A stretch of 64,000 nucleotides of DNA, from the NCBI GenBank assembly GCA_027605045.1, contig JAQFWX010000023.1, positions 558,001 to 622,000 on the forward strand, given 5' to 3'. The DNA comes from Phallus indusiatus. Lineage: Eukaryota; Basidiomycota; Agaricomycetes; Phallales; Phallaceae. This document shows positions 1 to 64,000 of this stretch, in pieces. Each line of letters opens with the position of its first letter. Position 1 is the first letter of the stretch. The notes below the pieces were generated by a model. The model ran no database searches, was not told the origin of the DNA, and was given only the letters and a program-made list of their open reading frames with translations. The position numbers and the translations under genes were made by a program.

Positions 1-988
1 AATGAAAAAGCGATCAGAGAAAACTTAGATCTGAGGTTCCAATTTAGCCAGGGTATTTTGTCTTCGTGAAATGAGCTTACTTCCAGATATATTGCACCTA
101 TTCGAATACATAGGCATTAAACAAAGACATGAAATTGAAACATAAAAGTACCTCTCTGTCAAATACCAATAGGATGTCCCAGAACAGCAGCGCGGAAGAG
201 GCGACTGTAACTTTGTGAGGCGAGATCAATTTACAGAAGCAGGTATGGACTGTTACCGATGTTGTAATTCACGGTATAAAGTTCGTTCGATATTCCGGGT
301 AGAGCTGCTGCTGGGATTCCAAAAAAACCACCGTTATTCATTGCGGTTTGATTCATTCCGCTGAGGGGAAGCAGGGGGAAGACTGGGGAAGCGAGCGGAG
401 GACGTCAAAAAGAAGGCAGGGGGGATTAACAGCTGTCATGTGTTGTTCTTCTTCTTTAATAAATTTAGTGTCAGACAACGAATCTCACGTGCACTTCCGC
501 ATTATTGAATCTTCCAAGAATTGTTGGGAAGCTCTCTCGAAACACGCATCTTACCACTTCTAAGGCGAATGATCGCGATATCGCCATGAATTAGCAGATA
601 TCATTGGGAGATATTCATCGGCATACTTTAAGCCAAACATCCAACCAGTATGGTAGCTTCGCAAATATTTCAAGTTGATCTAGTCAGATGGAATGTTGCA
701 CTTCTCAATAATGAGAAAAAAAGAAGCAATATAACACGCCGGTGTTGCAGATTTAGAAGTACCAACAGCCCACCAGATTGATATTACCTGGCAAACTGAT
801 TTCATTGCAATTTGAAAAACGTGAATCATAATGCCATGGAATCAGTTTTCAAAGAGCAGCGCTGGTTCGTGCCGAGCCTAGCACCGCACTGCCGGCACAC
901 TGATATTCGCGGAGACAATTTGCTGGATCCCCTCAACTTGAACACATTGCATTTCGCCCAGATAGATTGTTCATCAATTTCGCTGTAG
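1..988. other. No gene recognised
   Basis: Short open frames occur on both strands but none has a recognisable motif or splice structure. A small purine-rich stretch lies near 365-425. It precedes an F-box relic and may hold upstream or unrelated sequence. I see nothing else that I can support. Confidence 0.5.
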
Positions 989-2030
989 ATGGATTTTACA
1001 AGATACTTTGATTTGCTCTCAGTTGAGCTAATTGAACAAATCTTGCTCAAAATCACTCGTCCATCCGACCTCTTATCACTCGCATCTGTCAGAAATCGGG
1101 GGCGGATTCCTGAGTATGTTGTATACCCCGTTCAAACGCTTGATTTTCTAGCGCCTAATTACATAATATGTAACTACTGTAAATTAGATTCCGCGACTCT
1201 TATTACTATTTTTGTCAGCATCAACCGAACGTAGATTGACCTCGATTATATCCCAGATTTTCTCGAATATTGCTTCTGTGCGTACCGATGGGATATTTGG
1301 GAACATCTCGAACAGCGACCGCTTGCTTGTTCCTGTGTCAAGCGTCTCGAACTCTCAATGGAGCACCCTCGCTGGCTCCACCACATTAGAGCACTCCAAG
1401 CCGGCTTTATGGAAAAGAATAGAATGTTTCCTCAATCACTCAGATCGGTAAAATTAGGTGATTACCATGGTGAACTTTCCATATACAAAAATGTCCAACC
1501 TGAACAAGATTGCCATCAATAACGACAAGAATGCGAATCAAGTGTCTTTACACGAATTCTTCGCCTTCTTGCGTGCGGTCTATAACGCCGGTTGTACAGT
1601 TGAAAATGTCGAATTCAGGCTATCGTTCGTCAATGCATCGATGATGCACGCCGACTTTGAACCTTCGCTCGCCAAGGCAGGGACTTCGCGCGCGTAGTAC
1701 AAGCTCCCGACTAACCAAAAGAATTTCTCCTAGGTTCTCTCCAACACCAATTGGCTACCTTCTATTACAATATGCCGACTGTTCCTGTCTTTTGGCCTAT
1801 TCGGTTCTGATCCTAGTCCTGGTCCAAGATTCAATTCTCATATCTCAAGCATTCTTTCCCAAATGAAGAACTTAACACATCTTCAGTTAATTACGTCCGA
1901 CTACCGATCATTTTTGCATGGTGATATTGTATCTAATTGGCCCAAACTGGAGTTTTTTTATCTTCGATGCGGTCCTCCACCTCTTTCCCCGTTTTCACCT
2001 CTTTCGACAGTTACTACGCGGCAAACCTAG
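989..2030 (+). pseudogene. Degenerate F-box/LRR-type gene
   Basis: The ATG at 989 opens a peptide with an F-box-like helix pair (LLSVELIEQILLKI, then SDLLSLASV, residues about 9-34), the usual SKP1-binding module of SCF ubiquitin ligase subunits. Further pieces with the flavour of agaricomycete F-box proteins follow in different frames: an IWEHLEQRPLACSCVKRLEL segment near 1290-1355, a VSLHEFFAFLRAVYNAG segment near 1540-1600, and a leucine-rich piece (MKNLTHLQLI, NWPKLEFFYL) from 1863 to 2030. The frame changes near 1500 and again after 1697 cannot all be explained by clean GT-AG introns, so I read it as a decayed gene. A multi-intron live gene is possible but less likely. Another F-box gene lies 3.6 kb downstream. 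Confidence 0.5.
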
Positions 2031-2529
2031 AACATGATTGGTTGTATGATTACCGAAGGCTTTGAGTTCTAGTAGCATACATTAGGTAGGACCGCTCGCC
2101 GTGAAGATTACCTGTACATTATACCCATACACGTTCCTGAAAAAGACCTAAGAACTTGTACTGAGTTAGTATGATCTTCAAGGACAACGGGCCCGGTACA
2201 AGGCAGAGATCTAAGAGACCAGCAGGAATCACCTGGAGCAAGATAATAGAACAATTCTGAGGGCTCGAATGTCGTCAATATCGATCATAAACACACGTAT
2301 AACCAATCACAAACAAAGAAATTATTATTTCATGATCCTTTCAAGAGCGAATAGTAGTCTCTTGATAAAAGTTGTTTATTAAACTTCCGTATTGTCACGT
2401 ACTTGTTATGTATATATCCTATATTCAACGCTGCCGACTTTGAACCCTGAAACGACCAATGATAAAACTACATCCCAAGTTTAGGAGCGAAAAAGGTGAA
2501 AAACGAGGATGCTATCTTGACGAACACCG

Positions 2530-3713
2530 TTAATTTGACATAAATGTTTCGCACTTAACCGCACTTACTATGGCTTGGAACAACGCAATTCCTACGAGCG
2601 CACCAAGCACTTTGGGCGGAACGCGCCTCTTCATTGGGTTGCTTGGGTATTCTTTTTCCGGTTTTCGCTGAAGTCTCAGTCCAGCAACGATGAACCCAAC
2701 GTGAAACCATGCTGCAAAAAACGAAACCAAACTAAAAACAAAAGAAGGTATTAATAACTTTGCGTTCGTATGATCCGGAAAGCATGATTTACTTGAATTT
2801 GACGATTCCAAAATCATGTACAACTTCTCCGAAAATGCTCAGGGCAGCAGCTGCATGAGCAAGAGTTCCGATTGCTAGTATTGGCTGTTGTCCATAGAGC
2901 AATAACATGGGCTAAGAGAAAGAGTGATTAAATACTTGAAACTAATCAATAGGGTGTGAACACGGTACCATCAAAGCATCACCAATTCCGCCCAATGCCG
3001 CGGTAAACCAATAGGCATATGCAATATTCTCCAAGACAACTGAAAAGATACAGTTTACTCAGCGTCAAAAGAAACACGCTTGTTGATTCTTACATATCAT
3101 AGTAAAGCCTACGAGACCGACGAAAAAAACGGCCCATAAACCTTGCGAGGAGGTCCATCCGATTAATAATGACCTAGGTTCACACCGTCATGACTATTGT
3201 AAGGAAAACGGGAGCGGAAACTCACATTATGGATATTTCAACCAGACTAAAACAGTCGGCATAATCGTTAATAACGTCCTTGGTAACATAACCCAAAGCT
3301 TACATATGAACAATTGCCTATTGATAACAACCTCAAACTGTTAATCCTCTCATTCGCAAGGAGTCTACTCACCATTACCAAAGTGCTCCTCGTCGTCTGA
3401 CCCGGAAAAACATACACAATGGTCGTAAATGCAGTGATACTGATGAACCATATAACGCAAAGGCGCTGATACGACCAATAGCACTTTCTACGCCACCAGT
3501 CCTCGTTTACGAGGAGAGCCATCACGGCGCCGACGAGGGGAGCACCAAACCCGAGTATGAAAAATGCGGCTCGGACTTGCGCTTCTCGGGGGGTAAGTCC
3601 ATCGATATAAGGATCTGTTTTTGTTTGAAGTTAACGTCGTGGTTGGAAAGCTGAGATAACATACCAGTTGGAGACGGAACAATGGTATCGTTGATAACTT
3701 TGATAGAGGGCAT
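2530..3713 (-). CDS. Uncharacterised multi-pass membrane protein, copy 1 (7 exons)
   Basis: The model is complement(join(2530..2731, 2793..2911, 2969..3039, 3094..3173, 3226..3278, 3373..3614, 3665..3713)), giving 271 residues with all phases consistent. The ATG at 3713 starts MPSIKVINDT. About seven hydrophobic segments can be seen: AFFILGFGAPLVGA, CVIWFISITAFTTIV, GLWAVFFVGLVGFTMI, IAYAYWFTAALGGIG, PILAIGTLAHAAAALSI, SFFAAWFHVGFIVAGL and KVLGALVGIALFQAIVSAV. A conserved NEDWWRR and a GLRLQRKPEKEYPSNPMKR loop lie on the polar faces. A paralogue with matching exon sizes sits at 57290-58584 on the same strand. I do not recognise the family. The seven-segment layout alone is not enough to call it a receptor or an opsin. 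Exon 3 (53 nt) is the least certain, because the paralogue does not conserve its acceptor. Confidence 0.75.
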
Positions 3714-5616
3714 CCTGGTAGTAGATTAAGTCTGTCGAGCTTGAGAAAGAGAAAAAGGCACAAACCTTAAGAGCGACCCTCAGCGAATTTATAAGATTAG
3801 AGTTTGAGAGTCTAAGACATATCAAGGGCGCTAGCAAGGCGAGTGTTCATCGCAATCGTGCCTAAACAGTACACCTCTCCTCGCGGCCCCTCATTTATTA
3901 AAGTTTGTGGATATTGAAAGTGCCAAAGCGCCTCATCATGCATCATGTATCACCGACTGAAATGCCGTCACGGTGTCTTGGTTCCAACGATTCCCTTACT
4001 AGCGGCCTTTACATTTTAGGAAAAGTTTGTTCTGTTTACCCAAAGCAGTGGAATTGGCACAATGTCAGGACCATTTACTTCGAGTCTAATGTCAATCTCA
4101 CCGGAAAGACTTGCAAATCTGCACGCGGGAACCTTTTCAAGGTGAATTGACAGGGACAATTGCTGGCGCTGTACCATTGGGTCTTTCAGCATTTCGATTA
4201 AGGCAAGGAAGTTTCGGGGCTTTCTTACCTTGCGAAAAACCCGTCTATCCGATATTATAAACGTCGCTGCATGGTTTTCATTTTACCACTTTATCGTTAC
4301 TCTTTGATTTGAAATAACTCATTCAAGGACTCCTTGTTTTTCAACTTGAAGCATTTTGTCAAGATCATGGTATAATATCTGTAATTGCCTCTGCAAACTT
4401 TGCGATTCGTACATATCTGTAACAATAAAATTTGATTGTAACCATCAACGGATAAGGAACAACAGTCACCTTACGACTCGTGCAGTGCACATCAAATGTC
4501 AGACGGAGAGTTCGAAATCTGAATATGTATACATTTTGTCATCTTTGTTTTCAAAAAAAAAAACAACTTAGATTGAACTGCGTGTGTTCTTGTCCGGTAC
4601 TAGTATCGAAAGGAAACACGTTAGAGAAGGTCCGAGCGGAATGCGAGTCAGACGCGTACGGAATTCAAACGTTTCAAACTCAGGCTGCCAAGGCACTCAG
4701 CTCTGATATGACTTTAACTAGTTGCTAAATAGTAATAGGAGCTATTTTTGATAACAATTTGAAAAAGGCTACATATAAACATTTCAATTAAAAATAAATC
4801 GTTGCTTTACTCGACAATAACCCTACATTGTACGAAACCCCATAACTTAACTATTTGTCACGAGCAGCTTTAGTTGAATGATAAGATCATCAGAGAATTC
4901 AACTTGTGTCGGGGTGTTCAGAGGAATTGGCCGCTAAGATCGTACTTAATCGTATTGAGAATCAGTAGCTTCAAATCAGCAACTCGCGCGTAAACACCGG
5001 GCCGGTGCTGGTCGACCTTCAAGTGTGTGTATGGTTTCGTTATTACCGATCGGTCTCCATTATCGAAGGCAGTCCTTTCGTTAGCGGGCTCGTTGTTTAA
5101 GGCATATGTTTTGAGTCCTTTGAGCAGATTACATTGGATCCGACTGACTTTGCGCTCGGTCCGGTGAGGTGATGCGAGTGCGTGTGAGACAGCAAGTACA
5201 ACGCCGATAATCTGAATGTCAGATCCCTTGGAGTAGATTCGTCAACCCGGATGTCGTATGGCAGCAAAAATGAGTGAAAGGGTGCACTGAGTGGCATGAG
5301 AACAACGTTGGGAAATCTGAGTCGGAACGTTGCCGCGTTACTTTTGTGACGAACACGCTTTCAAAGTCCGACATTACCCCAGCCACATGTCGACCATAAT
5401 ACTGCCAAGCACTGCTGTTTTCGCAGTTGCGTTGTCCATACAGGGCCCGGAGTCAAGTCAACGTTTTGGAAGATTACGGTAGTTCACCCAAGATATCAGT
5501 AGCATGTCCATGTCACCGGCGAAATCTATCGGCTGTACGTAATGTGTTCCCTACACCGTAAACCTTGAACTATTGGCTCAGTTCTTTCATCTTTGACAGC
5601 CTGTGTGAATAATGAA
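3714..5616. other. Intergenic region between membrane-protein gene and F-box gene
   Basis: The part next to 3713 should hold the promoter of the minus-strand membrane gene. A dispersed repeat lies at about 4661-4870 and is listed separately. Small open frames are present on both strands but I recognise no gene. Confidence 0.5.
4661..4870. repeat. Dispersed repeat shared with 56892-57100
   Basis: The stretch beginning GAATTCAAAC aligns along about 200 bp with 56892-57100 in the same orientation. Shared blocks include CTCAGGC(T/C)GCCAAGGCAC, TAATAGGAG/TGATAGGAG, CAATTTGAAAA(A)GGCT and TACTC(G/A)(A/T)CAAT. In the other copy the repeat is the immediate 3' flank of a membrane-protein gene. Here it lies about 950 bp 5' of the homologous gene, so it may be the 3' flank of a lost third gene copy. 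Confidence 0.6.
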
Positions 5617-7341
5617 ATGCAGTTATCGAACGATTGGTCGCTTTCATCTGATTCGGAAAAGTCCGTATTGCGATCAACCAACAAAAAGATTTCTCTACGA
5701 GAGCCTGGGAAGTCCACACTACAGCATGAGCTTGACCAGCTGAATAACGAGTCAGAAGTACTTAAAAACCTACGAGCCAACATCGAATCTCGAACAGCTC
5801 CAATTTGGATGCTTCCCAACGAGGTGTTATCTCACATTTTCGAATTGGGTGCTTCGGACCAAGAGAAACCAAATGACTCGTCTCCCAGCGACTATCTTGA
5901 CTTCCAGACTCTTGTTTCGCACGTATCTCGTCGGTTTAGAGATGTCGCCATAAAGACGCCAACTTTATGGTCAACGATTCATGTCTTAGTCCTTGCAAAA
6001 CCACGCCTGGACTACCTTAAAACATGCCTCAACCGGTCGAGCCCTCTTCCTTTCAGCATACGTCTAGAGTATGAAGATGAAGATTTTTTCGATTACCCTT
6101 CAGGAGATCCAAATTTCGTCATTGCCGCTCAAATTATGACTCTCGTAAAGAATAACATGTACCGGTTGGAGCGGTTTATGGCGAGGCTCTGTACCTTCAG
6201 ATCATTGCATCGTGTCATGCAATTCCTAAATGAACCAGCCCCTCAATTAAGGGCACTGGAGCTATATGAGGCTGATTGCGAACAAACTTTCAACGAAGAT
6301 ACGACACTCATTCCACCACAAAACCTCCATATTCCTCTCGCGCTCTTCGATGGCCAGGTGCCCAAACTAACCAAAGTAATCCTCGGCGGAGTCCATGTTG
6401 CATGGTCGCAATGTAATTTCAAGAATCTGACTGTGCTCAACCTTGGTTATCATATCAAACACGTAAGGCCGACGTATCAGGAGCTCTATACCATCATAAA
6501 GGATTCGCCGTCGTTACGAGAATTGAGTCTACAAGGCTCAGCACCATTGCTGTCGGAGGAGGTTACAGATTCCAGCCTTTATGCGCCCTTTATACTAGAC
6601 TCATTAAAAAAACTACGAGTATCGGACATCTCGTCGGACTACTCCTCAATACTAGTATCTCTCCTCCATGCCCCCAACCTCAAGTTTCTAATCCTCTCCA
6701 AACTGTATACGAATGACTTTTCAAGCCTGTTCGATCGGATAGCAGGACCTCCCGCGCTTTTCCCAAACCTGGTTTCGTTAAAGCTAGTATCCATCAAAGC
6801 AAGCGATGCGTCAGCAGTAAGACTCTTACGTGCACATCCTAGGTTAGAATGGCTGGGATTGTACGCTTTTCACGGATGTCCTCGATGGGTTACCTTACTA
6901 GAAGGTCGAGATTCCTCAAGAGACACAGACTCTGCAAAGCACCTATGTCCCACTCTCAAATGTCTACGCTGCGTTGAAATCGACCTGGATGAAATTAATG
7001 ATACATTGATTAGACGCCAAAAAGCAAACATACCCCTTCCGAGACTTGAACTGCATAGGGACAAAGAAAACTCTTCCAGCCGAACTTCAGCTTTACAGTG
7101 GCTTGAACAAAACGTGGACGTCAAGTTCATAGATCCTTCGGATTATGACTCGGACGATGAATGCCTAAGTGACGGGACAGACTCGGTCTCCGAAGGTTCT
7201 ACTACCTTCCATTATTCCAATTTCTCGGATGGATTAGACTACGACGATGAGGAAGAAGAAGAAGATTATGACTATGACTATGACGACGAGGACGAGGATG
7301 TAGATTATGAAGATGAGGACGAGGATGATTACGGTGATTGA
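5617..7341 (+). CDS. F-box protein with coiled coil and very acidic C-terminus
   Basis: A single open frame of 574 residues starts at the first in-frame ATG (5617). A heptad-like helix (LQHELDQLNNESEVLKNLRA, residues about 35-54) is followed directly by an F-box (APIWMLPNEVLSHIFELG, about 61-78), then HVSRRFRDVAIKTPTLWSTI. This layout is common in agaricomycete F-box proteins that serve as substrate receptors of SCF ubiquitin ligases. The middle shows irregular leucine-rich segments such as LRALELYE, LTVLNLGYHI and LRELSLQG. The last 60-70 residues are almost all Asp, Glu and Tyr, encoded by GAT/GAC/GAG runs at 7225-7335. No intron is needed. The function is inferred from the family and the substrate is unknown. 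An upstream non-coding exon cannot be excluded. Confidence 0.85.
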   Translation: MQLSNDWSLSSDSEKSVLRSTNKKISLREPGKSTLQHELDQLNNESEVLKNLRANIESRTAPIWMLPNEVLSHIFELGASDQEKPNDSSPSDYLDFQTLVSHVSRRFRDVAIKTPTLWSTIHVLVLAKPRLDYLKTCLNRSSPLPFSIRLEYEDEDFFDYPSGDPNFVIAAQIMTLVKNNMYRLERFMARLCTFRSLHRVMQFLNEPAPQLRALELYEADCEQTFNEDTTLIPPQNLHIPLALFDGQVPKLTKVILGGVHVAWSQCNFKNLTVLNLGYHIKHVRPTYQELYTIIKDSPSLRELSLQGSAPLLSEEVTDSSLYAPFILDSLKKLRVSDISSDYSSILVSLLHAPNLKFLILSKLYTNDFSSLFDRIAGPPALFPNLVSLKLVSIKASDASAVRLLRAHPRLEWLGLYAFHGCPRWVTLLEGRDSSRDTDSAKHLCPTLKCLRCVEIDLDEINDTLIRRQKANIPLPRLELHRDKENSSSRTSALQWLEQNVDVKFIDPSDYDSDDECLSDGTDSVSEGSTTFHYSNFSDGLDYDDEEEEEDYDYDYDDEDEDVDYEDEDEDDYGD

Positions 7342-7959
7342 ATAGAAAACCACTTTTGAGAATGTTTTCATTTGACCCATCCTTGGTGTACATACATGAC
7401 CGTTGTTCAATATGATATACTATAGGAAAAGTAATATGATACGCTATTTAAAGGTGAATACTACTATTTAATAATACATAATATACCATATGATGTTCTG
7501 CTTTAGTAGACGAGTATATGATGTCCGATCGACACCTAGTGAATATTAGGGTTGGCGTGGATTCATTGAATCCATAGAATACAGAGGTCTGCTTGGAACG
7601 ACGCTGGAGATCCGGCGGGCATTGACTCTGTTGAAGCGGAACCAGCCGAGAGGAACTTTCGCTCGCTTTCAGTCGCTACGCGCTAAAGCACCGAAGTCAC
7701 ATCTTGATTCCCATTAACTCTGTTCCATGTACACACAAACAGCTTATCATCTTATTATCCTTTGTTGCCAGCTTAACCCATTCGTTTTCACGACTAGAAT
7801 CATTTGCGATATGATATAAACAATAACAATTATATTTCATCAATTCGATATGCCTATCCGAAAAGAAGAATAACGACCAATATCATACGAAACTGCAGAA
7901 CAAGCTGTTGTCACACTATCAACTGTGGCGGAAAAAGTAGAAAAGTAACATAAAGCCGA
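7342..7959. other. Convergent intergenic region
   Basis: This is the 3' flank of the F-box gene (plus) and of the GMC pseudogene (minus). It is AT-rich with a run of ATAT and AATAC motifs at 7410-7500. I see no gene or clear repeat. Confidence 0.5.
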
Positions 7960-9732
7960 TTATACAGTGAAACCTGGGAAAGACTGATTAATTGGATGGA
8001 GTAACTGGGGCAAGGTGATAAGGACGACCGAGGTCAAGGTGTGTGTTGGGTTTGCTGGCGTGCTGTATGGAAACACTGACAAATCACTAATGTAGAGATT
8101 GTCCAGACCCTTGAATTTCAAATCAGAGTCCACGACACCATTGAAGTTCCTCTACTCGTTGGTCCGAAGAACTGTTTACGGTGGGCATATGCATCGTACC
8201 TACTTCATGGGCGTAGGTACCGGGACCTAAGAGTGTCGGTCGGGGTGCTGGATGACCAGGGTCGCTGAAGTTCGTCCCGGAAACCAAAGACAAAACTGCA
8301 TCACGAACCTTCGTGCAAAGAACCTGCAGCTCCTCTTGACTTGTCTCGTCAGTGTACGTCTGGGCGCGTTGGAAGCGGATGGTGGGTGGGATAGTCGCAT
8401 CTTCAATGACGTGGTTATCTTCGTTGAGGTGAGCACCAAACTTGAGGAACACAGAAACGGTATTGAAATTCTTCTGTTTGATCGCCTTCCTTCCTTCCTC
8501 AAGAGGTAAATGTTTCCCTTCGTGGTCATAGAATTGATGAATGCTGACGTTGGTACTTCCAGTCAAGAAGAAGTTGTAGTTGACCGTGATGCTGAGCAAC
8601 GCGTTGACTTGATAAGAGTCTGGAAAAGCATAGGACTGTGCGTGAATTTGGTATGCTTCTCGGGGTCTGGATGAACCTGTTGGGCTACGCGCCATGCATA
8701 CGCGGCATGATCAATGAGACCTTGTCCGACCTTGGGTCGATAGAGCTTGAGACCGCTGCGTAACGCGATGTCGGCGGTGGGACGTGTAGCCGCGGAAAGG
8801 ACTACTGTAGTATTTCCTGTCACCGGGAGGTGGTAAACTCGGGATTCTGAGGGACTGGGGGTGTAGCGAACGGCTATATGACGAACGACCCTGGACAGAA
8901 CGACATTATCATCAGCATTACTGACGCTTTGTATCGTTTTAGAAATGAACGTCTTACTTGGTAACATCCTCTTCAGGTTTGGGCACATCGAAATACAGAA
9001 CGTCGGCGTCCAATAGAACAGTAAGGTATCGATCCCGTGCATATATCCGGTTCAAAAGGGCTGTCGTCGCGCTCCAAGCACCTTATGCGAAGACATACGG
9101 AGAAGGAGAATCGAATTGGATAGCCACAGGGCCGACCTTGAAACCCTGTTCCTTGTCAATAATATCAGAGTGGAGCTCGCTGCTGATCTTCTCTACGGAT
9201 TCTTCAAGGACGTCGGCGGGGATGGTCCCATTCGGGTAGTAAAAGTCGGGATTGTCCTTCTGAGAGCCATTAGTCAAAAGTTTGAAAGACAGGTCGAAAT
9301 ATTTGCTCTTCAATTCATTTGCCACAGCAGCTGGGAAATGATCCCTGAGGGTGAAGTCGTCCGCACGGGGAATCCAGAGACCCCATACGTTCGTCTTGCC
9401 TCCAAGAGTGAGGAAAGGACCGCCCACGAAGGTTTCGGAGTCAGGTGTGGTTTGGACGGGGTGATGAAGATTGTTGAAAATGGTTTCGTTCCCCTCCGGA
9501 GAATCATCTTCGCCTCTTGCAAAGCTGGACGGATGGTATTGACGACATGAGTGGACCAAGTAGCACGACCTTTCTCGAGAAGTGGGACTTTCTTCTTACG
9601 AGCGGCAAGTTGGTCAGCTAGAACACCGCCACCGATACCACTTCCGACGATGATGTAGTCGAAAGCTCCGATGGCGCAGAGTTGGCGCACAGTCTCCATG
9701 TCGGAGGAAATAAAACCCTTCAAGTCAGTCAT
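7960..9732 (-). pseudogene. GMC-type FAD oxidoreductase, disrupted
   Basis: The ATG at 9732 starts a protein with the FAD-binding GxGxxG motif (FDYIIVGSGIGGGVLADQLA). The frame later carries TLGGKTNVWGLWIPR, RVYHLPVTGNTTVVLSAATR, the C-terminal HEVGTMHMP segment and NLYISDLSVFPYSTPANPTH. These are the hallmarks of glucose-methanol-choline oxidoreductases, flavoenzymes that oxidise sugars or alcohols. The gene ends at 7960. One clean intron is at 8891-8957. The reading frame is broken by a shift near 9530, an in-frame TAA at about 9083 where the family has a Lys codon (FA-stop-GAWSA), a shift near 8640-8690 and another near 8150. With four lesions I call it a pseudogene. Sequencing error could explain one or two of them. 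No secretion signal is apparent at the start. Confidence 0.8.
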
Positions 9733-11187
9733 TGTTTAACAAAAAATATTGCGCTCTAATGAGATGCAAATCAGCAATGTGTCGAAGTGGAGTGAGAAGA
9801 CGCACGAAAGCTAGAACTCGAGAATGAGTATGGGGTGCCAGTGATTTTCTTTGCTGGTTAATTTCCTCTCATTTTACGAGCTCGAATGCTGTATGTCTTC
9901 ATCGAAAAATCTTTACTTTTGATAAAAATAGATGAACTTGCACTACTGAGTTGGTTTTTCCCATGAGTGTTACCCTTAGCGTTAATTGCTCCAATGATAA
10001 ACGCGCCGTGTTATTCTGCGTGAGATAGAAGTCTGTTAGCATCTTCGGGTCTGTCGTGGGTCCGTCATCCGACAGTATACTGCACAGGAGTACGTGGTCC
10101 GCTTAGCAGCATGTGGCCCGCTCAGGAGTGTGGCCCGCTTAGAAGTACAGAAGGCAGGATGAAAGTTGTAGCACCCTTCGAAAAGGAGAAAGATAATAAA
10201 CGGGGAGATATTTCAAGTGTGATTTTAAGAACATGGAATAGGTGATATGTTACATGTGTGTGTACTGTGTGAATCTTGCGAGTCTCAGAGAGCCTCCCTA
10301 GCCCATGTGCTGAGTGTCAAGTGAGACCTTTCCTTTGTCCTTGTTGTTCTCGCTCGGTTACATAGCAGCAATAGGAGGTTAATTTGCACAAAACATTAAA
10401 AGTAATTTGAATGTAGCATTACTGAAACTTCGTAATACTCGCGCGATAAAAAATGGGAGGCTTTCGGTATTTGTCAGACCAGCCTGAGGGAAGAACAAGC
10501 ACTGACTGCTATGCAATTCGTGATATTAACGCTCATAGTGGGTACCAAGAAAACAGCTAAGATCGGATTTTGCATCGATAGACTAATTTCGAACACGAGA
10601 AAGAGTCGTGTCTCAACACGCACCGAAACTGTTCGACATCTAGTATTGATCGTCCGAATGAGATCAGTCCGCCTTTCAGGTTGTGTCGATGTTTGATTAA
10701 ACTCGGCGTACGGAAAATCAAAAAGCGGGATCCGACTTCGGTTGTTCACTGCCAAATTGGGATGGATTTGATACCTCCGAGAAATATCCGTGAGCGTAAA
10801 AGGGTCGGTGCTGAAACCACGTTCGTTTAGCTAAGTCAGCTCGGTATTTTGATAGGCTGTTGCCTAGCTTCTATTTCTTGGGAAAGGAACCAGTAAAACA
10901 TCAGTGCTGTCTTGGGAACGCGTTACTCAAACAGTCTCCCTAAGCCTACCTTACATGAGCGGAGCGCTGCAGTCAACTTTCTATCGGCGGTTCAACAATG
11001 TAACCCTAAAAGTCTTGGAATGAAGTGTGTTTTAGTCAGATACAATGCTGTTGAGAGAAGTTATCGGGATTTCAAGCTTTGATGGCGACTCGCAATTGTG
11101 ATATTCTCGTATATCCGCTCGTTGTAGAGAAACGCCCGATAGCTGCGTCAGTGCTCAAGCCAGACGATCCTCCATGTCGTGTTTCTC
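9733..11187. other. Intergenic region with no recognised gene
   Basis: It lies between the 5' end of the minus-strand GMC pseudogene and the promoter of the aminotransferase gene. Apart from a three-unit tandem repeat at 10094-10146, I see only AT-rich spacer and short chance frames. Confidence 0.5.
10094..10146. repeat. Three-unit tandem repeat, about 18 bp
   Basis: Three consecutive units of the form GTGG(T/C)CCGCT(T/C)AG(C/G/A)AG follow each other at about 18-bp spacing. There are few differences between units. No function is apparent. Confidence 0.6.
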
Positions 11188-11194
11188 TATAAAA
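11188..11194 (+). promoter_or_regulatory. TATA box of the aminotransferase gene
   Basis: TATAAAA lies 75 bp before the ATG at 11269. The leader between them is rich in CA and CTTCA stretches (ACTTCATCACCTTCACTTAC), and the start context is CACACAATGC, typical of expressed fungal genes. Confidence 0.7.
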
Positions 11195-11268
11195 GAAGCT
11201 CAAAACTAGACAGTAACTTCATCACCTTCACTTACAAGACTTCAACAGTCCGATAATTCACTCACACA

Positions 11269-12854
11269 ATGCCATCTGCAACTCCCTCTGCATATCTTTA
11301 CAAACAAACATCCTTCGCTAATGCCAAAACAATCGAGAAAGCCACTGGCATCTGGCTACATCTGACAAATGGTCAGAAACTCCTTGATGCTACAAGCGGA
11401 GCTGCTGTATCAGCTTTGGGCCACGGTAACGAGCGCGTCCATCAAGCCATTGCAGATCAGCTCCAGACAGTCGCGTACTGTCACCCCGGGTTTTACCAAA
11501 GCAAAATCGCCAGAGATTTGGCCGAGTTTCTAGTAGACTCGACCAATGGGAAAATGGCAAGGGCTTTGCTCACTGGATCAGGTAAGTTACTTTGAGTAAC
11601 AGCGCGAAAAACGAAATCTAAAGTACTACTTACAACAGGATCCGAAGCTGTGGAAGCAGGCATGAAGCTTGCACGACAATACTTTTTGGAGCTTTCCCCT
11701 CCTCAGCCAGAGAGATGTCACTTCATCGCGAGGGAAGGCTCGTGGCACGGTTGCACAATCGCAACACTGGCCGCTGGAGATTTCAAAGCTCGCAAGACCA
11801 TGTTCGACCCCATCCTACCAACAAACATCAGTCGAGTCTCCGCATGCAACCCGTACAGAGGCCTTCGACCTGGAGAAACCACCGAAGAATATGTTAAGAG
11901 ATTGGCGGACGAGTTGGACGCCGAGTTCCAACGTGTAGGTCCTAACAAGGTCTGCGCTTTCATGGCCGAACCCGTCGTCGGTTCCGTGAGTCTGATATTA
12001 AACTCGAGAGCTAAGGAGATGTACTGATAAATTCACAGGCTCTTGGATGTGTACCAGCTGTCAAGGGGTACTTCAAAGCGATGAAAGAGGTCTGTGACCG
12101 CTACGGGGCTTTGTTGATCTTCGACGAAGTCATGTGTGGTATGGGTCGTATTGGTACCTTGCACGCATGGGAACAAGAAGACGTTGTTCCTCACATCCAG
12201 GCCGTAGGCAAGACATTGGGAGCGGGATTCATTCCGATTTCAGCCGTTCTGGTCCATGAAAAGGTTATCTCAGTATTCAACAAGGGAAGCGGGTACTTCG
12301 CGCACGGACAAACGTACCAATCACACCCAGCTGCTTGCGCCGCTGCACTAGAAGTTCAACGAGTCGTCAAAGATGAGGGGTTGGTGCAAAATGTAAAACT
12401 AATGGGCGAGCATTTGGAAGCCTGTCTGCGCGAACGGCTCGGCTCCCATCCCAACGTCGGCGATATCCGTGGTCGTGGCCTTTTCTGGGCTATTGAGCTC
12501 GTTGCGGACAAAACCACGAAGAAACCTTTAGACCCTCGTCTGAAAGCAGCGGCCAAGATTCACGAGAAAGGAATGTCACGGGGATACGACATTGCACTTT
12601 TCCAAGCGACAGGATCCGCTGAGGGTGGGATTGAAGGTGACCATTTCCTCATCTGTCCTCCCTACATTGTCACCCGGGAAGATGTGGAAGAAATTGCGGA
12701 ACGGGTGTACAGAGTTGTCAGAGATGTATTTGCGGAAATGCCCTCTACCGTGACTGCAGAGTCAAAAGCGGCTTCAAGCCCAGTCGAGGTCAAGGAGAAG
12801 AAGGTTCCTCAAACAAAGAGAAAAGGATCGGTTATCGCACCAAATTTTGCTTAA
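11269..12854 (+). CDS. Class III (PLP-dependent) aminotransferase
   Basis: The model is join(11269..11581, 11639..11985, 12039..12854), encoding 491 residues. Both introns are GT-AG and short (57 and 53 nt). Fold-type I class III marks are present: SGAAVSALGHGNERV near residue 43, the GSGSEAVEAGMKLARQYF cofactor-phosphate motif near 103, LLIFDEVMCGMGRIG with the pyridine-nitrogen Asp near 249, and the Schiff-base lysine in VGKTLGAGFIP near 278. HGQTYQSHPAACAAALEV and RGRGLFWAIELV follow as expected. The enzyme transfers an amino group, probably between an omega-amino acid or amine and a keto acid; the substrate cannot be told from sequence. The last 35 residues are a lysine-rich extension (VEVKEKKVPQTKRKGSV) beyond the usual fold. 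It stands alone, with no visible pathway cluster. Confidence 0.9.
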
Positions 12855-14251
12855 TTTATCTGTTTTTTTTTAATTTGTTAGCTTAAATAGTTTATAATGT
12901 CGCGTATATAATAACCATTGGAGGAGACCACATGGGCTTCGTCTAAAGCCACAAAAATACAATACGAGTTGTAATATTTTAGATTGTACTCGGTGAAAGC
13001 TGGGTCAAATTTCAAATTCATAACATGAGTTGCCAAGTCAAGAGAAGCAGCGTTTGTGCGGGATGAGGGTTCCTTGATCACAGGGATAATCAAATGATAT
13101 AGCAAGAAAAAAGAGATTCATACCATCACTGGGCGCTGTAATCCTGATACGCATCATACAACGTTGACTCATGTAAATTTTAATCACTAATAGATGATCT
13201 AAAGATAGTGTGGAGAGTGCGTTTCGTACGGGTTTTTAGTGGATGAGTCCGAGTGACCAGATAAGATCTAAGGCGTTTTTCGCCTATCAAGTCTGACCCC
13301 GAACACCATTGTATAAATAATAGAAAAACTAGTTAGAAAAATTTGTACCGTCCGTTCAAATAGTAAATAAATAATTTCTTAGTGAATAAATAAATTAGGT
13401 ATCGGAAAAAAAAGATGGGTATTTATCTTAGTTTAAAAAAAAAAGCAAACAACAAAGACTGCAAGAAAAAAAAGTCAACCACACGATTCGAACCCACGGC
13501 ACACCAAACTCCACAGAACGCGACTGACCACTAGGGCACGGCGCCTCATGGCCAGGGTTTAAAAGGTTAGAATATCAACCACTGTAGCCCGACCGACAGC
13601 GAACGTATAATCCCTAGTCGCTAAAACATGTAGATTAGCTTTTTTATTCTTAAGTACCGTAAAATAACTAGAAATATAGTCTCCGTGTACAAGAACATTC
13701 GTCTGTTGAATAAGAATTATTAATGCTTTATAAAAATCATTCATCTGCTTCATTCGCCCACTTCACTCGCCGTCTTGCGTCTTCAACGGTTGCCCCTCGC
13801 TTTTCTAAACATCTTTCAACATGAAATTCACATATATCACTCATATTAATCATCTCCCAATCTATTACTCGAATTTTGTCTCGAAATATTCGCGTCAAAC
13901 ACCGACACCCCTCGATTATATTCGCACATTTATTAAGACGAACGCGAACGACTTAAATTACATATCCGCGAAAAGACTGCAATTATTGTAAGTGTTTTAA
14001 AAATTGATCTTTCGAATTTGACGCTGATTTTTATGTTTGAAGAACCGATTTTCACAAGTCTGCGTCGGATACACGAGAGCATCTGACGTTGAACACGCTT
14101 GCGCTCGACAAAAACGGACGTTTGGTGGGAACGAATACTGTACATTTGTACAGAAATAATACATGTGCTTGGGGACCTCCGTGTCATTGGTTGAAGAGTT
14201 GGAATAGTGGGAGGAAAGCCCAACATTCTGTGCCGTCAAAGGGTTGGCCTT
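12855..14251. other. AT-rich intergenic region with one tRNA-like element
   Basis: This is the 3' flank of the aminotransferase gene followed by about 1 kb of AT-rich spacer with A and T homopolymers (13406-13470). The only structure I can support is the tRNA-like element at 13474-13545. The target-site duplicate GAATT of the next LTR is at 14252-14256. Confidence 0.5.
13474..13545 (-). repeat. tRNA-like Pol III element (possible SINE head)
   Basis: On the minus strand the 72-nt core reads like a tRNA, with an A-box-like TGCCCTAGTGGTC and a B box GGTTCGAATC, and is followed at once by a T run, a Pol III terminator. The T-stem pairs poorly (one Watson-Crick pair plus wobbles), and I could not form a clean anticodon stem. 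I therefore do not call a functional tRNA. Similar but not identical elements are at 47051-47125 and 63807-63880. Confidence 0.45.
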
Positions 14252-14256
14252 GAATT

Positions 14257-14641
14257 TGTTAGGGCTACTCAGCTCACACTAGAGGGAGGGGATCCTAAGA
14301 CGATATATTGGAAGGGAAACTAACTACTCACCTAGAGGGAGGGGATCCTAAGAGAACAAGCTTAGGGACCCTCACTCTAGGTACAGCTACTATATACATA
14401 AAACGACGACGCGGCGTGCGGCCCTGACACAGCTAAGTGCCAGGCGCCCAAGCCGAACCTAAGCGACATGATGTCACGGGCATCACGCCGGGTACGAGCG
14501 CGCGACGCGCGCGAGTAGAGAAAGTGAAATAGAGACAGAACAAGGAAACGGAGAGTGAAAGTAAAATATGGAAATGATAAATAAAATAGAAAAGAAATGA
14601 TGCCGATGATAATAAATAAGAAAATGAGAGACGGCAGTAGC
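14257..14641 (-). repeat. Solo LTR of family B, left part; completed at 31988-31998
   Basis: On the plus strand it begins TGTTAGGGCTACTCAGC. It is interrupted at 14641 by element A1 and ends at 31988-31998 (GTACCCTGACA). The flanks are the 5-bp duplicates GAATT (14252-14256 and 31999-32003). A complete copy is at 38539-38937. In the minus orientation it starts TGTCAGGGTACGC and ends GAGTAGCCCTAACA, closely similar to LTR-A, so B is a sister subfamily. The AGAACAAGCTT block (14353-14363) matches the LTR-A transcript start. A single LTR with a duplicate on each side is the product of LTR-LTR recombination. Confidence 0.85.
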
Positions 14642-14993
14642 TGTCACGGTACGCTAGCGCCTTTTCCGATTATTCGATTCCTTCGATTTCTTTCGGTTTC
14701 ATTTCGTGTTACGATTTCCTTCATTTCCCGTACTTTGCCGTTTCCATTAGTTCCATCGTTTTCTCGATTTTTCGATCTCTTCGATTTTCCTCGATTTCTG
14801 TCTGTATCTCCTCGGATCCCATGGGGATCAGTCGAGCGCTTCGTATCCTGTACTTATATGCGTTTTCCCTAGAGGGGGATACCTAAGCTTGTTCTCTTAG
14901 GTTTTCCCTCCTCTAGGTGAGTAGTTAGTCGATGCCCCTCAATAGATCTTAGGTTTTCCCTCCTCTAGGTGTGTGCCCTGAGTCGCCCTAACA
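14642..14993 (+). repeat. 5' LTR of A1
   Basis: 352 bp, TGTCACGG...CCCTAACA. The first half is a string of TTCGAT/TTTC(C)-like pyrimidine motifs. The second half carries a TATA-like box, the inferred transcript start and two copies of a TCTTAGGTTTTCCCTCCTCT block. It appears identical to the LTRs at 31631-31982, 33173-33524 and 41184-41535. Confidence 0.93.
14854..14895 (+). promoter_or_regulatory. Core promoter and inferred transcript start of the A family
   Basis: TTATATG at 14854-14860 is a TATA-like box. AAGCTTGTTCT at 14885-14895 begins 31 bp downstream, the usual TATA-to-start distance. That 11-mer is exactly complementary to the primer site at 14996-15006, which is what marks it as the likely 5' end of the RNA. 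It sits in a small hairpin, CCTAAG...CTTAGG. Confidence 0.65.
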
Positions 14994-14995
14994 GT

Positions 14996-15006
14996 AGAAC
15001 AAGCTT
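14996..15006 (+). other. Self-priming primer-binding site
   Basis: AGAACAAGCTT lies two bases after the LTR end and is the exact reverse complement of AAGCTTGTTCT at 14885-14895 in the LTR. In Tf1-type elements the first 11 nt of the mRNA fold back and prime minus-strand synthesis at such a site. The match here is 11 of 11 and stops there. A2 has the same arrangement (41171-41181). Confidence 0.7.
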
Positions 15007-15136
15007 CTACCTTCGGACCGGTCGTTTCTATTGTCGTTTCTTTCGGAAACTCTTTGTCAGCATTGTCTCAGACGTTCCCGACGCTTTTCGCCCATAAAAC
15101 GACCCCTCCGTCCTTCGTTCTTCGATTTCTTTCGTC

Positions 15137-15412
15137 ATGGATCTAGAAGAGAGTGACCCTACTACTGAAAGTCGCCTCTCTGCGATTGAACAAAGAATAG
15201 AAGAGCTCGTAACTCATCTCGACCGACTCTTCACCCCTCAGGCTCCTGCTGCCGATCCCTCTAATCCGACAAACCCCAATCCCAGAGCCTCGGCTCCAAA
15301 TCCCCAAAACGAGACGAGATCGTCTCGAAACACTCGCCCTGCTGTACCTCTCGCCTATGATGGGGATCGCAAAACGGCCGTACCTTCTGGAACTCTGTCG
15401 ATCTTTACATGA
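15137..15412 (+). CDS. Gag N-terminal segment of A1 (frame-shifted from the rest of Gag)
   Basis: The ATG at 15137 opens a 91-residue frame with a short coiled-coil helix (SRLSAIEQRIEELVTHLDRL) and a proline/asparagine-rich linker. The expected continuation (NGRTFWNSVDLYMSV) is in the next frame. The switch falls at an A run near 15371-15374 (CGCAAAACGG), where one more A would join the frames. A2 has exactly the same base state. So this is either an inherited lesion, a site of programmed shifting, or a leader ORF with the main Gag starting at 15409. Confidence 0.75.
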   Translation: MDLEESDPTTESRLSAIEQRIEELVTHLDRLFTPQAPAADPSNPTNPNPRASAPNPQNETRSSRNTRPAVPLAYDGDRKTAVPSGTLSIFT

Positions 15413-16380
15413 GCGTATGTGGCAGCGATTTCCCGAATCTCAGTACCAAAATCGTTTGGGTACTTTCTTACATGAATAGTGGGCGTGCTGGTGCCTTCGC
15501 CGAGCTTATTCAGGCCCAGTACAATCGAGGGTTGGTTCCTTATGAGACCTGGGAAGACTTCCGACAAAAGTTTCGCTCTGAATTCTTCCCGGTAACCGAG
15601 GCTGAAGATTCGCTGAACCTCCTTCTTTCAGGACGTTATGCTCAAGGAGGTCGAAACGTAGATGATTACACTGACGCCTTTCGCATTATCATGGATCGCG
15701 CGGGTTTCACGGTTCATGATGGTCTTGCGTTAACCACCTACTACCGACAGGGCTTAGATCGAGAAATCGCCAGTAAGGTTGGAACGATGCAGAATCGACC
15801 CGATTATAGCGATTACGAAGGCTGGGTTCAAGCCGCTCGTCTTTTCGATCAAGCTCATCGTACCAACGATGCTTTCAATGCCACCCAACGACGAGTCGTT
15901 CCCGGTAATTCGATTTCAACCCCTCTTACGTCGATTCCGATATCCCGAACTCGACCCAGCCCCTTCCCGGTCTATCAACGTACAGCTGGACCCCCTATCT
16001 ACTCCCCACCTCCCTTTCCCCCGCCTCGCGCATCGATTCCTACCACCATCTCTCCCCCTGTACGACCATCGGTTTCTACTTCAGTTAACGTCGTACCTCC
16101 AATCCGAAATGATGCCATGGAGGTTGACGCTGCTCGTCGCCGCGTACAGACTGAGACAGCCCGGTGCTTCCGATGTGGGCAGTTAGGCCATCTCGTTAAG
16201 GACTGCCCACGCGCGTTCGATGTTCGATTCATGCAGGCCGATGAAATCGACGAAATTCTCGAACAACGCTTCACTCAACAAGATGTGCTGGAAACGCAGA
16301 ATCGTGCTGAGATTGCTGTTGAAGAAAATGAGATCGCGATCACTTCGACCAGAGAGGATTTTCAGAATGGCAGCGAGTAA
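15409..16380 (+). CDS. Gag of A1 with CCHC zinc knuckle
   Basis: 323 residues from the ATG at 15409. The capsid-like part contains YETWEDFRQKFRSEFFP and DDYTDAFRIIMDRAGF, typical of Ty3/gypsy Gag (retrotransposon gag family). A proline-rich stretch follows, then the nucleocapsid knuckle CFRCGQLGHLVKDC near residues 255-268. Gag assembles the virus-like particle and binds the genomic RNA. The protease-Pol frame overlaps its end in the -1 frame (open from about 16332), consistent with -1 frameshifting for Pol synthesis. It differs from the A2 copy at only a couple of positions. Confidence 0.9.
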   Translation: MSVCGSDFPNLSTKIVWVLSYMNSGRAGAFAELIQAQYNRGLVPYETWEDFRQKFRSEFFPVTEAEDSLNLLLSGRYAQGGRNVDDYTDAFRIIMDRAGFTVHDGLALTTYYRQGLDREIASKVGTMQNRPDYSDYEGWVQAARLFDQAHRTNDAFNATQRRVVPGNSISTPLTSIPISRTRPSPFPVYQRTAGPPIYSPPPFPPPRASIPTTISPPVRPSVSTSVNVVPPIRNDAMEVDAARRRVQTETARCFRCGQLGHLVKDCPRAFDVRFMQADEIDEILEQRFTQQDVLETQNRAEIAVEENEIAITSTREDFQNGSE

Positions 16381-16421
16381 GGGATGCACCCTCACTGCCG
16401 ACATCAAATAGATTCGATGTA

Positions 16422-16976
16422 TTGTACATAGACGACAAGTGCAATGAGACTTCTGATTCGAATTCTATTGATTCTGATGCATCTATTCCTCCCTCAAATC
16501 CTCCGATCCCTGCTCCTCGTCGCCTTTCGATTGGAAAACGCAAGCGGATTCCACACGAATACCGTCTGAACGCCACTGCCGGCACTCAAAAACTCGAAAT
16601 CGATGTAGAACTCCAGAGCACCGACACTGGCGATCTCATTCATTCAAAGGCGATGCTTGACACCGGTGCCAGTGGGATGTTCCTTGACCAAGACTTTGTC
16701 GAGAAAAATCGGCTCCCGAAGATTCGCTTACCGAAACCGATTCCCGTTTTCAACGTTGATGGTACTCCCAACCAAGCAGGAAACATCACACACGTGGTGG
16801 ACTTGGTGATGCGATATCAGACACATTCCGAACGCGTCATGTTTGCCATCACTGCCCTCGGCAAGTACCCAGTGCTGCTTGGATTACCCTGGTTCAAGGC
16901 TCATAACCCGGTGATTGACTACTCAACTGGTGAGGTGGAGCTGACCCGGTGTAATCCCGAATGTCGATCTTGTAGA
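16422..16976 (+). pseudogene. Protease region of A1 Pol, cut by element C
   Basis: The frame continues from the Gag overlap and carries the aspartic-protease core AMLDTGASGMFLDQDFV near 16650-16700. LGLPWFKAHNPVIDYSTGEV is the conserved gypsy protease end. The frame stops where element C enters after CNPECRSC (TSD GTAGA, 16972-16976) and resumes at 28319. The uninterrupted A2 copy shows the joined reading CRPPPVEKKGPKRF. The frame is open from about 16332; the first listed codon (TTG) is not a real start. Confidence 0.88.
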
Positions 16977-17630
16977 TGTTATGTAACCACTTCATCTCCC
17001 TCACCAAAAACATCAAGACATAAGGCTACGGCAACAAAACTCCATAAAAACAAACAAAACCAAATAATCCAAGGACTTCTACATTTCTCGTCTTCCACTT
17101 CTATTTTCTTTTCCAATCCTTTTGCCACTTTGATCATACATGACATCATCCGGCAAAACACTTCAGCCAAGGGTAATTAGTAGGAAAAAGGTTACGTTTA
17201 TTTATCCTTATCTATTTTTCCATCTCAAATATTGTGTCATCTCTTGTGTCATTTATTATGTAATTATTAGGTAGCGAGTAGAATAGTTTAGCCCTAAATG
17301 TGTATAATTAGGGCTCAGAAAATCATGTATCTACATCTTTTTGTTGTACCACACATCCAGTGTTAGCTAATAAAGCTTAGTAACAACAAAAGGGTCACTT
17401 TGACAAAGCACGCTTATCAAACCTCTTATCTAACTCTATCTGAGACTTGTGCTACAAGTCTCCCTCTTAACCTCTATTGTTCAACTAACATTTCTATAGA
17501 TCGGGAAATTTTCGCATAAGTACAGTTATTCCTGGCCTTACCTTTTAGTTGGATACGAATCTAGACGAAACGCTTAACAAGTAATTGTGTGTAACTCTAT
17601 TTGATTGGCACATCAAGGAGTTCCATAACA
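16977..17630 (+). repeat. 5' LTR of element C
   Basis: 654 bp. The sequence after it (AAACTGGTGGACGTTCTGGG) may hold a tRNA-type primer site starting TGG, four bases in. I could not assign the tRNA, and no self-priming match to the LTR is visible. Confidence 0.92.
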
Positions 17631-17822
17631 AAACTGGTGGACGTTCTGGGAAAGGAATTTCCTTGTTACTTGGAAAGACCTTTCCTGGCACTATACGGAT
17701 CTATCAAACTCTAAGCAATCAACCAAAATCATTCTATTACTTCCTATCAACCTCTCATACACTACTGGTTATCTTGTCAACAAGTTAAAGATTTTTGAAC
17801 TAGGTCCTGTCCTGGTTATTAC

Positions 17823-20800
17823 ATGGACCCTCCACCTAGTTCACCACCTGGGGCTGCTGCACCTGGTTCTTCTGAACCGAATCCTTTTATTCAGGTTCGA
17901 TCAAAGAAGAAAAAGAGGTCTCGATCTCCCAAGACTCCTGAAGGCACCGGAACTTCTGGAATTGATGTCACCTTACCACTCTCACCCTCTGAGATTGTTG
18001 ACATCAATGACTACAATTGTCAACCTCTTGTTACCATCAATCCTAAGGAAACTATGCCTATGCTGAACAGGACTCCTTTTGTACCTGGAACTTCAAAGCG
18101 TAGAAGTACTTATGACACCAACAAAGAGCTTGAGATGAGGAAAAATGCAATTCTCCAAATTGCTCAAACTCTTGTTGTCAATCCTGACAGAATTCCTTCA
18201 GTCCCTCTGCCCAAGGAAGCTGAAGAAATGTCTGAAGAAATCCTTACCAAATTGGACAAACTTTTGGTTGGAGTCCCTTATCATGATAATTCCATGGAAG
18301 AAATCGGATATCATCTTGATCCAATTAAATTGGATAATTTCAAATTGATGCTATCCAATCTGGCCAAAAGAGCACAAGCCAAGCTTCAAGGACCATTGTC
18401 CATTCCTATCTGGGGAATTGACAGCTACTCCTTGGACATCTGGTCTGCAACTGACTTTGAATTGCTTTGTGTTCTATTTCGAGATGATGTGGAAACTTTC
18501 CTGGCTTATCTTTACCATAATGGTGTTCTCTTTCCTCCTCCAAACAAAGGAAAGAAAGTCAAGATTGAACCAGGATCAGTCCAGTCTGGGGGAATCACTC
18601 CCAAAATTAGACAAGTTAAAGAAGAGGACATTCCCTTCCTTTCTAGTCTCTCCCAGTCACCCAAGACTTATTCTCATGTTACAAAAGGATTTGAGGACAT
18701 GAAGAAAGTCCAGGTTCAAAGACAATTTGAACCTAGATTGGCAGAAAAATCCTATACTGCCAAACCTACTCAAATCTCTGGCTCTAGAAGAATCTCAGAA
18801 TTATTCCAGGAACCTTCCTTCCCTGCTCAAAGTACTCCTCCCAGAGGACAGTCTGCTGGAGCACCAGGAGGAGGTGATTCTGAACCATCTTCAGAAGATG
18901 ATCAAACACCTCCAAGACCACCACAAAGGCCTTCTGATCCCCCTTCTAATCCTTTTAGAAGAAATGGAGGAGATGGCAATGATGGAGGGGATGGAGACTC
19001 AGAACCTTCTGATCCTTCTGGAGGTGGTGGTGGTGGAAGAGAACCATCTAGAAGAAGAAGAAGTCTTGGATCTTATTTCAGGAGAACTCCAAAACCTCCT
19101 GAGAAGGAGACTCACTTTGACAACAAGTTAAAGCCTGATGTTATTCCTAAATGGGATGGAGACCCAGACACTATTGCCAGATGGATTAATAAGGTCAACA
19201 ATCTTTCAGAAAGAAGTACCAAGATTTATGAACAACTCGGTACTGTCGTTCCTACAAGATTGGAAAAAGAAGCAGATGCTTGGTTCTGGTCTTTGCCATT
19301 GGAACATAGAAGAGAAATCACTCAGAATTGGGGAACTCTGAGAACTGCTATTGGATCTTATTACATGAACAGAGCATGGCTGGACAAACAGAAGAGCAGA
19401 GCAAACAAAGCTCATTACAGAGAGCCTGGTCATTCTACTGAAACTCCCACCACCTATTTCATTAGAAAGACAGATCTCATAAACTTGGTCTACAGCTACT
19501 CTGACTCTGAAATTATGATGGAAGTAATGGAAGGAGCACTACGCTTCTGGGCAACTATTTTGGATCCACACCGATGCAAAGATCTTGTGGAATTCTCTGC
19601 TGCTATCAAGTATCATGAAGATGCTCTTCAATCTCATTCTGGAATCCCAGATTCTTCCCTTGAAAAAAGACTTAGGAATTTGGAAATTAGCCTCAAAAAT
19701 TCCAAACCTCAGTTTGCTAAATTTGCTCCAAGGTTCAAGGCAAGAACCAATCTCATTGGTCAAACACCTCTTCTTGGAAAACCTCCTTTTCCCAAGGATG
19801 ATTCTACTGTTTCCAAGGGAACCTCTCCTGAAAAGAAAGGAGCAAGACCTTGTAGGCATTGCGGAAGTTCTAAACACTGGGACAATGAGTGCAAATATGC
19901 CAAGAGAGGAGCAAAGAAGGTTAGAGCTAACTTTGCTAATCCTGAACCGGAATATCTGGAAGCTATGGAAGAATATGAAGATGCTTATCTCAATGCAACT
20001 TCAGATGAAGGAGAGCCTCCTGATCTTGAAGTTGTCTCTGAAGATGACAAGGCTGATGAAAATTCTAACCCTACCAATCAGGATTTTCATGAAGCCCTTC
20101 AGGTGCAAGTTGTCTCTGAGTCACAGTCAAGCCCACAAGCTGAGACTATGAGGACACAATCTTCTCTGGAGGGATCTCCATCCTCGGGCAAGAAGAAAGA
20201 TGATGAAATCCCTAGAAAGAAGAGAAGATTGCTCAATGGGATTTTCAAAGTGTCAAACTTCATGGGAAATGTATGCAAGTCTGTTGCGCAAGATATTTTA
20301 TCTCTGCCAAAAATGATGGCAAGACCTCCTGGATGTTCCTTTTTAGGAGCTCAAGCTACTGCAACAGAAGGCTGGATTGGAAGTTATGGATATAATAAAT
20401 CAAGAATTGTGATTGACTCGGGAGCAGACATCACTCTCATATCCCATGCCTTCCTTTCCAAAATGAAGGATCCTCCTAGGATTAAGGTTGGACAAAAAAT
20501 CAACCTCATTCAAGTCACAGGATCTTCCTCAATCTCAGGATTTATCACTCTTCCCATTTACTTTGACACTGACAGCGGTCCTATTGAAATAGTTGTGGAA
20601 GCATATGTTGTTAAAGGAATGACTACACCTTTCATCCTTGGAAATGACTTTGCGGATCAATACGCTATTTCTATCCTTAGAGATGACGATGGAGCAAGAT
20701 TGCACTTTGGAAATTCTGGACGAACTATTAAGGTTCAAAACTCTTTAGGATCAAGCTTCACAGAAGGACTTGGAAAAGTTTTCACTATTTCCAGCAAAAA

Positions 20801-21365
20801 GAAGGATCAAAAACCAGTTTTCTCCCTAAAGAAAAATGATACTTCAGTACGAGCTGGAACGTCCATAATAATCCCTCCACAAACTGGTGTTTCAGTCCCT
20901 GTCAGATTGAACTTTCCAAAGGACTGTGACTATGCATATGTGGAGAAGATTTTTATTTCAAACAGAGGAGAAGAAGATTTTTATGCGGCACCAGATTCTA
21001 TTTTGCCTAAAGAAAATCCTCAACTCCATGTCTCAAACTTTTCCTCATTCCCTGTGCACATCCATGAAGGACAAGTGCTTGGATACAGTCATAATCCAAA
21101 TACTTGGTTAGAAAACACCGAATTCCTTTCTGAAGAAAAATATAGGAAGCTTGCAGCTCATGCAATTATGGTGAAAAGCTTGGTTGGATCCTTATCATCT
21201 AAAACTTCCTGTCCTCCTTCAGTTGGACAAGAAGAAGCTCTTGGTGGTCCAAAATTAGCAGAAGTTCCTCCTGAAGAAGTCTCTTCTTCTCAACTTCTAG
21301 AGGAAGTCGATATTTCCAAAGGACTATCTCCCAAACAGGCAGAAGATCTCAAAAGGTCTTGTTAG
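17823..21365 (+). CDS. Gag-protease of element C
   Basis: 1,180 residues from the ATG at 17823. The N-terminal 300 residues carry no motif I recognise. A Pro/Gly/acidic linker (residues about 335-410) precedes a Gag capsid-like region (VIPKWDGDPDTIARWINKVN and following, about 437-590). The nucleocapsid knuckle is CRHCGSSKHWDNEC (about 678-691). An aspartic protease core, RIVIDSGADITLISHAFL, lies near residue 862, with IILGNDFADQY-like flap end features (FILGNDFADQY) near 940. The stop TAG at 21363 lies inside the Pol frame. Pol is in -1 and open from 21275, so the two overlap by about 90 nt and Pol is probably made by -1 frameshifting. I found no canonical slippery heptamer with certainty. 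It is long for a fungal Gag. Confidence 0.88.
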   Translation: MDPPPSSPPGAAAPGSSEPNPFIQVRSKKKKRSRSPKTPEGTGTSGIDVTLPLSPSEIVDINDYNCQPLVTINPKETMPMLNRTPFVPGTSKRRSTYDTNKELEMRKNAILQIAQTLVVNPDRIPSVPLPKEAEEMSEEILTKLDKLLVGVPYHDNSMEEIGYHLDPIKLDNFKLMLSNLAKRAQAKLQGPLSIPIWGIDSYSLDIWSATDFELLCVLFRDDVETFLAYLYHNGVLFPPPNKGKKVKIEPGSVQSGGITPKIRQVKEEDIPFLSSLSQSPKTYSHVTKGFEDMKKVQVQRQFEPRLAEKSYTAKPTQISGSRRISELFQEPSFPAQSTPPRGQSAGAPGGGDSEPSSEDDQTPPRPPQRPSDPPSNPFRRNGGDGNDGGDGDSEPSDPSGGGGGGREPSRRRRSLGSYFRRTPKPPEKETHFDNKLKPDVIPKWDGDPDTIARWINKVNNLSERSTKIYEQLGTVVPTRLEKEADAWFWSLPLEHRREITQNWGTLRTAIGSYYMNRAWLDKQKSRANKAHYREPGHSTETPTTYFIRKTDLINLVYSYSDSEIMMEVMEGALRFWATILDPHRCKDLVEFSAAIKYHEDALQSHSGIPDSSLEKRLRNLEISLKNSKPQFAKFAPRFKARTNLIGQTPLLGKPPFPKDDSTVSKGTSPEKKGARPCRHCGSSKHWDNECKYAKRGAKKVRANFANPEPEYLEAMEEYEDAYLNATSDEGEPPDLEVVSEDDKADENSNPTNQDFHEALQVQVVSESQSSPQAETMRTQSSLEGSPSSGKKKDDEIPRKKRRLLNGIFKVSNFMGNVCKSVAQDILSLPKMMARPPGCSFLGAQATATEGWIGSYGYNKSRIVIDSGADITLISHAFLSKMKDPPRIKVGQKINLIQVTGSSSISGFITLPIYFDTDSGPIEIVVEAYVVKGMTTPFILGNDFADQYAISILRDDDGARLHFGNSGRTIKVQNSLGSSFTEGLGKVFTISSKKKDQKPVFSLKKNDTSVRAGTSIIIPPQTGVSVPVRLNFPKDCDYAYVEKIFISNRGEEDFYAAPDSILPKENPQLHVSNFSSFPVHIHEGQVLGYSHNPNTWLENTEFLSEEKYRKLAAHAIMVKSLVGSLSSKTSCPPSVGQEEALGGPKLAEVPPEEVSSSQLLEEVDISKGLSPKQAEDLKRSC

Positions 21366-24300
21366 CTAACAAGGATGCCTTTGGCTTAGATGGAAGACTT
21401 GGACATCATCCTGCGCAAGTGGAAATTCCCCTGCGAGAAGGAACTAAAGAAATTTCAGTTCCACCCTTCTTTGCGTCTCCAAAGTCACGAACTGTAATTG
21501 ATGAACAAATGGACAAGTGGCTCAAGTTGGAAGTCATTGAACCATCCAAAAGCCCTTGGGGAGCCCCTGCGTTCATAGTTTACAAACAGGAAAAACCACG
21601 AATGGTTATTGACTATCGGAAATTAAACGAGAAAGTTATTCCAGATGAATTTCCTCTTCCAAGACAAGAAGACATTCTAAAATCCCTAACTGGATCACAA
21701 TGGCTCTCTACACTGGATGCTCTTGCGGGATTCACACAGTTAGAGATTGTTGAAAAAGATAGGAAGAAAACAGCTTTCAGGACCCATCGTGGCTTATTCC
21801 AATTCATTAGAATGCCTTTTGGATACAGGAATGGTCCTGCGGTGTTCCAAAGGGTTATGCAAAATGTCCTGGCACCTTATCTTTGGATTTTCACTCTTGT
21901 CTATATAGATGATATAATCATCTACTCGAAGACCTTTGAAGATCACCTGCTGCACATCGACTCAGTTCTAAAAGCTATCACTAGCGCTAAAATTACACTT
22001 TCACCAGCAAAATGTCATTTTGGATATCAATCTCTTAAACTTCTTGGTCAAAAGGTTTCAAGACTCGGACTCTCCACCTATAAAGAAAAGGTTGATGCTA
22101 TCCTTCAACTTTCGGAACCCAAAAATGTTCACGAGCTTCAAACATTTCTGGGAATGATGGTTTATTTTGCCGCATATATTCCTTATTATGCGTGGATTGT
22201 AAATCCATTATTTTCCTTGCTCAAGAAAAAGACAACTTGGGTCTGGGAAGAACCACAACAACAAGCATTTGAACTAGCCAAGAAAGCTCTTACAAGTGCT
22301 CCAGTCAGAGCTTATCCTATTCCGGGATTAGGGTACAGATTGTACACTGACGCTTGTGATATTGGAGTTGCGGCTATTCTCCAACAAGTCCAACCGATCA
22401 AAATCAAAGATTTAACTGGAACTAAAATTTATAAGAAGCTAGAAATGGCTCATAGGAAGGGGGAATCCATTCCTAACTTGGTTGTTGCGGTCTCAAAAGA
22501 TGAAGTCTTACCACAGAACGGAACTTGGGCTGAAAACTTTGAAAACACCACCGTCTATGTTGAAAGAGTTATTGCGTATTGGTCCAGAACTCTGAAATCT
22601 GCTGAGAGAAATTATTCTCCCACAGAACGGGAAGCTTTGGCTCTAAAAGATGGTCTCATCAAGTTCCAACCTTACATAGAAGGAGAAAGCATCTATGCAA
22701 TCACCGACCATGCTGCATTGACTTGGACAAAAACTTACCAGAACATTAATCGAAGACTACTCACTTGGGGAACAATTTTTGCGGCCTATCCTGAATTAAA
22801 AATTGTTCACAGAGCAGGACGAGTCCACTCTAATGTTGATCCAATCTCAAGACTCAGAAGAAGAATTCCTGACGAAATGGGACCTATTGCGGATGGATTA
22901 GACTCACTTAAATTGTCAACAGCTGATGAAGATCCCTTGTCAAATTTCTTCGAAGAATTAGGACCAGAATTCGAGTCTAAAGTTCTTCAAGTTTCCACGA
23001 GTGCACTTTCTGCGGAAATTGAAAAAGAAACAGACTTTCAAGAATTTTCAATTCCATTGGAAAACCCTTACATGGGATTCTTCACAATCCCTTACACTAC
23101 TGCTCACGGATACTCCATTCTGATCGCGGCAGACAAGGAAGAAATCAAAAAATTTCTTCAAGGGTATAAACAAGACAATTATTTTCGAAGAATTAAAGAA
23201 GGACTTAAAACCGAAGAAGATTGGGAAAGACCCTCTTATCCTCAATATTATATGACAGACGAAGACCTTTTAATTTTCGAAGATGAGACAGGTCGAACTC
23301 GACTTTGCGTTCCAAAGAAATTACAGCTCGAAATCATCAAAACGGCCCATGATGAGTTAGGTGAAGGTGCACATGAAGGTTACCACCGAACCTACAACAG
23401 GATTGCATCCAATTTTTATTGGCCAAGAATGTCCCGCGATATTCTAAAATATGTCCGAACCTGCGACATATGCCAAAAAATTAAATCTCGAAAACATCTT
23501 CCAGTAGGACTTCTCCAACCTATCCCAATTCCAGGAAGACCTTTTGAAGTCATTACCATGGACTTTATCATGGAACTTCCAAAAAGCGGAGACTACGATG
23601 CTATCTTGGTTGTGGTCGACAAACTCACAAAATTTGCAATAGTCATGCCATGCACTTCTGACATCAATGAAGAAGAAACCGCAAATCTTGTTTTTCATTA
23701 TGTGTTCAGGACTTATGGCTTACCGAGACAAATCATTACCGACCGAGACTCACGATGGACGGGTCGATTTTGGGAAAGTCTTTGCAAACAAATGGGAATT
23801 AAAAGAGGTCTTACGACTGCGTATCACCCCCAGAGTGATGGTCAAAGCGAAGTTCTTAATCAAGCACTTGAAGTTTGTTTACGAGCTTATGTCGGACCGG
23901 AACGAAATGATTGGAATAAATTGTTGGATGGATTTATGCTATCTTACAACACATCTAAACATTCTGCTACGGGATATACGCCATCATTTCTTCTTTTCGG
24001 ATTCGAACCGCTCTCCCAATTGAAAATGTTTGCACCAACGCAAAACAAAGTTACACGTGCAATGGAGCAAGCAACTGCAGACAGAAGAGCTCAAATTGTC
24101 GAAAAAGAAATTGCAAAGAAGAAAAGCCTGAAGTCTTACCTCAAAAGAAAACGAGCCGAAATAGGTGAAGGAACAAGTTCTGGAGATGACGTTCAAAAGA
24201 AGAAATTAAAAACCGAAAACCCACTCACCGGTGAACAAGACGTCCTGATGACGGAAGCTCTAGAAGAGTCAACAGACTCTGAACTAGATCGAGAATATAT

Positions 24301-26638
24301 TAAAAGTCTCAAAGGGAAAATACGCGAGAAAAACATACCGCGAAAGGTCAAAATCCTAATGGTAGAAGCCAAACCCTTCTGCGCGCAAGAAATAACCGAG
24401 GAAACTACAAACAAAAATCAAGCGCAGAATGTGGCAATAAATCAAGTAACCAAACGGAAGAATATACGTACCAAAAACGCGTCAAAACATGTGCCTTACA
24501 CTACGCGTCGTCCCGGTGTTCACTACACTGGAGATGGGGACGAAGATCGTCGCCCAGAGCTCCAGGAAGGGGTGCGGAACTCGACAACGGCTGTTCAGAC
24601 AGTCAGTATAGACCCTAAAGAAGAGATCCCGAACGCAAACTTACCGGAAATCTTCCCGTGGGACCTAGAATGGACGAACGCGTCCTCTTACTATAAGGGA
24701 TGGGGAGGAGGCACAACCGCGTTTCCAGAAGCATGGAAAAACGAGCGGGTAACTATAAAAAGAGATGACGTTAGGTTTAAAAATGAAACGGAGAATATTC
24801 TCCAACTTACCCGACCAAATTTCAACGTTCCGGAAGCTCTACAAGCTAGCGCGACTCCCCTGGACCAGGAGGAGAACATGGTGGCGGCGGAAACGTCTAT
24901 TCCCGAAGAAAAAACAGAGTTGGGAACTGTTTTTATGAACGGAATTAGTCCTCAAGACGACGATAAAATGAAGAACAAACTCACCTGGTATCAAACCAAC
25001 GCTCCAGAGCTGGTATCGCGCGACGCGACTGGTATAGGGGGTGGCACGGGTTATAGGGCCGCGAACCAAGAAAACGCGACGTTTTCTGTAGGAAAATGGG
25101 CGCGGAAAATCGTTCGGAAAACTGGAGACGATTCAGAAGAGAGTAGGGAAGAAAAAAGAACAACCGACGTACCTTTAGCCAGCCCAGAAAGCCCAAAACT
25201 ACACGCAACGCGTACAGAGACGCGTAAGGACAGTGTTATAGCCGTAGAAAACGAAAGCGGGACGCGACAGCACTTGCTGATGGCTGGAAAAGCACCAGAT
25301 AATAAGGACGGTCGTTTTAAGACCAAAAACTCACCGTTTGAACGAAAATTGGACCAGGAAAAGCGCGACGTTGTTCCGGATGGGATCCAAAACCATGGTG
25401 AAAAAGAAAAAGCCGACGGTGGCCCAAAAACAAACGAAAAAACGTGTCTTGCGCCTGAAAAACAATTAGAAGACATTCAAAGCCAACGTCAAGCGGAAAA
25501 CTCACCAAAAGAACTTGGAAAACACGAAAAAATAGGTCGCGTCGTCCGAAAAGAAAGAGGCGACGCCACCCAAGGTCATTGGCGCCCGACGAGTGAGCCA
25601 ATGAAAATAGAGAAACCTGAAGACATAAATAATGGGAAAATTAACGACGTTGACGGGAAATATAGTAAAAGAATAAAGGACGGAACTTACGAGGAAAAGG
25701 AACAAAAGAACGTTTGCACCCGGAACAAAGGATTTAAGCAGAAAAACGACGCGCAAGGCTTAAAAACCGAAAAACAAGACAATTTCGAAGATTGTATCTC
25801 CAACCTAAATGAAGAACTGAAGATGAAAATTGAAAAATTACCCAAAGAAGAACTCACTAGAATGGTTGACGCTGCGAAAACCTTAACGAGGATGAAGAAC
25901 GAGGAAGAAATACATGTCGCTAAATGTCACACAACGCGTGTTGAAACATTTAGCGGGAAAAATAAAGGAAAGCAGAAGGAAATTGTCAGTCAAGAAATTG
26001 ACCAAACAAAGGAGGATGAAAAAATAAATTTAGAAGAAAATGACTTAAAAGGATGGAGTAAATTGGCAGATGAACAAGTCGAAAAATTTGCGGCAAGCAG
26101 AGCTCGAGCGCGAGACGCGCTAATTCTCGGACAAGTGTTTCAACAAAAATATTACAACAAGAAGCACGGAGCTTTTGAATTTAACGTTGGGGATAAGGTC
26201 TTAATAAATCAACGAACGACTAAACTATTGGAAAACGTCAAAGGCAAAGGAGAAAAATTATTAATTCGATATGACGGACCGTTCGAAATTACCGAGAAGA
26301 TAAGCAAGGTCGCCTACCGACTCAGAATGCCGGCCTCGTATGGGATGCACCCGGTATTGAATATAACGCACTTGGAGCCTTATTATGAGTCTCCAGAAGA
26401 GTTTGGAGAAAGACCCAACAAGAAATTGACTCGAAAGGATTTCGAAGAGTTACCGGAATTCGAAGTCGAAAGGATACTGGATGAGAAGTTCGCGCGACTC
26501 AGAAATAACAAACGACAAAAATTATTTCTGACCCGATTTATTGGATATGGACCAGAATATGACGAATGGCTCACTAAAAATCAACTCAAAAATGCCCCAG
26601 AAATTTTGAGAGTGTGGGAAAAGAGAGGAAAAACCTGA
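21359..26638 (+). CDS. Pol of element C (RT, RNase H, integrase, chromo-like end) with a long charged insertion
   Basis: The first listed codon is TTG; the frame is really open from 21275 and overlaps Gag in -1. Reverse transcriptase has VIDYRKLNE and the catalytic YIDDIIIYS (near 21904). RNase H begins at LYTDACDIGVAA (about 22340). The integrase zinc finger is HEGYHRTYNRIASNFYWP...CDICQ (about 23372-23475). The catalytic core has ITMDFIMELP, ITDRDSRWTGRFWE and YHPQSDGQSEVLNQALE (second Asp and Glu). The core normally runs straight into the YYN..H...F..GD.V domain. Here about 630 residues rich in Lys, Glu, Asn and Arg (about 24150-26060) separate them. The end (YDGPFEITEKIS, LNITHLEPYYESPEEFG, FLTRFIGYGPEYDEWL) is chromodomain-like. 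Confidence 0.9.
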   Translation: MLANKDAFGLDGRLGHHPAQVEIPLREGTKEISVPPFFASPKSRTVIDEQMDKWLKLEVIEPSKSPWGAPAFIVYKQEKPRMVIDYRKLNEKVIPDEFPLPRQEDILKSLTGSQWLSTLDALAGFTQLEIVEKDRKKTAFRTHRGLFQFIRMPFGYRNGPAVFQRVMQNVLAPYLWIFTLVYIDDIIIYSKTFEDHLLHIDSVLKAITSAKITLSPAKCHFGYQSLKLLGQKVSRLGLSTYKEKVDAILQLSEPKNVHELQTFLGMMVYFAAYIPYYAWIVNPLFSLLKKKTTWVWEEPQQQAFELAKKALTSAPVRAYPIPGLGYRLYTDACDIGVAAILQQVQPIKIKDLTGTKIYKKLEMAHRKGESIPNLVVAVSKDEVLPQNGTWAENFENTTVYVERVIAYWSRTLKSAERNYSPTEREALALKDGLIKFQPYIEGESIYAITDHAALTWTKTYQNINRRLLTWGTIFAAYPELKIVHRAGRVHSNVDPISRLRRRIPDEMGPIADGLDSLKLSTADEDPLSNFFEELGPEFESKVLQVSTSALSAEIEKETDFQEFSIPLENPYMGFFTIPYTTAHGYSILIAADKEEIKKFLQGYKQDNYFRRIKEGLKTEEDWERPSYPQYYMTDEDLLIFEDETGRTRLCVPKKLQLEIIKTAHDELGEGAHEGYHRTYNRIASNFYWPRMSRDILKYVRTCDICQKIKSRKHLPVGLLQPIPIPGRPFEVITMDFIMELPKSGDYDAILVVVDKLTKFAIVMPCTSDINEEETANLVFHYVFRTYGLPRQIITDRDSRWTGRFWESLCKQMGIKRGLTTAYHPQSDGQSEVLNQALEVCLRAYVGPERNDWNKLLDGFMLSYNTSKHSATGYTPSFLLFGFEPLSQLKMFAPTQNKVTRAMEQATADRRAQIVEKEIAKKKSLKSYLKRKRAEIGEGTSSGDDVQKKKLKTENPLTGEQDVLMTEALEESTDSELDREYIKSLKGKIREKNIPRKVKILMVEAKPFCAQEITEETTNKNQAQNVAINQVTKRKNIRTKNASKHVPYTTRRPGVHYTGDGDEDRRPELQEGVRNSTTAVQTVSIDPKEEIPNANLPEIFPWDLEWTNASSYYKGWGGGTTAFPEAWKNERVTIKRDDVRFKNETENILQLTRPNFNVPEALQASATPLDQEENMVAAETSIPEEKTELGTVFMNGISPQDDDKMKNKLTWYQTNAPELVSRDATGIGGGTGYRAANQENATFSVGKWARKIVRKTGDDSEESREEKRTTDVPLASPESPKLHATRTETRKDSVIAVENESGTRQHLLMAGKAPDNKDGRFKTKNSPFERKLDQEKRDVVPDGIQNHGEKEKADGGPKTNEKTCLAPEKQLEDIQSQRQAENSPKELGKHEKIGRVVRKERGDATQGHWRPTSEPMKIEKPEDINNGKINDVDGKYSKRIKDGTYEEKEQKNVCTRNKGFKQKNDAQGLKTEKQDNFEDCISNLNEELKMKIEKLPKEELTRMVDAAKTLTRMKNEEEIHVAKCHTTRVETFSGKNKGKQKEIVSQEIDQTKEDEKINLEENDLKGWSKLADEQVEKFAASRARARDALILGQVFQQKYYNKKHGAFEFNVGDKVLINQRTTKLLENVKGKGEKLLIRYDGPFEITEKISKVAYRLRMPASYGMHPVLNITHLEPYYESPEEFGERPNKKLTRKDFEELPEFEVERILDEKFARLRNNKRQKLFLTRFIGYGPEYDEWLTKNQLKNAPEILRVWEKRGKT

Positions 26639-26723
26639 AGAGCCGAGTATATGCTTATAACTCGAACCTCCCGGAAGCAGATGAAGCTTCGCCCCTTTCA
26701 CCTCTTAAACACCAACCACAACC

Positions 26724-27563
26724 ATGTCGTCTCTTCCTGGCTATAACATCTACTTTTCTCCAGTCGCTCTCGCTGAAGATCCAACGCAAATCGTTCTAAC
26801 CCTTCCAAATCTCAAAGACAAGACCATTCCTGACAACTTTGTGCAACTCTCGGGCATAACTCCTGGCTATGTCGCCCAACCTTGTATCATCATCAAACCC
26901 AAGACTCAACCAAGTCATATAGTGAATATTGTCACTAATAATCAGCCGTTTCACTACACGCTTACGCCTCCAAATTTTGTTCCCAATTTCAATGAAACTC
27001 CTTCCACTTCTCAAGAGGCTTCCAACCCTTCCCCTATGGAGACAGACAGTCCTGCCGGATCTCTTTTCTCTGGACCTAGTCCTCCTGCTTCCATGGAACC
27101 TTCTAATTCTTCTTCTAATGCAGTAACTGCTTCTTCTGTTCCAACCACGTCTCACACTCCTGAGGAAATATCTGTCCCCAGAGAACCTTCTGTTCCAGTC
27201 GAACCCTCTCCTGTCTATCAACCAACCTCTCCTATCTATAGTCCTATTCCTAGTCATTCTCCAACTCCAATTCCTACTGCGCAAGCTTCTATAACTCAAA
27301 TAGAAGATATCACAGACGAAGAGGAGAAAAGATTGCTAAAAGTTCAGACTCTAAGAGCTTGGGGTCAGTACAAGGATATACTCAGGAACCATTTGGACAA
27401 AAACCCCACTCCCTTTCTAGCTGGGTTTATTAGGGAAGAATTTTCGGGATGGTATGAAGAGATTGTGTCAAGTCTCAACCACCAGGAACTTCACTTGTTC
27501 CAAGATGGACTCTATATGCCGGAAACTATCAAGGAGTACATGAGGCTTTACTTGGATCTCTGA
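26724..27563 (+). CDS. ORF3 of element C, unknown accessory protein
   Basis: 279 residues from an ATG with a good context (CACAACCATGT), 86 bp after the Pol stop and 97 bp before the 3' LTR. The N-terminal 95 residues are ordered-looking and rich in beta-forming residues (YNIYFSPVALAEDPTQIVLTL). A long Ser/Pro/Thr-rich stretch follows (about 95-195, with repeats such as PTSPIYSPIPSHSPTPIP). The end is a helical, acidic C-terminal domain (EEEKRLLKVQTLRAWGQYKDIL...MPETIKEYMRLYLDL). I see no signal peptide or transmembrane segment, so it is not envelope-like. A separate transcript or internal initiation would be needed. I do not recognise the family. Confidence 0.8.
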   Translation: MSSLPGYNIYFSPVALAEDPTQIVLTLPNLKDKTIPDNFVQLSGITPGYVAQPCIIIKPKTQPSHIVNIVTNNQPFHYTLTPPNFVPNFNETPSTSQEASNPSPMETDSPAGSLFSGPSPPASMEPSNSSSNAVTASSVPTTSHTPEEISVPREPSVPVEPSPVYQPTSPIYSPIPSHSPTPIPTAQASITQIEDITDEEEKRLLKVQTLRAWGQYKDILRNHLDKNPTPFLAGFIREEFSGWYEEIVSSLNHQELHLFQDGLYMPETIKEYMRLYLDL

Positions 27564-27641
27564 ATCATTTTTCATTCTCTCATTTCTCAACTGTCTTTTC
27601 ACTTTCCATCTCGACGTCTCGACTTCTCTTTCAAAAGGATT

Positions 27642-27656
27642 AGAAAAGAGGGGGAA
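27642..27656 (+). other. Polypurine tract of element C
   Basis: AGAAAAGAGGGGGAA lies three bases before the 3' LTR (27660), where the plus-strand primer for reverse transcription is expected. Confidence 0.75.
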
Positions 27657-27659
27657 TTC

Positions 27660-28313
27660 TGTTATGTAACCACTTCATCTCCCTCACCAAAAACATCAAG
27701 ACATAAGGCTACGGCAACAAAACTCCATAAAAACAAACAAAACCAAATAATCCAAGGACTTCTACATTTCTCGTCTTCCACTTCTATTTTCTTTTCCAAT
27801 CCTTTTGCCACTTTGATCATACATGACATCATCCGGCAAAACACTTCAGCCAAGGGTAATTAGTAGGAAAAAGGTTACGTTTATTTATCCTTATCTATTT
27901 TTCCATCTCAAATATTGTGTCATCTCTTGTGTCATTTACTATGTAATTATTAGGTAGCGAGTAGAATAGTTTAGCCCTAAATGTGTATAATTAGGGCTCA
28001 GAAAATCATGTATCTACATCTTTTTGTTGTACCACACATCCAGTGTTAGCTAATAAAGCTTAGTAACAACAAAAGGGTCACTTTGACAAAGCACGCTTAT
28101 CAAACCTCTTATCTAACTCTATCTGAGACTTGTGCTACAAGTCTCCCTCTTAACCTCTATTGTTCAACTAACATTTCTATAGATCGGGAAATTTTCGCAT
28201 AAGTACAGTTATTCCTGGCCTTACCTTTTAGTTGGATACGAATCTAGACGAAACGCTTAACAAGTAATTGTGTGTAACTCTATTTGATTGGCACATCAAG
28301 GAGTTCCATAACA
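27660..28313 (+). repeat. 3' LTR of element C
   Basis: 654 bp, matching 16977-17630 except for one noticed base. It is followed by the target duplicate GTAGA and the resumed Pol frame of A1. Confidence 0.93.
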
Positions 28314-28318
28314 GTAGA

Positions 28319-30097
28319 CCGCCTCCTGTCGAAAAGAAAGGCCCAAAACGTTTCCTACGTTCAGTTCGAGCAATCCCTCCTGTCACCCTTGACGAAACCG
28401 AATCCACAGATCCAGATATGCCAGATCTCGTGAATGTGGAGGATGAGTTTCACCCAGAAGAGGGAGATCGACTGTTCGCGGTTTCTCTTAATTCAGAACC
28501 CCTGGACAGTTGCCGCATCAGAGCAACTGAAACCATCTCACAGCGATTGGCTCAGGCGCATGCGAATAACACAAGGGGTACACTCAAATCTGGATTTCGA
28601 GAGATCGTCCCCGAAATGTTCCACGATTTCGAAGACGTTTTCGCGAAAGAGTCTTTCGATTCATTGCCACCTTCGAAGAAGTGGGATCATGCGATAGAGC
28701 TCCTACCTGATTCGGATCCCAAGTTTTGCAAGGTGTACCCCCTTTCGCCTAATGAACAGAAGGAGCTCGATGCGTTCCTGGAAGAGAATCTTCGTTCTGG
28801 TCGAATCCGCCCCTCGAAATCGCCCATGGCTTCCCCGGTTTTCTTCATCAAGAAGAAAGACGGCTCTCTACGACTTATTCAAGACTATCGAGCTCTCAAC
28901 GCGATGACCATCAAAAATCGATACCCGTTACCCCTAATTCCCGAACTTGTCAACAAATTAAGGGGTGCGAAGTACTTCACGAAACTCGATGTTAGATGGG
29001 GATACAACAATGTTCGCATCAAAGAGGGCGATGAGTGGAAAGCAGCATTTCGCACAAATCGAGGACTGTTCGAACCCTTGGTCATGTTCTTTGGTCTGAC
29101 TAACAGTCCAGCGACCTTCCAGACGATGATGAACGAGATTTTCGAAGACATGATCACGGAGGGGGTTGTGGCTGTTTATATCGACGATATCCTGATCTAC
29201 ACGAGAACGAAAGAAGAACACGATCGCATCACACGTCGTGTCTTAGAACGGCTAAGGGAGCATAAACTCTATCTCAAAGCCGAGAAGTGTGAATTCTGTC
29301 GTACTAAGATCGAGTATTTAGGTCTGGTCATCTCCGAGAACACTGTCGAAATGGATCCCGCGAAGGTGTCGGGTGTCAGAGATTGGCCAGTCCCGAAAAA
29401 TGTCACCGAGGTGCAGTCGTTTTTGGGTTTCGCAAACTTCTATCGTCGATTTATCAAGGACTTCTCACGGATCGCTGTCCCCTTATTCGGTCTCACTAAG
29501 AAAGAAGCCCCGTTCACCTGGTCCGACATTTGTCAACAAGCTTTCGATTCTCTGAAATCGGCAATGACCTCTGCCCCAGTTCTTGCGATTCCCGATCCAT
29601 CGAAGCCCTATCGGGTAGAAGCTGACAGTTCTGATTTCGCGACAGGTGCCGTCTTGTCTCAACCTTCTCTCGAGGACAACAAATGGCATCCAGTGGCCTT
29701 CTTCTCGAAGGCTTTGAGCCCGGTGGAGCGAAATTACGAAATCCACGATAAAGAGATGTTAGCTATCATTCGAGCATTAGAAGAGTGGCGACATTTCTTG
29801 GAAGGTGCGACTCATCCGATTGACATTCGCACGGATCACAAAAACCTAGAGTACTTCATGACGGCTCGTAATCTAAATCGCAGGCAGGCTCGTTGGTCGG
29901 TTTATCTCGCACGTTTCGATTTCACCTTGCGGCATATACCTGGTAAATCGATGGGTAAGCCTGACGGTCTTTCGCGTCGTGCCGATCATGGCTCGGGAAA
30001 GTTGGACAATCGAGATATCACTCTAATCCAACCCGAAATGTTTGCCGTCAACGCCATGCAAACATTCCGCCTTAGAGGGAGGAGGACGAGTTCCTAG
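28319..30097 (+). pseudogene. A1 Pol: RT and RNase H part
   Basis: The frame resumes as RPPPVEKKGPKRF after element C. Reverse transcriptase has [32 protein letters not shown] and the active site [10 protein letters not shown] (about 29176). The connection is LGFANFYRRFI. RNase H starts at YRVEADSSDFATGAVL (about 29610) and contains YEIHDKEMLAIIRALEEWRH and DHKNLEYFM. The frame breaks at 30076: A1 has GAGGGAGG where A2 has GAGGGGAGG. After this the A1 frame ends within a few codons. The upstream ATG in the C LTR has nothing to do with it. Confidence 0.9.
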
Positions 30098-31588
30098 GCC
30101 AGATACGGAAGGCGAACAGAGAAGGCAAACGAGAAGATAGCGTTTCGAAAGCCATCGAATCCCTCAAGGCGATAGGCGGGAGATCGGTTCACACCAGCGA
30201 ATGGGCTGAAGATCAGGATGTCATTTACTACCGAGGGAAGATCTATGTTCCCGAAGTAGACGATCTACGGCGAGAAATCGTTCAACGACACCATGACACC
30301 AAACTCGCTGGTCACCCAGGTCGATTTAAAACATTGGAACTGGTATCGCGAACCTTTTGGTGGCCAGGGATTTCTCGATATGTACAGCGGTATGTAGAGG
30401 CTTGCGACACTTGTATGCGGACGAAACCTTCTCGACATGCTCCGTATGGCGAACTACAACCTACCGAAACTCCAAATCGACCTTGGCAATTCATATCAGT
30501 CGATTTCATTGTCGAACTCCCCGAATCGAATGGTTATGACGCAATCCTCTCTGTAATAGACTCGTTGACGAAACGGGTTCATTTCGTCCCAACATTTACT
30601 ACTGTTGACGCTTCTGGCCTTGCATCTCTCTACCTCCAACACGTCTGGAAGTTGCATGGACTACCCGAGAAGATCATCTCGGATCGAGGACCTCAGTTCT
30701 CGTCTCGTTTTACCCAGGAACTCTCTCGATTACTTGGCATTCGGCTTGCGCGCTCTACTGCGTACCACCCCCAGACCGATGGTCAGACAGAACGAGCGAA
30801 TGCTGAAGTAGAGCAATATCTTCGTATCTTCACCTCTGAGCGTCAAGACGACTGGGATCGATTGCTACCGATGGCCGAGTTCGCATATAACAATCATGTT
30901 CATTCGGCTACCCAAGCGACACCTTTCGAACTCGATACTGGTCGCCACCCTCGAATGGGTTTCGAACCGCGTTCAACAGAATCGAAGATCGAATCGGTTA
31001 ATGACTTCAAGAATAGGATGTCTCATTCTTGGGAGGAAGCTCGCTGCGATTCTTAAGGCTAAGGACGACATGGCTAAGTACTACGATCGTAAACATTTAC
31101 CGGCTCCTAACTACAAATCTGGAGATAAGGTTTATCTAGATGCTAGCGATATCAAAACCACTCGTCCATCTGCCAAATTATCGCATCGCTTCCTAGGCCC
31201 ATTTCCCATCGCGACCAAAGTCGGGACCCGCTCATATCGACTCGTTCTACCGAAATCGATGTCTCGAATTCACCCCGTGTTCCACGTCAGTAAGTTGAAA
31301 CCAATGAGACCGGATAGTATACCAGGTCGTCGTTCTAAACCTCCTCCACCCCCGGAGATTCGCGATGATGGTGAACATTATGTGGTTGAAGAAATATTGG
31401 ACAGTCGTGTTTTCCGCCGGCGACTGGAGTTCAAGGTTCGCTGGGAGGGCTATGGTCCCGAGCACGACCAATGGATTCCCGAGAAGGATGTCGCAGCACA
31501 CGATCTCGTACAAGATTTCTATCGATCTCATCCGAATGCACCCAGAATGATTGGCGGTCTTATTTTCCTTCCGCGTCCTAATAGCTGA
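30098..31588 (+). pseudogene. A1 Pol: integrase and chromodomain part, two frames
   Basis: The integrase H2C2 finger (HHDTKLAGHPGRF...CDTCMRTK), the core (FISVDFIVELPESNGYDA, ISDRGPQFSSRF, YHPQTDGQTERANAEVEQYL) and the YYDRKHLPAPNYKSGDKV module are present. The chromodomain is VVEEILDSRVFRRRLEFKVRW through WEGYGPEHDQWIPEKDV near the end. A second break at about 31045 (missing GC relative to A2, in GAAGCTCGCTGCG) separates integrase from the C-terminal module. Chromodomains in this group guide integration to modified histones (family knowledge). The polypurine tract TTGAAGGGGGGGGTGG lies just before the 3' LTR (31631). Confidence 0.88.
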
Positions 31589-31630
31589 ATCTCAGGCGTC
31601 GGGTCGCCGCCTTGTTGAAGGGGGGGGTGG

Positions 31631-31982
31631 TGTCACGGTACGCTAGCGCCTTTTCCGATTATTCGATTCCTTCGATTTCTTTCGGTTTCATTTCGTGTTA
31701 CGATTTCCTTCATTTCCCGTACTTTGCCGTTTCCATTAGTTCCATCGTTTTCTCGATTTTTCGATCTCTTCGATTTTCCTCGATTTCTGTCTGTATCTCC
31801 TCGGATCCCATGGGGATCAGTCGAGCGCTTCGTATCCTGTACTTATATGCGTTTTCCCTAGAGGGGGATACCTAAGCTTGTTCTCTTAGGTTTTCCCTCC
31901 TCTAGGTGAGTAGTTAGTCGATGCCCCTCAATAGATCTTAGGTTTTCCCTCCTCTAGGTGTGTGCCCTGAGTCGCCCTAACA
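31631..31982 (+). repeat. 3' LTR of A1
   Basis: 352 bp, TGTCACGG...CCCTAACA, followed by GTAGC, the second target-site copy, and then the last 11 bp of the interrupted LTR-B. Confidence 0.93.
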
Positions 31983-32269
31983 GTAGCGTACCCTGACAGA
32001 ATTCTAATTTATGTACTTCTAGTCGCCCATGTTTTGTTCATATATTCTGCTCTACTGTTTTGTGTTATTTGTATTCTCGAATTAAATCCGTAGTTTTGGC
32101 AGCATATATCAGTAAACTTATGAATGTAACATAAAAATCAGAATTGACTGTATTCATACTATAGTATAACAACTGAAATGTTAAACTAAACATTGAAAGG
32201 GTAATTTCGGATATTTTTGAAAGGATAAAATTTGTAAACTGAAAACGACTATCTCGAAATCAGTGTACC

Positions 32270-33172
32270 CTACTGCGTCTCCTCTGAAGGCCCGTCTTGC
32301 ACTGCCGTGAGTTGATCTGCCCAGCATTCTTCTTCATGCTCCCCAATTGCTTCTTCGGCCATACCAAGGTCGCAGAAACGACAGAACTTGATTTGCGATA
32401 CTTTGGATGTGGAGGGTTGTGTGGTACTAGAGGACTCGAAGCTATGCCGCTTTTCCCAGCCTTTGTAATTTTGATAGTAAGAGTCAGGATCGACCTTCAC
32501 CTTGCCCTTGCCCTTGCCCTTGCCCTTCAAGTTGGACTTGTTGTACGCATGAAACTCTTTGAGAAGTTCCTCGACAGGAACTGGGCTAGAGCTTTTAGCC
32601 CTATCAGACTCATCTACAATGCGTGTGGCATTAGTTAGGGCTATATTAGACAAAGAGAAGCTCCTTCTTACCTTCCCTCTGAATATTTTCAATTTTATCG
32701 AGCAATTCTTCGACTGCAGGGTTGAAAGGTTGTTCGAGACAGAGATCGGCAGTGTGACGACCTTTATGAGCATTATATGCTGATAATAAATGTGAGCAAG
32801 ACCCAAATTATTGAAATAACACATACCTCGATTATAAATCTGACGTTGGGACCGACGAACCACTCGTAATTCAGACCGCTCTACTGACGCCACCATAGAA
32901 AGTGAAACTGGCTGAATTTCTACGTCGACGAATGTTATCAACGAAACCAACAAAAATGCAAGCAATCGACCTACCTCTGTGTTTATCCAAGGAAGGATAT
33001 ACACCCCAAAAATCGGCGTTTGCACGAACTTTATTTAGATCAACTGCAAATTGAGTGAGTGAAATAAAAAAAAAGGATCACAAAACGAAATTACTATATA
33101 ATCCGCAAACATCGCAGATCATGTAATATCTCTCTCTGACACGATGAACCGTCACAAACTGTGGATCATCCT
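32270..33172 (-). pseudogene. 3' half of an unknown zinc-binding protein gene split by A2
   Basis: This half holds the rest of exon 2 (33095-33172) and exons 32975-33043, 32827-32907 (or to 32919), 32672-32779 and 32270-32613, all with GT-AG introns of 47-70 nt. With the half at 41541-41929 it gives 1,017 coding nt (339 codons) in one frame, which validates the model. Encoded features are DVCGLY (second half of a Cys cluster), KVRANADFWGVYPSLDKHR, a KGKGKGKGKVK run from a TTGCCC hexamer repeat (near 32501-32528), and a C-terminal CRFCDLGMAEEAIGEHEEEC C2HC-like motif. I cannot name the family. It is broken by the insertion, so a normal product cannot be made. Confidence 0.8.
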
Positions 33173-33524
33173 TGTTAGGGCGACTCAGGGCACACACCTA
33201 GAGGAGGGAAAACCTAAGATCTATTGAGGGGCATCGACTAACTACTCACCTAGAGGAGGGAAAACCTAAGAGAACAAGCTTAGGTATCCCCCTCTAGGGA
33301 AAACGCATATAAGTACAGGATACGAAGCGCTCGACTGATCCCCATGGGATCCGAGGAGATACAGACAGAAATCGAGGAAAATCGAAGAGATCGAAAAATC
33401 GAGAAAACGATGGAACTAATGGAAACGGCAAAGTACGGGAAATGAAGGAAATCGTAACACGAAATGAAACCGAAAGAAATCGAAGGAATCGAATAATCGG
33501 AAAAGGCGCTAGCGTACCGTGACA
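33173..33524 (-). repeat. 3' LTR of A2
   Basis: 352 bp, minus orientation. The polypurine tract precedes it (plus-strand CCACCCCCCCCTTCAA from 33525). Confidence 0.93.
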
Positions 33525-33566
33525 CCACCCCCCCCTTCAACAAGGCGGCGACCCGACGCCTGAGAT

Positions 33567-36344
33567 TCAGCTATTAGGACGCGGAAGGAAAATAAGACCG
33601 CCAATCATTCTGGGTGCATTCGGATGAGATCGATAGAAATCTTGTACGAGATCGTGTGCTGCGACATCCTTCTCGGGAATCCATTGGTCGTGCTCGGGAC
33701 CATAGCCCTCCCAGCGAACCTTGAACTCCAGTCGCCGGCGGAAAACACGACTGTCCAATATTTCTTCAACCACATAATGTTCACCATCATCGCGAATCTC
33801 CGGGGGTGGAGGAGGTTTAGAACGACGACCTGGTATACTATCCGGTCTCATTGGTTTCAACTTACTGACGTGGAACACGGGGTGAATTCGAGACATCGAT
33901 TTCGGTAGAACGAGTCGATATGAGCGGGTCCCGACTTTGGTCGCGATGGGAAATGGGCCTAGGAAGCGATGCGATAATTTGGCAGATGGACGAGTGGTTT
34001 TGATATCGCTAGCATCTAGATAAACCTTATCTCCAGATTTGTAGTTAGGAGCCGGTAAATGTTTACGATCGTAGTACTTAGCCATGTCGTCCTTAGCCTT
34101 AAGAATCGCAGCGCGAGCTTCCTCCCAAGAATGAGACATCCTATTCTTGAAGTCATTAACCGATTCGATCTTCGATTCTGTTGAACGCGGTTCGAAACCC
34201 ATTCGAGGGTGGCGACCAGTATCGAGTTCGAAAGGTGTCGCTTGGGTAGCCGAATGAACATGATTGTTATATGCGAACTCGGCCATCGGTAGCAATCGAT
34301 CCCAGTCGTCTTGACGCTCAGAGGTGAAGATACGAAGATATTGCTCTACTTCAGCATTCGCTCGTTCTGTCTGACCATCGGTCTGGGGGTGGTACGCAGT
34401 AGAGCGCGCAAGCCGAATGCCAAGTAATCGAGAGAGTTCCTGGGTAAAACGAGACGAGAACTGAGGTCCTCGATCCGAGATGATCTTCTCGGGTAGTCCA
34501 TGCAACTTCCAGACGTGTTGGAGGTAGAGAGATGCAAGGCCAGAAGCGTCAACAGTAGTAAATGTTGGGACGAAATGAACCCGTTTCGTCAACGAGTCTA
34601 TTACAGAGAGGATTGCGTCATAACCATTCGATTCGGGGAGTTCGACAATGAAATCGACTGATATGAATTGCCAAGGTCGATTTGGAGTTTCGGTAGGTTG
34701 TAGTTCGCCATACGGAGCATGTCGAGAAGGTTTCGTCCGCATACAAGTGTCGCAAGCCTCTACATACCGCTGTACATATCGAGAAATCCCTGGCCACCAA
34801 AAGGTTCGCGATACCAGTTCCAATGTTTTAAATCGACCTGGGTGACCAGCGAGTTTGGTGTCATGGTGTCGTTGAACGATTTCTCGCCGTAGATCGTCTA
34901 CTTCGGGAACATAGATCTTCCCTCGGTAGTAAATGACATCCTGATCTTCAGCCCATTCGCTGGTGTGAACCGATCTCCCGCCTATCGCCTTGAGGGATTC
35001 GATGGCTTTCGAAACGCTATCTTCTCGTTTGCCTTCTCTGTTCGCCTTCCGTATCTGGCCTAGGAACTCGTCCTCCTCCCCTCTAAGGCGGAATGTTTGC
35101 ATGGCGTTGACGGCAAACATTTCGGGTTGGATTAGAGTGATATCTCGATTGTCCAACTTTCCCGAGCCATGATCGGCACGACGCGAAAGACCGTCAGGCT
35201 TACCCATCGATTTACCAGGTATATGCCGCAAGGTGAAATCGAAACGTGCGAGATAAACCGACCAACGAGCCTGCCTGCGATTTAGATTACGAGCCGTCAT
35301 GAAGTACTCTAGGTTTTTGTGATCCGTGCGAATGTCAATCGGATGAGTCGCACCTTCCAAGAAATGTCGCCACTCTTCTAATGCTCGAATGATAGCTAAC
35401 ATCTCTTTATCGTGGATTTCGTAATTTCGCTCCACCGGGCTCAAAGCCTTCGAGAAGAAGGCCACTGGATGCCATTTGTTGTCCTCGAGAGAAGGTTGAG
35501 ACAAGACGGCACCTGTCGCGAAATCAGAACTGTCAGCTTCTACCCGATAGGGCTTCGATGGATCGGGAATCGCAAGAACTGGGGCAGAGGTCATTGCCGA
35601 TTTCAGAGAATCGAAAGCTTGTTGACAAATGTCGGACCAGGTGAACGGGGCTTCTTTCTTAGTGAGACCGAATAAGGGGACAGCGATCCGTGAGAAGTCC
35701 TTGATAAATCGACGATAGAAGTTTGCGAAACCCAAAACGACTGCACCTCGGTGACATTTTTCGGGACTGGCCAATCTCTGACACCCGACACCTTCGCGGG
35801 ATCCATTTCGACAGTGTTCTCGGAGATGACCAGACCTAAATACTCGATCTTAGTACGACAGAATTCACACTTCTCGGCTTTGAGATAGAGTTTATGCTCC
35901 TTAGCCGTTCTAAGACACGACGTGTGATGCGATCGTGTTCTTCTTTCGTTCTCGTGTAGATCAGGATATCGTCGATATAAACAGCCACAACCCCTCCGTG
36001 ATCATGTCTTCGAAAATCTCGTTCATCATCGTCTGGAAGGTCGCTGGACTGTTAGTCAGACCAAAGAACATGACCAAGGGTTCGAACAGTCCTCGATTTG
36101 TGCGAAATGCTGCTTTCCACTCATCGCCCTCTTTGATGCGAACATTGTTGTATCCCCATCTAACATCGAGTTTCGTGAAGTACTTCGCACCCCTTAATTT
36201 GTTGACAAGTTCGGGAATTAGGGGTAACGGGTATCGATTTTTGATGGTCATCGCGTTGAGAGCTCGATAGTCTTGAATAAGTCGTAGAGAGCCGTCTTTC
36301 TTCTTGATGAAGAAAACCGGGGAAGCCATGGGCGATTTCGAGGG
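33567..36344 (-). pseudogene. A2 Pol: RT, RNase H, integrase, chromodomain
   Basis: From 36344 downward it reads [20 protein letters not shown] into the RT palm, loses frame just before VYIDDIL (one G short near 35993), and again near 35736 before LGFANFYRRF. From there one frame of about 730 residues runs unbroken through RNase H, integrase and the chromodomain to 33567. This shows the joined sequence that A1 has lost at 30076 and 31045. The catalytic motifs match those listed for A1. Confidence 0.9.
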
Positions 36345-36349
36345 GCGGA

Positions 36350-36651
36350 TGTAACGGATTTGGGATATAGGAATGGGCCCCCCTGGGGCCCATTAATGGC
36401 CTAGTGCCCATGCAGTGCCTTTGGCACTGCAGCTGCAGTAGTTGCGCGTCACAGCGTGACGCTTAAGCGCCCGTCACACCTTTACAGCGGTGTGACCAGT
36501 AGTTACATTAGTGAATCTTAATCTTTCCTACTACTACTGCATGTAATTCCCTATTAGCCTAACTGAGCAATAGACAGGAATTCTGTGCACTTGTGGGAAA
36601 ATAAGAAAACCCTTTATCAGACCCCCCTGTGGTCTGATAAAAACTGTTACA
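36350..36651 (+). repeat. 5' LTR of element D
   Basis: 302 bp with five hairpins: 9-bp stem and 3-nt loop at 36373-36393; 8 and 3 at 36412-36430; 7 and 3 at 36446-36462; 8 and 8 at 36473-36496; 10 and 7 at 36614-36640. No clear TATA box was found. Confidence 0.92.
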
Positions 36652-36700
36652 TCTTTTTGCACAGCTCCATCCACAGATAGTGGAGCTATTGCCACACCCT

Positions 36701-37714
36701 ATGTCTGTAGCCACAGAGCTGTATCAGTACAAGCTCAAAGCTTTGGGCAATGTCCTTAGCACTTTCCAGAAGCTGGAAAGAACCCATACTGACTCTAAAA
36801 GAGTCAGATACACTGCCAGTTTGGCAGACCAGCTTGAGGAGCTGGATGATCTCCTCATCCCTGCTGCAGCCAGCAGGGATCCATTTAAGGATTGTGTCCT
36901 TTCAAGGACACTTCATATCAGCAGTTTTACAGCTGATTTTACAACTGTACTATTGGGTCAGTTGAGACCATCTTTCTTTGAAAGATGGGGTATGAGATGG
37001 CCTTCTGACAGCCACTCCTCTGTCTGTACCAGACAGAAACTCATTGATAAGCTTGTTCTTATCAGTAAAATCATCCTTAGTGATGAAAAGACTGGTTTGG
37101 AGTTCCTCCCAGTCCTTAGAGCCAGCTGGGGAGATCCTGCTTCATGGGCTCCTCCTGCCCCTCTACCTGCCCCTCCTGGAGGCATGGAAGGTTCCCAGGC
37201 TACCTTAGCCTGTAGTTCCATCACTGTTAGTGATGTAAAAGCTGGAAAAGAGGTCCCTAGCCCTCTCCCAGCTCCCCAGGCAGCTCCAGAGGTACCCACT
37301 CCTCCTGCCTGTCCCCCTGCTCCTCCTGAGGACAGGAAAGCTTCTGGGCTTATCCCAGATCATCTTCCTATACTCCAAAAGGAAGATAAACAAGCTGAGG
37401 AACTTCCCAGTCCCCCAGCAATGTTGCCTGAGGCTATGGAGACAGGTGCTCCTCCTGCCTCAGTCCCACCTGTCTTTGCAGACAGGAAAAAGTTAAATAG
37501 CTGTTTGGCTATTTTACCAGGGGAAGAGTCACATGGGAAACCAAGTGATTCATTCATTTTTTCATCCAATTCCCTTGGATCTTTTTTCCTTCCTTCAGCT
37601 CCAAGCAGAAGGAGCACCTCTGCCTCCCAGAGGTGCACAGGGGTCAGACTTTCTGACTCCAGATCATCCAGTAGTCCTAACAGACTCTCCAAGGATCTTT
37701 TTAGAGTTCCTTAA
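36701..37714 (+). CDS. Single ORF of element D, unknown, possibly Gag-like
   Basis: 337 residues from the first ATG (36701). The N-terminal 145 residues look helical (ELYQYKLKALGNVLSTFQKL, SLADQLEELDDLLIPA, RQKLIDKLVLISKIILSDEK). After residue 145 the chain is Pro/Ala/Ser-rich and probably disordered (APPAPLPAPPGG, PPACPPAPPEDR). A helical front and proline-rich tail in a lone ORF between LTRs recalls GAG-only non-autonomous elements, but I see no zinc knuckle, so this is inference. Coding is compatible with about 20 perfect hairpins, for example at 36762-36780, 36789-36807, 36859-36878, 36968-36988 and 37614-37636. This is a strong constraint on codon choice. Confidence 0.7.
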   Translation: MSVATELYQYKLKALGNVLSTFQKLERTHTDSKRVRYTASLADQLEELDDLLIPAAASRDPFKDCVLSRTLHISSFTADFTTVLLGQLRPSFFERWGMRWPSDSHSSVCTRQKLIDKLVLISKIILSDEKTGLEFLPVLRASWGDPASWAPPAPLPAPPGGMEGSQATLACSSITVSDVKAGKEVPSPLPAPQAAPEVPTPPACPPAPPEDRKASGLIPDHLPILQKEDKQAEELPSPPAMLPEAMETGAPPASVPPVFADRKKLNSCLAILPGEESHGKPSDSFIFSSNSLGSFFLPSAPSRRSTSASQRCTGVRLSDSRSSSSPNRLSKDLFRVP

Positions 37715-38002
37715 ACACTGACAGAGTGGATAATTCTGTCAGTCTGCTGCCATGCTCCCAGTGATTTATCTCAGTCATTTTTGGGCTACAGTAGATCTTT
37801 TACTGGACTTAAATGGTCCAGTACATTCCCTCATCATCACCTGATGAGTTTTATTTATTTTTATTTTGCCCTTCCTTCCCCATTTCCATTCCTTATTCCC
37901 CCCTCCCTATTTGCGCTTTTGCGCGTCACGCGTCACGCGTGACAATCCCTTTTCTCCTGCCTTTCTTCAGTTTGACTTGGTTCCCAAGTCAGCCGGGGAA
38001 GA

Positions 38003-38304
38003 TGTAACGGATTTGGGATATAGGAATGGGCCCCCCTGGGGCCCATTAATGGCCTAGTGCCCATGCAGTGCCTTTGGCACTGCAGCTGCAGTAGTTGCGC
38101 GTCACAGCGTGACGCTTAAGCGCCCGTCACACCTTTACAGCGGTGTGACCAGTAGTTACATTAGTGAATCTTAATCTTTCCTACTACTACTGCATGTAAT
38201 TCCCTATTAGCCTAACTGAGCAATAGACAGGAATTCTGTGCACTTGTGGGAAAATAAGAAAACCCTTTATCAGACCCCCCTGTGGTCTGATAAAAACTGT
38301 TACA
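38003..38304 (+). repeat. 3' LTR of element D
   Basis: 302 bp, same as the 5' LTR. It is preceded by GGGGAAGA (37995-38002), a short polypurine tract. Confidence 0.92.
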
Positions 38305-38309
38305 GCGGA

Positions 38310-39755
38310 TTCGACCAGAACGAAGATTCTCTTCCAGGAACGCATCGAGCTCCTTCTGTTCATTAGGCGAAAGGGGGTACACCTTGCAAAACTTGGGATC
38401 CGAATCAGGTAGGAGCTCTATCGCATGATCCCACTTCTTCGAAGGTGGCAATGAATCGAAAGACTCTTTCGCGAAAACGTCTTCGAAATCGTGGAACATT
38501 TCGGGGACGATCTCTCGAAATCCAGATTTGAGTGTACCTGTTAGGGCTACTCAGCTCAGGCTAGAGGGAGGGGATCCTAAGATAATATATTGCGGAAAAC
38601 ACTAACTACTCACCTAGAGGGAGGGGATCCTAAGAGAACAAGCTTAGGGACCCTCACTCTAGGGACAGCGACTATATACATGAAAAACGATAGCGCGGCG
38701 TGCGGCCCTGACACAACTAAGTGCTAGGCGCCCGAACCGAACCTAAGCGACGTGATGTCACGGGCATCACGCCGAGTACGAGCGCGCGACGCGCGCGAGT
38801 AAAGAAAGTGAAATAGAGGCAGAACGAGGAAACGGAAAATGGAAGTAATGGACGGGAAATGTAAATGAAATAGAAATAAACATATACCGATAATAATAAA
38901 TAAGGAAAGTAAGGGGACGCGGTAGCGTACCCTGACAGTACCCCTTGTGTTATTCGCATGCGCCTGAGCCAATCGCTGTGAGATGGTTTCAGTTGCTCTG
39001 ATGCGGCAACTGTCCAGGGGTTCTGAATTAAGAGAAACCGCGAACAGTCGATCTCCCTCTTCTGGGTGAAACTCATCCTCCACATTCACGAGATCTGGCA
39101 TATCTGGATCTGTGGATTCGGTTTCGTCAAGGGTGACAGGAGGGATTGCTCGAACTGAACGTAGGAAACGTTTTGGGCCTTTCTTTTCGACAGGAGGCGG
39201 TCTACAAGATCGACATTCGGGATTACACCGGGTCAGCTCCACCTCACCAGTTGAGTAGTCAATCACCGGGTTATGAGCCTTGAACCAGGGTAATCCAAGC
39301 AGCACTGGGTACTTGCCGAGGGCAGTGATGGCAAACATGACGCGTTCGGAATGTGTCTGATATCGCATCACCAAGTCCACCACGTGTGTGATGTTTCCTG
39401 CTTGGTTGGGAGTACCATCAACGTTGAAAACGGGAATCGGTTTCGGTAAGCGAATCTTCGGGAGCCGATTTTTCTCGACAAAGTCTTGGTCAAGGAACAT
39501 CCCACTGGCACCGGTGTCAAGCATCGCCTTTGAATGAATGAGATCGCCAGTGTCGGTGCTCTGGAGTTCTACATCGATTTCGAGTTTTTGAGTGCCGGCA
39601 GTGGCGTTCAGACGGTATTCGTGTGGAATCCGCTTGCGTTTTCCAATCGAAAGGCGACGAGGAGCAGGGATCGGAGGATTTGAGGGAGGAATAGATGCAT
39701 CAGAATCAATAGAATTCGAATCAGAAGTCTCATTGCACTTGTCGTCTATGTACAA
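38310..39755 (-). pseudogene. A2 Pol: protease and RT start, split by solo LTR-B
   Basis: From 39755 the protease frame reads to CNPECRSCRPPPVEKKG without the C insertion seen in A1, then on to AHANNTRGT at 38943. There the solo LTR-B interrupts. It resumes at 38533 as LKSGFREIVPEMFHDFEDVF and runs to LRSGRIR at 38310, where D enters. The aspartic protease motif is DTGASGMF. Confidence 0.88.
38539..38937 (-). repeat. Solo LTR of family B
   Basis: 399 bp, complete, with target duplicates GTACC at 38534-38538 and 38938-38942. It supplies the reference for the interrupted copy at 14257. In minus orientation the ends are TGTCAGGGTACGC and CCCTAACA. Confidence 0.92.
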
Positions 39756-39796
39756 TACATCGAATCTATTTGATGTCGGCAGTGAGGGCGCATCCC

Positions 39797-40768
39797 TTAC
39801 TCGCTGCCATTCTGAAAATCCTCTCTGGTCGAAGTGATCGCGATCTCATTTTCTTCGACAGCAATCTCAGCACGATTCTGCGTTTCCAGCACATCTTGTT
39901 GAGTGAAGCGTTGTTCGAGAATTTCGTCGATTTCATCGGCCTGCATGAATCGAACATCGAACGCGCGTGGGCAGTCCTTAACGAGATGGCCTAACTGCCC
40001 ACATCGGAAGCACCGGGCTGTCTCAGTCTGTACGCGGCGACGAGCAGCGTCAACCTCCATGGCATCATTTCGGATTGGAGGTACGACGTTAACTGAAGTA
40101 GAAACCGATGGTCGTACAGGGGGAGAGATGGTGGTAGGAATCGATGCGCGAGGCGGGGGAAAGGGAGGTGGGGAGTAGATAGGGGGTCCAGCTGTACGTT
40201 GATAGACCGGGAAGGGGCTGGGTCGAGTTCGGGATATCGGAATCGACGTAAGAGGGGTTGAAATCGAATTACCGGGAACGACTCGTCGTTGGGTGGCATT
40301 GAAAGCATCGTTGGTACGATGAGCTTGATCGAAAAGACGAGCGGCTTGAACCCAGCCTTCGTAATCGCTATAATCGGGTCGATTCTGCATCGTTCCAACC
40401 TTACTGGCGATTTCTCGATCTAAGCCCTGTCGGTAGTAGGTGGTTAACGCAAGACCATCATGAACCGTGAAACCCGCGCGATCCATGATAATGCGAAAGG
40501 CGTCAGTGTAATCATCTACGTTTCGACCTCCTTGAGCATAACGTCCTGAAAGAAGGAGGTTCAGCGAATCTTCAGCCTCGGTTACCGGGAAGAATTCAGA
40601 GCGAAACTTTTGTCGGAAGTCTTCCCAGGTCTCATAAGGAACCAACCCTCGATTGTACTGGGCCTGAATAAGCTCGGCGAAGGCACCAGCACGCCCACTA
40701 TTCATGTAAGAAAGTACCCAAACGATTTTGGTACTGAGATTCGGGAAATCGCTGCCACATACGCTCAT
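39797..40768 (-). CDS. Gag of A2
   Basis: 323 residues, the same as A1 Gag at the protein level as far as I can compare, with the CFRCGQLGHLVKDC knuckle. The ATG is at 40768 in the +1 frame relative to the N-terminal segment at 40765-41040, which is joined by the same A-run problem (GCAAAACGG). Two point differences from A1 were noted near the 3' end (around 39786 and 39868). Confidence 0.88.
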   Translation of the reverse strand: MSVCGSDFPNLSTKIVWVLSYMNSGRAGAFAELIQAQYNRGLVPYETWEDFRQKFRSEFFPVTEAEDSLNLLLSGRYAQGGRNVDDYTDAFRIIMDRAGFTVHDGLALTTYYRQGLDREIASKVGTMQNRPDYSDYEGWVQAARLFDQAHRTNDAFNATQRRVVPGNSISTPLTSIPISRTRPSPFPVYQRTAGPPIYSPPPFPPPRASIPTTISPPVRPSVSTSVNVVPPIRNDAMEVDAARRRVQTETARCFRCGQLGHLVKDCPRAFDVRFMQADEIDEILEQRFTQQDVLETQNRAEIAVEENEIAITSTREDFQNGSE

Positions 40769-41040
40769 GTAAAGATCGACAGAGTTCCAGAAGGTACGGC
40801 CGTTTTGCGATCCCCATCATAGGCGAGAGGTACAGCAGGGCGAGTGTTTCGAGACGATCTCGTCTCGTTTTGGGGATTTGGAGCCGAGGCTCTGGGATTG
40901 GGGTTTGTCGGATTAGAGGGATCGGCAGCAGGAGCCTGAGGGGTGAAGAGTCGGTCGAGATGAGTTACGAGCTCTTCTATTCTTTGTTCAATCGCAGAGA
41001 GGCGACTTTCAGTAGTAGGGTCACTCTCTTCTAGATCCAT
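40765..41040 (-). CDS. Gag N-terminal segment of A2
   Basis: 91 residues, the same as in A1, starting MDLEESDPTTES. It overlaps the Gag ATG by 4 nt (ATGA), so a reinitiation mode of expression would also be possible. Confidence 0.7.
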   Translation of the reverse strand: MDLEESDPTTESRLSAIEQRIEELVTHLDRLFTPQAPAADPSNPTNPNPRASAPNPQNETRSSRNTRPAVPLAYDGDRKTAVPSGTLSIFT

Positions 41041-41183
41041 GACGAAAGAAATCGAAGAACGAAGGACGGAGGGGTCGTTTTATGGGCGAAAAGCGTCGGG
41101 AACGTCTGAGACAATGCTGACAAAGAGTTTCCGAAAGAAACGACAATAGAAACGACCGGTCCGAAGGTAGAAGCTTGTTCTAC

Positions 41184-41535
41184 TGTTAGGGCGACTCAGG
41201 GCACACACCTAGAGGAGGGAAAACCTAAGATCTATTGAGGGGCATCGACTAACTACTCACCTAGAGGAGGGAAAACCTAAGAGAACAAGCTTAGGTATCC
41301 CCCTCTAGGGAAAACGCATATAAGTACAGGATACGAAGCGCTCGACTGATCCCCATGGGATCCGAGGAGATACAGACAGAAATCGAGGAAAATCGAAGAG
41401 ATCGAAAAATCGAGAAAACGATGGAACTAATGGAAACGGCAAAGTACGGGAAATGAAGGAAATCGTAACACGAAATGAAACCGAAAGAAATCGAAGGAAT
41501 CGAATAATCGGAAAAGGCGCTAGCGTACCGTGACA
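41184..41535 (-). repeat. 5' LTR of A2
   Basis: 352 bp, minus orientation. The self-priming site lies at 41171-41181 (minus strand AGAACAAGCTT), two bases inside. Confidence 0.93.
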
Positions 41536-41540
41536 ATCCT

Positions 41541-41929
41541 CTACCAGGCCACAGAAGCATTCAAAACCAAGTCTTTTGTTTTCAAAATACTGCTTGAAGC
41601 TAGAAGCCATGATGGGTCTATTGGGTTGCCCCGCTGAACTAGGACTGAACAAACGTCAATAAGTAGTGGATAACATTATGATGAAGCATAAAATACAAAG
41701 GGTACTCCTGGACTAATTTAGCCTCGCGATCGAAAAAAACCAGGTTGCAAGACGCATTTTGAAGATTGATAGGTGAAGTAAAGACGTCAGTCTTCGGGGC
41801 CTTTTCTACGGCCTTGAAGTCGTTACTGTGGTAACGATGCCATAAGAACTCATTAAGGCTGCTCCGAATGAGCGCACGCGTGAGCTTAGAACGGAGAGGA
41901 GAGCTTTTCTGGTTGGAGCGAGAAGACAT
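41541..41929 (-). pseudogene. 5' half of the gene split by A2
   Basis: The ATG at 41929 starts MSSRSNQKSSPLRSKLTRAL. Exon 1 is 41697-41929, the intron 41645-41696 (52 nt). Exon 2 starts at 41644 with PSSAGQPNRPIMASSFKQYF and reads GFECFCGLVED into the insertion. Past A2 it continues DPQFVTVHRVRERYYMICDV at 33172. The C-x-C and C-x2-C pairs suggest a small zinc-binding fold, perhaps GRF-like; this is a guess. Its start is 661 bp from the divergent MULE-like gene at 42591. Confidence 0.8.
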
Positions 41930-42590
41930 GTGTGATTTTGGATGTGTGATTTCTTGTTGAACATGAACTTTTTATTCAGAGGAACGTTTGTAGCTATTTG
42001 ACCCAATGGGGTCCAAATTTTTTTTCCGTTGTATGTGATAAAACAAAAAATAATTCAAATGAGGTACAATCTTGGTACGTTACATTGTCTTACAATTTCT
42101 CAACGCCCACAAAAAAAGATTTCGTGGCATGTGCTTCACCGGGCCAAGACTACTCCGATCTGCTGTGACCCGTTCGGACGGGGTTTGTGAGGTTTACGCC
42201 AATACATAATAAAGGGAATTTTCAAATGTAATCTCGTGCACAAGAGATTTAAATGTAAATTTATCGATGAAGGATTAAAACCTGGTCCTGTACATTCCAG
42301 GGTCATAGTAACAGACGAAGTCCGCTGTTGCATATTGCATATATGCGTCTTTACCGGGATCGAGGCTGATTTTAGCTGAAAAAAAGACTATAAGTGTGAT
42401 TAATTAAGAATCTTTTTCAAATTCCACATCTATCTTCAAATCAAAATTTTCGTCCATTGATTTTTGCAAGTCAAATTTTTCATTTATTGATCGCCGCAGG
42501 TACATGTTGCCAGTATATGCGGGTTGACCGGGATTGTATTCAGGAATATACTCTATCAAAAAACTCAGAAAACTTACGACGCTAGAACTC
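41930..42590. other. Shared upstream region of two divergent broken genes
   Basis: 661 bp between two start codons facing away from each other. Just after 41929 there is a short direct repeat (CACACATC...CACACATG). The rest is AT-rich with no gene. A shared promoter is likely from position only. Confidence 0.5.
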
Positions 42591-43183
42591 ATGCACACTG
42601 AAGAGGAACAACTCGACGCCGTCCGCCGTGCACGGGAAATCCTTCAGCAAGTAGGTTTACAGCCTACGGACATAGTTGCCAGGGGCTTCTGCACCGACGA
42701 CGTGCCATTCTTTGCGAACGGTTCAATTAAATATGTTCCACCAAAAGCCAGAATATTTACGGAGAAAGAACTACAGGATGGGAAAGGTCGTTTAACGAGA
42801 CAGACTTCAGTCCATGCCGTCGTAGACCACCCTCTCAATGCAATCCTTGAATTTCCCGAAAGTGGTCCACAAGTGGGCATGGCAATCGCACACAGGTTCA
42901 GAATCAACCCAAATGAAGCTGAAAATAAAAAAACTTTCGTCAGTCCGAGAGATAATATCCAGTATTCGATGTCAAATATTTCGACACATTTTGATGTGCA
43001 CTGCTCATTGCTCCAAGATCAGACTACTGGTGAAGCAGTATTGTGTCGGCAGACAAAACTTCGATGTCGGTTTCATATTGTTATTATTTCATTCTCTAAT
43101 GTTCTATTATAAAGGTCGCTCTACCAAAAAATGTTCTTTCAATCCCGGTGGGATACAGTACACCCCATCAATCACACCAGAGC

Positions 43184-43535
43184 TGTTAGGGCGACTCAGG
43201 GCACACACCTAGAGGAGGGAAAACCTAAGATCTATTGGGGGGCAGCGACTAACTACTCACCTAGAGGAGGGAAAACCTAAGAGAACAAGCTTAGGTATCC
43301 CCCTCTAGGGAAAACGCATATAAGTACAGGATATGAGGCGCCCGACTGATCCCCATGGGATCCGAGGAGATACAAACAGAAATCGAAAGAAATCGAAGAG
43401 ATCGGGAAATCGAGAAAACGGTGGAAATAGTGGAAACGACAAAATACGGGAAATGAAGGAAATCGAAGTGCGAGATGAAATCGAAAGAAATCGAAGAAAT
43501 CGAATAATAGGACGAGGCGCTAGCGTGCTGTAACA
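43184..43535 (-). repeat. Solo LTR of family A in exon 2 of the MULE-like gene
   Basis: 352 bp with target duplicates AGAGC at 43179-43183 and 43536-43540. It differs from the A1/A2 LTRs at a moderate number of places (for example GGGGGGCAGCG vs GAGGGGCATCG), so it is an older insertion. Removing it joins SITPE to LDARGEIFMKTLGF in frame. Confidence 0.92.
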
Positions 43536-43630
43536 AGAGCTGGATGCCCGGGGCGAAATCTTCATGAAAACTCTGGGATTTTATTGCGCCCTCAAACAAA
43601 ACGGTTGTTATTTTGAAGAAAGACTCAGCA

Positions 43631-43780
43631 CTAATGCTAGCGAAGACGATCCAAATGCCGAGGGCACGAGCAAAGACGATTCAAATGCTGACGACACGAG
43701 CGAAGACTCGGATTCCAATACTGACGACGCGAGCGAAGACGATTCAAACTTGAATGCTGACGACACGAGCGAAGATGACA
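43631..43780 (+). repeat. Coding minisatellite, acidic
   Basis: Four or five units of about 27-39 bp with the core GACGACACGAGCGAAGACGA encode DDTSEDDSNAD-like blocks inside exon 2 of the MULE-like gene. Confidence 0.7.
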
Positions 43781-46290
43781 ACCTCGTCTGTGAATCTACC
43801 CAACAAGTTTCCGATTCTCCCGCAGACCTGATAACGGTGCTGAAAGACTCACGTTCGTTCCGGAGAATTGATGAGAAAAATAGGTGTCCTGGTAAGCTAT
43901 GTCTTGAGAAAGATACATATGGACATTATCGTGTCCGGTAAGCTTAAATTTATTTCATCGTCAACAGCAACTAATTTTCAAAAAGTTGCGAATATTATGC
44001 CAAGGGACAAACTACTCACTTGTGCATTCGCCACCTGAACGATTACGATATTGAATATTTGGGCGCGCTGTTTAGCAACAAAGAGGATCACATAAAAATC
44101 TTTGAGACCGCTGCCGCTAAAAGAGGCTATGGACCACTGGTTCCATGTAGTTTTACAGCCAGCATACGAGAACAGAGAGAACTTTGTCATATGTGGATAT
44201 ATTAGATTGTTTTGTACATTGACAACTTTGTTTCAGCGATGTGGCACCGCAACACGCAAGGAAAATTGACTCGAGGAAGTATGAAATTTATAGAAGAGTG
44301 TCAATGTCGACTCGAAATATACCAGCCAAATGATCCTTATCAATGTCCTTATTTCCTCATTGTCTCCCGAAATCCACATTCACACGGCGACCCGTCTCGA
44401 ATTAAAACACCAGGGAGTATCAAGAAAATCTTCCATTCACTGCTCGAGCCACTTGGATGGCGACTCGCAGATGCAACCCCGCGTCGTCTTTTGCTTGACA
44501 ATGCCTTCATGTACAACTTAAGACAGATTTTGGATTGGATAGAGATTATAGATCCCGCTTTTGGAGATCTTCACCCTTCATTGAGTAACTACGATCATAC
44601 GGCTCGACTGATCGATGAGTTGCGCCATAAACGTTATCCTGATGGTACAGGTTTGGAAGGTAAGCCTGACGATAATGTTTGTATCATATGTTTAATTCAA
44701 TATTAGGTGCCAAATCACTATTGAAAACACACTTAAAACTTCAGCCCGAAGAACAATACATTCGTTGCGTTGACTCGCATGACGACGCTAAAGAGGGCAG
44801 ATATCACATCGTCATCTGCATGTTCAAGGCAATGAGCCACCTATTACTCAAAACAAATCGACCCACAATTGACACCTCATTCAAACGCCTTCACAAATGG
44901 CAGGAGTTCGAAATAGAAGCTTGGTTTCCTGAGTATGCACGCTGTATGCACATTGTACCGCTATTTAAATATCCTACATTCTCCACTTACCTTTTTTTGT
45001 TCAGCTATCGTTGTTGCGCGAGCCTTCACTACATCTCAAAGTGCCGTGGCTCACCAAATGTTGTTCCGAACTATGTTCAATATTGTCAAAAAGGATACTG
45101 GGCAGGTCGTTCAGTTTCGTCACATACATGGCAGTGGGATTGAAACCGTTACCGCTGACGGCCACCTGGGACAGGCACTGGGTACCTTTGGTTTAAGTTG
45201 TCATTTTTTCGTAACTGATTTCTTTTTACAAGGACTTGGCTTGTATTGTCAAGAAATTTGCGCAGCGTTCCCTGATGATAAATGGTCTTCAGAATGGGAC
45301 AAACCGTTGAATGAGCTAACATCAACAGACCACCTGGCATGTATTTACAAATACTGCTTCACTCATTATACTAGAAACATCAACAATCTACGGGGTCACG
45401 TCAGTGAAAGAATTCGTTCAGCAATGATGAGTCTAGCAAGCTCGGATGACTTGCCCAGTTTGGCACAAGTCAAGAAGATTATTCGGTCTGGCGGGAAAAA
45501 GGCTACCGGTATTTTTCTTTGAACTCTCTTCTGCAGTGATTCATGTTTATTAGATTGGCTGAAAAACAAGGAAAAGCATGACGGGTTCATGCTGGCAGCT
45601 ATTTACAGACCTTTGAGCAAAATTTCAGTGGAGATCTGGAAAGCGGCACCATCTACTTCTAATGGAAATGAGCAAGCCCACAGAAACATCAACCGAGACG
45701 GTACAAAACTTACAATGCTTGCTGGGATAATGCGCGGCCTCCAGTTTGATTCTCGGGCTATGCGTAATATTGATTCTTGGCTAGCAGAATACATTCCTCC
45801 TAGAGATAGATTGGCAACACATTTTTATCGGTCGGTAAGAGCGATCCAAGTGAAAGGTATGTCGTCAGTTGACTTTAACATCGTCGGTTGAGTAAACTCA
45901 TATACATCAGGGAACATGCAAAAGAAGATGCTTTTCAAAAATGATACTGAGATACAAAATCTTTACGATAAAGCTGTTGACCTTCAGAAAAGTATCACAA
46001 CAACTGCCGCATCTGTCAAACGCGCATTGGATTCCTCTCGGGATCCGACGAGAGCACAGAAACGTCTCAAGAAATGTGACGAACAGTTAAATGAAACACG
46101 AAACAAGCTTGAAAAACTTCTGCCTTTGGGGTCGGGTGCTATTTCTATTAACGTCGATGAAATACCAAAACCCGAATCACTCTATGATCCTCATCTCCTT
46201 GGATCCCAGCTTAAGCCCGAAGCCAAGCCGGTATGTTATCTTCTTATGAAGATTCTACTACAAGATATTATAACAAAACGCAGGTCAAGG

Positions 46291-46440
46291 CGTCTCCTGC
46301 TGCTCAGGTTGGACCATCATCTGCTGCCCACGTCGGATCGTCATCTGCTGCCCCCGTCGGACCGTCTCCCACAGTTCAGGCTGGACCATCGTCCACTGTC
46401 CAGGTCCCACCGTCTCCCACAGTTCAAGTTGTATTGGCAG
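46291..46440 (+). repeat. Coding minisatellite, 24-bp units
   Basis: Units of 24 bp (core GTCGGACCATCATCTGCTGC and variants) encode VGPSSAAH-type repeats in the last exon of the MULE-like gene. Unit number is about six. Confidence 0.7.
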
Positions 46441-46856
46441 CTCCTTCTCAGGGAGGATTTAAGCCTCACTCTCAAGTGGGATTGCCACCTCCTATTAATT
46501 ATGGGCCACCGTTTGTTCAATCCGCTCGTTACAATTTTGCGCACCGCATATATGGGCCGGCAACGATACCAGGACAGACGCATATGCATGCTACAAATGC
46601 ACCATATCTCGGACAAATCGTTCCTTTGCAGCCACCACTACCTCCACAGTATCTGCTGCCTCCTCCACAGTATCTGCAGCCTTCTCCACACTATTCGCAG
46701 CCTCCTCCTGGCTACTTTTATCCTCACTCGAGATTTCAGCAATTTCCTATAAATGCTTCAAATGGTCCGCTTCACTCTAATCCTCAACATCCAGCTCACA
46801 ACAGAAATTTTTCTTACCCTCAGCCACCAGTTCAAAATCATACCAAGTCAGCTTGA

Positions 46857-47831
46857 AACGGAACGAGTAATCTTCTAGGATATACATTTGTACATAAAAT
46901 ATCTCGTAAAATAAAAAAATCTGAGGTTTGATTGTAGTCAAGTGGTAAATAATGACGGAAGTCAGTACTTGGCCAGAATTTTGAGCAGCGGTATTCACAG
47001 TTCAAATAACTATCTATCTATCAGTTAATTTACCAACTACGGCGTGAGCTGCTTGGCGTAGTTGGTGAGCGTCAGTCTGCAGCGCTGCGCTTTTTGCTAT
47101 GCCCGAGTTCGACTCTTAGTAGCGTGAATTTTTGATCCCGGGTAAAGACTTTGATGAGTCACTAGTTTATTAAGTTTTTCTTATTTTCTTGATTGGTTAG
47201 TGCTCAAACTATTATTAATAACAACTTATATTTCATAGCTATCAAACGAAGTATATACAATGTCAGTTCTTGGGGTCCATCGTCCAAATCAGGCGTGCGC
47301 CTTGATTGATGTGGTGCCGAGGTGCCGAGTCGGACTCATCCACTGTACACCGGTTTCGTACCATTCTACATGCTATCTCGCGTCACTCCAACGTTTCTGA
47401 AAAAAAAGTCATGACATGCATGACACTTTAATTGACCTCTTATTGGTGGACTTGAAAGATCGGATAGTACCATAATAGCCTATAAGGAGAAACGAGATAG
47501 CAATGGACTGGAGAGTTTGGCAAACGGCGTAGAACAAGCGCCCTCACGAAATCGTATAATGTAGTCATCGAAAGATCGCAGAACGTGACTGCAGTGACAT
47601 GCTAAACTAGTTACTAATTTCAAAAGCCGGACCATTTCTTTCAAATCAGCACCATTCATTGCAGAGAGCTAGAAAACATCCGTTATGTATTTTAACTTCT
47701 GGTAAGCTTGGAAAAGAATCATTTGTGGAGCTAGTAATCTTAAGCTTCAAGTTTCAAGCATCTTCAAGACCTAGGCCTGGTTCAGCATTCGTAAACATCG
47801 GCACCCGATAGAATTTTTGTTGCAAATTATA
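46857..47831. other. Intergenic region with a tRNA-like element
   Basis: 3' flank of the MULE-like gene. Beyond the tRNA-like element (47051-47125) I see no gene. A palindromic pair ACCAACTACG / CGTAGTTGGT overlaps the start of that element. Confidence 0.5.
47051..47125 (+). repeat. tRNA-like Pol III element (possible SINE head)
   Basis: The A-box-like TAGTTGGTGAGCG and B box GAGTTCGACTC are 46 bp apart, and a short T run (AATTTTT) follows the core. The T-stem has three good pairs. Not a convincing functional tRNA. Confidence 0.45.
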
Positions 47832-49545
47832 ATAGTGTCCCACGACTTTCCGTAACGGTCCCGCGACTGTCCGTAACGGTCCTGTGACAGTCGTAACAGG
47901 ACCCCTGATAATCAGCATTGATGCCGTAGGTATTTTCGGGCCTCCAAAGGTGCTCTGGAGGCCTCAATGCCGTAGGTTTCTCGGGCTTTTTAGGTCAATT
48001 TCGGACCTCATGCCGGGTGTTTTTGACGGGCCGCGAGTGCTCAAATTCAGGTAGGCCGGAGCCCTGAGAGGTGGGTTTGAGACCAACACAGGTCATGACG
48101 TCGGGTCAGAACTGTCCGGCTGTAAGACAAATGGCTTATCGGATCGGTTTTCGGGCTTGAGGTCTGAAACGGTGGCCGCTGGTTCGAATTTTTTTAGTGT
48201 AGATTCATCTTAGCTTGCGCAAACTCAGTCAAAATGACTATGAAATTACTTGCGCTGGTCAGGGACTATTGGCCATTAGAGGTGTGCACCATTACCATAC
48301 TATTGTCACCATTATGTCGTGGAAACTGAATCATACTCTCAGTTATACAGATATATAGCAAAGGCGGCCGCAAAAATGAAGCACATGGGTGGATTCCCAA
48401 CTGCAATAAGAGGAAAGGTGTCATGTCTTTCTGTTCAACTCTTCGAGTTTTAGTTTGGGAATCAATTCCTTCGGGCCAGAATTTGTTGAAATTTGATTTT
48501 CACCAGGTCGTATCCTATTTTCGGGCCAAAACCGTCCAATTTTCGATTTTTTTGAGGCCGAAGCCACATTTCGGGCCAAACCCGGCATGCTGAAAGGCCA
48601 GAGCAACCAGCCGGGCCTCGATGCCTCAAATTGCTAAATGCCAGAGGAAATTCGGGCCTAGGGGTTCCAAAATTCCAGTTTTTTGACCGGGCCGGAAGGC
48701 CAATTTTTGGGCATTTTTGGATACGGCATCGATGCTAATTATCAGGGGTCCTGTCGTAACGGTCCCGCCCTTGAACCACGTCCGTCCCTGAATTCAACTA
48801 TTACGGTCTCAATGCCCCGAACCATTCCCGTCACTTCCCTGAACAATATTCGTCACATGCATCCAACCATTTCCGTCCCAACTTTGAATATCTCAACATC
48901 TGCTTGATAGATTTGGGTAAATTTTTGATGATTGAGTAGCTATAAACGAGGAGAGTTTTGGAAAATTATTTAGCAAGATTCAATCACACATTTTCTCATG
49001 TATATAATATAAATTCAAATCATCATTTATTTCTTGCTCATTTGAGTCATTTCACAACAAAAAGTACTCATGGCTCCCATATTCTTATCATAATTACTCT
49101 CTTCATAAGATAATGAACAAAGTTGCATATGAGAAACAGTGCTAATAGGTGTTAATGCACATAAGTGAATCCAGATGAGCGGCCTTCTCGGTTAGAGTCT
49201 TGCTGTGAGCGCCTGCTTTGAACCCCAAGCGAGCCCGCCAAAACAGGCCAAAGCTTTGCTGAAATTCGCGAAGTCCCTATTCATAGACGCTGAAAAAACT
49301 GAGACGCGTCATCGATGTTTTAAGGTCACCGTTCCGTTATTTTTGATCATGATGGCTTGGAAACAATTTTATTTTATGTAGACTAATAAATACAAAATTT
49401 TTTATCTTGGGACCTTAAAAATTGCATAAGTGGAAGACGAGGAATTGAAAGTTGGGACGGTGGAGGACAACTTCGGCAGAAATCAGACTCGCGCGGGACG
49501 TTAAGGACTCTCACGGGACCGTTACGGAAAGTCGTGGGACGTTAT
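47832..49545. mobile_element. Outer inverted-repeat DNA element (non-autonomous)
   Basis: The ends are inverted copies: ATA(G/A)(T/C)GTCCCACGACTT and onward to TCCGTAACGGTCCCG. They are flanked on both sides by TA, consistent with a TA target duplicate of the Tc1/mariner kind. Inner inverted pairs (CCGTCCCAACTTT at about 48865 and AAAGTTGGGACGG at about 49447) show that the arms extend inward. Without the inner element it is about 851 bp. There is no transposase, so a foldback/MITE-like element is the best label. The superfamily is uncertain because the exact end could shift by a few AT bases. Confidence 0.7.
47897..48753. mobile_element. Inner inverted-repeat DNA element nested in the outer one
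   Basis: 857 bp with 32-bp terminal inverted repeats starting CAGGACCCCTGATAAT (two mismatches between ends, 47897-47928 and 48722-48753). It is flanked by 6-bp duplicates TCGTAA (47891-47896 and 48754-48759). Removing it restores a third unit of the CCGTAACGGTCC repeat in the arm of the outer element. The interior is rich in GGCCCGAAA/TTTCGGGCC motifs in both orientations and has no transposase ORF. A 6-bp duplicate does not fit hAT (8) or Tc1 (2). Confidence 0.8.
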
Positions 49546-49730
49546 TATGGCATGCTTTTTTGTTTTGTGTTTCGTACCAAAATCGGGACCATGGGTGCGG
49601 ACTCTGAATATCTGAATCCCGTGGGTGTTGGGACTGATAGAAGTTCTGTGTGAAGGGCCAATAGAGATGTGAGAATCAATGTGAGAAAGTAACGAAACAA
49701 CGAGGCGATGATTATGACAATCCCTTTATC

Positions 49731-52700
49731 ATGGCTACTTCCACGGAAGGCATAATAATTTCTGGTAAGTTTGCAGCCTTTCATTCAAGTCTCAGTTGAT
49801 CTTATCCGGGGTGAAGATGTTCGCTTGACTAAACCTTCACACCGATGGAAACGCAACCCCAAGCGCCAGATAGTGATCACGTATGGCAGCGAGACGAGAA
49901 CAAGCAAGTTTAGAAAGGGTGATTCCTGCATAACCTGGGACGAGTCTTTCTTTCTGTATGTCAAAAACTACAATCCAAGTTCGGTGTTATCTTACATCTC
50001 GATGCAGCGCCGGTGAAAATACTCTATTGACTTTCACTGTTCGTAAAAAACGATATTCAAAGGAGACTGACTCGTGCGAACACCGGGTCATTGATCTACT
50101 CGAGATGCAAAACAGCTCTGGTTAGTTCAACCGCCGAAAGCACCGCTGTCAATCCAATGGCACTTATATGATCGCAGGCTCATGTAAATTAGACATTGCC
50201 GAAAACTGTCAATTGACATTCAAAATTGAGAAATCACCCGATGTCGTTTCGATCCCGGTACAACGAGCATTAGTCGCATCTGGAAACCTATTGAATCTCG
50301 AAGTCCCAGCCGAGGCTGCCAATTTTATCACCTCTGCGGTACAGGTCTACAAGGATAATGAGGAGATGTGGTCACTATTACTCGACAAACTTGAGGTTTT
50401 TGTAGAACTAATAGATAATATTTCTGAGGTAGCTCCGTTAGCTCACATACTTTTATTATTCTCTAATTTTTTTTATAGATAAGCCCTTTTGCGAAAGTAG
50501 CCTGGAGTGTTCTGTCTGTTATTCCAAAGGTAACAGCACGTTATTTCTCTCATTGACATGCCGAGCTACATATACTTTACATTATAAGACGATCATCGCA
50601 AAGAAAAACCGTGACGATAAAATCAGACAACTATGTGGAAAACTAAAGGACGTTTACGACTACATTACGGATGCGAAACGGTTACATGAGCTAACTGCGA
50701 CTCAATATAAAACGCTTCTTGCGGTGGTTCTTCAAACCACTGAATGCGCGTATTTTCTACAAGCATACTGCAGTACCGAACACACAGGTTGTGATTTTCT
50801 CAATATCTTGTAAGCGTGCAATCAAGTCTGATTTTCAAGCCCTAGTCAAGAACATAGTGAAAGGAATTATCGGGACCGTGGATGGCACGATCCAAGACTT
50901 CAACGATAAATTCGACCGTCTTATGCAGGCTATGAGGGATTCAATCAATCTTGAAATCAACATTATAACACTTCGTGTAAAAGAGGAAGTCAGTGAATCA
51001 AGTACGTTTACATGATCATATCATTTCAATCATTCCTAATGTCTTTTCATAAGCCGGTTGGAATTTTCTCAAGGATATGCGCTATTCTGGCTCTACCCCT
51101 CTACCTGGAAAACGATGCTTGCTGGGAACTCGCGAAGCGTTGATCGAAGATATATTAAAACACATCAACGACGATGCATCGCCACAGATTCTTGTCTTGA
51201 GTGGACAAGCAGGAATAGGGAAGTCGACAATGGCACATACCATCGCTGGATTGTTCAAAGAACAAAACCGACTCGGGTCCATGTTCTGCTTCGACAGGAG
51301 TTCCCCAAGCAAGCGGAATTGTCTTTTTAGCACCATATCGCGTGACTTGGCAGATGGCGACGCATCGTGGCGAAAGGAATTAGTGGAAGTTATTAAGCTC
51401 AACACTGCGGTTCGAGAGAGTGGGGATCCCGAAACGCAATTTAACGAACTTATTATCAAGCCTTTCAAAAAGGTGGCAACTATTGGACCGGTAGTTATTG
51501 TCGTGGATGCGTTAGATGAAAGCGGGGACCGTAAAGAACGCGAGAAAATTCTGGAGATTCTCCTCAGCAGGTGGTCCGAGCTTTCAAAAAATTATCGCAT
51601 GATGGTTACTACTCGCCCCGAGCAGGACATCGAAGCTCAATGTCAAAAACTCAAAATCCCATGTAAAAGGATGGGCGATGTTGATGTGGAGGAAACGTAT
51701 CGCGATATTGAAGCCTATGTCTCGAAGCGTCTTGAGTCGATATCGTCAATTCTCGACAGCATAGACAGAGACTGGCGTAACATATTAGCCGAGCGTGCCG
51801 AAGGTCTTTTCCAATGGGCGCACACAGCCTGCCAATTTATTGATCCCACCATTACACGTTCGGACCTCGTGAAGAAGAATTGGGAAACTTGCGTGCCAAG
51901 CTCGTCCCTGTCATTATTCCAATTATATCGCCAAATCATATCTGCGCAGTCGGAATCTAAATATCCCAAATTTATAAACGACTTCAAGTTCGTCGTGAGC
52001 GCAATTATAACTGCGCAGAAGCCTCTCTCAATAGAGGTGCTACAAAATATCTTTGACAGCATTGAAGATATCAAGTCACTACTCACCCCCTTCGGTTCTT
52101 TTTTCGTGGGCGTTCATGACTTGTCTACTCCAGTGCGGCCTGTTCACACATCCTTGCTCGATTTTTTCCTCTCCAAAGAAACTGCTGAAGGACCAAATGA
52201 GTACTACGTGGACACATCAAATCAAACTCAGATGACGCTTGCCTGTCTCAAAGTGATGAATCAAATGCTCTGTTTCAATATCTGTCAACTCGAGACATCG
52301 CACCTGTCTAAATGGGATGTGCCCGATATCAATTCACGTGTCGAGAAAGCCATTCCGCTTCATTTGCAGTATTCATGTCAGTTCTGGACCTTTCATCTCC
52401 AGTTCTCCCCTGCTAGCGAGGAACTCATTGGTGCAGTTCGGGCATTTATGGATGACAAATTAATGTATTATTTTGAGGCGCTCAGTTTGCCAACATGGGA
52501 TATGCAAGGTTGCATAGTAATGCAAGAAATAGTGGACTGGTGTAAAGTGAGTGATCCTTTACATGTTACATATTTAGTGGCTGAATCAGATCGTAGGATG
52601 TAGACAATAACCTGGCTGAGGATGCGATGGACGCATGGGAGTTTTGGTTTGAATTTGAGCACATACTAAGAGAAAGCACACCACATCTTTACCTGTCCGC

Positions 52701-55114
52701 TCTTCCCTTTGCCCCTCGTGATTCATTTGTATCCAGGAAGTACCTCGAAAAATATCCTGGGCTGGTCACATTTGATGTTGGTCAGCCTGTCAGTTCTTCA
52801 CGCAAAAATGGATTCACGAGGAAAGATGCCTTTGTGTGGTATCCCGTAGCGTTTGCTTTTTCTCCGAAAGGCGGATATTACGCAACTGGATCTTTTGAAG
52901 GTGGTTTTTACGTGTGGAATTACGTAACAAGAGAGAGGGAGTTTCGTCATACAGGCCACAGCAATCACTGTGGTCGGCGGAGAGTTTGCGACATCGTATT
53001 TTCCCCTGATGGAGAGTTGGTTTACTGTTGTTATGAAGATGGTAATATCTTAATATTGAATATGGGGACAAAGGAAACGAGGGTGGAGGGATATGAAAAG
53101 ATAGTCGGTGCTGAGTGTCGTTATTGTGCCATATCTTCGGACGGACGCTTTATAGTCTGGCAGACGGAAAAGGAAGCCCTCGTATTCGATCGGAAGAGCG
53201 GTCAGATTATTAAACGTTTCGAAGACGGCTATCGTCTCTCCGCGATTTCTCCCAACGGAAACTGGATTGCCCTTCATAGCCGCGCTAATGAGGCGTACAT
53301 ATGGAATACTCGGGAACAAACGCAGCATGTCGTGTTACACTATGCTTGGGGGGAACTGACACTCAGTGACAGCTGCGTTTCCTTTAAAGAAAACAGCCAC
53401 ACAATAGTGATCTGGGATGTACGGACAAACACCAAAGTCAGGAAAATCCAACACTGCGAAGATATCGAAAGCTTTCGCCTTTCCCCTGATGATCAATATA
53501 TCCTTGTTACCCTCACCGGATTAGACTTGTACGAAGTCTACAGTGTTCCTACAAGAGTCATAATTTGTCGTATATCGGTTGATGATCTTGCTTGTGGTTT
53601 AACGTTCTCACACGATTCCAAATTAATTGCATTGTGCACGTTCCGCCATACAATCCACGTTGAAGAATGGGATAAATCTGAAGCATGGGATAAACCTGTA
53701 GAACCGAGATACTCGCATAGCGATGAAAATAGGAGAGTGTACGCAAATTGGCTGCGGGGTTCATATCTTATCCTTTGGTATCGGACCGTTTTTAGCGATC
53801 ATCGTCTCCGGATTTCAGATATTACGACGACGAACACAATTATCTTTGAAGCCGAACTTGTAGACAACGGACACGTCAGTGTTTCTCCTGACGAGAAAAA
53901 CGTGCGCGTGGCATACACCAGCAGTTGCGGACTCTGTCTCTGGGACGACCAAGAAGGCGAGATCGTTGTAGATGGATCACCCCGTTCAATCACCGCACTC
54001 GTATGTTCAGACAAATATCTTATTTCCGGACATGAAATATCCATCTATATATGGGATAGTTTTACCCGTAAACTGATTCGCGGTCCAGTAGGCTTGCAGC
54101 ATGAACTGAAATCCCTTCTCCCTGTGCGAGGTACCTGCTTTGCAGTCATTTATGGCGATAAAGCGGAAGTTCGGGAATGTGAATCAGGTGACAAAGTAGG
54201 GGAAACCTTCACATTCAAATCAATGTTCTTCTATCCTCCGATTGCTGTTTCTGTCAACGCGAAACATGTCATATGCATGTCAAAGAATGGCCTTGATATA
54301 ATGGATCCAACAGGTTCAAGAGTGGGCTCGTTTCCATTCCCACTCCGTGATATTCGTGCAGAATGCCTCGATTCTACAGAGCAGCTGTCCTCCAATGGAA
54401 AGTATCTGGCATGGATTGATGTTGACAACGCGGTAAAACTCTTCGATGTTGACACTGAAACATTGCTGACTGGCCCATCGTTCAACCGATCGGTTCGCGA
54501 ACTACGGTTCTCTGAAGATTCAAACTGTCTTATAACACTGTCTGGACAGTATTCTTTGCGGAAAAACGGGCTCTTCGTAGATATTTGGGACATACAATCC
54601 AGAAACACAGCGAACACCATATCAATCCCGAGAGGCATACAAACATTAGCCATGAGCAACAGATGCCTGGTAGGACATTCTAATCCACGGCTTTCACAAT
54701 GTTACGTCTGGGACTTGGATGCTTACGAAACAATGTCTAATCTGTACAACGCTCCTCCACTCGCCGCCAATGATCTCGACATTGCAGTGGGGTAAGTTTA
54801 GTATGGGCCATTTATATTCCTGTGATTCGCTCAAAGAGATACTCAGAACACCGTTAACGGCCAAAACAGAGATATTGGATTATGCATTAGTGGCCTGGGG
54901 AAAAGGTTCATTTGTTCCTTTTTGCACGATATATCCCTCCGGATGGGTCTTGGGTTTGCGGTATGAGCGTTTGTTTTGGGTTCCGCCAAAGTTTAGAGAG
55001 AGGCTCTGGTTGCCATGCATGATGCATATGCCACATCAAAACATTATAAAACTAAATTTCAACAACTTCGTACATGGTACAAGTTGGACAAAATGTAGAT
55101 TCAGCAACAACTAA
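49731..55114 (+). CDS. NACHT-WD40 STAND protein (NLR-like), possibly frameshifted
   Basis: The ATG at 49731 opens a gene of about ten exons. The N-terminal part (DLIRGEDVRLTKP...RQIVITYGSETRTSK...WDESFFL) resembles the C2-like start of agaricomycete STAND proteins. Helical exons follow (50178-50428, 50479-50529, 50589-50787). The NACHT NTPase in exon 51074-52546 has Walker A GQAGIGKST (about 51206) and Walker B VVIVVDALDES (about 51490). Exon 52597-54795 has WD40-like blades (AFAFSPKGGYYATGSFEGGF, VCDIVFSPDGELVYCC). The end, GWVLGLRYERLFWVPPKFRE, lies in another frame after 54795. The joins at 49765-49795, 50788-50814 and near 54795 need introns under 35 nt or a frameshift, so the gene may be damaged. 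Such proteins are thought to act in non-self recognition (family knowledge). Confidence 0.8.
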
Positions 55115-57289
55115 GGTCCGGACAACATTAATAATTTAGCGTATGTGGTTTGTATGAATAAATTGTACTACCATTTACTTTGAAATCCGAACCTTTCAAG
55201 TTGGAGGAGCCTGAGCATATTTAAATGAGTATCCTGCTTTAAATATGGGACTCAGGATACGAAACTTAGCACACATGAATGTGGTATTCCAGTCGTAAAT
55301 GTTGAACGTGATCGACAGCTGATAATATAATTGAGAGAACGACGCAAAACCCACACTAGGTGCTTTGTGTTAAATTGGAGTTGCTATGAATTTATCTAGG
55401 GTATGTGTACTTTGGGCGACGCGAAAGCGTTTGTCGGTGCTCATCATGGTCCAACTGGCAAGCGTTGAAACGGTGAGACGGTAAGAGAGTTGCTTCCTTG
55501 TTACAAAAAAGAGACACGCTACTGACGGAGTAAATCCTTTAATGTAGTATGAGAACAAACACGAAAGAAATAATCGAGTTGAGGCATTCCGACGAGCGGA
55601 AATCCAGCGCCGCTGTGGAGTGTTTGCGCCATGGGTAGGTGACTGAAAAGTTTTCCTTTTTCTTCACATTTATACTAAATGGACCGCTGCCTGCCGCTAT
55701 TTACTCGCTCTCCGCGGTTAGCGAGTCTGAAAGCCGGATGAAAAATGTGTTAATACCGCTATAGTACCTGTTAAATACTAAATCGGCTAAAATGACCCCC
55801 ACATAGTACAGTCCAGGGTCTTATGAAAGTGTATCGGCACCTTCACACTGCTCAATCCCCCCTCCCTTCCCCGAATGACGTGTTAAAGACTGTACCACGC
55901 CCTCAGCTACGCGTAGTACAAGTCTCGTTACCTCTCCCTAGTCATCATTAGCAACTTTAGATAGCTTACATGACGGGATCATCTAACAACTATAGAAGAC
56001 ATGCAAATCCTCAGGCCTCAGGCCTCAGGTATAATCGCTAATTATTCGGAGAGCGGAGGTTTCCGGTTGACGTGCCGTTGGATTTGAACAAGTCGGAGCC
56101 TGAGGCCGAGGTTTCGGAACGTTACTTTAGAGCACAAAATATTGCTGATAAATATTTGCGAAGTGGATGGACAGTGCATGGATCCTGGTAAACTTGAACG
56201 AAGTTGCTGTTGCTTGCATCTGAGTGACGCGGTTCGCGCTGGCGCGAATTCGGAAAAATTCGGTTTACTGGGAAGCTGGCCACGGCTCGTAGCCATAGCC
56301 AGTGTGACGCGTGACATGTTACGTGTTACTGTCACATAGTCGGTACCCGTAAATACTGCTATGTCCCTTATCTTTTTCACGAAAAATTAGTATAGTTTGT
56401 TGAGTATTTATGTCATTTAAAGAATCCATCACTAAAACTTTAATTATAAGTGCGTAATCAGTGGCTCGGAGAGGTAAGAATGGATTACGTAATACGATTC
56501 CATCTACACGACAAAGTGTTAGACGCCCATTTTCTGACGTGTTTTGCTTTTTTGTCGTGGACTCGCGTCCGTGTCTATGTCTTTTATGAGCTATTTCTCA
56601 GCGTGGACGTTGCTTGCGGCAAAGGCACATGAAGAGGATTTTGTTTATTACGTTATTCTTGCACAGGCGTAAGAGATGCCGACAAAAATGATATGCCGTT
56701 GAGATAAGAAAATTATTGGAAAAAAACCTGTTGACAAGAGAAATGCTAATGCGAAATCGTTGTTTAATATCAAAAATTGGATAATAAGCTTCTGCAATAG
56801 AGCCTAAAAGGTGGTACACGAACTCGCGAAATAAGCGCCCAGCCCCAGCCACGAGCCAGAGCCAGCTCCCTAGCGGACCGCGAATTGTGGCGAATTCAAA
56901 CTCAGGCCGCCAAGGCACCTTGACTTGGCTCTAAGCCTCTAAACTAGTGATAGGAGCAAAGTTTCAAAACAATTTGAAAAGGCTGCACATAAAAAATTCA
57001 AATAAAATTTAAGTCGTCTCTTTACTCATCAATTAACGTTACATCCTACGGGAGCCCATCAATGCACCATTTGTCAAAAGCTGACAGCTTTCTAGCTCCA
57101 TGACAAAACACATGACTACACTAATTCCCATACATATATCTGGTGGTCAAGATAAAAATAATAAATATATGAAATGTGTTAAATGGCGAAAGCTACAAGA
57201 TCATTCGATTTATACCCCGATTTTAGGGGCGAGGAAGGTAAAGAAAGAGGACACCAGCTTGACAAGCCATATCAGCTTAACACAGTTAT
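55115..57289. other. Intergenic region with a dispersed repeat
   Basis: No gene is recognised between the NACHT gene and the 3' end of the membrane-protein gene. A TCAGGCC triplet repeat is seen near 56010-56030. The shared repeat with 4661-4870 is at 56892-57100. Confidence 0.5.
56892..57100. repeat. Dispersed repeat shared with 4661-4870
   Basis: It matches the earlier copy in the same orientation and lies about 190 bp beyond the stop codon of membrane-protein copy 2. Confidence 0.6.
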
Positions 57290-58584
57290 CGTTAGATTGG
57301 TACTACACTTACAATGGCAGCGAAGGCTGAGATTCCGAAAAGAATAGCAAGTACTTTGGGTGGAACCGCCCTTTTCATCGGGTTGCTCGGGTATTCCTTT
57401 TCCGGTTTTCGCTGCAATCGCAATCCTGCGATGATGAACCCGACGTGGAACCTGAATATAACAAACATCAGCCACTGCATTCCCACAAAAGTGCGTATGA
57501 AGCGGTACTGACCATACTGAAAAGAATGAATACAAACTAGGAAAGAAAAGCGTTAGTTTAGTTAATATATGATGCAGAATAAATTTGATCTGACTTGAAT
57601 TCGATGACACCATAATTGTGTACAAATTCTCCAAAGACAGAAGCGGCAGCGCCGACATGAGCGAGACTCCCGATTGCCAGAATGGGTTGCTGTCCATAAA
57701 ACAATAGCAAGGGCTAATTACGAATTCGGGTTTAGCACACCGCGGCAAGGAGTAATCTTGTTAAGAAAGTTACCATCAAAAAATCACCAATTCCCCCTAA
57801 TGTAACGGCAATCCAATAAACAATTGCGATATTCTTCAATCCAACTGTGGAATTATAAACATGATTTGCGATGAAATCAAAGGCGGCGGAGCTTACATGT
57901 TATGGTAAAACCTAGGAGACCCAACAAAAAACCAGCCAACAACCCTTGTGAGGCTGTTCCTCCGAGTAATAATACTCTGAACCACATTGGAAACCACACG
58001 TCAGTCTATAATAATAAAAATGACAGGAATAGAATTTTACACACATTATAGCTATCTCAATCGTTCTACGAAATATAACGAATAAAGTATAAACTTTGAG
58101 CCGCATCATCGTGTCAAACATTATTAACACTTACTCATGAATAACTGCCTAAATACAAAAATAAAAACAGCGCTCAGTTTACTCCATTTCTCACAAGCTA
58201 CGACTGACGAAATCCTACTCACAAGAGTAATAGTACTCCTTGTCGCTTGACCAGGTAAATAATACACAATGGTAGCAAATGCCGAGATACTGATGAACCA
58301 AAAGGTGCACAAGCGCTGATACGACCAAGAGTACTTCCTGCGCCACCAGTCTTCATTAATGAGGAGAGCCATCAGGGCGCCGACGAGGGGAAGGCCGAAA
58401 CCGAGTATAAAGAATGCGTCCCGAACTTGTTTTTCACGGGGTGAAAGCCCATCCGCGTAGGGATCTGTATAATGAACAGGTCGATCAAGAGCGCTCGAAA
58501 GCACGCCTCTTTAATGAAGTTATATGACGAACCGCTCGGGAATGGGATGATAACATCGTTGACTACTCTGATAGCGGCGGGCAT
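57290..58584 (-). CDS. Uncharacterised multi-pass membrane protein, copy 2 (exon 3 uncertain)
   Basis: Exons with the same sizes as copy 1: 58533-58584, 58223-58464 (242 nt), 57897-57976 (80), 57774-57844 (71) and 57595-57713 (119). The last exon of copy 1 is here two exons (57513-57536 and 57290-57451) divided by a 61-nt intron. Shared stretches include LINEDWWRRKYSWSYQRLC, YYLPGQATRST, YGQQPILAIGSLAHVGAAA and GLRLQRKPEKEYPSNPMKRA. The counterpart of exon 3 ends at 58045 (GTGTGT donor). I cannot find a start for it that keeps the frame, so the gene may be damaged or use a different splice. Function unknown. Confidence 0.65.
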
Positions 58585-60038
58585 GATGTGAAAGTGAAAG
58601 AGAGAGTTGGGGGTAGGGTCAAAAATTAACCACTCCGCATGTTTATAAGGTCTATCTGGTGCCTAAATGTCAAACTGGGGAATATCTCCAGGGGCCGAAC
58701 ACATTGCCTTCTTTTTGAAAAGGTACCTCAGTCCAAACTCGAACGGCCATAGGTGGCTGTGCCGCCGCATCATGAGCCTATACACAATACATGGTGCATG
58801 AGATTATCAGAGCCTACCGCCATTCGGGCATGGTGCACTTTTTCGGTGAAAGCAAGGCCAAGGTTTATTTGAATTGAATCCAGCGATCAATGATGTTAGA
58901 CGATTGAAGAAGCTAAAAATCTTAGCTATTCTAACCTAGGAATGACACACCTTTACAAATCCGGCATACTTAAAAGAAGCTCCTGCCATTAGCTGTCAGC
59001 ATGCTGTTAGGCTATGCCGCTGGCTGATACTTTGTGGTGCCGCCGGAGAGATTTTGGGTGCACGGATCACCATTGCAAGGCCGTCGCCCAACGGACTCCC
59101 AGGTTCTGGCAGGAATAGAACCCAGAATGTTCAGGCGAACCACAAGTTTAGTATGGAGGTGCTAGCAGCGCTGAATAATGATCTGGTCGAATTTTGAAAT
59201 CCACTCAAAATTGGCATGGTTAGCTTTTTATTCGTCAGCTACGGAAACTGAGAATGGGTGTGTCAAACGCACCTTGTTTCGTTTTTTTCCAAAACTCCTT
59301 TCAAAAATTGACATTATCGACGTCTAATCAAAGACAGAGACCGAATATTATACCGGGATTGGGGTTCTTAGCCCCAGCCTTGACGGTTAGGGGCTTGGCT
59401 TGAAGCTTGTTTTGAAATTCGTCTACCATAACAAGTACCAATAGACGATAGCTGCAGAATCAGAATTGCTGGCATACGGTAACTGGCGTATGACCGAAGC
59501 CGGGAGTCGGACGAGAGATAATACCGCACTTGTTCAAGCAATGTAGATGTCAAAATGTCAGGTAGTGGAAGATGGAAACCAGCTGAGTCCGGACGATTCC
59601 GCGCGCGCGAATCGCTGGTCAGTGGTGATTGGCCCGTCGCAACATATTTAAGCTATTAAGTATATGACAACCTGGTTGCGCCATATCTATTGGAATAGAA
59701 TAAATGACGGCATGTGATTTGAAGTATTAAGTATATGAAAAGAGTGTACGAGTGCACCAACTAGCAAGTTCGTGACATGAAGCCGACATGTGCCAGTGTG
59801 CGACGTGTCTTCATCATATGCACATAAATACACCATACCATGATTTTGACTAATAATTTGGTAGTGCACTGCATCAATACATAGAAATTCAGGGTCATGT
59901 ACAGTGCACACAAATAGAAGCAGAGAGACTCTCGCAGCTCCGAGACATATACTTATTGGTTCATATATGTAGATGTATTTTTACTGATGCTGAAAGGTGA
60001 TAATTTATTGACTAAAGAAATATGTACAACTGCTTTTG
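58585..60038. other. Intergenic region and 3' flank of kinase-like copy 1
   Basis: 58585-59500 shows no gene. From about 59550 on, the sequence matches 61490-61937 in pieces (AGGTAGTGGAAGAT, AACATATTTA, GACGGCATGTG). It is the left arm of the tandem duplication that carries the kinase-like genes. Confidence 0.55.
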
Positions 60039-61063
60039 TTAGTCCCAGGGCTCCACAATGCGACCCACAACCAAGCTTCTGAATAATCTTCTTAACCATT
60101 GGTTGTTACATCTGTCGATGTAATCCAAGGTGCAATCTGACTTCCGACATAGATCGAAGTCAATCAATCTCCAGTGATGTACATGTCCGTGGTTTGGACT
60201 ATTTTTCCCGGAGAATCATCGTTTGCTGAGAGGATATTGCTCCATCTAATGTCCATCAGTTCTATACCAAAACGAGCCAAGTCGTTGAATAACTCATAGA
60301 CGTCTTCCCTAATAGAATTATTGATTCATATGATTCACGACTCAAAAAACGAGACAGTAAACGTACTTTATAGAATCGACGGGCACTCCGAGAGGAATAT
60401 TTCCACCTAATTTTTCCAAGACGAGTATTGAAAGAATAGGACCGTAACCAGGTAGTTCTTTCTCGTACTTTATTTCGTTGACATATGGTTCTGTATGATT
60501 CAATTCATAATCATCTTCATCTTCGGACTCATCAGACTCGGATTCCCATATAGATACGTGCTGACCGTCCTGTAATCGCGTTTGAAAAAAACCGTAACAT
60601 CGAGGGATTGATACACCTTGCAACTGCTCGAGTTCTTCGTAAAACCAAGCCTCTTGAGCAATGCCTCCAGCTTTCTTCCGCTGTGAAACTTTTACTACCA
60701 ATGGCGGCAACGCGATATCTGTTTCCATCACAGTCACGTTGTGAACTGAACCAACTCTACCTTCTCCGAGTCGTTCACCTAGATATAGCGTAAGATGCTG
60801 ATCGCCAGGTGGCGGCAGATTTGACGGCGGGCGAGGTGGAATACCATCCGGTCTCATAAAGCGTTGGGCTTTAATCGAGACGTGCTGTCCTGGTTTAGGA
60901 GTTCCTCTATGTAATGTCTGAGCACAAGATACACCATCCTTGGAGACGAGACCGTGAATAGTGATCGAAGAAAACGCGTTAAGAGGCTCCTAAATGTCGG
61001 TGATTTGCCATTTTTGAGTGTCAACAAGTTCACACTCACTATACTAGGCTTCATGTTATGCAT
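60039..61063 (-). pseudogene. Kinase-like gene, copy 1, with a 1-nt deletion
   Basis: Exons are 61040-61063, 60367-60989 and 60039-60308; the total (917 nt) is one short of a multiple of three. The glycine loop (GERLGEGRVGSV), ATP lysine (PPLVVKVSQRKK), helix-C region (EAWFYEELEQL), catalytic loop (LMDIRWSNIL) and metal site (LIDFDLCRK) are all encoded. Against copy 2 one T is missing after GGAAAAATA (near 60209; copy 2 has ATATGTCC), which moves LIDFD out of frame and adds an early stop. The encoded protein would lack the metal-binding Asp. A middle acidic insert is SESDESEDEDDYEL. Either a pseudogene or a sequencing slip in an A run. Confidence 0.75.
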
Positions 61064-61937
61064 GAATACACCACTCAAGAATCTGTCAAGTAGTACGCGT
61101 ACGCGACACGATCGGAGTTTGGATTGCGAATCAAAGCCCCTATTTGAGAGCTCAAACTTTTATCTGTGGACAGATTTCGGACCGATTGTTGTCGGCAAGA
61201 CTCGCAAGAGAGGTTTGCGTTAGCAACGTAGACGCGTATGAACGAAAGTTGAAACGGTCGCTGGAGGTGGTATACGAGCGTACCAGCCAGCAAGTTCATA
61301 TTATGATTAAAGGCAACCGCGCAAGCCACGTACACACATCATACCGTGTTTTTGACTCATTAATCTGGTAGTGTATAATTGAATCAATACATAGAAACCC
61401 AGGGCCACGTACACAAATGATATAATAGGGAGAAGTTTCGCAGCTTTTATACATGTATCTTTGCTCCTAATAATAATAATGAGTTATCATCAATGCAAGG
61501 TAGTGGAAGATAGAAATCAGCTGGAGTCCAGACAATCCCGGGCGCCGCCGCGTCGCCTGGCGCGACTCACTAGTACTCATTGTCTAGGTGCCAACATATT
61601 TATCGGGATAACATAAACGACGGCATGTGGTTGGATGATTTAGTAATACGAAAAGGAGAGACGAATGTACCAGCCAGCTGAGCAAGTCATACATATATAT
61701 GTAAGTCGACGTGTCTTCTGAATCGTCAAAGTCAGCCGTGCAAACTACATATGTACATAATATAGAACATCTTAATTTCTTCATTTAATATCGAATTTTA
61801 GATCTCATGATTAGGAACACAAGTGAGGAGAAGTTCCGCAGCTTCTTATACAAGTTGAACACCTGTTTACTAATGATTTATATAGGTGTATCTTTATTAT
61901 CATTAATTCATTGACTAGAAGAACATAGCTGCTACCA
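61064..61937. other. Spacer within the tandem duplication
   Basis: 61064-61190 matches the 5' flank of copy 2 (62980-63060, GCGACACGATCGGAGTTTGG). 61360-61440 resembles 59865-59950, and 61490-61937 is the 3' flank of copy 2. No gene of its own. Confidence 0.6.
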
Positions 61938-62948
61938 TCAATGCCAGGGCTCCACAATGTAACCCTCAACCAAGTTGTTGAAAAATTTTCTTAACCACTG
62001 GTTGTTACACTTGTCGATGAAATGTAAAGTGCAATCTGACTTACGACATAGATCGAAGTCGATCAACCTCCAGCGATGCACATGCCCATGGTTTGGACAT
62101 ATTTTCCCCGAAGAATCGTTATTTGCTGAGAGGATATTGCTCCATCGAATGTCCAAAGGTTCTATACCAAAACGACCCATGTCGTTGAATAGTTCAGAGA
62201 CGTCTTCCCTATTAAAAATCGTGATTCAAACTCAGTCAAGAACGAGATAGCTAACGTACTTTATAGTAGGGTCAAGGGGTACTCCGACAGGAATATTTCC
62301 ACCTAATTTTTCCAAGACGAGTATCGAAAGAATAGGACCGTGACCAGGTATTTCTTTCTCGTACTTTATTTCGTTCACGTATGCACCTGTGTGATTTATT
62401 TCATAATCTTCTTCATCTTCGGACTCATCGGACTCTTCAGACTCCCATATAGATAGATCTTGACCGTCTTGCAATCGCGTCTGAAAAAAGCCGTAACATT
62501 GAGGGATTGAGACGCCTTGTAGTTGTTCTAGTTCTTCGTAGAACCAAGCCTCCTGAGCGATACTTCCAGCTTTCTTCCGCTGTGAAACTTTAACTACCAA
62601 TGGCGGCAACTCGAAATCTGTTTCCATCACAGTTACGCTGTGAACTGAACCGACTCTGCCTTCTCCAAGCCGTTCACCTAGATATAGAGTAAGATGTTGA
62701 TCCCCAGGTGGCGGTAGGTTCGATGGCGGGCGAGGTGGAATACCATCCGGTCTCATAAATTCTTCGGCCTTGATCGATACGTGGTGTCCTGGTTTGGCGG
62801 TTCCTTTGTGCAAGGTTTGCGCACAAGGTGTTCCATCCTCGGAGACGAGACCGTGAATAGTGATCAAAGAAAACGCGTTAAAAGGCTATAAGAATCGTCG
62901 ATTTATCATTTGGAAAGTCGAGTTAGCACTCACTACAGTATACTTCAT
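61938..62948 (-). CDS. Kinase-like protein, copy 2 (intact)
   Basis: The model is complement(join(61938..62208, 62260..62885, 62934..62948)), 303 residues. The tiny first exon (5 codons, ATG at 62948) is supported by the same arrangement in copy 1. The glycine loop GERLGEGRVGS is at about 75-85, the lysine in LVVKVSQ at about 104, the helix-C Glu near 117-122, a catalytic-loop-like DIRWSNIL at about 233 and a metal-binding LIDFDLCRK at about 262-270. The chain ends 35 residues later, so it lacks the usual C-lobe helices and resembles small kinase-like or aminoglycoside-phosphotransferase-like folds. An acidic insert (ESEESDESEDEEDYEI) lies between the lobes. The substrate is unknown. Tandem duplicate of 60039-61063. 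Confidence 0.8.
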
Positions 62949-64000
62949 AGTTAAAGTTATAGAGACAATGACTGAGTTGATATCAAGTACGCGACACGAT
63001 CGGAGTTTGGATTGCAAACAAAACGTCCCTACTCACGGGCTTGAGCTTGAGCAATTAGTTGCCCATAAGCCACTTTCGGGCCGTTTGTTATGATCTATTA
63101 CTGTCCTCAGAACCAGGCTTATCATCGATTATTGTCAGTCAGCAATTATTGCAGTCGATAATTAACCGAAATCGATAAGCAGTTGATAAGCATTAGGCTG
63201 ATACCCTACTACATAGATAGACACTACTTAAACCGCGAGTGTCATTGTCGCGCACTTTCGTCCAAATCACCTTGCAAGTTGCAATACGATGAATCATCCC
63301 CAACTACCTCAAGCTCCTCCTGGCGCTGCAGGTCGCCCGCGGCTATATCTTCCTCATCGCCTTTTTGCTGGTCAACCAGAGATCCCCTAGGTCTCCCCCA
63401 GCAAAGTTTAAGCGCCTTACCTAAGCGAGACTAAATGTTCTCACGCGGCAGCACCACTGCTCTCGTGGTGGACAACGAGTAGGGAACTCGTCACGAACAT
63501 GGGGAAGTTACATAGATGGCGAGGAATTATTTTAAGAGAATATGATTTATAATTAAACAAAAAGCAAGGGAGACTTGTTCTACAAAGCATAACTGTAATA
63601 TTTCCTCCAGTAAGGAGTTAGAGTATCAGTTAGAACAAATACAGAGTTGAAGAGAACCTAAGCCTTGCAGGAGAACCCTTGATTGCTGTAGATCAATAGT
63701 TTAAAAGTAGAAGGTTCGACTCAATATTGAATTCGGTTGCGATGAAATTTGTAGGGGGATCTTAACTGAAGAAGCATCCAATTCACCATCCGGAGGCGAG
63801 AAAAAAACCGATACGCCGAGGAATCGAACCCAGCAGCAACCCAAAGCACAGCCTTAACACACGCCATTGATCCATCACACCATAACATTAATATAATTTA
63901 TTGTTAATATAACGTATAAGTGGAGGGCGATCATCGAACAAGGAAAACTTTGGACGCGTCTGATTGGTTAAACGACACGCGCGGAAATTTGTTACCCGAT
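62949..64000. other. Right edge, no gene recognised
   Basis: 5' flank of kinase-like copy 2, then a GC-richer stretch at 63290-63480 with short chance frames, then AT-rich spacer with the tRNA-like element at 63807-63880. A gene may begin outside the window. Confidence 0.5.
63807..63880 (-). repeat. tRNA-like Pol III element (possible SINE head)
   Basis: On the minus strand the B box GGTTCGATTCC is followed about 15 nt later by a T run (TTTTTTT). The T-stem has four good pairs out of five. The A-box region (GGATCAATGGCG) is only roughly matched. Probably tRNA-derived. Confidence 0.45.

What the first reader, a model, noticed from the sequence alone, without database searches (positions are those of the whole stretch)
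36350..38304. A whole LTR element tiled with short perfect hairpins
Element D is 1,955 bp, has 302-bp LTRs and a 5-bp target duplicate, and carries one ORF. Reading along it, I count at least 28 perfect stem-loops of 6-10 bp with loops of 2-15 nt, about one per 60-70 bp. They occur in the LTR, the coding part and the untranslated parts. Fifteen have stems of 8 bp or more, for example 36373-36393 (9), 36614-36640 (10), 36762-36780 (8), 36789-36807 (8), 36968-36988 (9), 37019-37037 (8), 37614-37636 (9), 37717-37743 (9), 37801-37823 (8), 37925-37943 (8) and 37973-37991 (8). For random sequence with loops of 2-9 nt, 1955 x 8 / 65536 gives about 0.24 such stems. No other element in the window looks like this. 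Since codons must obey it, the pairing is presumably selected or generated by a copying process. Options: RNA packaging or stability, protection from RNA silencing, a template-switching signature, or a mutational process that makes inverted repeats. I do not know a named family with this property.
Basis: partly seen in the sequence, partly recalled or inferred. Interest (0 to 1): 0.93.

Follow-up and report, generated by a model that had tools for sequence, protein, structure and literature searches.

The report
Retrotransposon clade tiled with hairpins
A group of jumping genes in this mushroom-type fungus, including their protein-coding parts, is packed with short exact mirror-complement sequences far beyond chance, for a reason that is not yet known.

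Summary
Element D (36350-38304; 302-bp LTRs, 5-bp TSD) holds 39 non-overlapping perfect stems of 6 bp or more and 20 of 8 bp or more; dinucleotide shuffles give 6.1 and 0.38. Synonymous codon shuffles of the ORF give 4.9 against 23 observed.
D is not alone. The four other full-length copies found hold 40-41 stems each; in one (C173) the ORF is only 53-54% identical in protein. A high-copy Ty3 family (E) shares D's LTR ends, start of the primer-site region and polypurine tract but no other sequence match found. It is equally tiled: 62 stems in 3 kb of pol, 7.5 expected. So tiling marks a clade with pol-bearing members; D is a CpG-free non-autonomous rider.
The pairing is local (gaps up to about 25 nt) and gives G-U wobble no credit, unlike rRNA. 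Stem positions turn over between two pol families. That argues against ordinary sense-RNA structure. It favours exact inverted repeats made or kept during the retrotransposition cycle, most likely by fold-back copying in reverse transcription; this step is inferred (0.4), and two direct tests gave it no support. Main rival: selection for hairpins in both RNA and cDNA.

The parts
36345..36349 (.). 5-bp target-site duplication GCGGA (left copy)
   Evidence: sequence; repeated at 38305-38309
36350..36651 (+). 5' LTR, 302 bp, TGTAACGG...CTGTTACA, 5 perfect stems of 7-11 bp
36652..36665 (+). primer-site region TCTTTTTGCACAGC directly after the 5' LTR; first 7 nt shared with families E and F (no canonical TGG start seen)
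   Evidence: primer not identified
36641..37714 (+). open reading frame, 357 codons stop to stop (first GTG at 36680, first ATG is codon 21); no Pfam match, no homologue found; 0 CpG in 36652-37711; 23 stems of >=6 bp in 36680-37714
37715..38002 (+). 3' part after the ORF with 5 stems and an ACGCGT-rich palindrome cluster (37914-37944); the other four copies carry 23 bp more here
37995..38002 (+). purine tract GGGGAAGA before the 3' LTR (E/F-type junctions: GGGGAGGA)
38003..38304 (+). 3' LTR, identical to the 5' LTR
38305..38309 (.). target-site duplication GCGGA (right copy)
33173..41535 (-). Ty3 chromodomain element C interrupted by D; its pol is not hairpin-tiled (8 stems in 2.2 kb, codon shuffle 5.5)

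Best explanation
D is a young non-autonomous LTR retrotransposon. Shown: it shares terminal LTR bases, the first 7 nt of the primer-site region and a near-identical polypurine tract with two families, E and F, that together have 100 exact copies of one end junction; E bears a Ty3-type chromodomain pol. D, E and F are tiled with short exact local inverted repeats, while Ty3 family C in the same genome is not. Inferred: D is mobilised by E/F enzymes. Inferred, about 0.4: the repeats are made and repaired in the retrotransposition cycle by fold-back copying. The reverse transcriptase (or repair of cDNA) briefly copies one arm of an imperfect hairpin from the other, as in quasipalindrome correction. 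The property shown is exact Watson-Crick inverted repetition within about 25 nt, not wobble-tolerant RNA structure.
For: Excess in D, in the four other full-length copies, in E (L061 LTR 7 vs 1.1; first 1.5 kb 23 vs 3.6; L086 pol 62 vs 7.5) and in F (L064, 15 vs 2.8 in 1.5 kb). D has no significant match to the E/F pieces held (blastn best E 0.13, tblastx nothing at E <= 1) yet shares the end junctions, so tiling follows shared ends, not homology. Enrichment only at gaps up to ~25 nt; local direct repeats are not enriched in E. G-U treated like any mismatch: 8-column helices with one non-pair, WC 49x, GT 6.3x, AC 9.0x, AA 12.7x over shuffle; in E. coli rRNA GT (6 found, 3.5x) is like WC (1 found, 3.0x), and with 6 columns GT 31 (1.8x), WC 16 (1.9x), AC 21 (1.2x). 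Tiling spans LTR, ORF and 3' part. Stem positions turn over: 2 of 21 shared between E and E2 pol. Template switching is a documented way to create and repair perfect stems (PMC8794818, abstract and first lines).
Against: No block signature: differences are not concentrated in one arm (E P = 0.19, the other three comparisons in the opposite direction). Private changes of copies gain stems no more than random: 20 of 253, 16.5 expected; this mostly samples host mutation after insertion, so power against a reverse-transcriptase process is low. Compensated pairs among close copies are rare: 2 compensated against 116 single in the five sets. A seeming codon-phase preference (58 of 107 stems in one register) is largely explained by amino-acid order: synonymous shuffles give 45%, p = 0.05. 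The helper role of E/F is inferred from ends only; the E pol piece read lies in more than one frame (ORFs 2-1648, 1555-1818, 1791-2999 of L086), so that copy may be defective. Pol of F was not read. Why only this clade's enzyme would do this is unexplained.
Confidence: 0.4

Rival explanations
1. Selection within the cycle for hairpins in both the genomic RNA and the minus-strand cDNA (compaction, packaging, protection from nucleases or silencing). Any hairpin anywhere will do, so positions turn over; wobble is disfavoured because G-U in RNA is A-C in the cDNA.
For: Lineage-level changes avoid stems in the E LTR: shared variable columns 5 of 118 in stems, 8 of 25 in loops, 27 of 177 outside. 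In the four close D copies variable columns in the ORF region are 22 of 571 outside, 2 of 342 in stems, 0 of 155 in loops. Private changes are random. D against C173 shows compensated pairs above slid controls, 17 vs 4-7, more weakly in reverse, 8 vs 2-5.
Against: The D-type LTR set shows no stem/loop/outside difference (43/2156, 10/572, 85/4488) and the E 5' pieces little (10 of 304, 9 of 171, 42 of 1037 shared columns). No long-range pairing excess. No known factor that would reward this. Selection for stability should give G-U or G-T at least partial credit over A-A, and it does not.
Confidence: 0.3
2. Genome-scale ordered structure of the sense RNA, as in some RNA viruses and partly in Ty1/Ty3 RNA.
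For: Sense RNA of 36652-37640 folds at -402 kcal/mol against -301 for 20 shuffles, z -12.0. Stem centres are partly conserved between D and C173.
Against: G-U wobble gets no credit although it should pair in RNA, unlike the rRNA control. The antisense strand is also strongly structured, z -7.9. Stem positions are not conserved between E and E2 pol. Long-range complementarity is near background.
Confidence: 0.12
3. A host DNA-replication or repair process makes inverted repeats in these sequences after insertion.
For: Template switching by host polymerases is known (PMC8794818 abstract; PMC8604942, listing only). A mild background excess exists in parts of the window, e.g. 83 vs 56.6 in 44-64 kb, and in flanks of 14 D-type LTR loci, 241 vs 111.9, only partly explained by E/F pieces there.
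Against: Element C pol lacks a clear excess (8 vs 5.5). Private changes in copies do not gain stems. Four of 13 E loci (L065, L068, L071, L078) have 11-14 stems against 22-23 in L061/L062/L076, as decay after insertion would give, though some of these copies are also rearranged.
Confidence: 0.05
4. Chance, base composition, codon use or assembly artefact.
For: None found.
Against: Dinucleotide and synonymous-codon shuffles; five full-length copies with different TSDs.
Confidence: 0.01

Closest known systems
Coding palindromes in mitochondrial genes of Nematomorpha (PMC6649704; abstract and passages read)
   Same: Many perfect inverted repeats inside conserved protein-coding sequence; no excess of imperfect repeats; repeats gained and lost; template switching named by the authors as one possible mechanism.
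   Different: Animal mitochondrial genomes, repeats up to 284 bp with a codon-phase shift in the long ones; here a nuclear LTR retrotransposon clade, 6-11 bp, also in LTRs and untranslated parts, and no clear phase effect beyond amino-acid order.
Template-switch mutations that create and maintain hairpins (PMC8794818; abstract and first lines read)
   Same: Predicts perfect, local stems and multi-pair compensated changes.
   Different: Described for DNA replication in RNA genes, not as an element-wide property of a mobile element.
Yeast Ty3 and Ty1 genomic RNA structure (PMC11381356; passages read)
   Same: LTR retrotransposon RNA with many structured regions (stable, highly structured regions up to 30% of Ty1 and Ty3 RNA).
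   Different: The passages seen describe measured RNA folding, not tiling with exact inverted repeats; not compared directly here.
TRIM, LARD and TR-GAG type non-autonomous LTR elements (names recalled; TRIM papers seen in listings only)
   Same: Short LTR element without pol that shares ends with longer elements.
   Different: D is 1.95 kb with one ORF that has no Pfam match; tiling and lack of CpG are not part of those definitions as I recall them.
Retrozymes (PMC4918200, listing only)
   Same: Small non-autonomous retrotransposons with RNA structure.
   Different: No hammerhead or other ribozyme match in D at E <= 1.

Membership tests
LTR retrotransposon | Two direct LTRs with TG...CA ends and a target-site duplication | tested here: met
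   302-bp LTRs 100% identical, TGTAAC...GTTACA, 5-bp TSD GCGGA; the four other full-length copies have TSDs CGAAG, CAGTC, ATTTT, GTCTC
LTR retrotransposon | Polypurine tract before the 3' LTR | tested here: met
   GGGGAAGA at 37995-38002
LTR retrotransposon | tRNA primer binding site after the 5' LTR | tested here: inconclusive
   TCTTTTTGCACAGC, no TGG start; primer not sought systematically
Autonomous Ty3 (chromodomain) element, for E | RT, RNase H, integrase and chromodomain in Ty3 order | tested here: met
   L086: RVT_1, RT_RNaseH, then rve (29.6 bits, below the curated 32.6), SH3_Tf2-1, Chromo (25.1, at cut-off)
Autonomous Ty3 (chromodomain) element, for E | Intact pol and activity | tested here: inconclusive
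   Only 3 kb of one copy's pol region was read; its long ORFs lie in different frames; other copies' pol not read; activity not testable
Non-autonomous partner of E/F, for D | No own pol, ends shared with a pol-bearing family | tested here: met
   No Pfam match in the ORF; PPT/LTR-start and LTR-end/primer junctions similar to E/F within 3 mismatches. Mobilisation itself not tested
Genome-scale ordered RNA structure | RNA folding energy well beyond shuffles | tested here: met
   z -12.0 sense with 20 shuffles, but also -7.9 antisense
Genome-scale ordered RNA structure | G-U pairs accepted as pairs | tested here: not met
   GT 6.3x, AC 9.0x, WC 49x; rRNA control GT 3.5x, WC 3.0x on small counts
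Retrozyme | Hammerhead ribozyme | tested here: not met
   Rfam scan of 36200-38500: 5 matches at E <= 1, all far below gathering scores, none a ribozyme
Coding palindromes by template switching | Exact local stems with arm-to-arm conversion | tested here: inconclusive
   Exactness and locality met; arm conversion not detected

The most novel reading that the evidence does not exclude
A Ty3 retrotransposon clade whose copying machinery writes short exact inverted repeats into whatever it copies, LTR, pol gene or passenger, so that sequence palindromy is a heritable by-product of its reverse transcriptase and proteins evolve under it.
Probability: 0.33. Interest if true: 0.92.

Novelty: new variant of a known kind. 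Interest (0 to 1): 0.82.

Why it matters
Reverse transcriptase and integrase genes here carry exact local palindromes at about 19-21 per kb, and a passenger without sequence similarity but with the same ends shows the same. Either an enzyme leaves a systematic palindromic mark on everything it copies, or hairpins in both RNA and cDNA are strongly selected in a retroelement. Both are testable, and either gives a natural experiment on how hairpins arise and persist in coding DNA, a question already raised for nematomorph mitochondria and RNA genes.

Tried and rejected
Rejected: chance, composition and codon use (shuffles); uniqueness to D; ribozyme/retrozyme; captured known gene (none of 8000 and 7999 scored candidates at E <= 0.001 and <= 10; the search needs shared 5-residue words). 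Chance primer-site look-alikes (L072-L075, L077, L079) have stem counts within the range of their shuffles. LTR pairs on C2, C111, C112 and C140 do not bracket a recognisable autonomous element with D's LTR. Relatives in viral contigs: none with one sequence or with the 22-sequence alignment. 563 protein relatives of E RT were found, but their DNA could not be reached, so tiling outside this genome is untested. Arm-asymmetry and stem-gain tests for template switching gave no support. A codon-phase preference (58 of 107 stems, p = 1.2e-5 against one third) was dropped as evidence: synonymous shuffles give 44.8%, p = 0.05, codon-order shuffles 37.7%, p = 0.0006. Papers: searched the open-licence library; no paper on hairpin-tiled LTR elements seen in the listed titles and abstract starts (2-20 listed per search); subscription journals are mostly not held. 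An AlphaFold2 model of the ORF protein was uninformative (mean pLDDT 37.4, 3 sequences), so no fold search was made. Rows dropped before counts: three E loci (L068, L071, L078) from the E 5' sets, L071 and L078 from the E LTR sets (no LTR start found), D-type LTRs not covering positions 3-300, and L066 from the F 5' set.

Full report
What was checked. D lies at 36350-38304 and interrupts the pol region of a minus-strand Ty3 element C (33173-41535). It has identical 302-bp LTRs, a 5-bp duplication GCGGA, a purine tract GGGGAAGA and one ORF of 357 codons stop to stop. Counting all perfect stems (loop 2-15, non-overlapping, longest first) gives 39 of >=6 bp and 20 of >=8 bp; 200 dinucleotide shuffles give means 6.06 and 0.38 and maxima 14 and 3. 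The ORF alone has 23 and 8, synonymous-codon shuffles 4.94 and 0.53 (maxima 12 and 4 of 200). LTR and 3' part are each in excess. Other stretches of the window have 0.95-1.6 times their shuffles, 17630-20000 in element A 2.4 times (stems of >=6 bp).

Copies. The genome (67.2 Mb, 206 contigs, unnamed) holds D, three copies at 96-97% identity (C149, C1, C139) and a fifth, C173, plus 35 LTR-only matches in the listing; only 40 of 72 candidates were scored. Each full-length copy has its own 5-bp duplication. Stems of >=6 bp: 39, 40, 40, 41, 41. C173 has LTRs 96% identical to D's and a 3' part close to the others (alignment), but its ORF is 53-54% identical in protein (159 of 301 aligned; 54%); the frame is open over the same number of codons, 357. 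Nei-Gojobori dN/dS is 0.63, 0.45 for codons 18-120 and 0.71 for 171-357. Its ORF has 26 stems against 4.4 in codon shuffles. In a codon alignment 15 of 24 D stems (3 of the 24 unaligned) have a C173 stem within 5 nt of the same centre, and 17 pairs are changed on both sides and still pair, against 4-7 when partners are slid by 3 or 6. In the reverse direction the excess is weaker, 8 against 2-5.

A second property. The ORF region has 0 CpG in 1060 bp at 49% G+C; C173 has 2 in 1071. The window has CpG observed/expected 1.00 and element C pol 1.28. D's CpGs in one LTR plus internal part sit only in the LTR (8) and the 3' part (8). CpG loss is not needed for tiling, because family E is tiled with normal CpG (1.02).

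The wider clade. Patterns for the LTR-end/primer-site and purine-tract/LTR-start junctions of D, with up to 3 mismatches, found two further families: E (about 320-bp LTR, 13 of the loci read) and F (about 264-bp LTR, 6 loci). The exact junction GTTACATCTTTTTTAACACC occurs 100 times (47 + 53), its reversed control never. In the copy at C1 the two junctions lie about 8.55 kb apart. A 3-kb piece between them (L086) encodes RT, RNase H, integrase and chromodomain segments, in more than one frame, so this copy may be defective. It holds 62 stems of >=6 and 21 of >=8 bp; shuffles give 7.45 and 0.52 with maxima 14 and 4 of 100. Codon shuffles: RT-RNase H 31 against 5.9, integrase part 26 against 3.5; controls: C pol 8 against 5.5, A pol 30 against 15, A gag 25 against 15.5. 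E LTR 7 against 1.1, E first 1.5 kb 23 against 3.6; F 15 against 2.8 in 1.5 kb. D has no significant match to these E and F pieces: blastn best E 0.13, including the short junction matches, tblastx nothing at E <= 1. So tiling goes with shared ends, presumably with shared machinery (inferred).

What kind of pairing. (i) Distance: stems of >=7 bp exceed shuffles at gaps of 2-25 nt (E: 11/0.8, 17/0.5, 18/0.8, 10/1.2, 6/1.9 in successive bins) and sit near background from 26 to 320 nt, apart from a moderate D/C173 excess at 81-160 nt (23/14.1) that has a matching direct-repeat excess (46/17.2), probably from the ORF's internal repeats. Local direct repeats are not enriched in E; D/C173 have some at short gaps (7/0.6 at 4-6 nt, 2/0.5 at 2-3). 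(ii) Wobble: in 8-column helices with one non-Watson-Crick column, observed over shuffle is WC 49x, GT 6.3x, AC 9.0x, AA 12.7x, TT 8.9x. E. coli 16S+23S rRNA by the same code gives WC 3.0x, GT 3.5x, AC 1.0x, TT 3.8x on small counts (1, 6, 2 and 2 cases); with 6 columns WC 1.9x, GT 1.8x, AC 1.2x (16, 31 and 21 cases). (iii) Loops: 19 of 43 stems of >=7 bp in D and C173 have 3-nt loops; in E pol 6 of 36, the loops being spread. (iv) Codon phase: 58 of 107 ORF stems pair codon position 1 with 3 and 2 with 2. This looked significant against one third but synonymous shuffles of the same ORFs already give 44.8% (p = 0.05), so I draw nothing from it.

Turnover and change. E pol against a relative E2 (L009, 73% DNA and 289 of 351 protein identity, synonymous sites saturated): both tiled (21 and 13 stems against 2.8 and 2.6), but only 2 of 21 stem centres are shared within 2 nt. 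Compensation from E to E2 is absent (1 against 1-5 slid); from E2 to E it is 4 against 0-1. Among E LTR copies shared changes fall in 5 of 118 stem, 8 of 25 loop and 27 of 177 other columns. F LTR and D ORF point the same way, E 5' pieces weakly (10 of 304, 9 of 171, 42 of 1037), the D-type LTR set not at all. Private changes gain a stem in 20 of 253 cases, 16.5 expected, and lose one in 63, 68.9 expected. Differences are not concentrated in one arm.

Reading. Chance, codon use and artefact are excluded. Ordinary sense-RNA structure is disfavoured by the wobble result and by turnover. Host mutation after insertion is disfavoured. What remains acts during the retrotransposition cycle and sees exact complementarity over at most ~25 nt: fold-back copying in reverse transcription (preferred, 0.4) or selection for hairpins on both RNA and cDNA (0.3). 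I could not separate these here: the tests have little power, since synonymous sites are saturated and private changes mostly post-date insertion.

Known context. Nearest are the coding palindromes of nematomorph mitochondria (PMC6649704, abstract and passages) and template-switch creation of hairpins (PMC8794818, abstract and first lines). Nine library searches listed no hairpin-tiled LTR element. The E reverse transcriptase has 563 relatives among 8000 scored candidates, up to 66% identical in the 120 listed; the organisms named there (Agrocybe, Pleurotus, Trametes, Leucocoprinus, Ceratobasidium, Peniophora, Pisolithus, Meripilus) are agaricomycetes by my own knowledge. Whether their DNA is tiled is the first thing to find out.

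Noticed in passing
window 16977-28313: Complete-looking Ty3 element A with LTRs of 654 bp (99.8% identical); its 5' (gag) half, about 17-22 kb, is CpG-depleted (o/e 0.07-0.5) while much of the pol half is normal, and it has a mild stem excess.
   Followed up: partly
window 36652-37711: Complete absence of CpG in the ORF region of D in a genome window with CpG o/e 1.0; cause unknown.
   Followed up: partly
window 37914-37944 and C149, C1, C139, C173 copies: ACGCGT/GTCACGCG palindrome cluster in the 3' part; D lacks 23 bp that the other four copies have.
   Followed up: no
L022:1107-1650, L007:1910-2660, L020:2600-3080, L021:3950-4380: Further clusters of stems of >=7 bp in flanks of D-type LTRs with no match to the D, E, F, A or C pieces held; possibly more tiled families.
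   Followed up: no
L061:1507-1535 and L068: The primer-site region of family E lies in a hairpin, with one mismatch in L061 and most other E loci and perfect pairing in L068 (GGTGTT for GGCGTT; similarly family F L067), seen.
   Followed up: no
window 37149-37460; L024 (C173 ORF): The ORF contains diverged repeats of about 150 nt (PPACPPAPP...DRK units); C173 has more of them than D.
   Followed up: no
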